Of a stretch of 64,000 nucleotides of DNA, positions 1-64,000 are shown in pieces. Under the pieces are notes generated by a model that saw nothing but the letters and a program-made list of their open reading frames with translations, did no database searches and was not told the origin of the DNA. Origin of the DNA: Medicago truncatula (taxonomy: Eukaryota; Streptophyta; Magnoliopsida; Fabales; Fabaceae); the NCBI RefSeq assembly GCF_003473485.1, contig NC_053043.1:38354576-38418575 (forward strand), in the 5' to 3' direction. Every line of letters begins with the position of its first letter. Within the stretch, counting starts at the first letter, position 1. Both the position numbers and the translations under genes were made by a program.

Positions 1-1917
1 TACCTCAGAACAACAATTGATGCTTTTCTCTCAAAATCATTCTTCATCTCATCTCTCTCCTTTTCACTTCATCTCTCTATCTATCTCTCTCGCTCTAATC
101 GCCGGAAACTTGAGATAACGGTGGCGATAACATAATGAAGAGGAAGAGAAGTAGATTGAATGATGATTGACCAAAATATATGTCGAACTGGGGCGAAGAT
201 GGTGGGGGTATCGTGAGAGTTTTTGTTGGTGGTGAATATGTGGAATGGTGAATAGGTGAAATAGTTTTGACAGTTGCATCAAGCGGGATAGCTGGAGAAT
301 TTCAGATTGGGTAAACTTTTATCCCCCATTGTGTTGCTAACAATGGTGCAGTGTGTATGCATCTTTATGAGAGTATGAGGTCCAAGTATCGAAATTGGCA
401 TATCAATGCTTTACGTTTATTTGTCAATTGGGTTTTCTTTTAATATTTCCGTAAATTGATAATATTGATAGGCTCATTGATGGAAGGATAAAAGTTTACA
501 GAGAGGGAAATGAGAATGGGGGATAAAAACCTGTTGCTTTATAACTTTATCAACCAAATATTCTACTTTTATTGTTTAATTATTATCTAAACTTATTCTG
601 AGCATGCTTCAGACTAACATCGTTTACACTTTCAAGTTTGATGGGCTCAATGCTTGCTTCTTAACTTCATCTTCCATATCTTATAGCATGAAAACTTACC
701 TCACACAACCACCTATCATGGGAATGTGTAACTAATACATTTTATAATGCAGATCTATCTTTCTCCTCTATATACATGTGCTTTGTTTGAGGCAGATCAG
801 ACAATTGGTATTTTTCCTAATCTCTCTACACTTCATTTGTATTTTTCTATCATTGCTTACTCTCTTTTTTCATTGAATCTTATTCTTTGTGTGAGGTTTC
901 TGAAAAGTGCAGGTGAGGTAATGTGGGTTTGTGAGTTATTTTTTTAAAGACTTATTTTGCCAATCACACAAGATTTGGAGTTTATTTACGATTGGCAAAT
1001 CACATAGTAATGGTCTTCACTTATCAATTAATTTCGGATTGGATTCTATACTTTTTGGTTGAGTTCTTGATCTGTAGACAATGCTTCGGTTCCTGTTGGA
1101 TGCATCTCATTTGATTATGTGCGGTCTTTTTGCCTTGAGTTAGCCTGTCATTGAGTTGAAGTACCTCAGTCTGAGTGGTGTGTTCCAGTTTTAGCAGTGT
1201 TGAGATATGCATATTGTTTTCGGATTTTGGCTGCTGTATTTTGAGTGGGGAGTTGATGTATCCATCAGTAGAGATGTGAATTGCAAACTATCCATTTCAG
1301 GCTATTTTTCTGCTCAGCAAATTTGTTTGGACTGTTGCTGTATTTTGTGAGAGGTGTCTTATAATTATGCATCTCATGCTTCTTTTAGGCAGCAATTACC
1401 TCTGTTTGTTTTGTTTACGAAGTTTAGGTGATCAAGTTTCTTTCAACTTAAGCATAAGAATATGTGTTTTGATCAAGTTTTGAGTGGTTTTGGTGTTATA
1501 TCTCTCTTTTGTTTGGCACATTGTAAAGGTGTAATTTGGTTATGTGATCAACTTATTAGCGTTGAACACTTCTGTAAACTATAATTATGCTGAAATATTT
1601 TAATATATTTTTGTTACAAACTATATACGATAAATTTATCTTTTCTGAGGTTACGTCGAAATACAATTTTTCACATTGAATTTATACAACAAATTTTCCA
1701 CGTATCAGCCATACTTCATATATATGACATAGTTGACATAGTTTTTTTTTTTTTTTTGAGAGCATAGTTGACATAGTTATTGATGTGCTTATAGTTTTTT
1801 ATTGATAAAAAGGGTTATTAAGTTATGAAAACACATTGCATAAATAGATTGAATCATACTTGAAATAGTACAGCTTGGGCAATTGTATGTGGCTGTTTCC
1901 ACAGTTACATTCAGAGA
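1..1917. other. No confident gene; AT-rich non-coding DNA
   Basis: No family, RNA gene or transposon terminus is recognised here. The first 130 bases are pyrimidine-rich (CTCTCT runs) and could be leader-like sequence, but no convincing coding exon follows. Short open frames of about 60-70 codons are of low complexity and are not supported. There is a T-homopolymer near 1742. Confidence 0.5.
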
Positions 1918-2037
1918 ATGATTGAAGATATTAACAAAGACGGCAAAGATACAGATGAGACCTCTAACGTAATCTATGAAGAAGATGAGACCTCTAACGT
2001 AGTCTACGAAATAGTATTTCGAAATGTCAGGATATGA
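1918..2037 (+). CDS. Weak candidate small 3' exon with a 10-residue tandem repeat
   Basis: An open frame of 39 codons starts at ATG 1918 and ends at TGA 2035-2037. It is acidic and contains a 10-residue unit repeated twice in tandem, of the form DETSNV(I/V)YE, matching a 30-bp DNA repeat at 1951-1980 and 1981-2010. The frame stays open a little upstream, and a pyrimidine-AG (ttccacag near 1904) could be a splice acceptor, so this may be the last exon of a gene rather than a complete one. I do not recognise the family. Chance is quite possible at this length. It lies just upstream of the Helitron 3' end and may be cargo of that element. Confidence 0.2.
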   Translation: MIEDINKDGKDTDETSNVIYEEDETSNVVYEIVFRNVRI

Positions 2038-2154
2038 CTATCTCAAACAATTAGTAATGTATTATGTAATATGGTTTATACTATAATTTAATCTAATTTT
2101 TCAACATTCAATTTAGATTCCATGCTATAGTATATCAAATAGTACAGCTTATAA

Positions 2155-2185
2155 GACCCGTGCGGCGCACGGGTCGGCTATCTAG
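2155..2185 (+). mobile_element. Helitron 3' terminus (hairpin plus CTAG)
   Basis: A 9-bp perfect stem, GACCCGTGC (2155-2163) and GCACGGGTC (2167-2175), has a 3-base loop and is followed 7 bases later by CTAG (2182-2185) and a T. A GC-rich hairpin just before CTRR, with insertion in front of T, is the hallmark of plant Helitron 3' ends. No matching 5' TC terminus was identified, so the length of the element is unknown; it should extend leftwards. No Rep/helicase coding was seen. Confidence 0.55.
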
Positions 2186-2197
2186 TTTTTCTCTTAT

Positions 2198-2755
2198 AAC
2201 CTTTAGTATGTTAACCTAAAATTGTAATCACTTTTCCCTCCTTTAAAACCTAACTACATTTCCTGATTCCTCTCCTCCAAACCCTAACCATGATTTTCTA
2301 ATTTCCCTCCTCCTAAAACCTATCTAATTGATTTCCATATTTTAATATTTTAACCTAAAATATTTTCTAATTCCCCTCCTCCAAACCTTAACCATGATTT
2401 CCTAATTTCCCTCCTCCTAAAACTTATGTAATTGATTTCCATATTTTATTATTTTAATTTAATATTTTAATATGTTAACCTAAAATTGTAACCCCTTTTC
2501 CCTCCTTCAAAACCTAACTATATTTCCTAATTCCCCTCCTCCAAACCCTAACCATGATTTCCTAATTTCCATCCTCCTAAAACCTATCTAATTGATTTCC
2601 ATATTTTAATATTTTAACCTAAAATTGTAACCACTTTTCCCTCCTTCAAAACCTAATCATATTTCCTAATTCCCCTCCTCCAAACCCTAACCATGATCTC
2701 CTAATTTCCCTCCTCCTAAAACTTATCTAATTGATTTCCATATTTTCTGTTGCCA
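2198..2755. repeat. Tandem array, ~140-bp unit, about four copies
   Basis: A unit containing the motifs ttaacctaaaattgtaa, cccctcctccaaaccctaac and attgatttccatatttta recurs at about 2211, 2351 (shortened), 2476 and 2615. Copies differ by scattered substitutions and one deletion. The array starts just after the Helitron CTAG end. Confidence 0.75.
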
Positions 2756-2780
2756 TATTTTCTGTTTAACCCTTATCACC

Positions 2781-2848
2781 TTCCTACTCTTTCTCCTTGA
2801 TCTTAAACAACTTATTCCTACTCTTTCTCCTTGATCTTAAACAACTTC
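2781..2848. repeat. 34-bp direct tandem duplication
   Basis: A 34-bp unit with the core ctctttctccttgatctt occurs twice in a row (2781-2814 and 2815-2848), almost identical, directly downstream of the 140-bp array. Confidence 0.8.
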
Positions 2849-2972
2849 TACAATTAACACTTATCAAAACCCAAATCTCTTAATCCTACACCCTAATTTA
2901 ATCCTTTCTCCTAAACCGAAATCTCTTTTCAATACCCATACCTTTCTTTTAAACCAAAATTTTTTAATCAAC

Positions 2973-3365
2973 ATGGGTTCCAGAAACATTGAGACTTTGT
3001 TGTCATACCACTGCCTGACTCGAAATCATTCTTTCAATCCCTTTCAATCTTTTGTAGGTCCGTTGGTGAAAAACCCTGTTTCCGATCTTGACAAAGTAAT
3101 CAACAAGCTGAGAATGAAATACAGATCATATATCGTTGAATATGACATTGATGTTGTATGTGTTTGCTGTGAAATATACCTATTCTTAATTATTTGCATT
3201 CTATTTTTCAATGTTTGTACTGTTTCTATTTTATTAACGTTTGTGATGTTTCTGTTTGTTATTTTTTTGGGGTGCAGTGTGCTTGCCAAACATATTTGCT
3301 ATTTTCTGTTTGTTATTTTTTTTAGGGTGATTTTGGAGATCAAATTGGACGTTATGCAATCTTGA
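2973..3365 (+). CDS. Unrecognised open frame, 130 codons, doubtful
   Basis: The frame opens with ATG 2973 after a C/T-rich, leader-like stretch and ends at 3365. The first ~60 residues have ordinary composition (LVKNPVSDLDKVINKLRMKY is part of it). The rest is very hydrophobic and Cys/Phe/Ile-rich, which looks like translated intron. A possible donor (gttgtatg near 3153) would end the plausible coding part. I do not recognise a family. It may be a short first exon of an unknown or captured gene, or chance. Confidence 0.2.
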   Translation: MGSRNIETLLSYHCLTRNHSFNPFQSFVGPLVKNPVSDLDKVINKLRMKYRSYIVEYDIDVVCVCCEIYLFLIICILFFNVCTVSILLTFVMFLFVIFLGCSVLAKHICYFLFVIFFRVILEIKLDVMQS

Positions 3366-3380
3366 CATAACTTTAATACT

Positions 3381-3497
3381 ATTCATGCTTTTAGATTTAG
3401 AAAAAGTGAACTCATCGAATGCTTAAAATGTGATATTTTTTTATTCATTTGATAAACTATAATACTGAACGAGTTCACTTTTTCTAAAAGCATGAAT
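3381..3497. mobile_element. Small fold-back MITE-like palindrome
   Basis: The left arm (from attcatgcttttaga) and right arm (ending tctaaaagcatgaat) are inverted repeats of about 27 bp enclosing ~60 bp. No coding. Target duplications are not clear, so the superfamily is not assigned. Confidence 0.5.
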
Positions 3498-3587
3498 ACC
3501 CTGTTATTTATTTACAAAGGTGACAATTTTATAATTAGTTTTTTATTGCTCTGTTAAATTATTATTTTTTTAACTATTTACTCTTCT

Positions 3588-3730
3588 ATCCCGTGAGCGT
3601 AGCTCAGTTGACAGAAACATGCATTATTATATGTAGGGATCGGGGTTCGAACCTCGGACACCCCACTTATTCACCTTGAAAAAAATAAATTCTAGCCTAG
3701 TGGCTACTTAACCAAAAATTAAAAAAAAAA
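3588..3730 (+). mobile_element. tRNA-derived SINE with 15-bp target-site duplications
   Basis: The element has a tRNA-like head with an A box (tagctcagttg) and a B box (ggttcgaacc), a short body and an A-rich tail. It is flanked by a perfect 15-bp direct repeat, ACTATTTACTCTTCT, at 3573-3587 and 3731-3745. Such duplications result from LINE-assisted insertion, and their perfection suggests a fairly recent event. The head is not a functional tRNA because no acceptor stem closes. Confidence 0.9.
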
Positions 3731-3745
3731 ACTATTTACTCTTCT

Positions 3746-4107
3746 TGCTATATACTCAATAAAATTCATTTGAAGTTTTTTTTAAGAAGGTAAACTAGCC
3801 CATTAAAATAGGCACTTTAAGATTTCAAACCAACAACACCACCACAACTCTATTAAGGCTTGAGACACCTTTAATTCAATATGCTTTGTTTAAAGATGTT
3901 AATCATATAAAAATATGATTTATTTTTGTTTGTAGGTTTCTCATTTCAATATTCTAAATCTATTCAGTTATTTCGTGGTTTTTAATAGACATGTGGATTC
4001 AAAAGTTATTTCATAATTTATGTTTTAAATCATGTACTTTATTTAATTGAATTATATAACTTAACATCAACTATTTTATTTGATATACTTTATTCTTATA
4101 TATCTAG
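3746..4107. other. No gene seen
   Basis: AT-rich sequence between the SINE and the LTR element remnant. No coding, terminus or repeat was recognised. Confidence 0.5.
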
Positions 4108-4415
4108 TTCTATGAAACACTGACCGTCTTTTGTTAGTCTATTTGTTATTCTGTTGATTATCTATTTTGTTAACATGATATCGAGAGCTTATTTCGATCC
4201 GCCTTGAACTACTCGTCGTTTCCGTTATCGAATTCCCAAAAAGTTTGGGATTGTGTTTGGTTTGTATTGATTATATTAATCGTGATTTGGTTATCTGCCG
4301 TTTCTATTTGGGTTTGCGGAATCATTGATAGTTTTTTAGAATTATTTGCCATTCGGATTGTTCATGTTGAGATTTGGCTTCAAATTTGTGGTCTGGAAGA
4401 ACAGAGAAATCGTGA

Positions 4416-4610
4416 CACGAATTTGGCATCGTGACACGATTTTGTGATGCCGTGAGCTGGTTTGCAGGGTGCCAAATCTTGACACGATCTTGAGGAATCG
4501 TGACACGATTTGAAAACTTGCTCGTTAAGTTTCCATGATAAGGACTGGTCGTACCTTGGGACGTACGCTCCAATCGTGACACGACCTGGAAATCGTGACA
4601 CGATTTTATC
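4416..4610. repeat. Cluster of near-palindromic aatcgtgacacgatt motifs
   Basis: The motif (A)ATCGTGACACGA recurs about five or six times, irregularly spaced, in the interior of the LTR element. Each copy is close to palindromic. The role is unknown. Confidence 0.7.
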
Positions 4611-5790
4611 AGTGGAGGGCTAGTATTTAAGTGTTCTTGTGCAGATTTTGAAGGGAGATGGAAGAGAGAGAAACTTGGGAAATCAAAGGGAGTAACTCTA
4701 GGGTTTAGAGTCTTTGATTAGAGCTTCTCTTGGGTTTGGAAACATGGTAAACACCTTGGTGAGTGAAAATCATTGAGTGTCTTGGTGAGATTGGAAAAGG
4801 GTAGAAATTAGGGTTGTTCTTTGTGAACTTGTCAAATCTAATTTCTTGTAACTCTTTTGTATCTCTTTTGTAAGAACTCATTGATAGTGGATTCGAGAGT
4901 TCAATCTCTCCTCCAGAGTAGGTCAAGTTTGGACCGAACTGGGTGAACAATCTCTTTGGTGTCCTTGTTTTCCTCTTCCCTCTCCTTTTATCTTGTGCTT
5001 GTGTTTTATGCTTTTCACTTTGTTTCCTAGATTAGATCTAGGTGTTGTTATTGTTGATTATTGCTTGCACCCACTTTGTTAGTGGTTACTACTTTCCTTT
5101 GCTCCACACATCTTACTTTGTATTGGTGTGGTTTTGAGATCGGAATTCACAACAGTTCATGTTGAAGGAAGATTTGCAAAGCAACTGACACACGTGGCTG
5201 GTAATTGATATTGCAAGAGGTTGGAGTTTTGGAATTTGTGAGTTTGGTTAACTTTTCCATCCAAGTGTTTTCTTGCTTTTTATGTGGATTGTTGGAGTTG
5301 AACACGTGAGGCTTTCTTCTCACACGTCAAGCTTCCTTTTTCTCTTTAGCGTTTGGTTTTGTTTTCTCGGTTTGATTTCTATTGATTTTGTTTGGGTTCT
5401 TTGGTTAATCATCTCTTTGTTGGTACAATGATTCGTCCCTTTGATTTATTGTTCTTAATGTTTTGTGTTCGGATTAGTTTGAAGTTTTGGTTTATTTGTT
5501 TGAATCTAGTTTTCTATTTGTAGGTTGGTTGAGTCTTAGGGTGTTTTTATGGCATATATGGTGTTTGGGTTCAGCTTTGCACTCCTTGTCTCAATATTTT
5601 ATTGAGTGTTCGTGTGTTTATTTGTGTTTGTGCTTGATTAATTGGTTGTTCGTCTCTGGTAGCTTTGGTTCAGCTTGTCTCTATTCGTTTCGGATCGTTT
5701 TAGTTCTTCAAGTTGTCTTGATTTGGTTTTGTTCGGTTTAGTTTGGTTTAGTTTGATTTTGCTTTCGTTTGGTTCAATTTGTTTGTTTGG

Positions 5791-6080
5791 TGGGTCAAGT
5801 GCTCACAATTTGGTTATTTTTTTGGTGGGTCAAGTGCTCACAATTTGGTTGTTTGGTGAGTCGATTAGTTGTTTGGTGAGTCGAGTTCTCACACTTTGAT
5901 TCCCTTTTGGTTCTTCTGATTGCATTGCACTTCTCCCATTTTTGGTCCTTCTGATTGCATTGCACTTCTCCCCCTTTTGGTTCTTCTGATTGTATTGCAC
6001 TTCTCCCTCATTTTAGTTCTTCTGATTGATTGCATTTCTCTCCCCTTTTGATTCTTCTGATTGCACTTCTCCCACTTTTG
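5791..6080. repeat. Short direct repeats in the LTR element interior
   Basis: Two families of short direct repeats: gggtcaagtgctcacaattt twice near 5790-5850, and ttctgattg-cattgcacttctccc about four or five times between 5916 and 6075. Both lie in the non-coding interior of the 4108-6555 element. Confidence 0.7.
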
Positions 6081-6277
6081 CTTCTCTCTACTGGTTCTTT
6101 TGTTTGGATGGTTCTCTCTTTGATTGGTTGATGATGATGATTCTTGCTGCTCTCTCTACGAAAATAACTCACTTTAGTTGCTGCTCTCCAATGGTTTGCT
6201 AACAGCTGATTCAGTTTATTTTTCTAGGTTAATTGGTAACAAGCTTAAAGCTTAGTAAGCTTCAGCTTGAGGGGTAG

Positions 6278-6555
6278 TGTTAGATCTTTATATTATTTAG
6301 TATGTTTTTTCGTATTTTGTTTGACAAACTAACAATGCTTCTTGTTGACTCATTGTAAGTTTGAGGGTAAATGTTAGATAATAAAGTATTGAGCTTAAGT
6401 TATTGTGTCTTTATATTAGTAAGTTAGAGTCCATTAAGATTTATTATATATTCTCTTATAACCTTTTGTAATGAAAAGCAATTGATATTCTATGAAACCA
6501 TAGCCGTCTTTTGTTAGTCTCTTTGTTATTCTGTTGATAATCTATTTTGTTAACA
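6278..6555 (+). repeat. Right LTR (278 bp) of the Copia-like remnant
   Basis: It starts TGTTAGATC directly after a purine-rich tract (cttgaggggtag) and ends TTAACA. Its last 68 bp pair with the left LTR stub at 4108-4175. Confidence 0.7.
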
Positions 6556-8085
6556 ATAAAATGGCTTAGGTTAAGGTGAGATATATTTAGAAAAGTAGGC
6601 TAACAAAATTTTTGGAGTTAGCTCCTAAGAATTCCCTAAATGAAATACTTCTTTCCAACTTGTAGCTTTGATTCACAATGTCACAACCAGTACCGTTTAG
6701 CCCGGCTTCTTTTCAGCTTCTCTACATTTTTAAGGAGAAGTTAGGTCAAACACAATATCAAGAAAGTACCTTCGAAAAGAAGTACTTTTTTAGAATGCAT
6801 AAAATTGAATGGAATGAGCTTTAACCAAAAGTTGTTGAATGTTACTTCAAAAAACTACTTCTCCGTAATTTATTTCACAAGCGTCTCTATTCAACTCACG
6901 TTGATAACCTTTTCTTTTATTTTTTAATATTATATTTCAATTTGTTTTTTCTTCCATTTAATTTTTTTTAACCGGTCCATATAATTTGTTTAAAGGAGGA
7001 TCAATTCAATTTTATTATCTTTTTATCACTTATATATTTAATTTTAATATCGTTTAATTATCACAACTTCAAAAATATTTTTATTCATGCTGTCATTGAA
7101 TGACACCAAATATTTTTATTCCCTTTCTCCAACCTCACAAATACACACACACACACACCCGTCAAAAAAAAAAATCACACACACGCACGCACACATTAGC
7201 GTTTAGAGTAACATTTTATGTCTGTATGTCTGTTTTTTTGTTACGCTAATGCGTATAATTTTTTAGTGTTGCGTAATGTATATAATTATTTTTATAAAAT
7301 TTTGATTTTAATTAAAAGTACAAGTACATATTTATACTTATATATATTTTACACATTTATATTGTACCAAACTATGCATATCTTTTTCTTATTAAAAAAC
7401 TAAACATATCTTTTTCAATGACACCAACAATGTAACAAATATAATATCATATAATATAAATTCTTATCTTTTTAAATGACACCAACAATGAAACCTAACA
7501 GCTTTAACTTTTTCTTTAAATGGCTTTATTTTAACTTTGTTTTAAAGTAACTTTAAGACCGAAAAAAAGTCTGGCCAAACGGTATCAATGTTTATGAGGT
7601 AGTAGCTTTTATGCCAAACAATAAAATGGATACTAGTAGATCTACATATTCTTTTTTTTTAAGGCACCAAACTTTTGTTTGCTCTTGTTTTTCAAATATT
7701 TTTTTGGTAGACCATCGGTTTTTATGTTTTATCTACATTTTTATTTTTCATTTTTTTATTACCAAGTTCTACTAGTACCCCACCTCAAACTTAAGATGTT
7801 TCTAATTTCAAAGAGTAATCTCAAACTTAATTTCAAACCACGACAAATATTTCACTAGTCTATCAAACTTCGAAGAAACCAGACTGATATATTACTGTAG
7901 GGTTCAATACTTGTGATGCGTTGCCTAAGTAACATTGTGAAAAACAGTCTTTAGTTAGTACTAACAACTTAAGTCGCCTAAGTTGCCTAACTAACTATGA
8001 TTTTTTGTAGACCAACGATTCAAGTTGCCTAAGTTGCATTTTGTTAAATATGTGATCTTTGTAAAATAAAACAAGAAAATCTCAA
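6556..8085. other. No gene seen; AT-rich spacer with a CA microsatellite
   Basis: No coding region was recognised. A CA microsatellite with an adjoining A-run and more CA lies near 7141-7193. The stretch is otherwise AT-rich and low in complexity. Confidence 0.5.
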
Positions 8086-9045
8086 AGACAAGGGTGTACA
8101 TATGTTTTTATTTGTATATTGTCTTACGTAAAGTGATGGGGTGGAGCAGAGCAACTAAAAATAGGGTAGTCTTATGGAAATTTTAGTTTGCCTTTTTTAA
8201 TAGTGAGGTGTGAGTTGTCTTATGGAATTTTTTACCAAATTTTGTCAATGTTTAGCAGTGATTAATGGCGGTTGATTATCTTGTGATAGGTAAGGTGAAT
8301 TCTCTCTTTTCAACTGGATTTTCTTCATACGTAAAAGAACATCTAATCGTTTGAACTGGTGTTTTGTTAGTGTCTAATAATTTTTTTTAAATGTGTTAAT
8401 TTAAAAAAAAAAAATCACACAAACATTACAAAAATACTTTTTAAAAATAAAAAATGGAGCTTCTGATTGAGATAAAAGACATTAAAATAAATCATGTCGA
8501 CAGCAACAATAGTAATTATATTTGTTTTTTTCAAATAGGCAATACAAATTTGAACGAGGTTCCGAAGTTTTATCTCATTAAAGAAATCTCCGAAGATTAA
8601 TAGGCAATACAAATAGGCAATAGTAATTAAAATAAATCATGTCCACAATAAAATAACAAATCTCACTGACAAGGGTGTACACATGTTTTTATTTGGATAT
8701 TGTCTTATGTAAAGTGATGGTGTGGAGCAGATCAGCTTAAATTATATGGTTTTCCCTATAAAAAAAACTAAAAATATAGGGTTTGAATATTTTAGCCCCC
8801 CTTTTTTAACGTTAAGGTATTGAGTTGTCTTGTGGATTTTTTTTTTTACCAATGTTTAGCAGTGATTAATGTCTTGCGATTAACTTGTGAGGGGTAAGGT
8901 GAATTCTCTCTTTTCAACTGAATTTTTTTTCATACATAACAGAATATCTAACCACTTGAACTTATATATTGTCAGTGTCTAATCATTTTTTTAAAATGTG
9001 TTAATTATAAAATAAAATAAAAATCACACAAACATTGGAAAAAGA
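8086..9045. repeat. Diverged direct duplication, ~360-bp units
   Basis: The segment at about 8086-8445 recurs at about 8667-9045. Shared landmarks in the same order are caagggtgtaca, gtaaagtgatgg, tttagcagtgattaatg and gaattctctcttttcaactg. Copies differ by many substitutions and small indels, so this is older than the large block duplication. Confidence 0.7.
8466..8600. repeat. Dispersed copy of the sequence that starts both duplicated blocks
   Basis: Landmarks such as ttaaaataaatcat, acaatagtaattatatt and aaataggcaatacaaatt match the first ~120 bp of block A (10080-10195) and block B (24037-24152). The edge of the large duplication therefore lies at a pre-existing repeat. Confidence 0.65.
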
Positions 9046-9507
9046 CTTTTTAAAAATAAAAAATGGAAATTCTAAAGTCCTAAAAAAGAGGTTTCAATCA
9101 ATGTTCCACAAATCGAGTGTTAACTCGCTGAGTTTACGTTTTTGGTACCAAAATCGTGTTAAATCTGATGTAAACTGGATTTCTTGTAAAATCGGAATGT
9201 TTGACGAGTTTGACTCGAGTTAACTCGACCGAGTTTACGTTGAAAAAAAATTTAAGAAAAAATTTTGCCGTTTTTTTGACCCATTTTATTTCAAAGCCCA
9301 ATTCATTTAGAGGAAGAGGGAGGAAAAATATTATGGGTAATAGGACTGATATTAGTTGAAACTATCGAATAGATGTTAATGGTGATGCTAGAAAAGTAAA
9401 ATATAGTTTATTGCCAAAAAGTCATCTCTGGTGATGCTAGAAAAGTAAAATCATGTTATGGAACTTTAAAAAGATTGATCTTTTGAAGAAATTAACTAGT
9501 TTATTTT

Positions 9508-9716
9508 TTGGATAGTTTTATTAACAACTTTAGGAACTTGTGAAACTTGCTTTTTTGGATGGTTAAGACTTAAGAGTCTTATGAAACTTATGATTTTGAA
9601 AGTTTATTTGTATTTTGATATTTAGTTGGACATGATGTTTCATAAGACTCTTAAGTCTTAACCATCAAAAAAATCAAGTTTCACAAGTTCCTAAATTGTT
9701 AATAAAACTATTCAAA
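9508..9716. mobile_element. Fold-back MITE, long inverted arms
   Basis: A left arm of about 80 bp beginning at atagttttattaacaa is repeated inverted in the right arm ending ttgttaataaaactat. Landmarks gttaagacttaagagtct and agactcttaagtcttaac pair. The arms enclose ~50 bp. No coding. Confidence 0.75.
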
Positions 9717-9890
9717 GGGTCATGCTAACTTGTGCCCTAAAGGCACATGTTAAAGAACCTAAAAAGAGCAAATTTACATTGGAAAACATAATAGTTTGAC
9801 TTTTCAGAAGTTGAATGCACGACTTTTAATACATATATTTCTATAATGAGTTCCTTAACATGTGCCCTTGAGGGCACAAGTTAATATTAT
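9717..9890. mobile_element. MITE with ~38-bp terminal inverted repeats
   Basis: The left end contains taacttgtgccctaaaggc and the right end gcccttgagggcacaagtta; they pair as imperfect inverted repeats of about 38 bp. It directly abuts the previous fold-back, so one may have inserted beside or into the other. Non-coding. Confidence 0.7.
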
Positions 9891-10322
9891 ATTAGTTTAC
9901 ATATATATGTCATGTAAATAATATATTTTATTTTAATTTAATTTAAGGTAAACTCGTACGAGTTCTCAACTCGAGTTTACTTAGGCAAAACGAGTTGAGG
10001 CAAACTCTTAAGATGTAAAACCTTGGTTCCAATTTTGAACTTTTTAACTAAACAAGCATTTTGTTTCTTTTTTCTAATTAAGATAAAAGAAATTAAAATA
10101 AATCATATTCACAACAATAATAGTAATTATATTTTTATTTTCAAATAGGCAATACAAATTGGATAGAGGCTCCAAAGTTTTATCTCATTCATTTGTTAAG
10201 TCAAATAAACCAATGGTTGAAACTCAAAATATGAGCAAGTCTTTCTCATTCCAAATATAACAAATTCCATAATTAGTTAATTACCACACACAAACGATTG
10301 GACCAAGATTTTTGCATGCTCC

Positions 10323-10329
10323 TATATAA
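10323..10329 (+). promoter_or_regulatory. TATA box of Ole e 1-like gene A1
   Basis: TATATAA about 90 bp upstream of the start codon, inside a promoter segment conserved in all four paralogues (ttgcatgctcctatata). Confidence 0.65.
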
Positions 10330-10419
10330 GACTTGGTAATATCCCATTGTTTTTCATCACAAGGGGAAATCAAAAAGCAGAACAATAAATCAGCAAACAA
10401 CAATAAGTAAATAAATAAA

Positions 10420-10658
10420 ATGACAAGGTCATTTGTTGTCGTTGCTCTCATTGTTTCTGCTTTTTGCTTCTCATCTGTCTTGGCTGCTCGTGTTACACCA
10501 AATGATGTACCAACAACTAATGCAGCAGCAAATAAAGATGATTTTTTCATTGTTGTTGGCCAAATCTACTGTGATCCTTGCGGCTTCCAATTTGAGTCAA
10601 GACTTAGCAAACCCCTAGCAGGTAATAACAACAATATTTTCTAGCCCATAATTTATCA

Positions 10659-10713
<55 letters not shown>

Positions 10714-11271
10714 CATTACTCCTAGAAAAAATTTGAAATAACGTGAGAAATTATAGATAAAAAAGATAAAATTGATCAGCAAATTTAGCACCTCTAACAT
10801 TTAGCGACGAAATTTGAGATGAATTTAATCTTTTTTTGTCTCTGAATTTCCTTCGTTATTTCAACTTTTTCCAGTTAACAGTATGATTCTAGTAAATAAA
10901 AAAAAACTCAGATTCTCGACCGTCTAATCTTGATTAAATGATGTGCAGGTGTTAAGGTGACTTTAGAGTGCACAAAGGGAGACAAAAATGTGACATTTGT
11001 GAAGGAGAGCACCACCGACGAAACTGGTACCTACAACATTGAATGTAAAGGTGATCACGAGGAAGAGGTTTGCAAGGTGAACGCCGTAAATGAAAAGGGA
11101 AACTGTAGAAAGATTATGGACAACGAATCCGACATGATTGTCCTCACCAAGAACATGGGTGTTCCTTCCTTGGTTCGTTTTGTTAATGCCCTCGGATTCA
11201 TGACCGAGACAGTTGATCCTCAATGTGGAAAGGTTATCACTGAGTTGGGTTTGGACAAGCTTGATGATTGA
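10420..11271 (+). CDS. Pollen Ole e 1-like secreted protein A1 (two exons)
   Basis: Exons 10420-10621 and 10949-11271, GT-AG intron, 174 residues. Residues 1-23 are a signal peptide (hydrophobic core 5-21, AA before cleavage), so the product should enter the secretory pathway and reach the cell wall. The Ole e 1 domain spans about 44-165: VVGQIYCDPC at 45-54, then C75, C100, C109, C120 and C160, which fits the family's disulphide pattern. NVT at 81 and NES at 126 are possible N-glycosylation sites. Family members include LAT52-like pollen and root cell-wall proteins, but the tissue here cannot be read from sequence. It differs from copy B1 by Thr for Ala at residue 2 and at residue 26. A TATA box precedes it. 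The intron carries a long TA microsatellite. Confidence 0.92.
10660..10710. repeat. TA microsatellite in the intron of gene A1
   Basis: Roughly 40-50 bp of uninterrupted TA. The equivalent array in gene B1 (24618-24659) is shorter; this is the main length difference between the two gene copies. Confidence 0.9.
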
Positions 11272-11828
11272 TTAAACAATCATTCAACTTATTCATTAAA
11301 CCTAATCAAAAAATAAAATAAAAGCCACTTAATGTTGTGAAATTTATATTGGCACAATTGACCTGTATCTGTTTAAATTATTATTTCTCTGCAAAAATGT
11401 GTTGTTGGTTATTATGTGTAACTATACAAACTCATGTTTATTGAGTATTGAATGAGAATTTGGAGAAATTTGGTATTTTATACCTTTGACTATTATTTTA
11501 TTATTATTTCTAAAGAATTCTTCTATTATTGACAATTGTGAATATTGACTAAATAACTAATTAATTACTTCCTCAAGTCGCTTATCAAAAAATAAATAAA
11601 ATTTCAGCATCTTCGTTGGCAAGTTTATAAGGAATTGAAACTTGGTTTTATAACTATTTTTTAAGTGACTCACATAATGCAACATCACTCTTATGCAATT
11701 GAAGTGTATAGTTTGATCCAATAATAAAGGAATTAAACAACTATTGTGAAACTCACACTTTTAAAGTTTTTTTATATTTAAAAGTTTGAATTTAAAAAAT
11801 AACTAACTTTTAGTTTGATGTTACGGTT

Positions 11829-11997
11829 AGGGTGTGAGCGGTAAGGACAAAACCGACTAAATCGAAAGTCCAAACTAAAAAAATATCTGACATTGTCTAG
11901 TTTGGTTCAAAACCGAACCGAATCAATCTAAACCGATCTAGTATGATCGGTTCTCGATTTTTCATTTCAAGATCCAATAAACCGATGAATTGAACTG
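11829..11997. other. Unassigned repeat fragment beside the LINE
   Basis: Contains aaaccgaaccgaatc and ggttctcgattt, a composition typical of terminal parts of plant DNA transposons (gtgagcggt near the left end). It abuts the 5'-truncated LINE and is repeated in block B at about 25775-25943. No complete inverted repeats were found. Confidence 0.35.
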
Positions 11998-13125
11998 ATG
12001 ATAACTCCACTCTCTATTTTACTAATATTACTAGTGTATTTACCCAGTGTTACCCTGACAGATTTCGTATTGAAAATGTTGCACTTCGTCTTGATAGGGC
12101 AGTTTGCAACGAAGATTGGATTAATTTTTGGAGAAGTTCATCCTGTTCAGCCTTGGTGGGCCATCAATCTGACCATCATCCGCTTCTACTTTCAGTTATT
12201 TTTTCTTCTGTGAGACACGCTACTTCCTTCAAAAAATTTAAGGTTTGGTCTTCACATAGTGACTGTCGTCAATTGGTTTGGACTGCTGGTCTAAAGGTGT
12301 TCGTGGTCAAGGTAAGATTCGGTTTCAATCTAAATTACGTAACTTGAAAAATGCTCTTAAGATTTGGAACAGAACGGTGCTTGGGGATGTTAACAGACAA
12401 GTGAAACTAGCTTTGGATGAAGTGAATCGCATTCAGCAATTAATTGATTCTGAAGGTTTTTCCGATCAGCTCTACATGCAAGATCTTGAGGCGCAACTTT
12501 TGTTACTAAAGCTTTAAATTTTCAGGAACAATTATGGAGAGAAAAGGCTCGAGACCAACACTTTGTCAGTGGAGACCGTAACACTGCTTATTTTCATAGA
12601 ATTTCTAAAATCCGGGCAGCAACAAAATCTATTTCTTTTTAAGAGGATGGAGACAATATTATTACTAAACCCACAACTATATAATTGCATATTCTCTCTT
12701 ATTTTCAGGCAATATTCAGCATGGAGAATAATTGTACACAAAATACTTTGGTTGATGAAACAATTCCCTCTCTAGTGACAGATGTGGATAATCAAATGTT
12801 GTTGCGGTTTCCTTTGTGTACGGAGATTAAAGATGCGGTTTTTGCTCTCAACGGTGATGAAGCACCCGGTCCGGTTGGGTTTGCTGGTCATTTTTATCAA
12901 ACTTATTGGGATATTGTTGGAAAGGATGTGGTGTAGTCCGTCCAAGAATTTTTTCAAGGTGATTTGCTGCCCAATAATATTAATTCGAATTTGATTGTGC
13001 TAATTCCGAAAGTGCCAGGTGCAAAATCTATGGGAGATTACCATCCTATTGCGCTTTCTAATTTCCAATTCAAAATTGTTACTAAAATTGTGGCGGATAG
13101 GCTTGCTTGTATTACTTCTCGGATC

Positions 13126-14337
13126 CACTACTACAAAATATGGAAAAAAATAGCACTCCTTTAATAGCCCTTTTAACATTGAAGCGCTATATATAGAAAT
13201 ACGGAGGTTTTAGATAGCACTTTTGTAAAAGGCGCAATCTTTGATATTAACTCAATATAGCGCTTTATTTAAAAAACGCCATCATACAATCATTAAAAAA
13301 TAATAAATTATAAAAAAAAATAAAAATCAGTATTAATTGTTTATGGCGCTCATATATGGAAACGCTATTAGGGAGAAGGTATTGTTATATTCTCCTAGGG
13401 GATTAGCGAATCTTCCTTAGCAGTTTAGATTCATTCATATTTTTTGTTTAGACAGCTATTATGTTAATTTGTTTCCAAATTTTAAACTTATCCTTACTTC
13501 CCCTGCTATTGAGAAGATGCCCTTTTGATTTGTGTGTGAGATATCTGAACTTGTAGCTAATGATTTTGTTAGGATGTCTGCAACCTCTTTACGTTTACTA
13601 TCATCACATAGACGTAAACCATGAAAAGTTATTATTGTTTATTTTAATTGCACTACTTGTGTCCTAAATACCTAGTGAGTGGGATAACAATATGTGTTTT
13701 GAAGTTTTGTCCCTTTTCTCTCATTACATTGGCATATAAGATAATCACATTGTTTCCTTTTATTGAGTTCAGTGAAGGCAAATGGCAGAAATCCAAATAT
13801 ATTTGCTAGAAATCCAAGAATAATGGTGTTGGTTCATGATCAGCCTAAGAGTTATATGATTTTTTTTTTATAATAAGGTGAGTTTATGTTTCTAAATATA
13901 ATTGCTAGAACTGATAGTTGTTTTAATTTATAATCTTGTTTTAATTTGTACTCATGATCAATAGTACTTTGAATTTATCTCTAATATAATATAGTGTTAT
14001 TGCTTAATGGTGTTTTCTTATATATATTCAGGTGGAGGAGAGTGAACGGAATTTGGAAATGAATGATGATTTGCCTGCTTGTTTTGGATAAAAATGTTGA
14101 GAAGACCAAGAAGATAGAGACTGCATGATACCATGGAAGATTTTGATCTTTATGTTAACTAATTAATTGTAACTCTTACAGATATCCATGTTACCATACC
14201 ATATTAGAGGCTATACATTTATGACTTTTATGTTATATATACATACATTTTTTATGATATGGATAAGTTTTATCTGATAAATATAATAGTCTCAATTATA
14301 ATGTGCCAAAATTATATATATTTCCCTTTAAATTTCT

Positions 14338-14378
<41 letters not shown>

Positions 14379-14680
14379 GCTATCTGGAAAGGTAAAAAAA
14401 ATTGACAAAAATAAAATAAAATAAATACTTTACCTAGTGCTTTTTCCCTTTATAAAGTGTTATCTAAACCTATTGTTACATAGCGCTTTTACAACAAAAA
14501 TGATGTTTTTAAACCTGTCTTAGATGGCGTTTATTTTTAAAAACGCTATCTTAGGAGAACCTTTGCTAACGATTTTTTACATAAAGCGCTATATAAACCC
14601 TGCTTTAGCTAGCGCTTTATACAGAAAAAAGCGCTAGCTAAAGCAAACATACACTATATAAGCCCATTTTTGTAGTAGTG
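13126..14680. mobile_element. Non-autonomous CACTA element in LINE A (1555 bp, 3-bp TSD)
   Basis: Ends are CACTACTACAAAA and TTTTGTAGTAGTG, a perfect 13-bp terminal inverted repeat beginning with CACTA, flanked by ATC at 13123-13125 and 14681-14683. Subterminal regions carry many copies of AGCGCT/AACGCTAT in both orientations (about 13170-13370 and 14380-14650), as expected for transposase-binding sites in En/Spm-type elements. The middle has no intact transposase, so it would depend on a partner element. It contains a TA microsatellite (~14343-14374). A second copy lies at 27073-28651. Confidence 0.9.
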
Positions 14681-15636
14681 ATCATTTCTATTGAACAAAG
14701 GGGTTTTGCCCGAGACCATAGCATTTCTGATTGTGTTATTCTTGCCTCCGAAGCGATCAATTCTCTTGACAAAAATCAGTATGGTGGGAATATTGCTCTC
14801 AAAGTCGACATATCCAAGGCTTTTGATACATTAGGTTGGAATTTTATGGTTATAGTCTTTAGCAATTTCGGCTTTTCAACAACTTCCATTGATTGGATTC
14901 TTACCATTCTAAATTCTGCTCGTTTATCTATTTTGGTTAATGGTAAGGCGGTTGGTTTTTTCGCTTGCTCTCGTGGGGTTCGCTAGGGAGATCCTCTTTC
15001 CCCTCTGTTATTTTGTTTGGCTGAAGAGGTTCTTAGCAAAGCTCTCTCTGGTTCTGTTGTTAGGGGACGGCTCACTCCTATGTCTTATTGTTGTGGTACT
15101 ACTTTCCCGACCCATGTGTTGTATGCTGACGATATTATGATATTTTGCATAGGTTTGAAAAGTAACATACGGGAGCTCATTAGTATTTGTGACAAATACT
15201 CAGCAATTTCTGGGCAGATTGTGAATAATTAAAAAAGCCGATTCTTCACAGGTTCTATGTCTGTAACTCAGATAACTATGATTGCAAATATGTTGGGTTT
15301 CAGTGTTGGAACAGTTCCTTTCTTGTATCTTGGATATCCTATTTTTCAAGGGAAACTAAAGGTAATTCACTTCAGAATGATTACAGACAAAATTAGAAAT
15401 AAACTAGCTACTTGGAGGGGTACCATTCTTTCAATTATGAGCAGCGTGCAGCTGGTGAAATCTATTATTCATGGGATGCTTGTTTATTCATTCCATGTTT
15501 AAATTTGGCCTAGACGACTACTGCGTTTACTCGACTCTTGGATAAAAAAAATATATGGGGCTATGATGTCCTTTCTAACAAAGTTTGCACGGTTTCGTGG
15601 AGTGTGATGTGTCGGCCTTGGTCTGAAGGGGGGCTA

Positions 15637-15797
15637 CACTATTAAAAAAAACAAAAATTAGTGAGGGAAATTTTGTGAGGGAAAACGTGAAATCCCTCTC
15701 TAATTCCGTCACTAAATTTTGCGACCATGGAATTTGTGAGGAATTTCATTTTTTCCGTCACTAATTTCCCTCGCTAATTTTGCTTTTTCTGGTAATG
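15637..15797. mobile_element. 161-bp MITE in LINE A (TSD CTA)
   Basis: Inverted ends of about 35 bp share aaaacaaaaattag-tgagggaaat and its complement. Both ends begin CA(C/T)TA. CTA duplications flank it at 15634-15636 and 15798-15800. Three-base duplications and CACTA-like tips suggest a CACTA-derived miniature element. The interior repeats a ccctc/ccgtcactaa motif. No coding. Confidence 0.8.
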
Positions 15798-16940
15798 CTA
15801 GATATAAAACCTACGCGTTTGATTAATGAAGCATTGATTCTGAAGTTGGCTTGGGATTTATTGGCAACGGACACTCAATGGTCTATTCTTTTCAAAAAGT
15901 GATATTTCTCTAATGGTAAACCGATCACACACCATTTCAAATCCTCAATTTGGTCGGGTATTAAAATTCAGATTGGCACAGCTATGGAGAACTCTTTGTG
16001 GATTGTAGGAACGGGAGAGAAGATTCAATTTTGGACGGATAATTAGCTCGGTGAAACTTTGGTAGACTTAATTCATATCGACTCGGATTTTCATGGTCAT
16101 CTTAAAGGAACGGTTTCTGAAGTTATTGTGAATGGTGGCTGGAATTTGCCTGCAGTTTTAAAAGACTTTGGGGACATAAAAGATCTCTTGGAAGCAATAG
16201 TCTTTCCTATAGGCCATCTCCCTGACGTGATGGTGTGGACTCACGCTCCAAATGGTATTCTTACATCGAAACTTGCTTTCTCTTTTCTTCGAACGACCAC
16301 CACTTTGCTGCCTTGGGCGGAACACATTTGGAGCCCTTTTATTCCTCCTTCTCATTCTTGTATTTATTGGAGACTCCATCATGGGAAGATGCCTACAGAT
16401 GAAAACCTTAGGAATCGTGGCTGCATTGTCGTGTCGGTTTTTGCAGCTTATGTTTGCCTACGGATGAATCTTCCGATCATCTTTTTCTTCAGTGTCAGTT
16501 TGCAACGCATCTGTGGAACTGGATAGGTGGCAAGCTTAATTATGTTATTGATCGCTCTTCTGTAGACACTATTCTATCTTGTAGGCCAGCCAGGTGCTCC
16601 TCTCAGGTATCAGACATTTACATGGCAGCAATATTGCACACGCTTCATACAATTCGGTGGGCTAGGAATTCCTTGAGTTTTACAAATGTAAAGCCAACTT
16701 TGCATTCAGCCAAAGTTTGTATCCACTCTTTTATTTCCATGTCCGGGAATATTTCGAAAGGTAAGTGTCTGCACTCTGACTTCTCTTTTCTTGACTCTTT
16801 TGCGGTTTCTCCTCACTGCCGAAGAGTCAAAGAAATTGTCTTAGTTTTGTGGAAGACTCCGACTGCTCCGTGGTTGAAGGTAAACACGGATGGCTCGGTG
16901 ATTGGTGGCTTTGCAGCTTGTGGAGGGCTGTTCCATGATA

Positions 16941-17068
16941 AGAGAAGTATAAGACTTCTCTTAATATAAGACTTTTTGTAATAAAGAAAAGTATAAGACT
17001 TCTTTTCCACCAAAAGAAAAAAGTATAAGACTTCTTCTCCACCAAAAGAAAAGAGTATAAGACTTCTT
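16941..17068. repeat. ~31-bp imperfect tandem repeat
   Basis: The unit gtataagacttctt followed by ttccaccaaaagaaaa is repeated about three to four times with one interrupted unit. It directly follows the LINE RNase H fragment. The same array is in block B at about 33040-33167. Confidence 0.75.
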
Positions 17069-17980
17069 TATCAAATTCATCCATATTAAATAAATAAAAA
17101 AATATATGGTTATATTATATTAGTAGATAAAATAATGATTTTTTAAAATTTGTATTAATTTCCCAAAATCACCTATAATCGTTCATATTATTATTAGACT
17201 ACTTTTTCTCGGTTGTTTGGTAAATCTGGACTTTTATTTCGGATCTTTCTGCATCTTCTTTTACTTGGGTTTCTCATATCTTGTGTTTGTTGTTTCCTTA
17301 ACGATGCTAGCTGGAAGTTGTGCCGTAGTGGTTTCACTCATATGGTTATGTTGCAAGATGGTAGCTGTTCACATCTCTAGTGTTGCTTGATTGTAGTTTT
17401 AGTGTCCGTCTGTCACAGTGCCGGTGGGGGGTGATTGATCGTTTCTTTAGAATCGTAGGTTTAGATCTTTCGATTGAAGAGTTTGGGGGTGGTTCGTAAA
17501 TCTGTTTCGATCCTTCATGTTTGAATTTGCATAGAGTGGCTGAAATGACATTTATTTGATGTTTTCATAGTGAGTTGTTGGTGTTTGGACTCGTTATTGT
17601 GTTGGTGGTCGAGTTTAAACATCATTATCAAATATCCAACTTCGTAACGTAGTTGATTGCTCTAGATTAGGATTTGTGGCTACTTTATATTATAGGGTTG
17701 TTCTATATCACGCTTTTGGGTTCTGGTTATTGTGTTAGGTTTTATTTTTTTAGGGAATTAAGTTAGGTTTTTTGTCCTCCAATATTTGTATTTTTTATTT
17801 TTATTTAAATCTATGTAGGGTGATGTAGCTTCTCCTACCTCATTTTCACTACATTTTAACTATATATCTATATATAGACACCCACAGGTGATTCAATTAG
17901 AGGTCTTTAAGGAATCAAGCAAGTTTTTCTCATTCCAAATATAGCAAACTCCAAACGATTGGACCAAAGCTCTTGCATGC
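17069..17980. other. No intact gene; possible LINE 3' remnant and promoter of gene A2
   Basis: About 17209-17560 is GT-rich and may be the decayed 3' part of the LINE, but no domain can be read with confidence. The last ~80 bp form the conserved promoter of the Ole e 1-like gene. Confidence 0.35.
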
Positions 17981-17983
17981 TCC

Positions 17984-17991
17984 TATATAAA
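17984..17991 (+). promoter_or_regulatory. TATA box of Ole e 1-like gene A2
   Basis: TATATAAA about 97 bp upstream of the start codon, in the promoter block shared by the paralogues. Confidence 0.65.
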
Positions 17992-18087
17992 GACTTGGTA
18001 GTATCCCATTGTTTTTCATCACAAGGGGAAATAAAAAAGCAGAACAATAAAATACCATCAACAAACAACAATAAATAAATAAATAAA

Positions 18088-18906
18088 ATGGCAAGGTCAT
18101 TTTCTGTCGTTGCTCTCATTGTCTCTGCTTTTTGCTTCTCATCTGTCTTGGCTGCTCGTGTTGCACCAAATGCTGCACCAAATGGTGATGATGTTTTCAT
18201 TGTTGTTGGCCAGATCTATTGTGATCCTTGCGGCTTCCAATTTCAGTCAAGGCTGAGCAAACCCCTAGACGGTAAATAACAACAATATTATCATACAACT
18301 TATATTTTCTACCCATAATTTATCATCATATATATGTATATAATTAATATATTATTAATGCTAGAAAAATGTTGAAATGAATATAGAAATTAGAGATGAA
18401 AATGATAAAATTGATCACCAAAATTAGCATCTCTGTCATTTAGCAACAAAATGTGAGATGAGGTTAATTTTTTTTGTCTCTGAATTTTCGTTGTTATTTC
18501 AACTTTTTTCACCTCACATTATGATTTTAGTTGATAAAAAATTCAGATTCTTGATGGTCTAATCTTGATCAAATGACGTGCAGGTGTTAAGGTGACTTTA
18601 AAGTGCACAAAGGGAGACAAAAACGTGACATTCGTGAAGGAGAGTACCACCGACAAAAATGGTGTCTACAACATTGAATGTAAAGGTGATCACGAGGAAG
18701 AGGTTTGCAAGGTGAAAGCCGAAAATGTGAAGGGCGCATGTACAAAGATTATGGACAACGAATCTGACAGCATTGTCCTCACCAAGAACATGGGTGTCCC
18801 TTCCTTGATTCGTTTTGTTAATCCCCTTGGGTTCATGACTCAAACAATTGATGCCGGATGTGGAAAGGTTGTTACCGAGTTGGGTTTGGACAAGCTTGAT
18901 GATTAA
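18088..18906 (+). CDS. Pollen Ole e 1-like secreted protein A2 (two exons)
   Basis: Exons 18088-18271 and 18584-18906, 168 residues. The signal peptide is residues 1-23. The linker before the Ole e 1 domain is six residues shorter than in A1 (APNAAPNGDD against a longer Thr/Asn/Ala stretch). The domain keeps VVGQIYCDPC at 39-48 and the later cysteines. It differs from A1 at many positions (for example LKC for LEC, KNGVYN for ETGTYN), so A1 and A2 arose from a duplication older than the block duplication. Intron position and phase (1) are identical in all four genes. Likely cell-wall or apoplastic; function unproven. Confidence 0.92.
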
Positions 18907-19471
18907 ACAATCATTCAACTTATTCATTAATCCTTATCATTAATGAACAATTGACATGTAACTGTTTAAACCATTATTTCTCTGCAAAAATGTGTTGTTG
19001 GTTATTATATGTAACTATAAAAACTCATGTTCATTGAGTATTAAATGAGAATTTGGGAGATATTTGCTAATTTATATCTTCGAACATTATTGTATTATTA
19101 TTTACTAAAGAATTCATCTAATATTCGTAATTGACAATTGTGAGGGTTGACCAAATAACTAACTAATTAATTACTCCTCAAGTCACTTATCAAAAAATAA
19201 ATAAGGATCCTCCGGTCATATTTATAAGAGCATCTGATCTGATGACAAGCTTATAAGTTATAAGGAATTCAAACTTGGTTACATAACCTATTATGTGACT
19301 TATACAATGTACCATTACACTTTTTCAACTCAAGTATATTTTGCTCCAGCATTAATAGAAAGTTAAGAAACTTTTATGAAACTATATTTTCGTTGATTTT
19401 TTATCTGAAACATTTAATTTTATAAATTAATAAACTTTTAATTTGATGATACGGTAACTTATTTAAGTCAC

Positions 19472-20001
19472 TTCAACTATTCCTATGACCTCCTTCATTC
19501 CCTTTTCTACAACTAGATTTCCCATTTCTGACATCAAAGTTGCATCAAAACATTCCGAGACTCGACCTTCTGCTACTCACAGTCTTAGCCAATCTGCAAG
19601 ATCAACACCTCCCTCCTCACTAGTTATCACATCACAAGCACACCTTCCGGTTAAAAGTTCAAAAAGCATCACACCGAAAACAAAGACATCTGACTTGAAG
19701 GAAGGCATTGTCTTCTTGGAAGCAGTTAACTCCGGAACGTGATAACCTAAGACACAAGCATCAAGAATCTGTTCAATAGTATAGCCTGAGTCATAAGTCG
19801 ATGAAGACAATAATCAACAACACATGCATTCATACCCGCGGTATCTAACAACACATTTGTAGCTTTAAGGTTTCCTTGAGGGACAGCTCGGTCGAAATGG
19901 AGATAGTTCAGGCCACGTGCTACATCGACTACTATTTTGATCCTTTGAGCCCATGTTGACGGTGGACCGTTTTTCCCCGGTCGATCTGAGAATTTCAACA
20001 T
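19472..20001 (-). pseudogene. LRR receptor-like kinase relic A (kinase domain fragment)
   Basis: Reading on the minus strand from 20001: kinase subdomains V-VIb (WAQRIKIVVDVARGLNYLHF, then QGNLKATNVLLD), then subdomains VIII-IX (LGYHVPELTASKK, SFKSDVFVFGVMLFELLTGR), then a C-terminal lobe remnant (WLRL-stop-VAEGR, CFDATLMSEMGN). One frame change lies near 19800, and a stop follows WLRL near 19578. The usual HRD/HGN catalytic loop reads QGN here. It resembles plant LRR kinases with an atypical catalytic loop. There is no LRR or membrane segment nearby. Shared with block B. Confidence 0.85.
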
Positions 20002-20460
20002 ATAGGAAAGTTCAAACTATAAATATTTAAGAATAATAGCAAAAAGATATAAATTGGTGAAACCATATATGTACCCAATCACACACAGAAACAATATATT
20101 TTAACTTAAAGTAAGAAAATATGGTATGTCTTGCAATATTATATGCACACAACGCAGGCCATAATGCACTATTGCTTGAGTGACAAACTTCTGATAAAAA
20201 AAAAAAAAAAAGCTCCTGGAAAGTGAAAACCAAAATCTTGTCTAAGGCTCTATTTGGTCTTATATTTTACTTATCTTTAAAAGAAGTTAGGTCAAATAGC
20301 ATTTTTTAAAAGATCTTAATTACAAAAAAAGCTTATCTTTTATATATTGGGATCAAGTCCATAAGTCCATAATTAAAGCATATATTAGAAGATGAATTAC
20401 CCCTTAAGAAGATTAATCTCATGATCACTAAATACAACAAGGATACCTTAGTGAGTCCAT
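20002..20460. other. Spacer and promoter remains of the peroxidase copy
   Basis: No gene. From about 20390 the sequence matches the upstream region of the intact peroxidase gene (landmarks ttagaagat, gttaagaagattaatctca, ctatataaaaagagta), so the pseudogene kept its promoter. Confidence 0.55.
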
Positions 20461-20547
20461 TCCTATATAAAAAGAGTAACAATATGCTAACTAACCATTC
20501 AGTTACAATTCCAACAAACCCAATAACTTCCTAAACAAGTCTTCTCT

Positions 20548-21898
<1,351 letters not shown>

Positions 21899-22129
21899 GT
21901 GAGTTGGTTCATATATTTCATTCTAGTTTAGCAAATTTGTTCTCTTCCTATGTAAGTTTCTCATACACATTTTAGGGTAGTTTTGGCCATGTAAAGTTAC
22001 AGCTTTTACAGAATTTATTGATTTTGATGGCCATAATGTTTGATGAATACATACTAGTAAGCTACAGTCCATCATGGACAGAGTTGCGCAGATATAAGGA
22101 ATCAACCTTCACGTCGAACTTTTTTTTTT

Positions 22130-22529
22130 TTTGAAAACTCGGTATCCGATCCAATTCACGTCGAACTTAATGTCTTATATCCTTATATCCGGTGTTATTT
22201 GAACCCAACTTTAAAGTTCAAAATAAGTGTATAATTGTTTTTTACATGTTCGAATGCATTTCGGAATTATGAATGTTTACTCTAGAATTAATTCTAATTT
22301 GAAGCTAAGATTTGTAGTGTTTGCTCCAAACATGATTTTTACACTTATATTTATTGTTCAACTCACTTTTATGTGAATTTATCCAAATATAAGCCATTTT
22401 ACATTCGACTCAATTTTAACTAAAATCAATTTTTGTCATTGTAGAATCAAATACACACCTAGCTTTAGCTTGGGATGGTGTGAATGGAAAGAGATGCTCT
22501 TAGGATCTTGTTAACTTCTAATGAAAAGA
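22130..22529. other. No gene seen
   Basis: AT-rich spacer between the peroxidase pseudogene and the lipoxygenase relic. No terminus recognised. Confidence 0.4.
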
Positions 22530-23068
22530 GGCCCAACACAACTACATGGCCTAAAGCTGATAATGAAAGATTACCCTTATGCAGAAGATGGCCTTCTAAT
22601 TTGGTCAGCAATAGAAAATTGGGTCTGCACCTATGTGAACAACAATGATAGAGTTAAAGCTTGGTATTCTGAATCATGGTGACCGAAATTGAACAACAAT
22701 GACAATCTTGTCTCGGTCCTAACAATCTTAATTTGGAATGCATCTGCGCAACATGCTGCACTTAGTTTTGGACAATACCCTTGTGGAGGGTACATGCCAA
22801 ATCATCCCCTGTTGATGAGAAGATAAATACCAGAAGAAAGTGATCCTAAATATGCAAGTTTTATATATGATCCACAAAAGAGTTTTCTCAATGCATTGCC
22901 TAGAAGATTTATACCAGAAGAAAGTGATGCTGAGATTGTTGAAGCGTTTTATGAATTCTCTGCTGAAATTGGAAAGATTGAGATGGTGTTTTGCCTTATG
23001 AATTATTTGCTCCTAGTTCTGGACCTGGTGTTGCATGCAGTGGCGTTATAAATAGTGTGTCCACATAA
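22530..23068 (+). pseudogene. Lipoxygenase C-terminal relic A
   Basis: Read in frame from 22530: [20 protein letters not shown], then [12 protein letters not shown], a region matching the ILIW.ASA.HAA..FGQYP.GGY.PN.P motif (about 22720-22800), LMRR, and a C-terminus ending GVINSVST-stop at 23066-23068. Plant lipoxygenases end in ...NS(V/I)S(I/T), so this is the true C-terminal end. Frame is lost in places and a TGA replaces the second Trp of the WWPK motif (near 22680). A short segment (ccagaagaaagtgat) is repeated. All upstream domains are missing. Not functional. Confidence 0.85.
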
Positions 23069-23515
23069 AAATATGTCTAAAGTAAATAAATGAGTCACAT
23101 ATCATATCACATTTTGGGAAGCATTATGGTTGGTTTGGTTTATTTATCAGTAATAACATTCAAGGGAATGCCTTCTAAGGTAACATTTTTGGTGTCGTGT
23201 GGAGCGGAGGTTGTTTGGACTAAGGAGCGACTATGTTGTGTTTGGCCTGCTGCTGTGCAGAGTCTGGTTTGCTGATGTGATGAGTTTGGTTTGATGCGGT
23301 TTTGTGTGCTCAACAGCTGTCATGAGTTATAATGATTAATGGGTGCTTTTGAGCCTTGTATGGCAATATGGTCTCTATTTGTAATTGTATGCTTTGTTTT
23401 GTTTCAATCCTCCGACAGGTACGGTTGTTCAGGCGAAGAGTATTAGTAAAGTTGTAAGTTGTTTGGTTCTTGTAAAGTCTAGTGAAATGGTTTTCTTTAG
23501 CAATGAAAAAAAATG
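23069..23515. other. Unassigned segment with A-run at the block A right edge
   Basis: GT-rich sequence ending in tagcaatgaaaaaaaatg, which looks like the tail of a retroposed element. No domain could be read. The right junction of the duplication lies here. Confidence 0.35.
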
Positions 23516-24030
23516 TATATAGATATTTGAAGTTATTTAAATTTCTAATGCATGATTCTCCATTCTATTATGTATGCAAATACACAGCAGCATGTGTTTG
23601 AAACAATTTTGTCACGTGGATGAATTTAATGAATATAAACGTTCATTAGTATCGTGTTTGAAATGATGTTAAATTTGGGGAAATATGGTTGAAGTTTAAA
23701 TTTGTTAAAATTGCCGTAGTCTAGCATAAGTTAATCAGCTCACAAGCAAGAGCTTCTAATTTATATTGCACACTAGACTAATTCAATGTTTGGCCAAGAT
23801 ATAAGTTTAGTTAAATATTCTAGTCAAATAATTACACACTATATCAAGAATAATATCATAGTTGAAGCATCCAATTAGCTCAGCAGGTGTTTTGTAGTGC
23901 ATTTGTACCCTCACCTCGTCTATTCTCACCGTAGTTTTCTGATATTTATGAATTTTGCTTGTTTTTCTTTTCTGTTTTTTCTCATGTAACTACCGAAATT
24001 AGACTTGCATTCTTTTTCTCATTGTTGTTT
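23516..24030. other. Single-copy spacer between blocks A and B
   Basis: About 515 bp not shared by the two blocks. AT-rich; no gene or element recognised. Confidence 0.6.
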
Positions 24031-24279
24031 CTAATTAAGATAAAAGAAATTAAAATAAATCATATTCACAACAATAATAGTAATTATATTTTTATTTTCA
24101 AATAGGCAATACAAATTGGATAGAGGCTCCAAAGTTTTATCTCATTCATTTGTTAAGTCAAATAAACCAATGGTTGAAACTCAAAATATGAGCAAGTCTT
24201 TCTCATTCCAAATATAACAAACTCCATAATTAGTTAATTACCACACACAAACGATTGGACCAAGATTCTTGCATGCTCC

Positions 24280-24286
24280 TATATAA
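24280..24286 (+). promoter_or_regulatory. TATA box of Ole e 1-like gene B1
   Basis: TATATAA in the promoter block identical in layout to gene A1. Confidence 0.65.
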
Positions 24287-24376
24287 GACTTGGTAATATC
24301 CCATTGTTTTTCATCACAAGGGGAAATCAAAAAGCAGAACAATAAATCAGCAAACAACAATAAGTAAATAAATAAA

Positions 24377-24615
24377 ATGGCAAGGTCATTTGTTGTCGTT
24401 GCTCTCATTGTTTCTGCTTTTTGCTTCTCATCTGTCTTGGCTGCTCGTGTTGCACCAAATGATGTACCAACAACTAATGCAGCAGCAAATAAAGATGATT
24501 TTTTCATTGTTGTTGGCCAAATCTACTGTGATCCTTGCGGCTTCCAATTTGAGTCAAGACTTAGCAAACCCCTAGCAGGTAATAACAACAATATTTTCTA
24601 GCCCATAATTTATCA

Positions 24616-24661
<46 letters not shown>

Positions 24662-25217
24662 TTACTCCTAGAAAAAATTTGAAATAACGTGAGAAATTAT
24701 AGATAAAAAAGATAAAATTGATCAGCAAATTTAGCACCTCTAACATTTAGCGACGAAATTTGAGATGAATTTAATCTTTTTTTGTCTCTGAATTTCCTTC
24801 GTTATTTCAACTTTTTCCAGTTAACAGTATGATTCTAGTAAATAAAAAAAAACTCAGATTCTCGACCGTCTAATCTTGATTAAATGATGTGCAGGTGTTA
24901 AGGTGACTTTAGAGTGCACAAAGGGAGACAAAAATGTGACATTTGTGAAGGAGAGCACCACCGACGAAACTGGTACCTACAACATTGAATGTAAAGGTGA
25001 TCACGAGGAAGAGGTTTGCAAGGTGAACGCCGTAAATGAAAAGGGAAACTGTAGAAAGATTATGGACAACGAATCCGACATGATTGTCCTCACCAAGAAC
25101 ATGGGTGTTCCTTCCTTGGTTCGTTTTGTTAATGCCCTCGGATTCATGACCGAGACAGTTGATCCTCAATGTGGAAAGGTTATCACTGAGTTGGGTTTGG
25201 ACAAGCTTGATGATTGA
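24377..25217 (+). CDS. Pollen Ole e 1-like secreted protein B1 (two exons)
   Basis: Exons 24377-24578 and 24895-25217, 174 residues, GT-AG intron with a shortened TA microsatellite. Same protein as A1 except Ala2 and Ala26 (A1 has Thr at both). The signal peptide, CDPC motif at 51-54, remaining cysteines and intron phase are intact, so it should be functional if expressed. The second exon encodes the same residues as in A1, which indicates either a very recent duplication or gene conversion. Confidence 0.92.
24618..24659. repeat. TA microsatellite in the intron of gene B1
   Basis: Uninterrupted TA array, shorter than its counterpart in gene A1. Confidence 0.9.
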
Positions 25218-27072
25218 TTAAACAATCATTCAACTTATTCATTAAACCTAATCAAAAAATAAAATAAAAGCCACTTAATGTTGTGAAATTTATATTGGCA
25301 CAATTGACCTGTATCTGTTTAAATTATTATTTCTCTGCAAAAATGTGTTGTTGGTTATTATGTGTAACTATACAAAATCATGTTTATTGAGTATTGAATG
25401 AGAATTTGGAGAAATTTGGTATTTTATATCTTTGACTATTATTTTATTATTATTTCTAAAGAATTCTTCTATTATTGACAATTGTGAATATTGACTAAAT
25501 AACTAATTAATTACTTCCTCAAGTCGCTTATCAAAAAATAAATAAAATTTCAGCATCTTCGTTGGCAAGTTTATAAGGAATTGAAACTTGGTTTTATAAC
25601 TATTTTTTAAGTGACTCACATAATGCAACATCACTCTTATGCAATTGAAGTGTATAGTTTGATCCAATAATAAAGGAATTAAACAACTATTGTGAAACTT
25701 ACACTTTTAAAGTTTTTTTATATTTAAAAGTTTGAATTTAAAAAATAACTAACTTTTAGTTTGATGTTACGGTTAGGGTGTGAGCGGTAAGGACAAAACC
25801 GACTAAATCGAAAGTCCAAACTAAAAAAATATCTGACATTGTCTAGTTTGGTTCAAAACCGAACCGAATCAATCTAAACCGATCTAGTATGATCGGTTCT
25901 CGATTTTTCATTTCAAGATCCAATAAACCGATGAATTGAACTGATGATAACTCCACTCTCTATTTTACTAATATTACTAGTGTATTTACCCAGTGTTACC
26001 CTGACAGATTTCGTATTGAAAATGTTGCACTTCGTCTTGATAGGGCAGTTTGCAACGAAGATTGGATTAATTTTTGGAGAAGCTCATCCTGTTCAGCCTT
26101 GGTGGGCCATCAATCTGACCATCATCCGCTTCTACTTTCAGTTATTTTTTCTTCTGTGAGACACGCTACTTCCTTCAAAAAAATTAAGGTTTGGTCTTCA
26201 CATAGTGACTGTCGTCAATTGGTTTTGGACTGCTGGTCTAAAGGTGTTCGTGGTCAAGGTAAGATTCGGTTTCAATCTAAATTACGTAACTTGAAAAATG
26301 CTCTTAAGATTTGGAACAGAACGGTGCTTGGGGATGTTAACAGACAAGTGAAACTAACTTTGGATGAAGTGAATCGCATTCAGCAATTAATTGATTCTGA
26401 AGGTTTTTCCGATCAGCTCTACATGCAAGATCTTGAGGCGCAACTTTTGTTACTAAAGCTTTAAATTTTCAGGAACAATTATGGAGAGAAAAGGCTCGAG
26501 ACCAACACTTTGTCAGTGGAGACCGTAACACTGCTTATTTTCATAGAATTTCTAAAATCCGGGCAGCAACAAAATCTATTTCTTTTTAAGAGGATGGAGA
26601 CAATATTATTACTAAACGCACAACTATATAATTGCATATTCTCTCTTATTTTCAGGCAATATTCAGCATGGAAAATAATTGTACACAAAATACTTTGGTT
26701 GATGAAACAATTCCCTCTCTAGTGACAGATGTGGATAATCAAATGTTGTTGCGGTTTCCTTTGAGTACGGAGATTAAAGATGCGGTTTTTGCTCTCAACG
26801 GTGATGGAGCACCGGGTCCGGTTGGGTTTGCTGGTCAGTTTTATCAAACTTATTGGGATATTGTTGGAAAGGATGTGGTGTAGTCCGTCCAAGAATTTTT
26901 TCAAGGTGATTTGCTGCCCAATAATATTAATTCGAATTTGATTGTGCTAATTCCGAAAGTGCCAGGTGCAAAATCTATGGGAGATTACCATCCTATTGCG
27001 CTTTCTAATTTCCAATTCAAAATTGTTACTAAAATTGTGGCGGATAGGCTTGCTTGTATTACTTCTCGGATC

Positions 27073-28285
27073 CACTACTACAAAATATGGAAGAAAAAAA
27101 ATAGCACTCCTTTAATAGCCCTTTTAACATTGAAGCGCTATATATAAAAATACGGAGGTTTTAGATAGCACTTTTGTAAAAAGCGCAATCTTTGATATTA
27201 ACTCAATATAGCGCTTTATTTAAAAAACGCCATCATACAATCATTAAAAAATAATAAATTATAAAAAAAATAAAAATCAGTATTAATTGTTTATGGCGCT
27301 CATATATGGAAACGCTATTAGGGAGAAGGTATTGTTATATTCTCCTAGGGGATTAGCGAATCTTCCTTAGCAGTTTAGATTCATTCATATTTTTTGTTTA
27401 GACAGCTATTATGTTAATTTGTTTCCAAATTTTAAACTTATCCTTACTTCCCCTGCTATTGAGAAGATGCCCTTTTGATTTGTGTGTGAGATATCTGAAC
27501 TTGTAGCTAATGATTTTGTTAGGATGTCTGCAACCTCTTTACTTTTACTATCATCACATAGACGTAAACCATGAAAAGTTATTATTGTTTATTACAATTG
27601 CACTACTTGTGTCCTAAATACCTAGTGAGTGGGATAACAATATGTGTTTTGAAGTTTTGTCCCTTTTCTCTCATTACATTGGCATATAAGATAATCACAT
27701 TGTCTCCTTTAATTGAGTTCAGTGAAGGCAAATGGCAGAAATCCAAATATATTTGCTAAAAATCCAAGAATAATGGTGTTGGTTCATGATCAGCCTAAGA
27801 GTTATATGATTTTTTTTTTATAATAAGGTGAGTTTATGTTTCTAAATATAATTGCTAGAACTGATAGTTGTTTTAATTTATAATCTTGTTTTAATTTGTA
27901 CTCATGATCAATAGTACTTTGAATTTATCTCTAATATAATATAGTGTTATTGCTTAATGGTGTTTTCTTGTATATATTCAGGTGGAGGAGAGTGAACGGA
28001 ATTTGGAAATGAATGATGATTTGCCTGCTTGTTTTGGATAAAAATGTTGAGAAGACCAAGAAGATAGAGACTGCATGATACCATGGAAGATTTTGATCTT
28101 TATGTTAACTAATTAATTGTAACTCTTACAGATATCCATGTTACCATACCATATTAGAGGCTATACATTTCTGACTTTTATGTTATATATACATACATTT
28201 TTTATGATATGGTTAAGTTTTATCGGATAAATAATAGTCTCAATTATAATGTGCCAAAATTATATATATTTCCCTTTAAATTTCT

Positions 28286-28345
<60 letters not shown>

Positions 28346-28651
28346 CGCTATCTGGAAAGGTAAAAAAAAATTGACAAAAATAAAATAAAATAAATACTTT
28401 ACCTAGCGCTTTTTTCCCTTTATAAAGTGTTATCTAAACCTATTGTTACATAGCGCTTTTACAACAAAAATGATGTTTTTAAACCTGTCTTAGATGGCGT
28501 TTATTTTTAAAAACGCTATCTTAGGAGAACCTTTGCTAACGATTTTTTACATAAAGCGCTATATAAACCCTGCTTTAGCTAGCGCTTTATACAGAAAAAA
28601 AGCGCTAGCTAAAGCAAACATACACTATATAAGCCCATTTTTGTAGTAGTG
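27073..28651. mobile_element. Non-autonomous CACTA element in LINE B (1579 bp, 3-bp TSD)
   Basis: Same element and insertion point as in LINE A (ATC at 27070-27072 and 28652-28654), so it was present before the block duplication. It is longer mainly through its TA microsatellite (28291-28343). Ends CACTACTACAAAA / TTTTGTAGTAGTG are perfect. Subterminal AGCGCT motifs are conserved. Confidence 0.9.
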
Positions 28652-29607
28652 ATCATTTCTATTGAACAAAGGGGTTTTGCCCGAGACCGTAGCATTTCTG
28701 ATTGTGTTATTCTTGCCTCCGAAGCGATCAATTCTCTTGACAAAAATCAGTATGGTGGGAATATTGCTCTCAAAGTCGACATATCCAAGGCTTTTGATAC
28801 ATTAGGTTGGAATTTTATGGTTATAGTCTTTAGCAATTTCGGCTTTTCAACAACTTCCATTGATTGGATTCTTACCATTCTAAATTCTGCTCGTTTATCT
28901 ATTTTGGTTAATGGTAAGGCGGTTGGTTTTTTCGCTTGCTCTCGTCGGGTTCGCTAGGGAGATCCTCTTTCCCCTCTGTTATTTTGTTTGGCTGAAGAGG
29001 TTCTTAGCAAAGCTCTCTCTGGTTCTGTTGTTAGGGGACGGCTCACTCCTATGTCTTATTGTTGTGGTACTACTTTCCCGACCCATGTGTTGTATGCTGA
29101 CGGTATTATGATATTTTGCATAGGTTTGAAAAGTAACATACGGGAGCTCATTAGTATTTGTGACAAATACTCAGCAATTTCTGGGCAGATTGTGAATAAT
29201 TCAAAAAGCCGATTCTTCACAGGTTCTATGTATGTAACTCGGATAACTATGATTGCAAATATGTTGGGTTTCATTGTTGGAACAGTTCCTTTCTTGTATC
29301 TTGGATATCCTATTTTTCAAGGGAAACTAAAGGTAATTCACTTCAGAATGATTACAGACAAAATTAGAAATAAACTAGCTACTTGGAGGGGTACCATTCT
29401 TTCAATTATGAGCAGCGTGTAGCTGGTGAAATCTATTATTCATGGGATGCTTGTTTATTCATTCCATGTTTATATTTGGCCTAGACGACTACTGCGTTTA
29501 CTCGACTCTTGGATAAAAAAAATATATGGGGCTATGATGTCCTTTCTAACAAAGTTTGCACGGTTTCGTGGAGTGTGATGTGTCGGCCTTGGTCTGAAGG
29601 GGGGCTA

Positions 29608-29768
29608 CACTATTAAAAAAAACAAAAATTAGTGAGGGAAATTTTGTGAGGGAAAACGTGAAATCCCTCTCTAATTCCGTCACTAAATTTTGCGACCATG
29701 GAATTTGTGAGGAATTTCATTTTTTCCGTCACTAATTTCCCTCGCTAATTTTGCTTTTTCTGGTAATG
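29608..29768. mobile_element. 161-bp MITE in LINE B (TSD CTA)
   Basis: Same element and site as 15637-15797, flanked by CTA at 29605-29607 and 29769-29771. Inherited through the block duplication. Confidence 0.8.
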
Positions 29769-31052
29769 CTAGATATAAAACCTACGCGTTTGATTAATGA
29801 AGCATTGATTCTGAAGTTGGCTTGGGATTTATTGGCAACGGACACTCAATGGTCTATTCTTTTCAAAAAGTGATATTTCTCTAATGGTAAACCGATCACA
29901 CACCATTTCAAATCCTCAATTTGGTCGGGTATTAAAATTCAGATTGGCACAGCTATGGAGAACTCTTTGTGGATTGTAGGAACGGGAGAGAAGATTCAAT
30001 TTTGGACGGATAATTAGCTCGGTGAAACTTTGGTAGACTTAATTCATATCGACTCGGATTTTCATGGTCATCTTAAAGGAACGGTTTCTGAAGTTATTGT
30101 GAATGGTGGCTGGAATTTGCCTGCAGTTTTAAAAGACTTTGGGGACATAAAAGATCTCTTGGAAGCAATAGTCTTTCCTATAGGCCATCTCCCTGACGTG
30201 ATGGTGTGGACTCACGCTCCAGATGGTATTCTTACATCGAAACTTGCTTTCTCTTTTCTTCGAACGACCACCACTTTGCTGCCTTGGGCGGAACACATTT
30301 GGAGCCCTTTTATTCCTCCTTCTCATTCTTGTATTTATTGGAGACTCCATCATGGGAAGATGCCTACAGATGAAAACCTTAGGAATCGTGGCTGCATTGT
30401 TGTAACACCCCGTTTTCCCAACATAAAAATTCTTAAAAACATTTATCAGAGTAAGCATCATAAACAACGGGATATCACATAAACCATAATCCAAAACAGT
30501 TAAATAATAATTTAACCAATATCTTAAACATTGCAGCGGAAAATCATAATCATAATTCATAAAACGTTTTGGCACGCAGGCCCCATCAAAAGTTCATAAT
30601 CAGAATCCATAACATTATAAAAATAACATATTAGTCACGTAAGAGAATGAAGCATGCATAAACATAAACCCCATCCCGTTACGTATCAGAGCGACCTAGA
30701 CGACACAGTGAGGCAAGGCCACTCACAGAAGCAACTGCACACTAAGCACGATCACCTGCAAGTTACCCATACGAAGGGCAACATTTTCAAGCAGAAGGGG
30801 TGAGATTTCATAACAAAATAATGCTAATCAAAGTAATTCGAATCATAATTAACATTAACATCATAATCATTCTTGGATAACTTTGCATATTCAAATAACA
30901 AGTATCACGTATTCATATATTCAACAAATATCACGTATTCACTTATTCAATCGTCATCAACAACATAGCATTATGGACATGACAATGTGACAATGCTCTT
31001 AGACTCCTTATATGCATGTGGTACCAATCGTCATCATAAGTATTAATATACT

Positions 31053-31132
31053 TTAATCGTGCGGAGGACAAAGCTCCTAATAATCGTGCGGAGGACAAAG
31101 CTCCTAATAAACGTGGTGAGGACTAAGCTCAA
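31053..31132. repeat. ~28-bp tandem repeat inside the solo LTR
   Basis: A unit with core cgtgcggaggacaaagctcc is present about three times in a row, the last one diverged. Confidence 0.8.
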
Positions 31133-31508
31133 TGAGATGCTATGCATGGACTCTTATGAACAAAACATCGTAATCAACATATCAACATGCATCCAACAAT
31201 TTGGAGCTAAACATCATCATTTCATCATATATAAATACATACAATGCACTTAGTTAAATAACAGCATAATCAAGTCACATAACAGGATGATATCATTATA
31301 TCAATAGCACATCAATTATTTCATAATTAAACTTCCATTTCTTACATAAATATACAATACCTTAATCATACTCAATCAATATCAACATATCTTAAACAGC
31401 TTATAGACTGCATTTAACGTCATCATTAGGTCTTATTATCATAAGGGGGTTCGCTCTTGATCAAAACGTGCGACACAAATCGCACAAACACTCAAAACAC
31501 TCAAGGCT

Positions 31509-31850
31509 GGAGGTGCTCGCGAGGCGAGGGTTCTTGCTCGCCATGGCGAGTACTAAACAATTCCCAAACTAAAGTTGTTCTGGGTCTAAACTTGCCCTAC
31601 ATTCATTCCTAATCATTACTAGGTATGTTCAGGCACACTAAAGCATTCAAGGTCCAACTAAAAAGGTCGAAACACAAAATCTAACATGCACTCTGCCTTA
31701 GCTCGCTATGGCGAGTAAGGTCGCTCGCTATGGCGAGCTGCATTGCACAACTCGCGAGGCGAGGAAACAGGGTTCGCGAGGCGAGCGATGAATGTTCATC
31801 ACTCGCGAGGCGAGATTCATAGCTCGCCGTGGCGAGCGATGAATGTCGCT
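31509..31850. repeat. Cluster of CTCGC-N-GCGAG palindromes in the solo LTR
   Basis: About eight to ten short palindromes of the form CTCGCGAGGCGAG or CTCGCTATGGCGAG, GC-rich in an AT-rich setting, spaced irregularly. They may be regulatory or structural; the role is unknown. Confidence 0.85.
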
Positions 31851-33039
31851 ACGGCCAGACTTCCTAAATTCACAAAAACTCGACGTTTCACATGGTTCTA
31901 AGCTTGTTTTTTATTCCAAAGTTCGTCCTAAACATTATCTAAGGTCTAGGAACACTTTCTACATCCATTAAACCAATTCTCACCGTTTGATCATCAATTC
32001 TAAGGTTTTGACCTAGTTTTCGTTTTCTCCAATTCACTCCTAATTCTTGTTAACTAATCATCAGAATCACATTCAATTAACAATACTGAGTTATTAGTCT
32101 CACCCTTACCTGGTTATGAAGAAATCGCAGCCCTCTCTATGCTCTTCTCCCTTCTAAGCTTTTCTCCCTTTTTCAAAAGTTTTCACGTACAATGAGTTTC
32201 TAAAATATTAGGTCTTCTCCTATTTATATCTCTTCCTAATAACTTATCTTATCTCACTTTCTCCCCCAAAACTATCTAAAATATCAAAACAGCCCTCAAC
32301 TAAATATTTTATATTATTTTCAAATCTTTATTCTATTTAACAATAAAATAAATCTCATATCATAATCAAATCCTCCAAACCTCATAACTTATCACGTCAT
32401 CAATCAAATCACTAAATTCATCGTTAATCACCAAAACATATCAAAATCATGCATATACTATATAATTATAATATAATTGCCTAAACTCAATTAAATAACG
32501 ATTAAACGAAAGTGGGCGTTACAATTGTCGTGTCGGTTTTTGCAGCTTATGTTTGCCTACGGATGAATCTTCCGATCATCTTTTTCTTCAGTGTCAGTTT
32601 GCAACGCATCTGTGGAACTGGATAGGTGGCAAGCTTAATTATGTTATTGATCGCTCTTCTGTAGACACTATTCTATCTTGTAGGCCAGCCAGGTGCTCCT
32701 CTCAGGTATCAGACATTTACATGGCAGCAATATTGCACACGCTTCATACAATTTGGTGGGCTAGGAATTCCTTGAGTTTTACAAATGTAAAGCCAACTTT
32801 GCATTCAGCCAAAGTTTGTATCCACTCTTTTATTTCCATGTCCGGGAATATTTCGAAAGGTAAGTGTCTGCACTCTGACTTCTCTTTTCTTGACTCTTTT
32901 GCGGTTTCTCCTCACTGCCGAAGAGTCAAAGAAATTGTCTTAGTTTTGTGGAAGACTCCGACTGCTCCGTGGTTGAAGGTAAACACGGATGGCTCGGTGA
33001 TTGGTGGCTTTGCAGCTTGTGGAGGGCTGTTCCATGATA

Positions 33040-33167
33040 AGAGAAGTATAAGACTTCTCTTAATATAAGACTTTTTGTAATAAAGAAAAGTATAAGACTT
33101 CTTTTCCACCAAAAGAAAAAAGTATAAGACTTCTTTTCCACCAAAAGAAAAGAGTATAAGACTTCTT
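33040..33167. repeat. ~31-bp imperfect tandem repeat (block B copy)
   Basis: Counterpart of 16941-17068: gtataagacttctt units separated by tccaccaaaagaaaa. Confidence 0.75.
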
Positions 33168-34084
33168 TATCAAATTCATCCATATTATTAAAAAAAATAT
33201 ATATATATGGTTATATTATATTAGTAGATAAAATAATGATTTTTTAAAATTTGTATTAATTTCCCAAAATCACCTATAATCGTTCATATTATTATTAGAC
33301 TACTTTTTCTCGGTTGTTTGGTAAATCTGGACTTTTATTTCGGATCTTTCTGCATCTTCTTTTACTTGGGTTTCTCATATCTTGTGTTTGTTGTTTCCTT
33401 AACGATGCTAGCTGGAAGTTGTGCCGTAGTGGTTTCACTCATATGGTTATGTTGCAAGATGGTAGCTGTTCACATCTCTAGTGTTGCTTGATTGTAGTTT
33501 TAGTGTCCGTCTGTCACAGTGCCGGTGGGCGGTGATTGATCGTTTCTTTAGAATCGTAGGTTTAGATCTTTCGATTGAAGAGTTTGGGGGTGGTTCGTAA
33601 ATCTGTTTCGATCCTTCATGTTTGAATTTGCATAGAGTGGCTGAAATGACATTTATTTGATGTTTTCATAGTGAGTTGTTGGTGTTTGGACTCGTTATTG
33701 TGTTGGTGGTCGAGTTTAAACATCATTATCAAATATCCAACTTCGTAACGTAGTTGATTGCTCTAGATTAGGATTTGTGGCTACTTTATATTATAGGGTT
33801 GTTCTATATCACACTTTTGGGTTCTGGTTATTGTGTTAGGTTTTATTTTTTTAGGGAATTAAGTTAGGTTTTTTGTCCTCCAATATTTGTATTTTTTATT
33901 TTTATTTAAATCTATGTAGGGTGATGTAGCTTCTCCTACCTCATTTTCACTACATTTTAACTATATATCTATATATAGACACCCACAGGTGATTCTATTA
34001 GAGGTCTTTAAGGAATCAAGCAAGTTTTTCTCATTCCAAATATAGCAAACTCCAAACGATTGGACCAAAGCTCTTGCATGCTCC

Positions 34085-34092
34085 TATATAAA
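34085..34092 (+). promoter_or_regulatory. TATA box of Ole e 1-like gene B2
   Basis: TATATAAA in the conserved promoter block, same spacing as gene A2. Confidence 0.65.
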
Positions 34093-34188
34093 GACTTGGT
34101 AGTATCCCATTGTTTTTCATCACAAGGGGAAATAAAAAAGCAGAACAATAAAATACCATCAACAAACAACAATAAATAAATAAATAAA

Positions 34189-35013
34189 ATGGCAAGGTCA
34201 TTTTCTGTCGTTGCTCTCATTGTCTCTGCTTTTTGCTTCTCATCTGTCTTGGCTGCTCGTGTTGCACCAAATGCTGCACCAAATGGTGATGATGTTTTCA
34301 TTGTTGTTGGCCAGATCTATTGTGATCCTTGCGGCTTCCAATTTCAGTCAAGGCTCAGCCAACCCCTAGACGGTAAATAACAACAATATTATCATACAAC
34401 TTATATTTTCTACCCATAATTTATCATCATATATATGTATATAATATTATTTAATATATTATTAATGCTAGAAAAATGTTGAAATGAATATAGAAATTAG
34501 AGATGAAAATGATAAAATTGATCACCAAAATTAGCATCTCTGTCATTTAGCAACGAAATGTGAGATGAGGTTAATTTTTTTTGTCTCTGAATTTTCGTTG
34601 TTATTTCAACTTTTTTCACCTCATATTATGATTTTAGTTGATAAAAAATTCAGATTCTTGATGGTCTAATCTTGATCAAATGACGTGCAGGTGTTAAGGT
34701 GACTTTAAAGTGCACAAAGGGAGACAAAAACGTGACATTCGTGAAGGAGAGTACCACCGACAAAAATGGTGTCTACAACATTGAATGTAAAGGTGATCAC
34801 GAGGAAGAGGTTTGCAAGGTGAAAGCCGAAAATGTGAAGGGCGCATGTACAAAGATTATGGACAACGAATCTGACAGCATTGTCCTCACCAAGAACATGG
34901 GTGTCCCTTCCTTGATTCGTTTTGTTAATCCCCTTGGGTTCATGACTCAGACAATTGATGCCGGATGTGGAAAGGTTGTTACCGAGTTGGGTTTGGACAA
35001 GCTTGATGATTAA
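34189..35013 (+). CDS. Pollen Ole e 1-like secreted protein B2 (two exons)
   Basis: Exons 34189-34372 and 34691-35013, 168 residues. Duplicate of A2; the visible protein difference is SRLSQPLDG for SRLSKPLDG near the end of exon 1. Signal peptide, CDPC motif and later cysteines are intact. The intron is a few bases longer than in A2. Same inferred role as the other three: secreted cell-wall or apoplastic protein of unknown exact function. Confidence 0.92.
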
Positions 35014-35578
35014 ACAATCATTCAACTTATTCATTAATCCTTATCATTAATGAACAATTGACATGTAACTGTTTAAACCATTATTTCTCTGCAAAAATGT
35101 GTTGTTGGTTATTATATGTAACTATAAAAACTCATGTTCATTGAGTATTGAATGAGAATTTGGGAGATATTTGCTAATTTATATCTTCGAACATTATTGT
35201 ATTATTATTTACTAAAGAATTCATCTAATATTCGTAATTGACAATTGTGAGGGTTGACCAAATAACTAACTAATTAATTACTCCTCAAGTCACTTATCAA
35301 AAAATAAATAAGGATCCTCCGGTCATATTTATAAGAGCATCTGATCTGATGACAAGCTTATAAGTTATAAGGAATTCAAACTTGGTTACATAAACTATTA
35401 TGTGACTTATACAATGTACCATTACACTTTTTCAACTCAAGTATATTTTGCTCCAGCATTAATAGAAAGTTAAGAAACTTTTATGAAACTATATTTTCGT
35501 TGATTTTTTATCTGAAACATTTAATTTTATAAATTAATAAACTTTTAATTTGATGATACGGTAACTTATTTAAGTCAC

Positions 35579-36108
35579 TTCAACTATTCCTATGACCTCC
35601 TTCATTCCCTTTTCTACAACTAGATTTCCCATTTCTGACATCAAAGTTGCATCAAAACATTCCGAGACTCGACCTTCTGCTACTCACAGTCTTAGCCAAT
35701 CTGCAAGATCAACACCTCCCTCCTCACTAGTTATCACATCACAAGCACACCTTCCGGTTAAAAGTTCAAAAAGCATCACACCGAAAACAAAGACATCTGA
35801 CTTGAAGGAAGGCATTGTCTTCTTGGAAGCAGTTAACTCCGGAACGTGATAACCTAAGACACAAGCATCAAGAATCTGTTCAATAGTATAGCCTGAGTCA
35901 TAAGTCGATGAAGACAATAATCAACAACACATGCATTCATACCCGCGGTATCTAACAACACATTTGTAGCTTTAAGGTTTCCTTGAGGGACAGCTCGGTC
36001 GAAATGGAGATAGTTCAGGCCACGTGCTACATCGACTACTATTTTGATCCTTTGAGCCCATGTTGACGGTGGACCGTTTTTCCCCGGTCGATCTGAGAAT
36101 TTCAACAT
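35579..36108 (-). pseudogene. LRR receptor-like kinase relic B
   Basis: Duplicate of the relic at 19472-20001 with the same frame change and QGNLKATN catalytic-loop change. Both defects therefore predate the block duplication. Minus strand, kinase lobe only. Confidence 0.85.
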
Positions 36109-36659
36109 ATAGGAAAGTTCAAACTATAAATATTTAAGAATAATAGCAAAAAGATATAAATTGGTGAAACCATATATGTACCCAATCACACACAGAAACA
36201 ATATATTTTAACTTAAAGTAAGAAAATATGGTATGTCTTGCAATATTATATGCACACAACGCAGGCCATAATGCACTATTGCTTGAGTGACAAACTTCTG
36301 ATAAAAAAAATAAAAAAAAACAAGCTCCTGGAAAGTGAAAACCAAAATCTTGTCTAAGGCTCTATTTGGTCTTATATTTTACTTATCTTTAAAAGAAGTT
36401 AGGTCAAATAGCATTTTTTAAAAGATCTTAATTACAAAAAAAGCTTATCTTTTATATATTGGGATCAAGTCCATAAGTCCATAATTAAAGCATATATTAG
36501 AAGATGAATTACCCCTTAAGAAGATTAATCTCATGATCACTAAATACAACAAGGATACCCTAGTGAGTCCATTCCTATATAAAAAGAGTAGCAATATGCT
36601 AACTAACCATTCAGTTACAATTCCAACAAACCCAATAACTTCCTAAACAAGTCTTCTCT

Positions 36660-38010
<1,351 letters not shown>

Positions 38011-38641
38011 GTGAGTTGGTTCATATATTTCATTCTAGTTTAGCAAATTTGTTCTCTTCCTATGTAAGTTTCTCATACACATTTTAGGGTAGTTTTGGCC
38101 ATGTAAAGTTACAGCTTTTACAGAATTTATTGATTTTGATGGCCATAATGTTTGATGAATACATACTAGTAAGCTACAGTCCATCATGGACAGAGTTGCG
38201 CAGATATAAGGAATCAACCTTCACGTCGAACTTTTTTTTTTTTTGAAAACTCGGTATCCGATCCAATTCACGTCGAACTTAATGTCTTATATCCTTATAT
38301 CCGGTGTTATTTGAACCCAACTTTAAAGTTCAAAATAAGTGTATAATTGTTTTTTACATGTTCGAATGCATTTCGGAATTATGAATGTTTACTCTAGAAT
38401 TAATTCTAATTTGAAGCTAAGATTTGTAGTGTTTGCTCCAAACATGATTTTTACACTTATATTTATTGTTCAACTCACTTTTATGTGAATTTATCCAAAT
38501 ATAAGCCATTTTACATTCGACTCAATTTTAACTAAAATCAATTTTTGTCATTGTAGAATCAAATACACACCTAGCTTTAGCTTGGGATGGTGTGAATGGA
38601 AAGAGATGCTCTTAGGATCTTGTTAACTTCTAATGAAAAGA

Positions 38642-39180
38642 GGCCCAACACAACTACATGGCCTAAAGCTGATAATGAAAGATTACCCTTATGCAGAAGA
38701 TGGCCTTCTAATTTGGTCAGCAATAGAAAATTGGGTCTGCACCTATGTGAACAACAATGATAGAGTTAAAGCTTGGTATTCTGAATCATGGTGACCGAAA
38801 TTGAACAACAATGACAATCTTGTCTCGGTCCTAACAATCTTAATTTGGAATGCATCTGCGCAACATGCTGCACTTAGTTTTGGACAATACCCTTGTGGAG
38901 GGTACATGCCAAATCATCCCCTGTTGATGAGAAGATAAATACCAGAAGAAAGTGATCCTAAATATGCAAGTTTTATATATGATCCACAAAAGAGTTTTCT
39001 CAATGCATTGCCTAGAAGATTTATACCAGAAGAAAGTGATGCTGAGATTGTTGAAGCGTTTTATGAATTCTCTGCTGAAATTGGAAAGATTGAGATGGTG
39101 TTTTGCCTTATGAATTATTTGCTCCTAGTTCTGGACCTGGTGTTGCATGCAGTGGCGTTATAAATAGTGTGTCCACATAA
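38642..39180 (+). pseudogene. Lipoxygenase C-terminal relic B
   Basis: Duplicate of 22530-23068, ending NSVST-stop at 39178-39180. Same defects as copy A. No other lipoxygenase exon is in the window. Confidence 0.85.
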
Positions 39181-39628
39181 AAATATGTCTAAAGTAAATA
39201 AATGAGTCACATATCATATCACATTTTGGGAAGCATTATGGTTGGTTTGGTTTATTTATCAGTAATAACATTCAAGGGAATGCCTTCTAAGGTAACATTT
39301 TTGGTGTCGTGTGGAGCGGAGGTTGTTTGGACTAAGGAGCGACTATGTTGTGTTTGGCCTGCTGCTGTGCAGAGTCTGGTTTGCTGATGTGATGAGTTTG
39401 GTTTGATGCGGTTTTGTGTGCTCAACAGCTGTCATGAGTTATAATGATTAATGGGTGCTTTTGAGCCTTGTATGGCAATATGGTCTCTATTTGTAATTGT
39501 ATGCTTTGTTTTGTTTCAATCCTCCGACAGGTACGGCTTGTTCAGGCGAAGAGTATTAGTAAAGTTGTAAGTTGTTTGGTTCTTGTAAAGTCTAGTGAAA
39601 TGGTTTTCTTTAGCAATGAAAAAAAATG

Positions 39629-39718
39629 ATGTATGCGGTCTATAATATAGATCACATACATAATTTATTAAATGAATTTATAAGGTTAATTTTTGCTTAT
39701 AATAGTGATCGGAGGGTG
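39629..39718. mobile_element. Right half of a Stowaway-like MITE at the block B junction
   Basis: Matches the right half of the MITE at 47697-47842 (from tgtatg-ggtctata to ataatagtga-cggagg-tg) and ends next to TA (39719-39720). The left half is missing exactly where block B homology stops, so the duplication junction falls in or beside this element. Confidence 0.7.
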
Positions 39719-40284
39719 TATTTCGTTTCCACTTCTACATTCTCCCAAAAAATTCTATTTATTAAGAGTATGAGATGATAAAAATTTCTACTTTTTGAGT
39801 AGACATATTTTTTTCGTTTAAGAAAGAACATGATGAAAATGATGCTTGTTAGAAAAGTGATAAAAAGGATGAAGATGTTAGATTTTATGGGTTTCTTTAT
39901 TTTTAATAAAAAAAATAAAATAAAAAATAAAAAATAAGATTATCTCAGGTGAACTCTTAAATAAGATAGAGGACCAATATAAAAAATAAAATATTCAAAT
40001 GTTACATATAAGAAAGATAAAGGATCTTTAAAGTGATTTTCCCAAAAAAAAATTAAAAACTATTGTATACTATCAACAAAACATATTTGACAACTCGCAG
40101 TAGTAATTCCATAACCCATCAATTTATTATTTTGATAGATCGAGTTCATAAATGAAAAATTGCGGGTTTGAATTTTAATAATACGAATAAAGGTGCATAT
40201 GTTAGAAGATTACTTGCCCGTTAAGAAGATTAATCTCAAATACAAGGATGCCCTAGTGAGTCCATTCCTAGCTAGTTCCTTTCC

Positions 40285-40292
40285 TATATAAA
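40285..40292 (+). promoter_or_regulatory. TATA box of the intact peroxidase gene
   Basis: TATATAAA 113 bp upstream of the start codon. The same promoter sequence precedes pseudogenes A and B. Confidence 0.65.
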
Positions 40293-40404
40293 AAGAGTAT
40301 CAATCAATATGCTAACTAACCATTCATATTCAGTTACAATTCCAACCAACTCAATAACTTCCTAAACAAGTCTTCTCTTTCTCTTCATCTTCATCATCAA
40401 GAAA

Positions 40405-42148
<1,744 letters not shown>

Positions 42149-42289
42149 GTGAGTTGGTTCATATATTTCATTCTAGTTTAGCAAATTTGTTCTCTTCCTA
42201 TGTAAGTTTCTCATACACATTTGAGGGTAGTTTTGGCCATGTAAAGTGACAGCTGTTACAGAATTTATTGATTTTGATGGCACTGGGTT

Positions 42290-42818
42290 GAAAAATGTTT
42301 ACTTTAGTGTTGCAAGGCTGCAATAAATATAAACAAGTCAAAGTGTTCTGTTATGTTTTATTAAAACTTGGATTCCAAGGTATTGAAGTATATTTTTGTA
42401 TAAGCTCCCTATTCAACTCTTACAATTAGAGATCAATAAATGATTCTTAGATATGATATTGCAAGTCACAACTGCTTCTGTGATGGTTCCTGTCCTATCC
42501 ATAATGTTTAATGAACACGGTTGTGCAGATATAAGGAATCAACTTTCATGTCGAAATTAATGTCAAATGTAGGTTTTAATTTAAACTATATATGAAAATA
42601 AGAAAACTTGACACAAGTAATCAATATAATAAAAATAACGGATATAATTTAGCACCTAAATTAATAATTGGCTATAGGTCTACTCTATCCATTTTCATCC
42701 ATCTTACTTGTATTAGCAGATTGGAATTGAGCAAGTATTTGGAGAATATAATCCTTTGTAACGGTTGTTATTTGCCTTGATGAGTAAATTATGAGTAAAG
42801 AGGAAGAATGAGACTAGA
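42290..42818. other. No gene; diverged peroxidase 3' flank
   Basis: Part of the 3' flank matches that of the pseudogenes, with about 200 bp extra here. No coding was recognised. Confidence 0.45.
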
Positions 42819-42860
42819 AGTTGGAATTGTATTATTTCTCCTTTTACAACTGTTTTCACA
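42819..42860. repeat. 42-bp direct repeat, left of the PPR relic
   Basis: Core agttggaattgtattattt...acaactgttttca; recurs nearly identical at 43559-43600, bracketing the PPR fragment. Confidence 0.75.
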
Positions 42861-42975
42861 GTGCAAAATTAAAAAACTTATCTATTCAATGTCTATTTGT
42901 ACAAAATTAAAAAACGGAACTGTAGTGCAAAATTAGCCTTGTCGATTTTATTTAGTTGAATGTGTTCTTGCGGAT

Positions 42976-43385
42976 ATGCCATATTTGGGCTTTGAATGTA
43001 ACAATGTGACATATAATTCCATAAGTGATGGAGATGGTAAGGCTGGCATGTTTGAGACGATGGAGAATTCGCTGACAGATATGATTGAAAATGAAAACTG
43101 CCAACCATATGTTTTCATGCTGAATTCTTTGATAGGATCATATGGAAACGGTAAAGAAAATCGATACGATGGAGAATTGGTATGATGAATTTCAGCTAAT
43201 GGGTGTAACGCCAGACATAAAGACATTCAACATGATGATAAAGTCCTAACAATTGTAACATATAACACCGTCATTTTACTTGATACAATAAAGGCATGGA
43301 TGATAAAATAAAGGCTGTGACGGATTTCATGGAGAGGAGGTTTTTCGTTCCAACAGTTGTAACATATAACACCGTCATTTTACTT
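42976..43385 (+). pseudogene. Pentatricopeptide-repeat (PPR) gene fragment
   Basis: Read in pieces on the + strand: NVTYNSISDGDGKAGMFETM, CQP.VF.LNSLIGSYGNG, then after a frame change MENWYDEFQLMGVTPDIKTF, then MDDKIKAVTDFMERRFFVPT and VVTYNTVI. These are successive degenerate 35-residue PPR motifs, which bind organellar RNA in intact proteins. Frames are broken, a stop follows GELV near 43183, and a ~27-bp piece (gtaacatataacaccgtcat) is duplicated near 43257 and 43363. Only about three or four motifs remain. Not functional. Confidence 0.85.
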
Positions 43386-43558
43386 TATAAACACTCCAAA
43401 ACTTTAATTCCATTCTTGCTGCAGGAGTGTGTCTGCGCATACATTTTTCTGAAAATGAGATTTTTTGGACACACTTTGGACTATACTTGTTTATATTTTC
43501 AAGGTAGATAAGTAGATAAGTACGATTGAAAGATATTTTCCTATGAGGGATATATGTT

Positions 43559-43600
43559 AGTTGGAATTGTATTATTTCTCTTTTTACAACTGTTTTCATA
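43559..43600. repeat. 42-bp direct repeat, right of the PPR relic
   Basis: Second copy of 42819-42860, with a few substitutions. Confidence 0.75.
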
Positions 43601-43659
43601 GTTGCTAGTAACAACCTGAAAGGCTGATTAAAAAACCAGAATTATGGGGTGGCATACCT

Positions 43660-43795
43660 GTGCAAAATTTGATGTGCCAATTATCAGTAGTAAAATCCTA
43701 AGGATATACAATTTTCAATCTTCTTGATGTGCCCCTATTATTAGTATTAGAACTCTAAGGATGTGCAATTTTCAGTCTGCATGATGTGCCCCAGT
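43660..43795. repeat. ~63-bp degenerate tandem duplication
   Basis: Two units with landmarks ctaaggatatacaattttca / ctaaggatgtgcaattttca and gatgtgcccc between the PPR and Rab fragments. Confidence 0.65.
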
Positions 43796-44064
43796 AACAT
43801 TGTTTTGGTTCTATCTTTGTTTAGCGGAATAGTCAAATGTGATTATCAAACTTACGAATGATAGGTATGGAATTGTCGTATGATTCAAGTTTTGTAGCCA
43901 AGGCAGAAAGTACAATAAGCGGTGTCTTGATATCTGTAGTTTGGTCTTCTAACCACCTGAATGAACACAATACTACATTGTTGCTTGCTTTACGGTCCAT
44001 TGTTATTATTTTGTAACTGGCTTTACTATGAAACTCATGTTAATAATTCACTGTTTCTATCTGC

Positions 44065-44211
44065 AGGTATCGCGCCATCACAAGTGCTTACTATCGTGGG
44101 GCAGTTGGTGCACTTCTTGTATATGATGTTACACGCCATGCAACATTTGAGAACGTCGATACATGGCTGAAAGAACTGCGAAACCACACAGATTCCAACA
44201 TTGTTGTGATG
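44065..44211 (+). pseudogene. Rab GTPase (RabA/Rab11-type) gene fragment
   Basis: One exon piece encodes [20 protein letters not shown] and then [29 protein letters not shown]. This is the switch II to alpha-3 region typical of plant RABA proteins; the following NKSD nucleotide-binding motif is missing, because after VVM the frame diverges from the family. No other Rab exon is in the window. The fragment itself is well preserved, so it is a recent capture or copy. Confidence 0.88.
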
Positions 44212-44279
44212 TGTAATATTCCGAAAGAAAGTGAGATGCAAATTAGAAAATGACGAAAAAATGTAATATAATTTTTCAT

Positions 44280-46240
44280 AGCATGTTAGACTCTCTATGT
44301 AATCTTAAAAGACAAGTTTCATGTTTCAATAGGAGCTGCTGGGTAAGCAAGTTTATTGCTATGCTGCATAGTCTATACTTTGTTAGTTGTTTTTGAAATG
44401 TTTTCATCTGCAAATTGATTAGAGTGTGATTAGTAATGGCCCTATTCCCCATTATGCTTCACAACCTTCTCATGCTTGGTCTATTATGTGATCATTTCAT
44501 GGTCAAACCAATAAAAACTTTATGCACTTTTTAATATAAAGTATAAATTGCTTTAACTTAAAATTTAAAATTTAAATTGTATGTAACAATGCAAGCCTTT
44601 TAATTTCATTTTGGTTATTTATTTTAGTGACTACTATAAACCTTTTTTCCCTGTGTTCTATTCTTCTTGCCCAATTTAACGTTGAAGGGTATATTAGGAG
44701 TTGATGATACCTTTGAAGTCAACTAGTTTGAGCTACGATTATTCAACTCTAATCCATAAATGCATCAAATCAATCCAGTTAACTCGGTGATAAACTAGTT
44801 TCTTTGGTTCAGTCATTGGAGCATAAGGCATAAGATACTACAATTCAAAAAAATCATTAAAAGACATTCTCTTTTAAAATTTTAACGGTTAGACTACAGT
44901 TGCCTTGTAGAAATATCGAATCTACATACATATATTTTTTTGGTAGATAAAATGACAGCAATCATTAAAAACTTACACATAAGGAATTGGGGTTCGAACC
45001 ACAATCATGACGTCCAACTTAAGAATTTCAACATTTTTTCGATTGAGTTATAGGATTGTTGGACCTTTTAACATATTTTATCCATCAAATATCTATAGAC
45101 TAAAATCCGAGGTTTAGATCACAAGAGATATATGTGTTTTAATAGATCTTTATTGTCAAACCACATCTTAAAGAACTGGAAAGATATTCTTTTTTTATGA
45201 ACTAGAAATATCTGCTGATTAAAAAAAAAAAACTAGATGTTCACCTATGCTACCGTACGGGTCATATATAGTTAAAAATAATACTTGCAATTCATTATAA
45301 TAGTGTTATTCTTTCTAGTTCCTAATGATAAATATCCTAATTTTTTTTTAATGAAGTTATTACTTTTACACCCGTGATTCAGGATCCTGGATAATCCACT
45401 GAAGTTGAAAACAAATTAATCGTTGCCCAATTGACGTCGACTAACACACTTTGCAAGTTGACTCATGAGCCTAAGATTCTTTGAACATCCAAAGATTATG
45501 GTTACATCTATATTTTGTAGATCCAACGTTCAAATATTAAGCCTTTCAAATCATTGATACAAAACTAGAAACAATTACCACTCAAACTCAAAAGAAAAAT
45601 AATATTTAAATTTTATTAGTCTCTAACTCAACTATATAAATTGGTTTATAAGATGTCTATATAATTATATTTTAACTTTATTTGAGCATTTTAACTTAAT
45701 TAATTATTTAGTTCATTAGATAATATACATGTCGGTTAGTTATACAAATGCTAGAAATCACTAAAGAAAAGTGTTCAATGATCATTCCGAATTGTTTTTT
45801 CTTCTATCCTAATTGAATAAATGATTTCACATATTTTCTGTTTTCTTTCGTTTGTTTTTGTGATTTTGTCGTCTCTGACGAACTCTGTTTGTTTTGATTT
45901 CTCGTCTTTGTGCGGTGTGTTTTTTATTTCCCGTCTTAGTGCGGTGTTTATTTGATTCAGGTTGAAAGATTAGCTTTGAGCAAGTGCAGATCTGATCAAT
46001 GACAATAACTTTGGCGTCGTCAACGTTGCAGATCCGGAGACATAAATATAGTCATATTAGTCATATTTGTAGGCATAGGTACTTTGCCGTTTTATGCTAT
46101 TAACATGGATGTTTTGAGTTTGTTCACAATTCATCCTTTTTGTTTTAAACGAATTTGGATTTTGTATTGTATCGATGTACTTTATCAATTTGAATGAATG
46201 AATATCTATTATTTTTGTCAAAAAAAAAAGTTAGAACTCT

Positions 46241-46242
<2 letters not shown>
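44280..46242. other. No gene seen; AT-rich with possible retroposon scraps
   Basis: A tRNA B-box-like string (ggttcgaacc) lies near 44992, and an A-run after a gaatgaatatctatt-type tail near 46200-46230 could end a LINE or SINE. Neither could be delimited. Confidence 0.35.

Positions 46243-46322
<80 letters not shown>
46243..46322. repeat. TA microsatellite, ~80 bp
   Basis: Uninterrupted TA dinucleotides, the longest simple repeat in the window. Confidence 0.95.
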
Positions 46323-46332
<10 letters not shown>

Positions 46333-46483
46333 GTAAATCCTAAGTCCTAACAAAAAAATTGGTTATCTATGCAAGCTATTATGATTGCACTCGTGATATA
46401 TATAGACACACATCGCAGTTCACGTGAACGAATTCTGCAGTTTCATGCTCCAAAACATAGACACGATAAATCAATTGCATATA

Positions 46484-46640
46484 ACTTTACATTTTTTTAT
46501 CTCTAAGTATGAAAAGTGATGAGCATTCTTTGTTTGGAACATAAATGAATTAGTATACACATAACATTTTTTTTTCTCTCTCAGTATGAAAAGTGATGAG
46601 CATTCTTTGTTTGGAACATAAATGAATTAGTATACACATA
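46484..46640. repeat. ~78-bp tandem duplication
   Basis: Two adjacent units share gtatgaaaagtgatgagcat and aatgaattagtatacacata; nearly identical, so recent. Confidence 0.85.
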
Positions 46641-46722
46641 AATGATCCTAAATCATATCAGCTCAATACTAAGAGTTTAACGTTATAATCTTCTTCTTTT
46701 TTTTTAAGAAAACGTTATAATC

Positions 46723-47390
46723 TTATATGTTCAAATTCCCTCGATGGTTTTTATTAAAATGATCAAGTGTCAATTTCATTACAAATAATTTCACCATTCT
46801 CCATTTATTATAAAAAAAAATAATACACAGCGTATATAAAATCACATTCACCTCAACATATGGACCAGTTCTCTCAATTATCCATAATTGCATATCCTCT
46901 CTAATGAAAATGTCTCCTTTGTAGATAATGAAGACTTCTAGTGCTCTTCCATCCCTCTGCTTGGTAACTCTTGTTTCGTTCAATGATAGTTTTTCGTCAT
47001 TAAAAGATCCCAAATTTACTGAGGTTAGTTTTACCGAGGTTCCCACAGACAGCGCCAACTGTACTTGCAGTGAGTACAATAATCGTATCTAGGGTTAGAC
47101 TGTTGTTTTGATGCCTTGAGAATGGTCCCAAGGGTCGTATTTATAGCCCTTTGTGGGCTTGTTTTAGCGTGGCTTAGGCCCCAAGCAAGCTGGACTTTAG
47201 GTCTTTTTACTTGATTCTAGATGCTTCTGGAAGCTGGCTAAGGTGGCGTCTCTTGAAGGGCATGCCTGGCCTCAAGAGCCCTAGTAGAGGACACATAAGC
47301 CTTTCCTGAGGGCATTCAAGTCTTTAGGAATATATTGATGGTCCACAACTCCCCAAACACGAGTCTTGGGACAAGGCGAAGTGATTAATT
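46723..47390 (-). mobile_element. Ty3/gypsy LTR element remnant (LTR end plus start of interior)
   Basis: Fossil on the minus strand. The LTR end lies at 47060, followed on the minus strand by GTTGGCGCTGTCTGTGGGAA, a sequence typical of the LTR-interior junction of Tat/Athila-type elements. An LTR-like region with a TATAAATA box covers about 47060-47390; its outer limit is not certain. The interior piece at about 46723-47059 has a short open frame of no recognised domain. Truncated; old by appearance. Confidence 0.55.
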
Positions 47391-47696
47391 ATAATATGGA
47401 TGGTCCAATTTATTTGTTGATTTTTTTTTATTTTTTTGTTGAATTTCTTTTTATAAAACAAATACAATCCTTCTCTCTATTTATATTTTTATGTTGGATC
47501 CTTCTCTCTTTTGAATACGTAATACATTAAACCACCTAGTATATGTTGAAATATCTTTAAATAACATTTTTTTCAATGAGAAATGTTATTATGTTAATGA
47601 TTATGTTAGTATTTTTTTCATTTTATAAACCATGAAGTCGCAACTAAAATTGTGTTCATACTTTTTTATAAAACCTTGAATATGACTAACGAGATA

Positions 47697-47842
47697 CACC
47701 CTCCGGTCACTATTATAAGCAAAAATTCATTTTCTAGGTTCATTCATTAAATGTTGTATGTGGTCTATATTTAGGTTACATACAACATTTAATGACTGAA
47801 CCTAAAATATGGTTTTTTGCTTATAATAGTGACCGGAGGATG
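47697..47842. mobile_element. Stowaway-like MITE (146 bp, TA target)
   Basis: Ends CACCCTCCGGTCACTATTAT and its inverse ATAATAGTGACCGGAGGATG are flanked by TA at 47695-47696 and 47843-47844. The centre is palindromic. Inserted in the remains of peroxidase intron 3. Confidence 0.85.
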
Positions 47843-47867
47843 TATGTATGTTTCTTGATAATATAAA

Positions 47868-48866
47868 GGAGGACACAACATTGAAAAAATCGGTTGCGAT
47901 TTCATTTAGCAAAGGTTGTACGACTTTAAAGGAACATGACAACTAGACTCGAATATACCTCTCGATAGGGCTGGACAAGATTTCACAAAACCGCCCAAAC
48001 CGTCCGATCCGAATGGCCCGCAAGAAAGTGGGTCGGTCTACGCGGGTTATTCGGATTGAGAAAATCGGCCATAGATGGATACTTACGGTCGGTTGCAGTT
48101 GGGTAAATTATACCCACGACAATCCATAGCCGACCGATCAAGACTGCCTAGAATATATAAATCCATTAATCCAATACTGCTTTTGTATGTGTGGTCCCAT
48201 CCTAATGAAAATCACTGACACATCACATGCTTAACTTCTTTTTCTCATCACTTCTTTGATTCTTTCTTTTCACACTGCCACTACACTATCCCAACAACTA
48301 CCTTTCCCTTCCTTTCAAACTTCTCTTTCCAGATTAACCAAAAGTTTGTTATGTGGGTTGAAATTCAGTGTTCTGGTGTTTCTTTTCATTTGTAATTTTT
48401 TATGAATATTGCTGCTGGTTGATGCTTCAATAAATTTTGGAATTTTTGTGTGTGACTTTGAAATTTAGCTTTCTTGTTATTTTGTTCCTTTGTACCCGTA
48501 TCAATCGAACCGGCAAAACTGCATTTCGACCAACCCGTCAACCGCCCTAACCGAGCCTTCTAATGGACGGAAATGGTTTATGTTTTACCACCCGCGGTTG
48601 CTTTCGGATTGGAGTTTTCGGACCGAATTCCGGCCGAACCCGACCGATGTCCACCCCTACCTCTCGATTTTCTAAGTCATATGAGGCAAAATTGTCCTGA
48701 CAACAATTAGAATAATATCAGCAACAACAGTACATTTTCGACGGTTATAGTTTCAAAGCCAATTAATGTCCATCACTCTAATAATAAAGGGATATCATAC
48801 GCGCAAGCTTTGTCATATGCAGTGCCATCTTAACATCTTTTGACACTCAATTTTGATCAGAAAATT
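47868..48866 (+). pseudogene. Decayed peroxidase last-exon relic
   Basis: Matches exon 4 of the gene at 40405-42148: gaggacacaacattg...ggttgcgatttcatt at 47868-47966, continuing after a 691-bp insertion at 48658 with ctctcgattttct...aaaattgtcctgacaacaa and ending near 48860. The preceding intron remnant (47660-47866) holds the Stowaway MITE. Several stops and indels are present; it is more diverged than pseudogenes A and B, so it is an older copy. Nothing is left of exons 1-3. Confidence 0.82.
47967..48657. mobile_element. 691-bp MULE-like element in the peroxidase relic (11-bp TSD)
   Basis: Ends AGGGCTGGACA and TGTCCACCCC are short imperfect inverted repeats. A direct repeat TACCTCTCGAT flanks it at 47956-47966 and 48658-48668; 9-11 bp duplications suit Mutator-like elements. 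The interior is richer in GC near the ends and contains leader-like pyrimidine sequence (about 48240-48330) that may be captured host DNA. Confidence 0.7.
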
Positions 48867-48875
48867 TGGCGTCAA

Positions 48876-49128
48876 TGAGTTTGAAGCGATGAGATACCGA
48901 AGAAATTTGAGAAATGCATGTTATGCTACTTAACCACAGTTTGTTTGTGGCTAAACATGATTTGAAGAAACCAGATGTCAAAGAAATCTGAGAAATTTTT
49001 ATTCTGCTGCTTAGCCATAATTTGTTGGTGGCTAAACGTGATTTGAAGCGATTAGATGATGAATAAATCTAAGAAATTCATATTTTGCTACTTAGCCATG
49101 GTTTGTTTATGGCTAAACTTGAGTTCAG
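48876..49128. repeat. ~84-bp degenerate tandem repeat, three units
   Basis: Each unit holds gaaga/gatgaataaatct-aga-att, tgctacttagccat(g/a), gtttgtt-(t/g)tggctaaac and gatttgaag. Unit starts are near 48876, 48960 and 49043. Confidence 0.75.
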
Positions 49129-49808
49129 TCTTGTATAAGGAGCATGTAAACGTCCTCTGAATACATTTTAGGGTTAATTAGGTTTAAAGTCCCTATAAAT
49201 AAGCGAGCTTCCAACATTGGTTCCTATTTAAATTTTATTAAATTTTTCATCGCAATGTTTTTTCCGTTGGTAAGTTTGGTCCTGCCGTCAAACTGTGCTG
49301 ACTAGGCTAACAGAATGCTGACTCAGACATGCCACATGGACATTTCAAGTGACAAGTGACATGGCTGTCATATGGTAAATGACATCATATGTTTTTGGTC
49401 CCTATAAAATTGGGATCTTTTAAGTTTAGTCCTTACTTAATTATAATAGTGTTTTTAGTCCATATAAAAAAATTATGCACTCAGTTTTAGTCCCTACTAA
49501 ATCTAAATTTGTTTAATTATGCTTAAACTTTTAAGATTTTGAACAATTTTTTTGCACAAGTGTTAAGAACATTACGAAAAGTTCATCTGCAAATGATTAT
49601 CTCAAAATTTTATTTCTGCGTCCAGATTTTTGTTACTTTTATTTTGAACTTTTGTCTATTAAAAAAATTCATATTTAATTTATTTCATATTAAAAAATTC
49701 TAAATTTTATTAAACGAGCCGTTTGTAATGTTCTAAACTTGTATAAAAAAAAAAAAGCCATTGAAATTTTTTAGAGTTTAAGGTTAGTTACAAATTTTCC
49801 CATAATTT

Positions 49809-50075
49809 TTGTCAAAGCTTGTCACTCTCCTTCATTCTTTTTTATTCTTCCAGATCCATAAAATATTTCACCCTACAAATATTTTCGGTCATTCCCTGAA
49901 TTTGCCAGGGAAAAAAACCAGATATGTGTTAATGTTTCTCTTTGTTACTACTTTGCTCTTTTCAATCTTCTTCGCTCCCACTCTTTATTTCCCAATCCGA
50001 ACCTTGAAAATCGACCGGTTCCGCTTCTCTCTCGAAAAGGTTGTTGCTGGATTTTTCAATGGTGAAGATTGTTGA
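49809..50075 (+). CDS. Doubtful open frame in the centre of the MULE-like element
   Basis: An 88-codon frame with a hydrophobic central part (YVLMFLFVTTLLFSIFFAPT) followed by a basic stretch. It resembles an N-terminal membrane anchor of a captured gene, but I do not recognise a family and it has no further exon. It could be chance. Confidence 0.2.
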   Translation: MSKLVTLLHSFLFFQIHKIFHPTNIFGHSLNLPGKKTRYVLMFLFVTTLLFSIFFAPTLYFPIRTLKIDRFRFSLEKVVAGFFNGEDC

Positions 50076-50150
50076 GTTTTTGTGTGTGGAAGTTGACGTG
50101 TGATTAAGTTGTTGAAATTGATGTCTTAGATGAATTTGCAAGCGAAGGTT

Positions 50151-50242
50151 AGAAGAGCGTCGCCAGCGTGAACGAGGTGGTGAAAAGAGTAGGAGAGAGT
50201 TTGGATTTTTCATCACCTCGTTCACGCCGACGACGCTCTTCT
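50151..50242. repeat. Hairpin with ~32-bp imperfect arms inside the MULE-like element
   Basis: Left arm agaagagcgtcg...gtgaacgaggtggtg and right arm catcacctcgttcacg...cgacgctcttct pair with two or three mismatches around a ~28-base loop. GC-rich compared with its surroundings. Confidence 0.85.
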
Positions 50243-51880
50243 AAAAACTCTTAAATTTTTCAATGATTTTTTTTATATAAGTTTAGAACATTACTAAAGG
50301 TTCATTTACTAAATTTTAGAATTTTTTTAACATGAAATAAATTAAATATGAATTTTTTTAAAAGACAAAAGTTCAAAATAAAAGTAACAAAAATCTGGAC
50401 GCAGGAATAAATTTTTGAGATAATTTTTTGCAGATAAACTTTTCATGATGTTCTTAACACTTGTGCAAAAAATTGTTCAAAATCTTAAAAGTTTAAGCAT
50501 AATTAAACAAATTTAGATTTAGTAGAAACTAAAACTGAGTGCATAATTGTTTTATATGGACTAAAAACACTATTATAATTAAGTAAGAACTAAACTTAAA
50601 AGGTCCCAATTTTATAGGGACAAAAAACATATGATGTCATTTACCACATGCAACCATGTCACTTGAAATATCCATGTGGCATGCCTGAGTCAGCATTTTG
50701 TTAGCCTAGTCACTACAGTTTAACGGCAAGGACCAAACTTACAAACTGAAAAAAAAACGTTGGGGATGAAAAATTTAATAAAATTTAAATAGGGACCAAT
50801 GTTAAATGCTCGCTTATTTATAAGGACCTTAAGCATAATTAACCATTTTTTATACAAGTTTTGAACATTACTAAAAGTTCGTTTACTAAAATTTATAATT
50901 TTTTTAACATGAAATAAATTAAATATGATTTTTTTTAAAAGTGAAAAGTTCAAAATAAAAGTAACAAAAATCTGGACGCAGGAATAAAATTTTGAGATAA
51001 TTTTTTGCAGATAAACTTTTCATGATGTTCTTAACACTTGTGCAAAAAATTGTTCAAAATCATAAAAGTTTAAACATAATTAAACAAATTTAGATTTAGT
51101 ATGGACTAAAACTGAGTGCGTAATTGTTTTATATGGACTAAAATCACTATTATAATTAAGTAAGAACAAAACTTAAAATGTCCCAATTTTATAGAGACAA
51201 AAAACATATGATGTCATTTACCACATGGCAGCCATGCCACTTGAAATGTTCACGTGGCATGTCTGAGTCAGCATTTTGTTAGTCTAGTCAACACAGTTTG
51301 ACGGCAAGAACCAAACTTACAAACGGAAAAAAACGTTGGGATGAAAAATTTAATAAAATTTAAATAGGGATCAATGTTGAATGCTCGTTTATTTACAGGA
51401 CCTTAAATATAATTTAACCCTACATTTTAATAGGTGGCTACAAGGAAAATGTTATATAGGAATTATGGTTCGAACCCTAAACTCCCTCACTTCTCTACAA
51501 TTAAATGTGTGAACATGAGACACTACGTCAAACCCCAAAATTAACAATGAACGTATTTTGAAACTAAAACTTAAAAGAAAAAAAAAAGACTAAAAATGAA
51601 ATTTGGACATAAAAACCATTCACACATTTAACTGTTAATTAAATTCATAAAATAAATCTTCGTAAAAAACCATTTTTTTGTGACCTATTGAAATAGCAAA
51701 AGTTGTATAAATAAAAAACTTATTGAAAAAGAAAAAAAGTTGTATAAATGACACAAAAGAAGCGAGAGAAGGGTATTTTCATTTCCCTTTGTTAAATTCT
51801 AGTGAGAGAAACCTTCTTTTTCTCTCTCTTCTCTCATCAACCCTCAAACCCCTATTGCGTACTTTGCAATCGACCCAATA

Positions 51881-54800
51881 ATGGCTAACAGTAACCTTCC
51901 TCGAAGAATCATCAAGGTTCGTTCGTTTCAATTTTCTTCTTAAGATCCCTATTTCAATTTCTTTGATCGATTCGTTTTATCGATTTCGATTATTGATTAT
52001 CACGTTGATTATTAGCTTGATTGAACATAAAATTGCATGTGAAATTAGGGTTGATTTAGTTTTTTCCAGGGGAACTAGCTTAATTAATTAGTTTAATTTC
52101 AGTGATGATTACAAAATTAGGAAAATTAAAGTGTTAGATGTTGAATCGGTGATTCAACTTTTTTTTCTTTTTCTGATTTGATTTTTGTTGATGTTGAATT
52201 TTAGTTCTGAATTGTTTTTATTGCTTCTGTATTTGAATTTGATTTTTGTGGATGTTTTGATAACTATTGTTTCTTTGATCTCTTCAGGAAACACAGCGTT
52301 TGCTCAGTGAGCCAGGTATTGTTTTATCCTCATCGTTTTGTAGTGTAGAAGGTTTCACTCAGTTAATTGGAGAGTGTTTGTTGTGTGGTTCTTATTTTCT
52401 GTGGTTTTTGTTTTAGTATAGTCTTTTGTAAGATACGTTATGGCGTAATTTGATTCATGTGCGATAAGGCTTGGTTGTCGTTGTTATTTTCTAAGATACC
52501 TTGAATTTTACCCTATGAAGCACAGACACGAAGACACAGACACCGATAACAATTAGAGAAAATGACACCCTTTATTGTAATCATATCATATGTGTCGGTT
52601 TGTGTCTGAACAATAGGTTTCCGACACCGGGACACGCCTAATCCAAGGAGTATTTGTGCTTCTTAGATTTTACCTTGGCGTGTATGATTAATTTTAAATC
52701 AGTGTTGTTAAATAGTGGCGCTATAGAGCTATATCACAGTGGAAATTGAATAAATTTCTATTTTCGTGTTGTATGGTAGTTAGTACAAAATGTTGTCAAA
52801 TAGCAGCTATAGCGCCGCTATTCCATCGTTGCATAGTGGAATTTCCCGCGACCCGCATTGAACAAACAGTTATTTCCCGTGATCTGCAGTTGACAACACT
52901 GCGAAATGTTTTCTTGTTTTGTTTTGCTGTGTTGATTTATAATATTTGATCTGATGATGCAGCGCCTGGAATTAGTGCATCCCCTTCCGAAGACAATATG
53001 CGGTATTTCAATGTGATGATCCTTGGCCCAACTCAGTCTCCTTATGAAGGTAGTGATGACTCTAACAACTTGGTTTTACACCTTGAATTGTGTATGTGTT
53101 TATCTTTTTGCTAGAAATGGGAAATTAATTATTTTCGGGCTTTTGAGTATGTGTATTATTGTTTTCTATAAAAGATTTTTCTCTGATATGCAGACATGTT
53201 TTGGGAATGATTCTGAAAGGAAACTGCTTCTATTTTTTGCCATGATATTTCAAATTCACTGCTTTTTTTTTATCTCAAGTTGAGCATAAACTGTTCGACG
53301 CTACAAACAGTCTATTAGTTATATGAAATGTTATCCTGTTAATAATCTTGCAAGGCAAACGATTTGAGTAATGAGGTGGGCATAAGAATATTTAGATCTC
53401 ATCATTATTGTCGTTAATGATTAAAGAATATCTGCTTGTCTGCTTCTCAAAGATGCCTTGTCTTCTTATCACGTGTTTAACTTTAACCCCTGTATACATC
53501 TTCTTGAACTATTTTCTTAGAAGTCCATTATTTTGGTCCACATTGTTATCCCTTATATTTATCCTTGAGCAGAAAATTATTTCTCCTTGAGCCGAAAATT
53601 ATTTCTTTTACTGTTGACATTATATTTCCAGCTTTCGCTACATATATGGAAAATAGTCAGTAGCTAATTACTACAGGTTGTCATTCTTGTTTATATAGAA
53701 AGTTCTTTATGCTTCATGAAAAACGCTACCACATTTTGTAAAAAAAAAAAAATAGTTTGGCTCTGTTCGATAAAATGTGGTAGCGTTTTTTTTGCAAAAT
53801 ATTTTTTGATGACCAAACTAAATTAAATTTCTTATGAGCAGTGCTTTTCATTTGACCTATAAAGTACAACCCACTAACTCTTCAAATGGGTACCCTTCAA
53901 AATGGTTACTACATCAGAGTCAAGTCACAAACTGTGTTGGATTATAAGATACTATGGATGCTTATACCCTACATCTTTCAATAGTTTTTGAATTTTGCCA
54001 CCAATACAAATTGGATATCTAACAATTTGATATATTATAGTATCTTATTGTGTACAATGACTAATGCTGAGTTGGTTAAGTTGGAGACTTTGATGTCTTT
54101 GTTCCAAATTAGGGTTTGTTGTGCTTTGTTGTTCATATTACACTTCTGGTGCACCAAAAAGACTGGGTCAAACACTAAAATTTGGAATAGAAGAGCTATT
54201 AAGTTACTGGGTCGAATTAAAGGATATTTACATACTTTAATCATCGTTATTGTGGGTCATCTGTTATGCTCTTTTTCGCCTCCTATTTGAAAGTCATAAT
54301 GTATCATAAATTTGTATGAAAGTTGATGCATGAGTTATGGCACTTGGTTGGAGTGGGATAAACAAGACAAGATTATACTCGCATCACCACTTTTCCTTTT
54401 CAAGAAGTTGATGTATTATAAATTTGGACTTTCTGAAGGGTTCACTTCAGAGTTTATAGTGCACCCTGCAGTTCAGATATAATGCATAGTGTGTCTCATT
54501 TTAGCTTGGGTGAGACTTGGAAATACGTTTGTATGGAAAGGAACTATGTGTTACATGTGAACACTACACGTGTGTCTCATGTGTGTATGCTTCTCTGATC
54601 ATATTTTAGGGTTTGGAAAGGAATAGATTAACCGAATAACAACTAGCTTGACTATACTGGAATTTTTGTATTCTCTCCTACCTCTCCTCATAAAAGAAAG
54701 AAATATCAAGTTTACTGATGTGCAAGTGTTTTGTTTTCATTACTAGGGGGAGTTTTCAAGCTAGAACTATTTTTGCCTGAAGAATATCCAATGGCTGCTC

Positions 54801-57251
54801 CAAAGGTACTTAATTTAATTGTTTTCATTTTATTTTCATTTGTTTTGTGATATTATTTTGGTGTTAACTGTTAAGTTTCTACTGTGTTCTTGTCTTCCAA
54901 GAAGAAATGACAACATAATTATAAATTATTTTCACCTGTAAACTTTTTTAAGAGTTTTAGTAAAAGGTTGTTCCTCTTTATTTGTCGTTTTCAAAGTTCA
55001 ATGCAACATCAATTATTGTTTTGTCAATAATACCCTTAACTGTTCATTGCAGAGGGAGAAATAGGTGGAATAAGTCAATAAATGGTTAAGGGTATCATAG
55101 AAAAAGACAAATAATTCCATCAAAAGTAACAATTTACTGGTCCTCTTGGCATGTGTAAATAACCTTAAAATGACGGCTAAAATGAAACAGATATATTTTT
55201 CATGTCTTTGTATCTGATGATCGATGCCAAACTTATAAAGGCCACGGACAAGATATTCTGTAAATTTGAAATTAATTGCACAGATGCACAGTCTTGTGTA
55301 CACATTGAATTAACTGTCTTCACATAGTTTTCAAAATTTTTAGATGATAAATAATTTGAGATACGTTGATGTATTAAAATTGTGTGTTTGAAAATTCAAT
55401 CAGCTAATTTTTTACGTATAAGCTTTCAGCTAAAAAATAGCTTCTCCGGTTAGGAACCCAAGAATTCTAATCTTCAAGATTAGAGAAACATGTAAAACAA
55501 ACTTAAATAGATAAAGATAAAGATTGTACATGGCTGAGGAATTTCTTATTTGTGTAGTGAGATTGAAAGTGAAGATACAACAGGTATGCAATGAAGATTG
55601 TAACCTTACACACCAAAGGATCACTCTCATTTCACACCAAATAATTCTCTAGTCACAATTTAAGTATTAAAGCTATCTTTCCCCTCTACCAATTGATGGC
55701 TATTTAAAGACTTATATGATTAACCAAAATAGCGACTCTTAACAACCACCTAACAAGCTTATCAAATTACTAACTTGTACTAACTAACTCTTTACTACTC
55801 TAATCATCTAATATTCTATATTCTAACACTCCGCCACTTGTTAGATTGTCCAAATAGAATCACAGTATGTGTTTCTTTTAAAATGAAATTGAAATATTTT
55901 CTTGATAAATTGGGATGGAATATAATAATGCTCAATTTCTATATGGTCTGGGATGAAGTTATGTATATTGAGGAGGCCATTACTACTTCCAGGGTTTAGG
56001 AAACGACTGTCACAGCTATTGTGTATCTGATTGGGGTTTACATTTACGAAAAAGGTCTAGTAGGAGGTTCTTTTTATTTTTTTGAAGGATAATTTAATCA
56101 CGCCTCCACTCAGAATTGTGTTTGTTTATTATTTTTCTCTTTCTTTTCTGGCTTTGTTTCTTGTGATGATAAAATACGATATGATAGATTTGAAGTGTGC
56201 ATTTTTCTAAAAAATTCTGTAATAATTCTTATTCCTAATTCAATCATGCCTTGCTTCTTCCAGGTTAGGTTCTTGACAAAAATATATCATCCTAACATTG
56301 ACAAGGTATGCTTTGCTTTGCTTCCCTTGCTTTTCTTTTCTTCTTTGATGATAACCTTTTATAAAAGTTGAACTTCGATTCGATGCAGCTTGGCAGGATA
56401 TGTCTTGATATTCTGAAAGATAAGTGGAGTCCTGCCCTCCAGATTCGCACTGTACTTTTGAGGTATATTTAATTTTCACCTTTTACTTTAGTGGATTAAC
56501 CTTTTGCTGCACCAATTCATTTCCTGAAAAACTGTAGTTAATAGATCATATGTGAAATAATCTTTTATGTATCTTAAATCATTTTTAAAACTGCAGTTAA
56601 CTCAAGTGGATTTGCAAGCCTGCAAATTGAACGTTTTTTTAAATTAATGTTTTATGTATCTTAAATCATTTTGTTAGAAAGAATTTTTCATTTTGGTATA
56701 GTTTTATGGGAAAACAGATTGTTACATTAACTTGTCAAATAGACATTTTTTAAACCATAAATTTTCTGTGTGAATGCATAAAAGAGGGGTGGGAGGGAGC
56801 AAAAAGAAACACTTGATTGATTGTGGTGACTTACTCAATTTGTACGTGAAGGTCCAGCTGGATCTTACTTTTGATTTCTGAGTTACTCTTGCATATACAT
56901 AACATTGTGGGAAGTTGGTTAAAAATGAAAAATTTACCTGCCATGTATTGGATATAATGTTTTATTGATAATAATATAAATTTTGCGGGTCCTATTTTAG
57001 TATTCAAGCTCTTTTGAGTGCACCAAACCCAGATGATCCTCTTTCTGAGAACATTGCTAAGCATTGGAAATCTAACGAGGCTGAGGCTGTTGAGACAGGT
57101 ATGTCTCTTCTGCTAGCATGATTACATCAAAGTTTGTTATTTTTTTATGATAGCATCAGACGTGCTATGTGTATATTTTCTTATGAAAATGACGGTATTT
57201 TTTAAATCTGCAGCCAAAGAGTGGACCAGATTATATGCAAGCGGTGCTTGA
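51881..57251 (+). CDS. UBC13-type ubiquitin-conjugating enzyme E2, copy 1
   Basis: Eight exons: 51881-51916, 52288-52315, 52963-53049, 54747-54805, 56264-56305, 56389-56462, 57001-57098 and 57214-57251; 153 residues; all introns GT-AG. UBC13 (plant UBC35/36) pairs with a Uev/MMZ partner to build Lys63-linked ubiquitin chains used in DNA-damage tolerance, immunity and iron or auxin responses. Catalytic Cys89 lies in [13 protein letters not shown] is at 79-81; the N-terminal helix starts LPRRIIK; the E3-binding SPA motif is at 98-100; the C-terminus is YASGA. Its length equals the plant family. All key residues match the conserved form, so this is the ancestral-type copy. Large introns carry MITEs and an LTR remnant, all shared with copy 2. 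Confidence 0.97.
52517..52662. mobile_element. Possible MITE in UBC13 copy 1, intron 2
   Basis: Short inverted ends gaagcac / gtgcttc with cacagacac-like inner repeats. Present in copy 2 at about 58947-59092. Superfamily not assigned. Confidence 0.4.
52700..52901. mobile_element. hAT-like MITE in UBC13 copy 1, intron 2
   Basis: Ends CAGTGTTGTTAAATAG and TTGACAACACTG are inverted; the interior has cgctatag / ctatagcgccgctatt palindromic motifs. CAGTG tips suit hAT elements; no clear 8-bp duplication is seen. Confidence 0.65.
53718..53793. repeat. Hairpin in UBC13 copy 1, intron 3
   Basis: aaaacgctaccacatttt and aaaatgtggtagcgtttt are inverted arms around ~35 bases. Also in copy 2 (60125-60200) with one substitution in the right arm. 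Confidence 0.85.
55430..55828 (-). mobile_element. Probable Copia-type LTR remnant in UBC13 copy 1, intron 4
   Basis: Fossil. On the minus strand, a tract ending GTGGCGGAG is followed at 55828 by TGTTAGAATATAG, the layout of a Copia polypurine tract and LTR start. The far limit is uncertain. No coding. Shared with copy 2, so it predates the UBC13 duplication. Confidence 0.4.
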
Positions 57252-57946
57252 CAATTTGGTGGATACTTTTGGTCTCAAATAACAATAGTGGAAGTGTATG
57301 CTATTAACTATCAAATTGAAATGGAAAAATTTAGAGGAATTGTCTAAACTATGTGGAGTCCATTTTCCTCTTATAGCTTCCGGTTACATGTTTATTGCTT
57401 TCTATCTTCCGGAAGACTTCTATTGGAACTTGTATGAATATATGGATGTTTTATGTGTCAAATTTAAAACATGGTCTGCTAAATGTAGTTTTGGATTCCC
57501 AACTCAAACGTTTTGAATAAGCTTTTCGTTTGGTTTGTCCACATTATGATGGATTTGGCTTGTCTTGAGTGAAGATTACCATTTAAATGGGTATAGTGTT
57601 GAATCATAATGGAAAAATCTAACAGTTCTATTCAATAATATTCTCAGCCGTGGAATTTTTCAATTATTAGTTAAAACTTGCATTTTATCTTTTATATCAA
57701 TTTTAATAATCCCACTTTCCTCAAAGAAGTCAAATCCATTATACCCCGTGAATCCATGTTTGATGTTTGGTTGTGAAATAAGGAAACTATCTTAATGCAA
57801 CGTTTGTGTCCAATCGGTAAAGGATGGTTGTGTTTTGTGAAGAGATTTGGACAAAAGAGTTCTTTCCTCGTTTGGATCATGTGAAAAAACTTGTTAGAGG
57901 CCTAAGTGTCTATTCCTATGTCAAATCGATAATTGACCTATTTCAG
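57252..57946. other. 3' flank of UBC13 copy 1
   Basis: Contains the 3' untranslated region and a spacer. The first ~125 bp match the end of the window after copy 2. No other gene seen. Confidence 0.5.
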
Positions 57947-58308
57947 ACATTACGTTAAATCCAAAATTAACAATGAACATATTTTGAAACTAAAACTTAA
58001 AAGAAAAACAAAAGGACTAAAAATGAAATTTGGAAATGAAAACCATTCACACATTTAACTGTTAATTAAATTCATAAAATAAATCTTCTTAAAAAACCAA
58101 TTTTTTTGTGACCTTTTGAAAAAGCAAAAGTTGTATAAATAAAAAACTTATTGAAAAGGAAAAAAAGTTGTATAAATGACACAAAAGAAGCGAGAGAAGG
58201 GTATTTTCATTTCCCTTTGTTAAATTCTAGTGAGAGAAACCTTCTTTTTCTCTCTCTTCTCTCATCAACCCTCAAACCCCTATTGCGTACTTTGCAATCG
58301 ACCCAATA

Positions 58309-61300
58309 ATGGCTAACCGTAACCTTCCTCCAAGAATCATCAAGGTTCGTTCGTTTCAATTTTCTTCTTAAGATCCCTATTTCAATTTCTTTGATCGATT
58401 CGTTTTATCGATTTCGATTATTGATTATCACGTTGATTATTAGCTTGATTGAACATAAAATTGCATGTGAAATTAGGGTTGATTTGATTTTTTCCAGGGG
58501 AGCTAACTTAATTAATTAGTTTAATTTCAGTGATGATTACAAAATTAGGAAAATTAAAGTGTTAGATGTTGAATCGGTGATTCAACTTTTTTTTTTCTTT
58601 TTCTGATTTGATTTTTGTTGATGTTGAATTTTAGTTCTGAATTGTTTTTATTGCTTCTGTATTTGAATTTGATTTTTGTGGATGTTTTGATAACTATTGT
58701 TTCTTTGATCTCTCCAGGAAACACAGCGTTTGCTCAGTGAGCCAGGTATTGTTTTATCCTCATCGTTTTGTAGTGTAGAAGGTTTCACTCAGTTAATTGG
58801 AGAGTGTTTGTTGTGTGGTTCTTATTTTCTGTGGTTTTTGTTTTAGTATAGTCTTTTGTAAGATACATTATGGCGTAATTTGATTCATGTGCGATAAGGC
58901 TTGGTTGTTGTTGTTATTTTCTAAGATACCTTGAATTTTACCCTATGAAGCACAGACACGAAGACACAGACACCGATAACAATTAGAGAAAATGACACCC
59001 TTTATTGTAATCATATCAAATGTGTCGGTTTGTGTCTGAATGATAGGTTTCCGACACCGGGACACGCCTAATCCAAGGAGTATTTGTGCTTCTTAGATTT
59101 TACCTTGGCGTGTATGATTAATTTTAAATCAGTGTTGTTAAATAGTGGCGCTATAGAGCTATATCACAGTGGAAATTGAATAAATTTCTATTTTCGTGTT
59201 GTATGGTAGTTAGTACAAAATGTTGTCAAATAGCAGCTATAGCGCCGCTATTCCGTCGTTGCATAGTGGAATTTCCCGCGACCCGCATTGAACAAACCGT
59301 TATTTCCCGTGATCTGCAGTTGACAACTCTGCGAAATGTTTTCTTGTTTTGTTTTGCTGTGTTGATTTATAATATTTGATCTGATGATGCAGCGCCTGGA
59401 ATTAGTGCATCCCCTTCGGAAGACAATATGCGGTATTTCAATGTGATGATCCTTGGCCCAACTCAGTCTCCTTATGAAGGTAGTGATGACCCTAACAACT
59501 TGGTTTTACACCTTGAAATGTGTATGTGTTTATCTTTTTGCTAGAAATGGGAAATTAATTATTTTCGGGCTTTTGAGTATGTGTATTATTGTTTTCTATA
59601 AAAGATTTTTCTCTGATATGCAGACATGTTTTGGGAATGATTCTGAAAGGAAACTGCTTCTATTTTTTGCCATGATATTTCAAATTCACTGCTTTTTTTT
59701 ATCTCAAGTTGAGCATAAACTGTTCGACGCTACAAACAGTCTATTAGTTATATGAAATGTTATCCTGTTAATAATCTTGCAAGGCAAACGATTTGAGTAA
59801 TGAGGTGGGCATAAGAATATTTAGATCTCATCATTATTGTCGTTAATGATTAAAGAATATCTGCTTGTCTGCTTCTCACAGATGCCTTGTCTTCTTATCA
59901 TGTGTTTAACTTTAACCCCTGTATACATCTTCTTGAACTATTTTCTTAGAAGTCCATTATTTTGGTCCACATTGTTATCCCTTATATTTATCCTTGAGCC
60001 AAAAATTATTTCTTTTACTGTTGGCATTATATTTCCAGCTTTCGCTACATATATGGAAAATAGTCAGTAGCTAATTACTACAGGTTGTCATTCTTGTTTA
60101 TATAGAAAGTTCTTTATGCTTCATGAAAAACGCTACCACATTTTGTAAAAAAAAAAAAATAGTTTGGCTCTGTTCGATAAAATGTGGTAGTGTTTTTTCT
60201 GCAAAATATTTTTTGATGACCAAACTAAATTAAATTTCTTATGAGCAGTGCTTTTCATTTGACCTATAAAGTACAACCCACTAACTCTTCAAATGGTTAC
60301 TACATCAGAGTCAAGTCACAAACTGTGTTGGATTATAAGATACTACGGATGCTTATACCCTACATCTTTCAATAGTTTTTGAATTTTTCCACCAATACAA
60401 ATTGGATATCTAACATTTTGATATATTATAGTATCTTATTGTGTACAATGACTAATGCTGAGTTGGTTAAGTTGGAGACTTTGATGTCTTTGTTCCAAAT
60501 TAGGGTTTGTCGTGCTTTGTTGTTCATATTACACTTCTGGTACACCAAAAAGACTGGATCAAACACTAAAATTTGGAATAGAAGAGCTATTAAGTTACTG
60601 GGTCGAATTAAAGGATATTTACATACTCTAATCATCGTTATTGTGGGTCATCTGTTATACTCTTTTTCGCCTCCTATTTGAAAGTCATAATGTATCATAA
60701 ATTTGTATGAAAGTTGATGCATGAGTTATGGCACTTGGTTGGAGTGGGATAAACAAGACAAGATTATACTCGCATCACCACTTTTCCTTTTCAAGAAGTT
60801 GATGTATTATAAATTTGGACTTTCTGAAGGGTTCACTTCAGAGTTTATAGTGCACCCTGCAGTTCAGATATAATGCATAGTGTGTCTCATTTTAGCTTGG
60901 GTGAGACTTGGAAATACGTTTGTATGGAAAGGAACTATGTGTTACATGTGAACACTACACGTGTGTCTCATGTGTGTATGCTTCTCTGATCATATTTTAG
61001 GGTTTGGAAAGGAATAGATTAACCGAATAACAACTAGCTTGACTATACTGGAATTTTTGTATTCTCTCCTACCTCTTCTTATAAAAAAAAAAAAAGAAAT
61101 ATCAAGTTTACTGATGTGCAGGTGTTTTGTTTTCATTACTAGGGGGAGTTTTCAAGCTAGAACTATTTTTGCCTGAAGAATATCCAATGGCTGCTCCAAA
61201 GGTACTTAATTTAATTGTTTTCATTTTATTTTCATTTGTTTTGTGATATTGTTTTGGTGTTAACTGTTAAGTTTCTACTGTGTTCTTGTCTTCCAAGAAG

Positions 61301-63873
61301 AAATGACAACATAATTATAAATTATTTTCACCTGTAAACTTTTTTAAGAGTTTTAGTAAAAGGTTGTTCCTCTTTATTTGTCGTTTTCAAAGTTCAATGC
61401 AACATCAATTATTGTTTTGTCAACAATACCCTTAACTGTTCATTGCAGAGGGAGAAATAAGTGGAATAAGTCAATAAATGGTTAAGGGTATCATAGAAAA
61501 AGACAAATAATTCCATCAAAAGTAACAATTTACTGGTCCTCTTGGCATGTGTAAATAACCTTAAAATGACGGCTAAAATGAAACATATATTTTTCATGTC
61601 TTTGTATCTGATGATCGATGCCAAACTTATAAAGGCCACGGACAAGATATTCTGTAAATTTGAAATTAATTGCACTGATGCACAGTCTTGTGTACACATT
61701 GAATTAACTGTCTTAACATAGTTTTCAAAATTTTTAGATGATAAATAATTTGAGATACGTTGATGTATTAAAATTGTGTTTGAAAATTCAATCAGCTAAT
61801 TTTTTACGTATAAGCTTTCAGCTAAAAAATAGCTTCTCCGGTTAGGAACCCAAGAATTCTAATCTTCAAGATTAGAGAAACATGTAAAACAAACTTAAAT
61901 AGACAAAGATAAAGATTGTACATGGCTGAGGAATTTCTTATTTGTGTAGTGAGATTGAAAGTGAAGATACAGCAGGTATGCAATGAAGATTATAACCTTA
62001 CACACCAAAGGAACACTCTCATTTCACACCAAATAATTCTCTAGTCACAATTTAAGTATTAAAGCTATCTTTCCCCTCTATCAATTGATGGCTATTTAAA
62101 GAGTTCTATGATTAACCAAAATAGCAACTCTTAACAACCACCTAACAAGCTTATCAAATTACTAACTTGTACTAACTAACTCTTTGCTACTCTAATCATC
62201 TAATACTCTATATTCTAACACTCCGCCACTTGTTAGATTGTCCAAATAGAATTACAGTATGTGTTTCTTTTAAAATGAAATTGAAATATTTTCTTGATAA
62301 ATTGGGATGGAATATAATAATGCTCAATTTCTATATGGTCTGGGATAATGTTATGTATATTGAGGCCATTACTACTTCCAGGGTTTAGGAAATGACTGTC
62401 ACAGCTATCGTGTATCTGATAGGGGTTTACATTTACGAAAAAGGTCTAGTAGGAGGTTCTTTTTATTTTTTTGAAGGATAATTTAATCACGCCTCCACTC
62501 AGAATTGTGTTTGTTTATTATTTTTCTCTTTCTTTTCTGGCTTTGTTTCTTGTGATGATAAAATACGATATGATAGATTTGATGTGTGCATTTTTTCTAA
62601 AAAATTCTGTAATAATTCTTATTCCTAATTCAATCATGCCTTGCTTCTTCCAGGTTAGGTTCTTGACAAAAATATATCATCCTAACATTGACAAGGTATG
62701 CTTTGCTTTGCTTCCCTCGCTTTTCTTTTCTTCTTTGATGATAACCTTTCATAAAAGTTGAACTTCGATTCGATGCAGCTTGGCAGGATATGTCTTGATA
62801 TTCTGAAAGATAAGTGGACTCCTGCCCTCCAGATTCGCACTGTACTTTTGAGGTATTTTTAATTTTCACCTTTTACTTTAGTGGATTAACCTTTTGCTGC
62901 ACCAATTCATTTCCTGAAAAACTGTAGTTAATAGATCATATGTGAAATAATCTTTTATGTATCTTAAATCATTTTTAAAACTGCAGTTAACTCAAGTGGA
63001 TTTGCAAGCCTGCAAATTGAACATTTTTTTAAATTAATGTTTTATGTATCTTAAATCATTTTGTTAGAAAGAATTTTTCATTTTGGTATAGTTTTATGGG
63101 AAAACAGATTGTTAAATTAACTTGTCAAATAGACATTTTTTAAACCATAAATTTTCTGTGTGAATGCATAAAAGAGGGGTGGGAGGGAGCAAAAAGAAAC
63201 ACTTGATTGATTGTGGTGACTTACTCAATTTGTACGTGAAGGTCCAGCTGGATCTTACTTTTGATTTCTGAGTTACTCTTGCATATACATAACATTGTGG
63301 AAAGTTGGTTAAAAATGAAAAATTTACCTGCCATGTATTGGATATAATGATTTATTGATAATAATATAAATTTGGCTAAAATATGGTTTTGGTCCCTGCA
63401 AATATGCCTCGTTTTGGTTTTAGTCCCTGTAAAAAAAAATTGTTGTTTTTGGTCCCTGCAAATATGCCTCATTTTGGTTTTGGTCCCTGGCTCCACTTTT
63501 GTGATGATTTGCACACGTGACACATGATGACTGAACCAAAACGAGGCATATTTGCAGGGACCTAAACCATATTTTAGCTTATAAATTTTGCGGGCCTATA
63601 AATTTTGCGGGTCCTATTTTAGTATTCAAGCTCTTTTGAGTGCACCAAACCCAGATGATCCTCTTTCTGAGAACATTGCTAAGCATTGGAAATCTAATGA
63701 GGCTGAGGCTGTTGAGACAGGTATGTCTCTTCTGCTAGCATGATTACATCAAAGTTTGTTATTTTTTTATGATAGCATCAGACGTGCTATGTGTATATTT
63801 TCTTATGAAAATGACGGTATTTTTTAAATCTGCAGCCAAAGATTGGACCAGATTATATGCCAGCGGTGCTTGA
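58309..63873 (+). CDS. UBC13-type ubiquitin-conjugating enzyme E2, copy 2 (diverged)
   Basis: Eight exons: 58309-58344, 58718-58745, 59393-59479, 61143-61201, 62654-62695, 62779-62852, 63623-63720 and 63836-63873; 153 residues; every splice site is intact. Cys89, HPN and the C-terminal YASGA are kept, so it should still charge with ubiquitin. Four substitutions against copy 1: S4R, R8P, S98T and E144D. In human UBC13 the residues equal to R8 and S98 (Arg6 and Ser96) lie on the surface that binds RING and U-box E3 ligases. Proline at position 8 would also disturb the start of helix 1. Either E3 choice has changed or constraint is relaxed. The seventh exon's upstream intron holds a new MITE close to the acceptor. 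Confidence 0.95.
58947..59092. mobile_element. Possible MITE in UBC13 copy 2, intron 2
   Basis: Counterpart of 52517-52662, same short inverted ends. Confidence 0.4.
59130..59331. mobile_element. hAT-like MITE in UBC13 copy 2, intron 2
   Basis: Counterpart of 52700-52901; the right tip reads ttgacaactctg, one base different from copy 1. Confidence 0.65.
60125..60200. repeat. Hairpin in UBC13 copy 2, intron 3
   Basis: Counterpart of 53718-53793, arms cgctaccacattttg and aaaatgtggtagtg. Confidence 0.8.
61835..62220 (-). mobile_element. Probable Copia-type LTR remnant in UBC13 copy 2, intron 4
   Basis: Fossil; duplicate of 55430-55828, inherited with the gene duplication. Confidence 0.4.
63374..63579. 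mobile_element. MULE-like MITE (206 bp) in UBC13 copy 2, intron 6
   Basis: Ends GGCTAAAATATGG and CCATATTTTAGCT are inverted repeats (first base differs), flanked by TATAAATTT at 63365-63373 and 63580-63588. The interior repeats ggtccctgcaaatatgcctc. Absent from copy 1, so it inserted after the gene duplication. It ends about 40 bp before the exon 7 acceptor, and a ~15-bp piece (ataaattttgcggg) is duplicated beside it. Confidence 0.88.
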
Positions 63874-64000
63874 CAATTTGGTGGATACTTTTGGTCTCAA
63901 ATAACAATAGTGGAAGTGTATGCTATTAACTATCAAATTGAAATGGAAAAATTTAGAGGAATTGTCTAAACTATGTGGAGTCCATTTTCCTCTTATAGCT

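Follow-up and report, generated by a model that had tools for sequence, protein, structure and literature searches.

The window (the whole 64-kb stretch of DNA analysed, lying on contig C2) carries two complete eight-exon UBC13 genes arranged head-to-tail, at 51881-57251 and 58309-63873. The reading which we favour, with a probability of roughly two in three, is that the second gene (copy 2) is a young tandem duplicate drifting with little constraint, and that its product, if it is made, would be less responsive to E3 ligases.

Structure and origin of the tandem pair

Each copy has a CDS of 462 nt, distributed over eight exons and encoding 153 aa, and that of copy 2 runs from the ATG at 58309 to a TGA ending at 63873:

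51881-57251, + strand, UBC13 copy 1, canonical; exons 51881-51916, 52288-52315, 52963-53049, 54747-54805, 56264-56305, 56389-56462, 57001-57098 and 57214-57251
58309-63873, + strand, UBC13 copy 2; exons 58309-58344, 58718-58745, 59393-59479, 61143-61201, 62654-62695, 62779-62852, 63623-63720 and 63836-63873

All introns have GT...AG borders (7/7 in copy 1 and 7/7 in copy 2, where the last acceptor is CAG), and the translation of copy 2 keeps the active-site Cys and the HPN motif. Copy 2 shows neither a premature stop nor a frameshift, and none of its splice sites or exons has been lost; the 462 nt open frame with its GT...AG introns confirms the initial annotation, which had described a complete E2 with intact catalytic Cys and splice sites. 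The Pfam UQ_con domain scores 170.7 bits in copy 2 and 172.2 bits in copy 1 (cut-off 27). When the copy 1 protein was used as a phmmer query, the top chain among the best 60 of 316 matches was E2 N (7.2e-82), UBC13-named or similar chains followed down to 2e-67, and other E2s started only at 3.2e-45; the alignment with human UBC13 (UBE2N) covers residues 3-151, including the active site and helix 1. This family match is that of copy 1, from which copy 2 differs at 4 of 153 residues, and on such similarity copy 2 can be placed in the UBC13 (UBE2N) family as well. Its membership should stand despite the loss of the residues corresponding to human Arg6 and Ser96, since these are E3-contact residues and do not define the family.

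In a blastn self comparison of the window with its downstream DNA, 51518-57948 matches 57945-64580 in two pieces set apart by an insert, which delimits the duplication units:

51518-57944, + strand, duplication unit of copy 1 (363 bp upstream of the ATG, the gene, and 693 bp downstream)
57945 to about 64580, + strand, duplication unit of copy 2, running about 580 bp past the window end (64000)

The 4 bp microhomology AGAC occurs at the junction as well as at the outer 5' and 3' edges of the duplication, and therefore the pair probably originated in a single tandem duplication of the microhomology type, about 6.43 kb long. Of the upstream DNA of the original gene, copy 2 retained no more than 363 bp, beyond which lies the 3' flank of copy 1, and no third UBC13 copy was found by blastn in the window and the next 9.8 kb. 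The noncoding divergence between the copies is 1.42% (84/5922), split into 62/4863 in introns, 11/362 in the 5' flank and 11/697 in the 3' flank. With plant substitution rates of 6.5e-9 and 1.08e-8 per site per year, the duplicate would be about 0.7-1.1 My old (1.1 at the lower and 0.7 at the higher rate).

The insert and a small duplication lie in intron 6 of copy 2:

63374-63579 (with target duplications 63365-63588), + strand, transposon-like non-autonomous element of 206 bp, intron 6
63580-63613, + strand, 17 bp tandem duplication, closely 5' of the exon 7 acceptor

The inverted ends of the 206 bp element match at 42 of 44 positions, it is bordered by a 9 bp target duplication, TATAAATTT, and it has no counterpart in copy 1. 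The 17 bp unit is single in copy 1, while in copy 2 the first of the two units shares bases with the right target duplication of the element.

Coding changes and the E3-binding face

The coding sequence of copy 2 differs from that of copy 1 by three synonymous changes (codons 30, 134 and 150) and four replacements, exactly the four that the initial annotation had listed:

58318, + strand, S4R, AGT to CGT
58331, + strand, R8P, CGA to CCA, at the position of human Arg6
62819, + strand, S98T, AGT to ACT, at the position of human Ser96
63843, + strand, E144D, GAG to GAT, near the C-terminus; Ala in human

The plant residue number equals the human number plus two, in agreement with the phmmer alignments of copy 1 and human UBC13, from which the proposed correspondence of R8 to Arg6 and of S98 to Ser96 also follows. 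R8 and S98 are identical in human UBC13 and both are carried by copy 1; at S4 and E144 the human residue differs, or the position is unaligned in some chains. Copy 2 differs from the human protein in that both E3-contact residues are absent, with Pro and Thr in place of Arg6 and Ser96. The equivalent of human R14, a binding hotspot, is the same in copy 2.

It had been stated at the outset that both residues contact RING/U-box E3s, and the available parts of four cited papers bear this out. The UBC13 contacts with TRAF6 are R6-D57 and S96-P106, with R14 as a hotspot (PMC6874479), and R6, at the N-terminus of helix 1, meets the first ionic anchor in every E3 with identified anchors, RNF4 being without these interactions (PMC6776665). 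The S96D mutant loses RNF8 (PMC5325457), and in a titration with Arkadia the Ser96 signal alone vanishes (PMC9954413). In addition, the accessible part of a report on OspI, which contacts helix 1 and the L1 and L2 loops, states that R6A abolishes its binding (PMC3636029).

By analogy with the human protein, R8P is likely to be the change that matters, as it would remove the Arg6 ionic anchor for RING partners. Proline is usually tolerated at the N-terminal end of a helix, which is where R6 is located; the fold would therefore be expected to hold, with the loss of the charge as the main effect. S98T should be mild, and far milder than S96D, because threonine keeps the hydroxyl and is also found in yeast Rad6, where it occupies the place of Ser96 at an equal distance from the active-site Cys.

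The further suggestion that the changes cluster on the E3 face beyond chance is not supported: the probability that at least two of four changes fall on that face is 2.3-8.6%, for an assumed interface of 10-20 of the 153 residues and a face picked post hoc. Nor is there support for such clustering as a signal of altered E3 choice. Both replacements at human-shared sites lie on one binding face, which is a point against drift.

To hypothesize, R8P and S98T could have been selected in a neofunctionalised copy 2 that still binds Uev and ubiquitin but avoids or changes E3 partners, as an E3-selective E2 or a competitor of copy 1. In favour of this are the position of both replacements at human-shared residues of the E3 face, the intact frame, the role of R6 at the first anchor of E3s with identified anchors, RNF4 excepted (in the part of PMC6776665 available), and the loss of OspI binding by R6A (likewise PMC3636029). 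However, the replacement rate is no higher than neutral, the clustering reaches only the 2-9% given above, S98T is conservative and present in yeast Rad6, and the hotspot R14 (in the available part of PMC6874479) is unchanged, so that we regard such selection as unlikely. Still less probable, in our view, is that copy 2 is a selected, E3-uncoupled UBC13, which would still be charged with ubiquitin and pair with Uev but, for want of the Arg6 anchor used by RING/U-box ligases, would make E3-independent K63 chains or act as a brake on copy 1 through Uev occupancy.

Selection on copy 2 and its mutation spectrum

Coding and intron divergence are alike (7/462 and 62/4863, Fisher P 0.66). The intron count is that of a later alignment, which was adopted in place of a first one with 71 mismatches because the nine extra mismatches, all in intron 6 (14 vs 5), are a misalignment around the insert. 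The ratio of the replacement rate to the pooled neutral rate is 0.78 (95% CI 0.21-2.06), much higher than UBC13-like constraint would normally allow and in keeping with an unconstrained copy, and these counts give no support for a replacement rate above neutral; the dN/dS from synonymous sites alone is 0.38 (4 N, 3 S). A dN/dS near 1, together with an absence of unique transcripts, had been set beforehand as refuting the proposed significance of the replacements; such a dN/dS was found against the neutral yardstick, but not against the synonymous changes alone.

The probability of four replacements is 1.4e-4 at an omega of 0.05 and 0.0018 at 0.1, in line with the initial argument that a normally constrained UBC13 is unlikely to gain such replacements; it rises to 0.020 at 0.2 and to 0.068 at 0.3. 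If copy 1 is under constraint and copy 2 is not, the expected number of replacements is 2.5, compared with four observed (P 0.25). When seven random mutations were drawn, at most four replacements resulted in 36% of stop-free trials with a transition share of 50/71 (from the first intron count), and in 16% with the transition share of the exons. From these comparisons of the two sequences, selective constraint on copy 2 has probably disappeared or become much weaker, although partial constraint is possible, given the value of 0.38 on synonymous sites and the total of only seven coding changes. We infer that it was copy 2, rather than copy 1, that lost constraint, with the polarity of the changes taken from the human sequence rather than from an outgroup gene.

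The small number of coding changes (seven) and the lack of any disabling change are further points against drift. At the same time, the chance for an unconstrained copy this young to remain intact is about 0.49 (a rough sum; a first rough estimate was 0.36), and since intactness is thus expected about half of the time, it is no evidence of function. According to the available part of a study of tomato, all E2 duplicates have Ka/Ks < 1, most of them < 0.1, and tandem duplication was not significant (PMC5561181); this points to the usual constraint on E2 duplicates and counts against decay as a general rule.

If copy 2 were instead a redundant functional dosage copy, expressed and weakly constrained, the four changes would simply be tolerated. 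The dN/dS of 0.38 on synonymous sites fits this, as do the retained splice sites and upstream region (363 bp), in which TATA-like motifs occur. Against it stand the 0.78 (0.21-2.06) obtained with neutral sites and the common upstream part, which is more diverged (11/362) than the introns; moreover, R8P is unlikely to be neutral given the R6 contacts described in the available parts of PMC3636029 and PMC6776665. We hold this explanation to be about as improbable as the neofunctionalised copy.

The coding changes have an odd spectrum. Transversions make up 6/7 of them and 18/62 of the intron changes (P 0.006), and changes between G and C make up 3/7 and 1/62, respectively (P 0.006 per G or C site). 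A larger comparison set of 213 differences pools introns and flanks with three further duplicate pairs located in the window, of which one overlaps another; it contains 83 transversions and 10 changes between G and C, and the corresponding values are P 0.018 and 0.005. All these tests are post hoc, made after the data had been inspected. The coding spectrum is unlike the prediction of simple drift. Such a spectrum would also be in keeping with an assembly artefact, that is, a misplaced haplotype or coding differences that are base errors, but base errors would not favour exons, no N occurs in the window or the next 10 kb, and the line is probably inbred. The 84/5922 noncoding differences, the insert with its target duplication and the microhomology junction mark a real duplication, which makes an artefact very improbable.

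Considering the above, drift of a young duplicate with little constraint is preferred. The microhomology-type duplication of 6.43 kb would have produced a second full-length gene together with 363 bp of its upstream region. The canonical protein is still encoded by copy 1, which presumably fulfils the UBC13 function, while copy 2 would since then have been under little or no purifying selection, its frame being still open because the copy is young. As copy 2 has no change in the active site or elsewhere in helix 1, its product, if the gene is transcribed, would be expected to be charged by E1, to pair with Uev and to build K63 chains at a basal rate. A weaker response to RING/U-box E3s would be expected by analogy, as the first ionic anchor (human Arg6) is lost through R8P. 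The initial annotation had offered altered E3 choice, competition for Uev partners and decay as options; decay needs the fewest assumptions, since the replacement rate is as expected from relaxed constraint alone, while altered E3 choice is unsupported.

Other UBC13 genes and significance of the pair

The genome itself (430 Mb in 42 contigs) was searched with the copy 1 protein, with scoring confined to the best candidates. Among the 52 exon-level matches no other intact UBC13 was found, and all matches above 70% identity fall within the two tandem genes on C2. Seven non-tandem matches were read in sequence, and the rest were judged on identity and score. One of them (L022, contig C1) is an intronless, frameshifted UBC13 remnant without the active-site Cys, matching CDS 168-286 and 337-388 and covering none of the seven variable sites. 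The matches at L012, L013, L014, L017, L020 and L021 are fragmented (36-68% identity), and these loci were set aside as, by eye, other E2 classes. The outgroup search of other genome contigs gave one weak locus (32% identity), and viral contigs gave no UBC13 match. In the literature, no title among the matches listed concerns a tandem duplicate of UBC13 in Medicago or other legumes.

Human UBE2NL is likewise an additional UBC13-like copy in which key residues have changed, but it lacks the active-site Cys, which copy 2 keeps. Arabidopsis resembles the present case in having two UBC13 genes per plant, UBC13A and UBC13B (UBC35/UBC36); both have retained the Arg and the Ser in question, and they are not known to form a young tandem pair, whereas here one member of a tandem pair has lost both residues. 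In the available part of PMC3877749, UBC13 is called highly conserved among eukaryotes, and the two Arabidopsis genes are termed close sequelogs which act together with Uev partners and with E3s, RGLG2 among them, in making K63 chains. Tandem E2 duplicates are also known in rice (OsUBC22/23 and OsUBC35/41), where one copy of the group OsUBC35/39/41 has negligible expression, which was called nonfunctionalisation; placement in the UBC13 subfamily and a change of the E3 face are absent from the available part of that account (PMC4406754).

Among the candidates scored in this genome, no intact UBC13 gene was found outside the tandem pair. A naturally occurring UBC13 that lacks the first ionic anchor would offer a ready-made test of how far plant RING/U-box ligases rely on this contact. 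Most likely, the pair shows how fast residues of a binding face can be lost in a spare copy of a strongly constrained gene once constraint is lifted.

Changes between the UBC13 copies

Between the tandem UBC13 copies (window 51881-63873), transversions are over-represented in the exons compared with the introns (6/7 vs. 18/62), and the same holds for G<->C changes, at 3/7 in exons and 1/62 in introns. In window 57099-57487 and the corresponding part of copy 2, intron 7 carries no substitutions (0/115) and the 3' flank has none as far as 57487, while exon 8, which lies between these two unchanged stretches, has 2 substitutions in its 38 bp.

Other repeats in the window

Upstream of the UBC13 duplication, three related pieces of approximately 578 bp each, with 89-92% identity, occupy window 49169-51422 (one inverted, two in direct tandem), and this group stops approx. 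100 bp short of the duplication edge.

The window contains a second recent tandem duplication of about 13.5 kb (10065-23515 and 24022-39628), which is larger than that of UBC13 and includes class III peroxidase pieces. One half of this duplication shows 42/6351 differences between the copies, the other half 20/7091, and the second copy contains an extra piece:

Window 30400-32524: extra piece, approx. 2.1 kb

The matching ends around this piece overlap by 5 bp at window 16425-16429, the pattern that would be expected from its insertion.

UBC13 matches elsewhere

In the outgroup search, one weak locus (L001, NZ_JANYEK010000260.1, 2428-2802), on a contig deposited as part of a Sphingomonas MAG, gave a 32% match to UBC13 with stops inside the matched stretch, possibly representing eukaryotic contamination with introns. 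The search of the Medicago truncatula genome (G000) with the copy 1 protein matched the following place on contig C1 (L022):

G000:C1:50520000-50523000, about 1130-1314, minus strand: UBC13 remnant, intronless and broken

The active-site Cys codon is altered in this remnant, which is probably a processed pseudogene.
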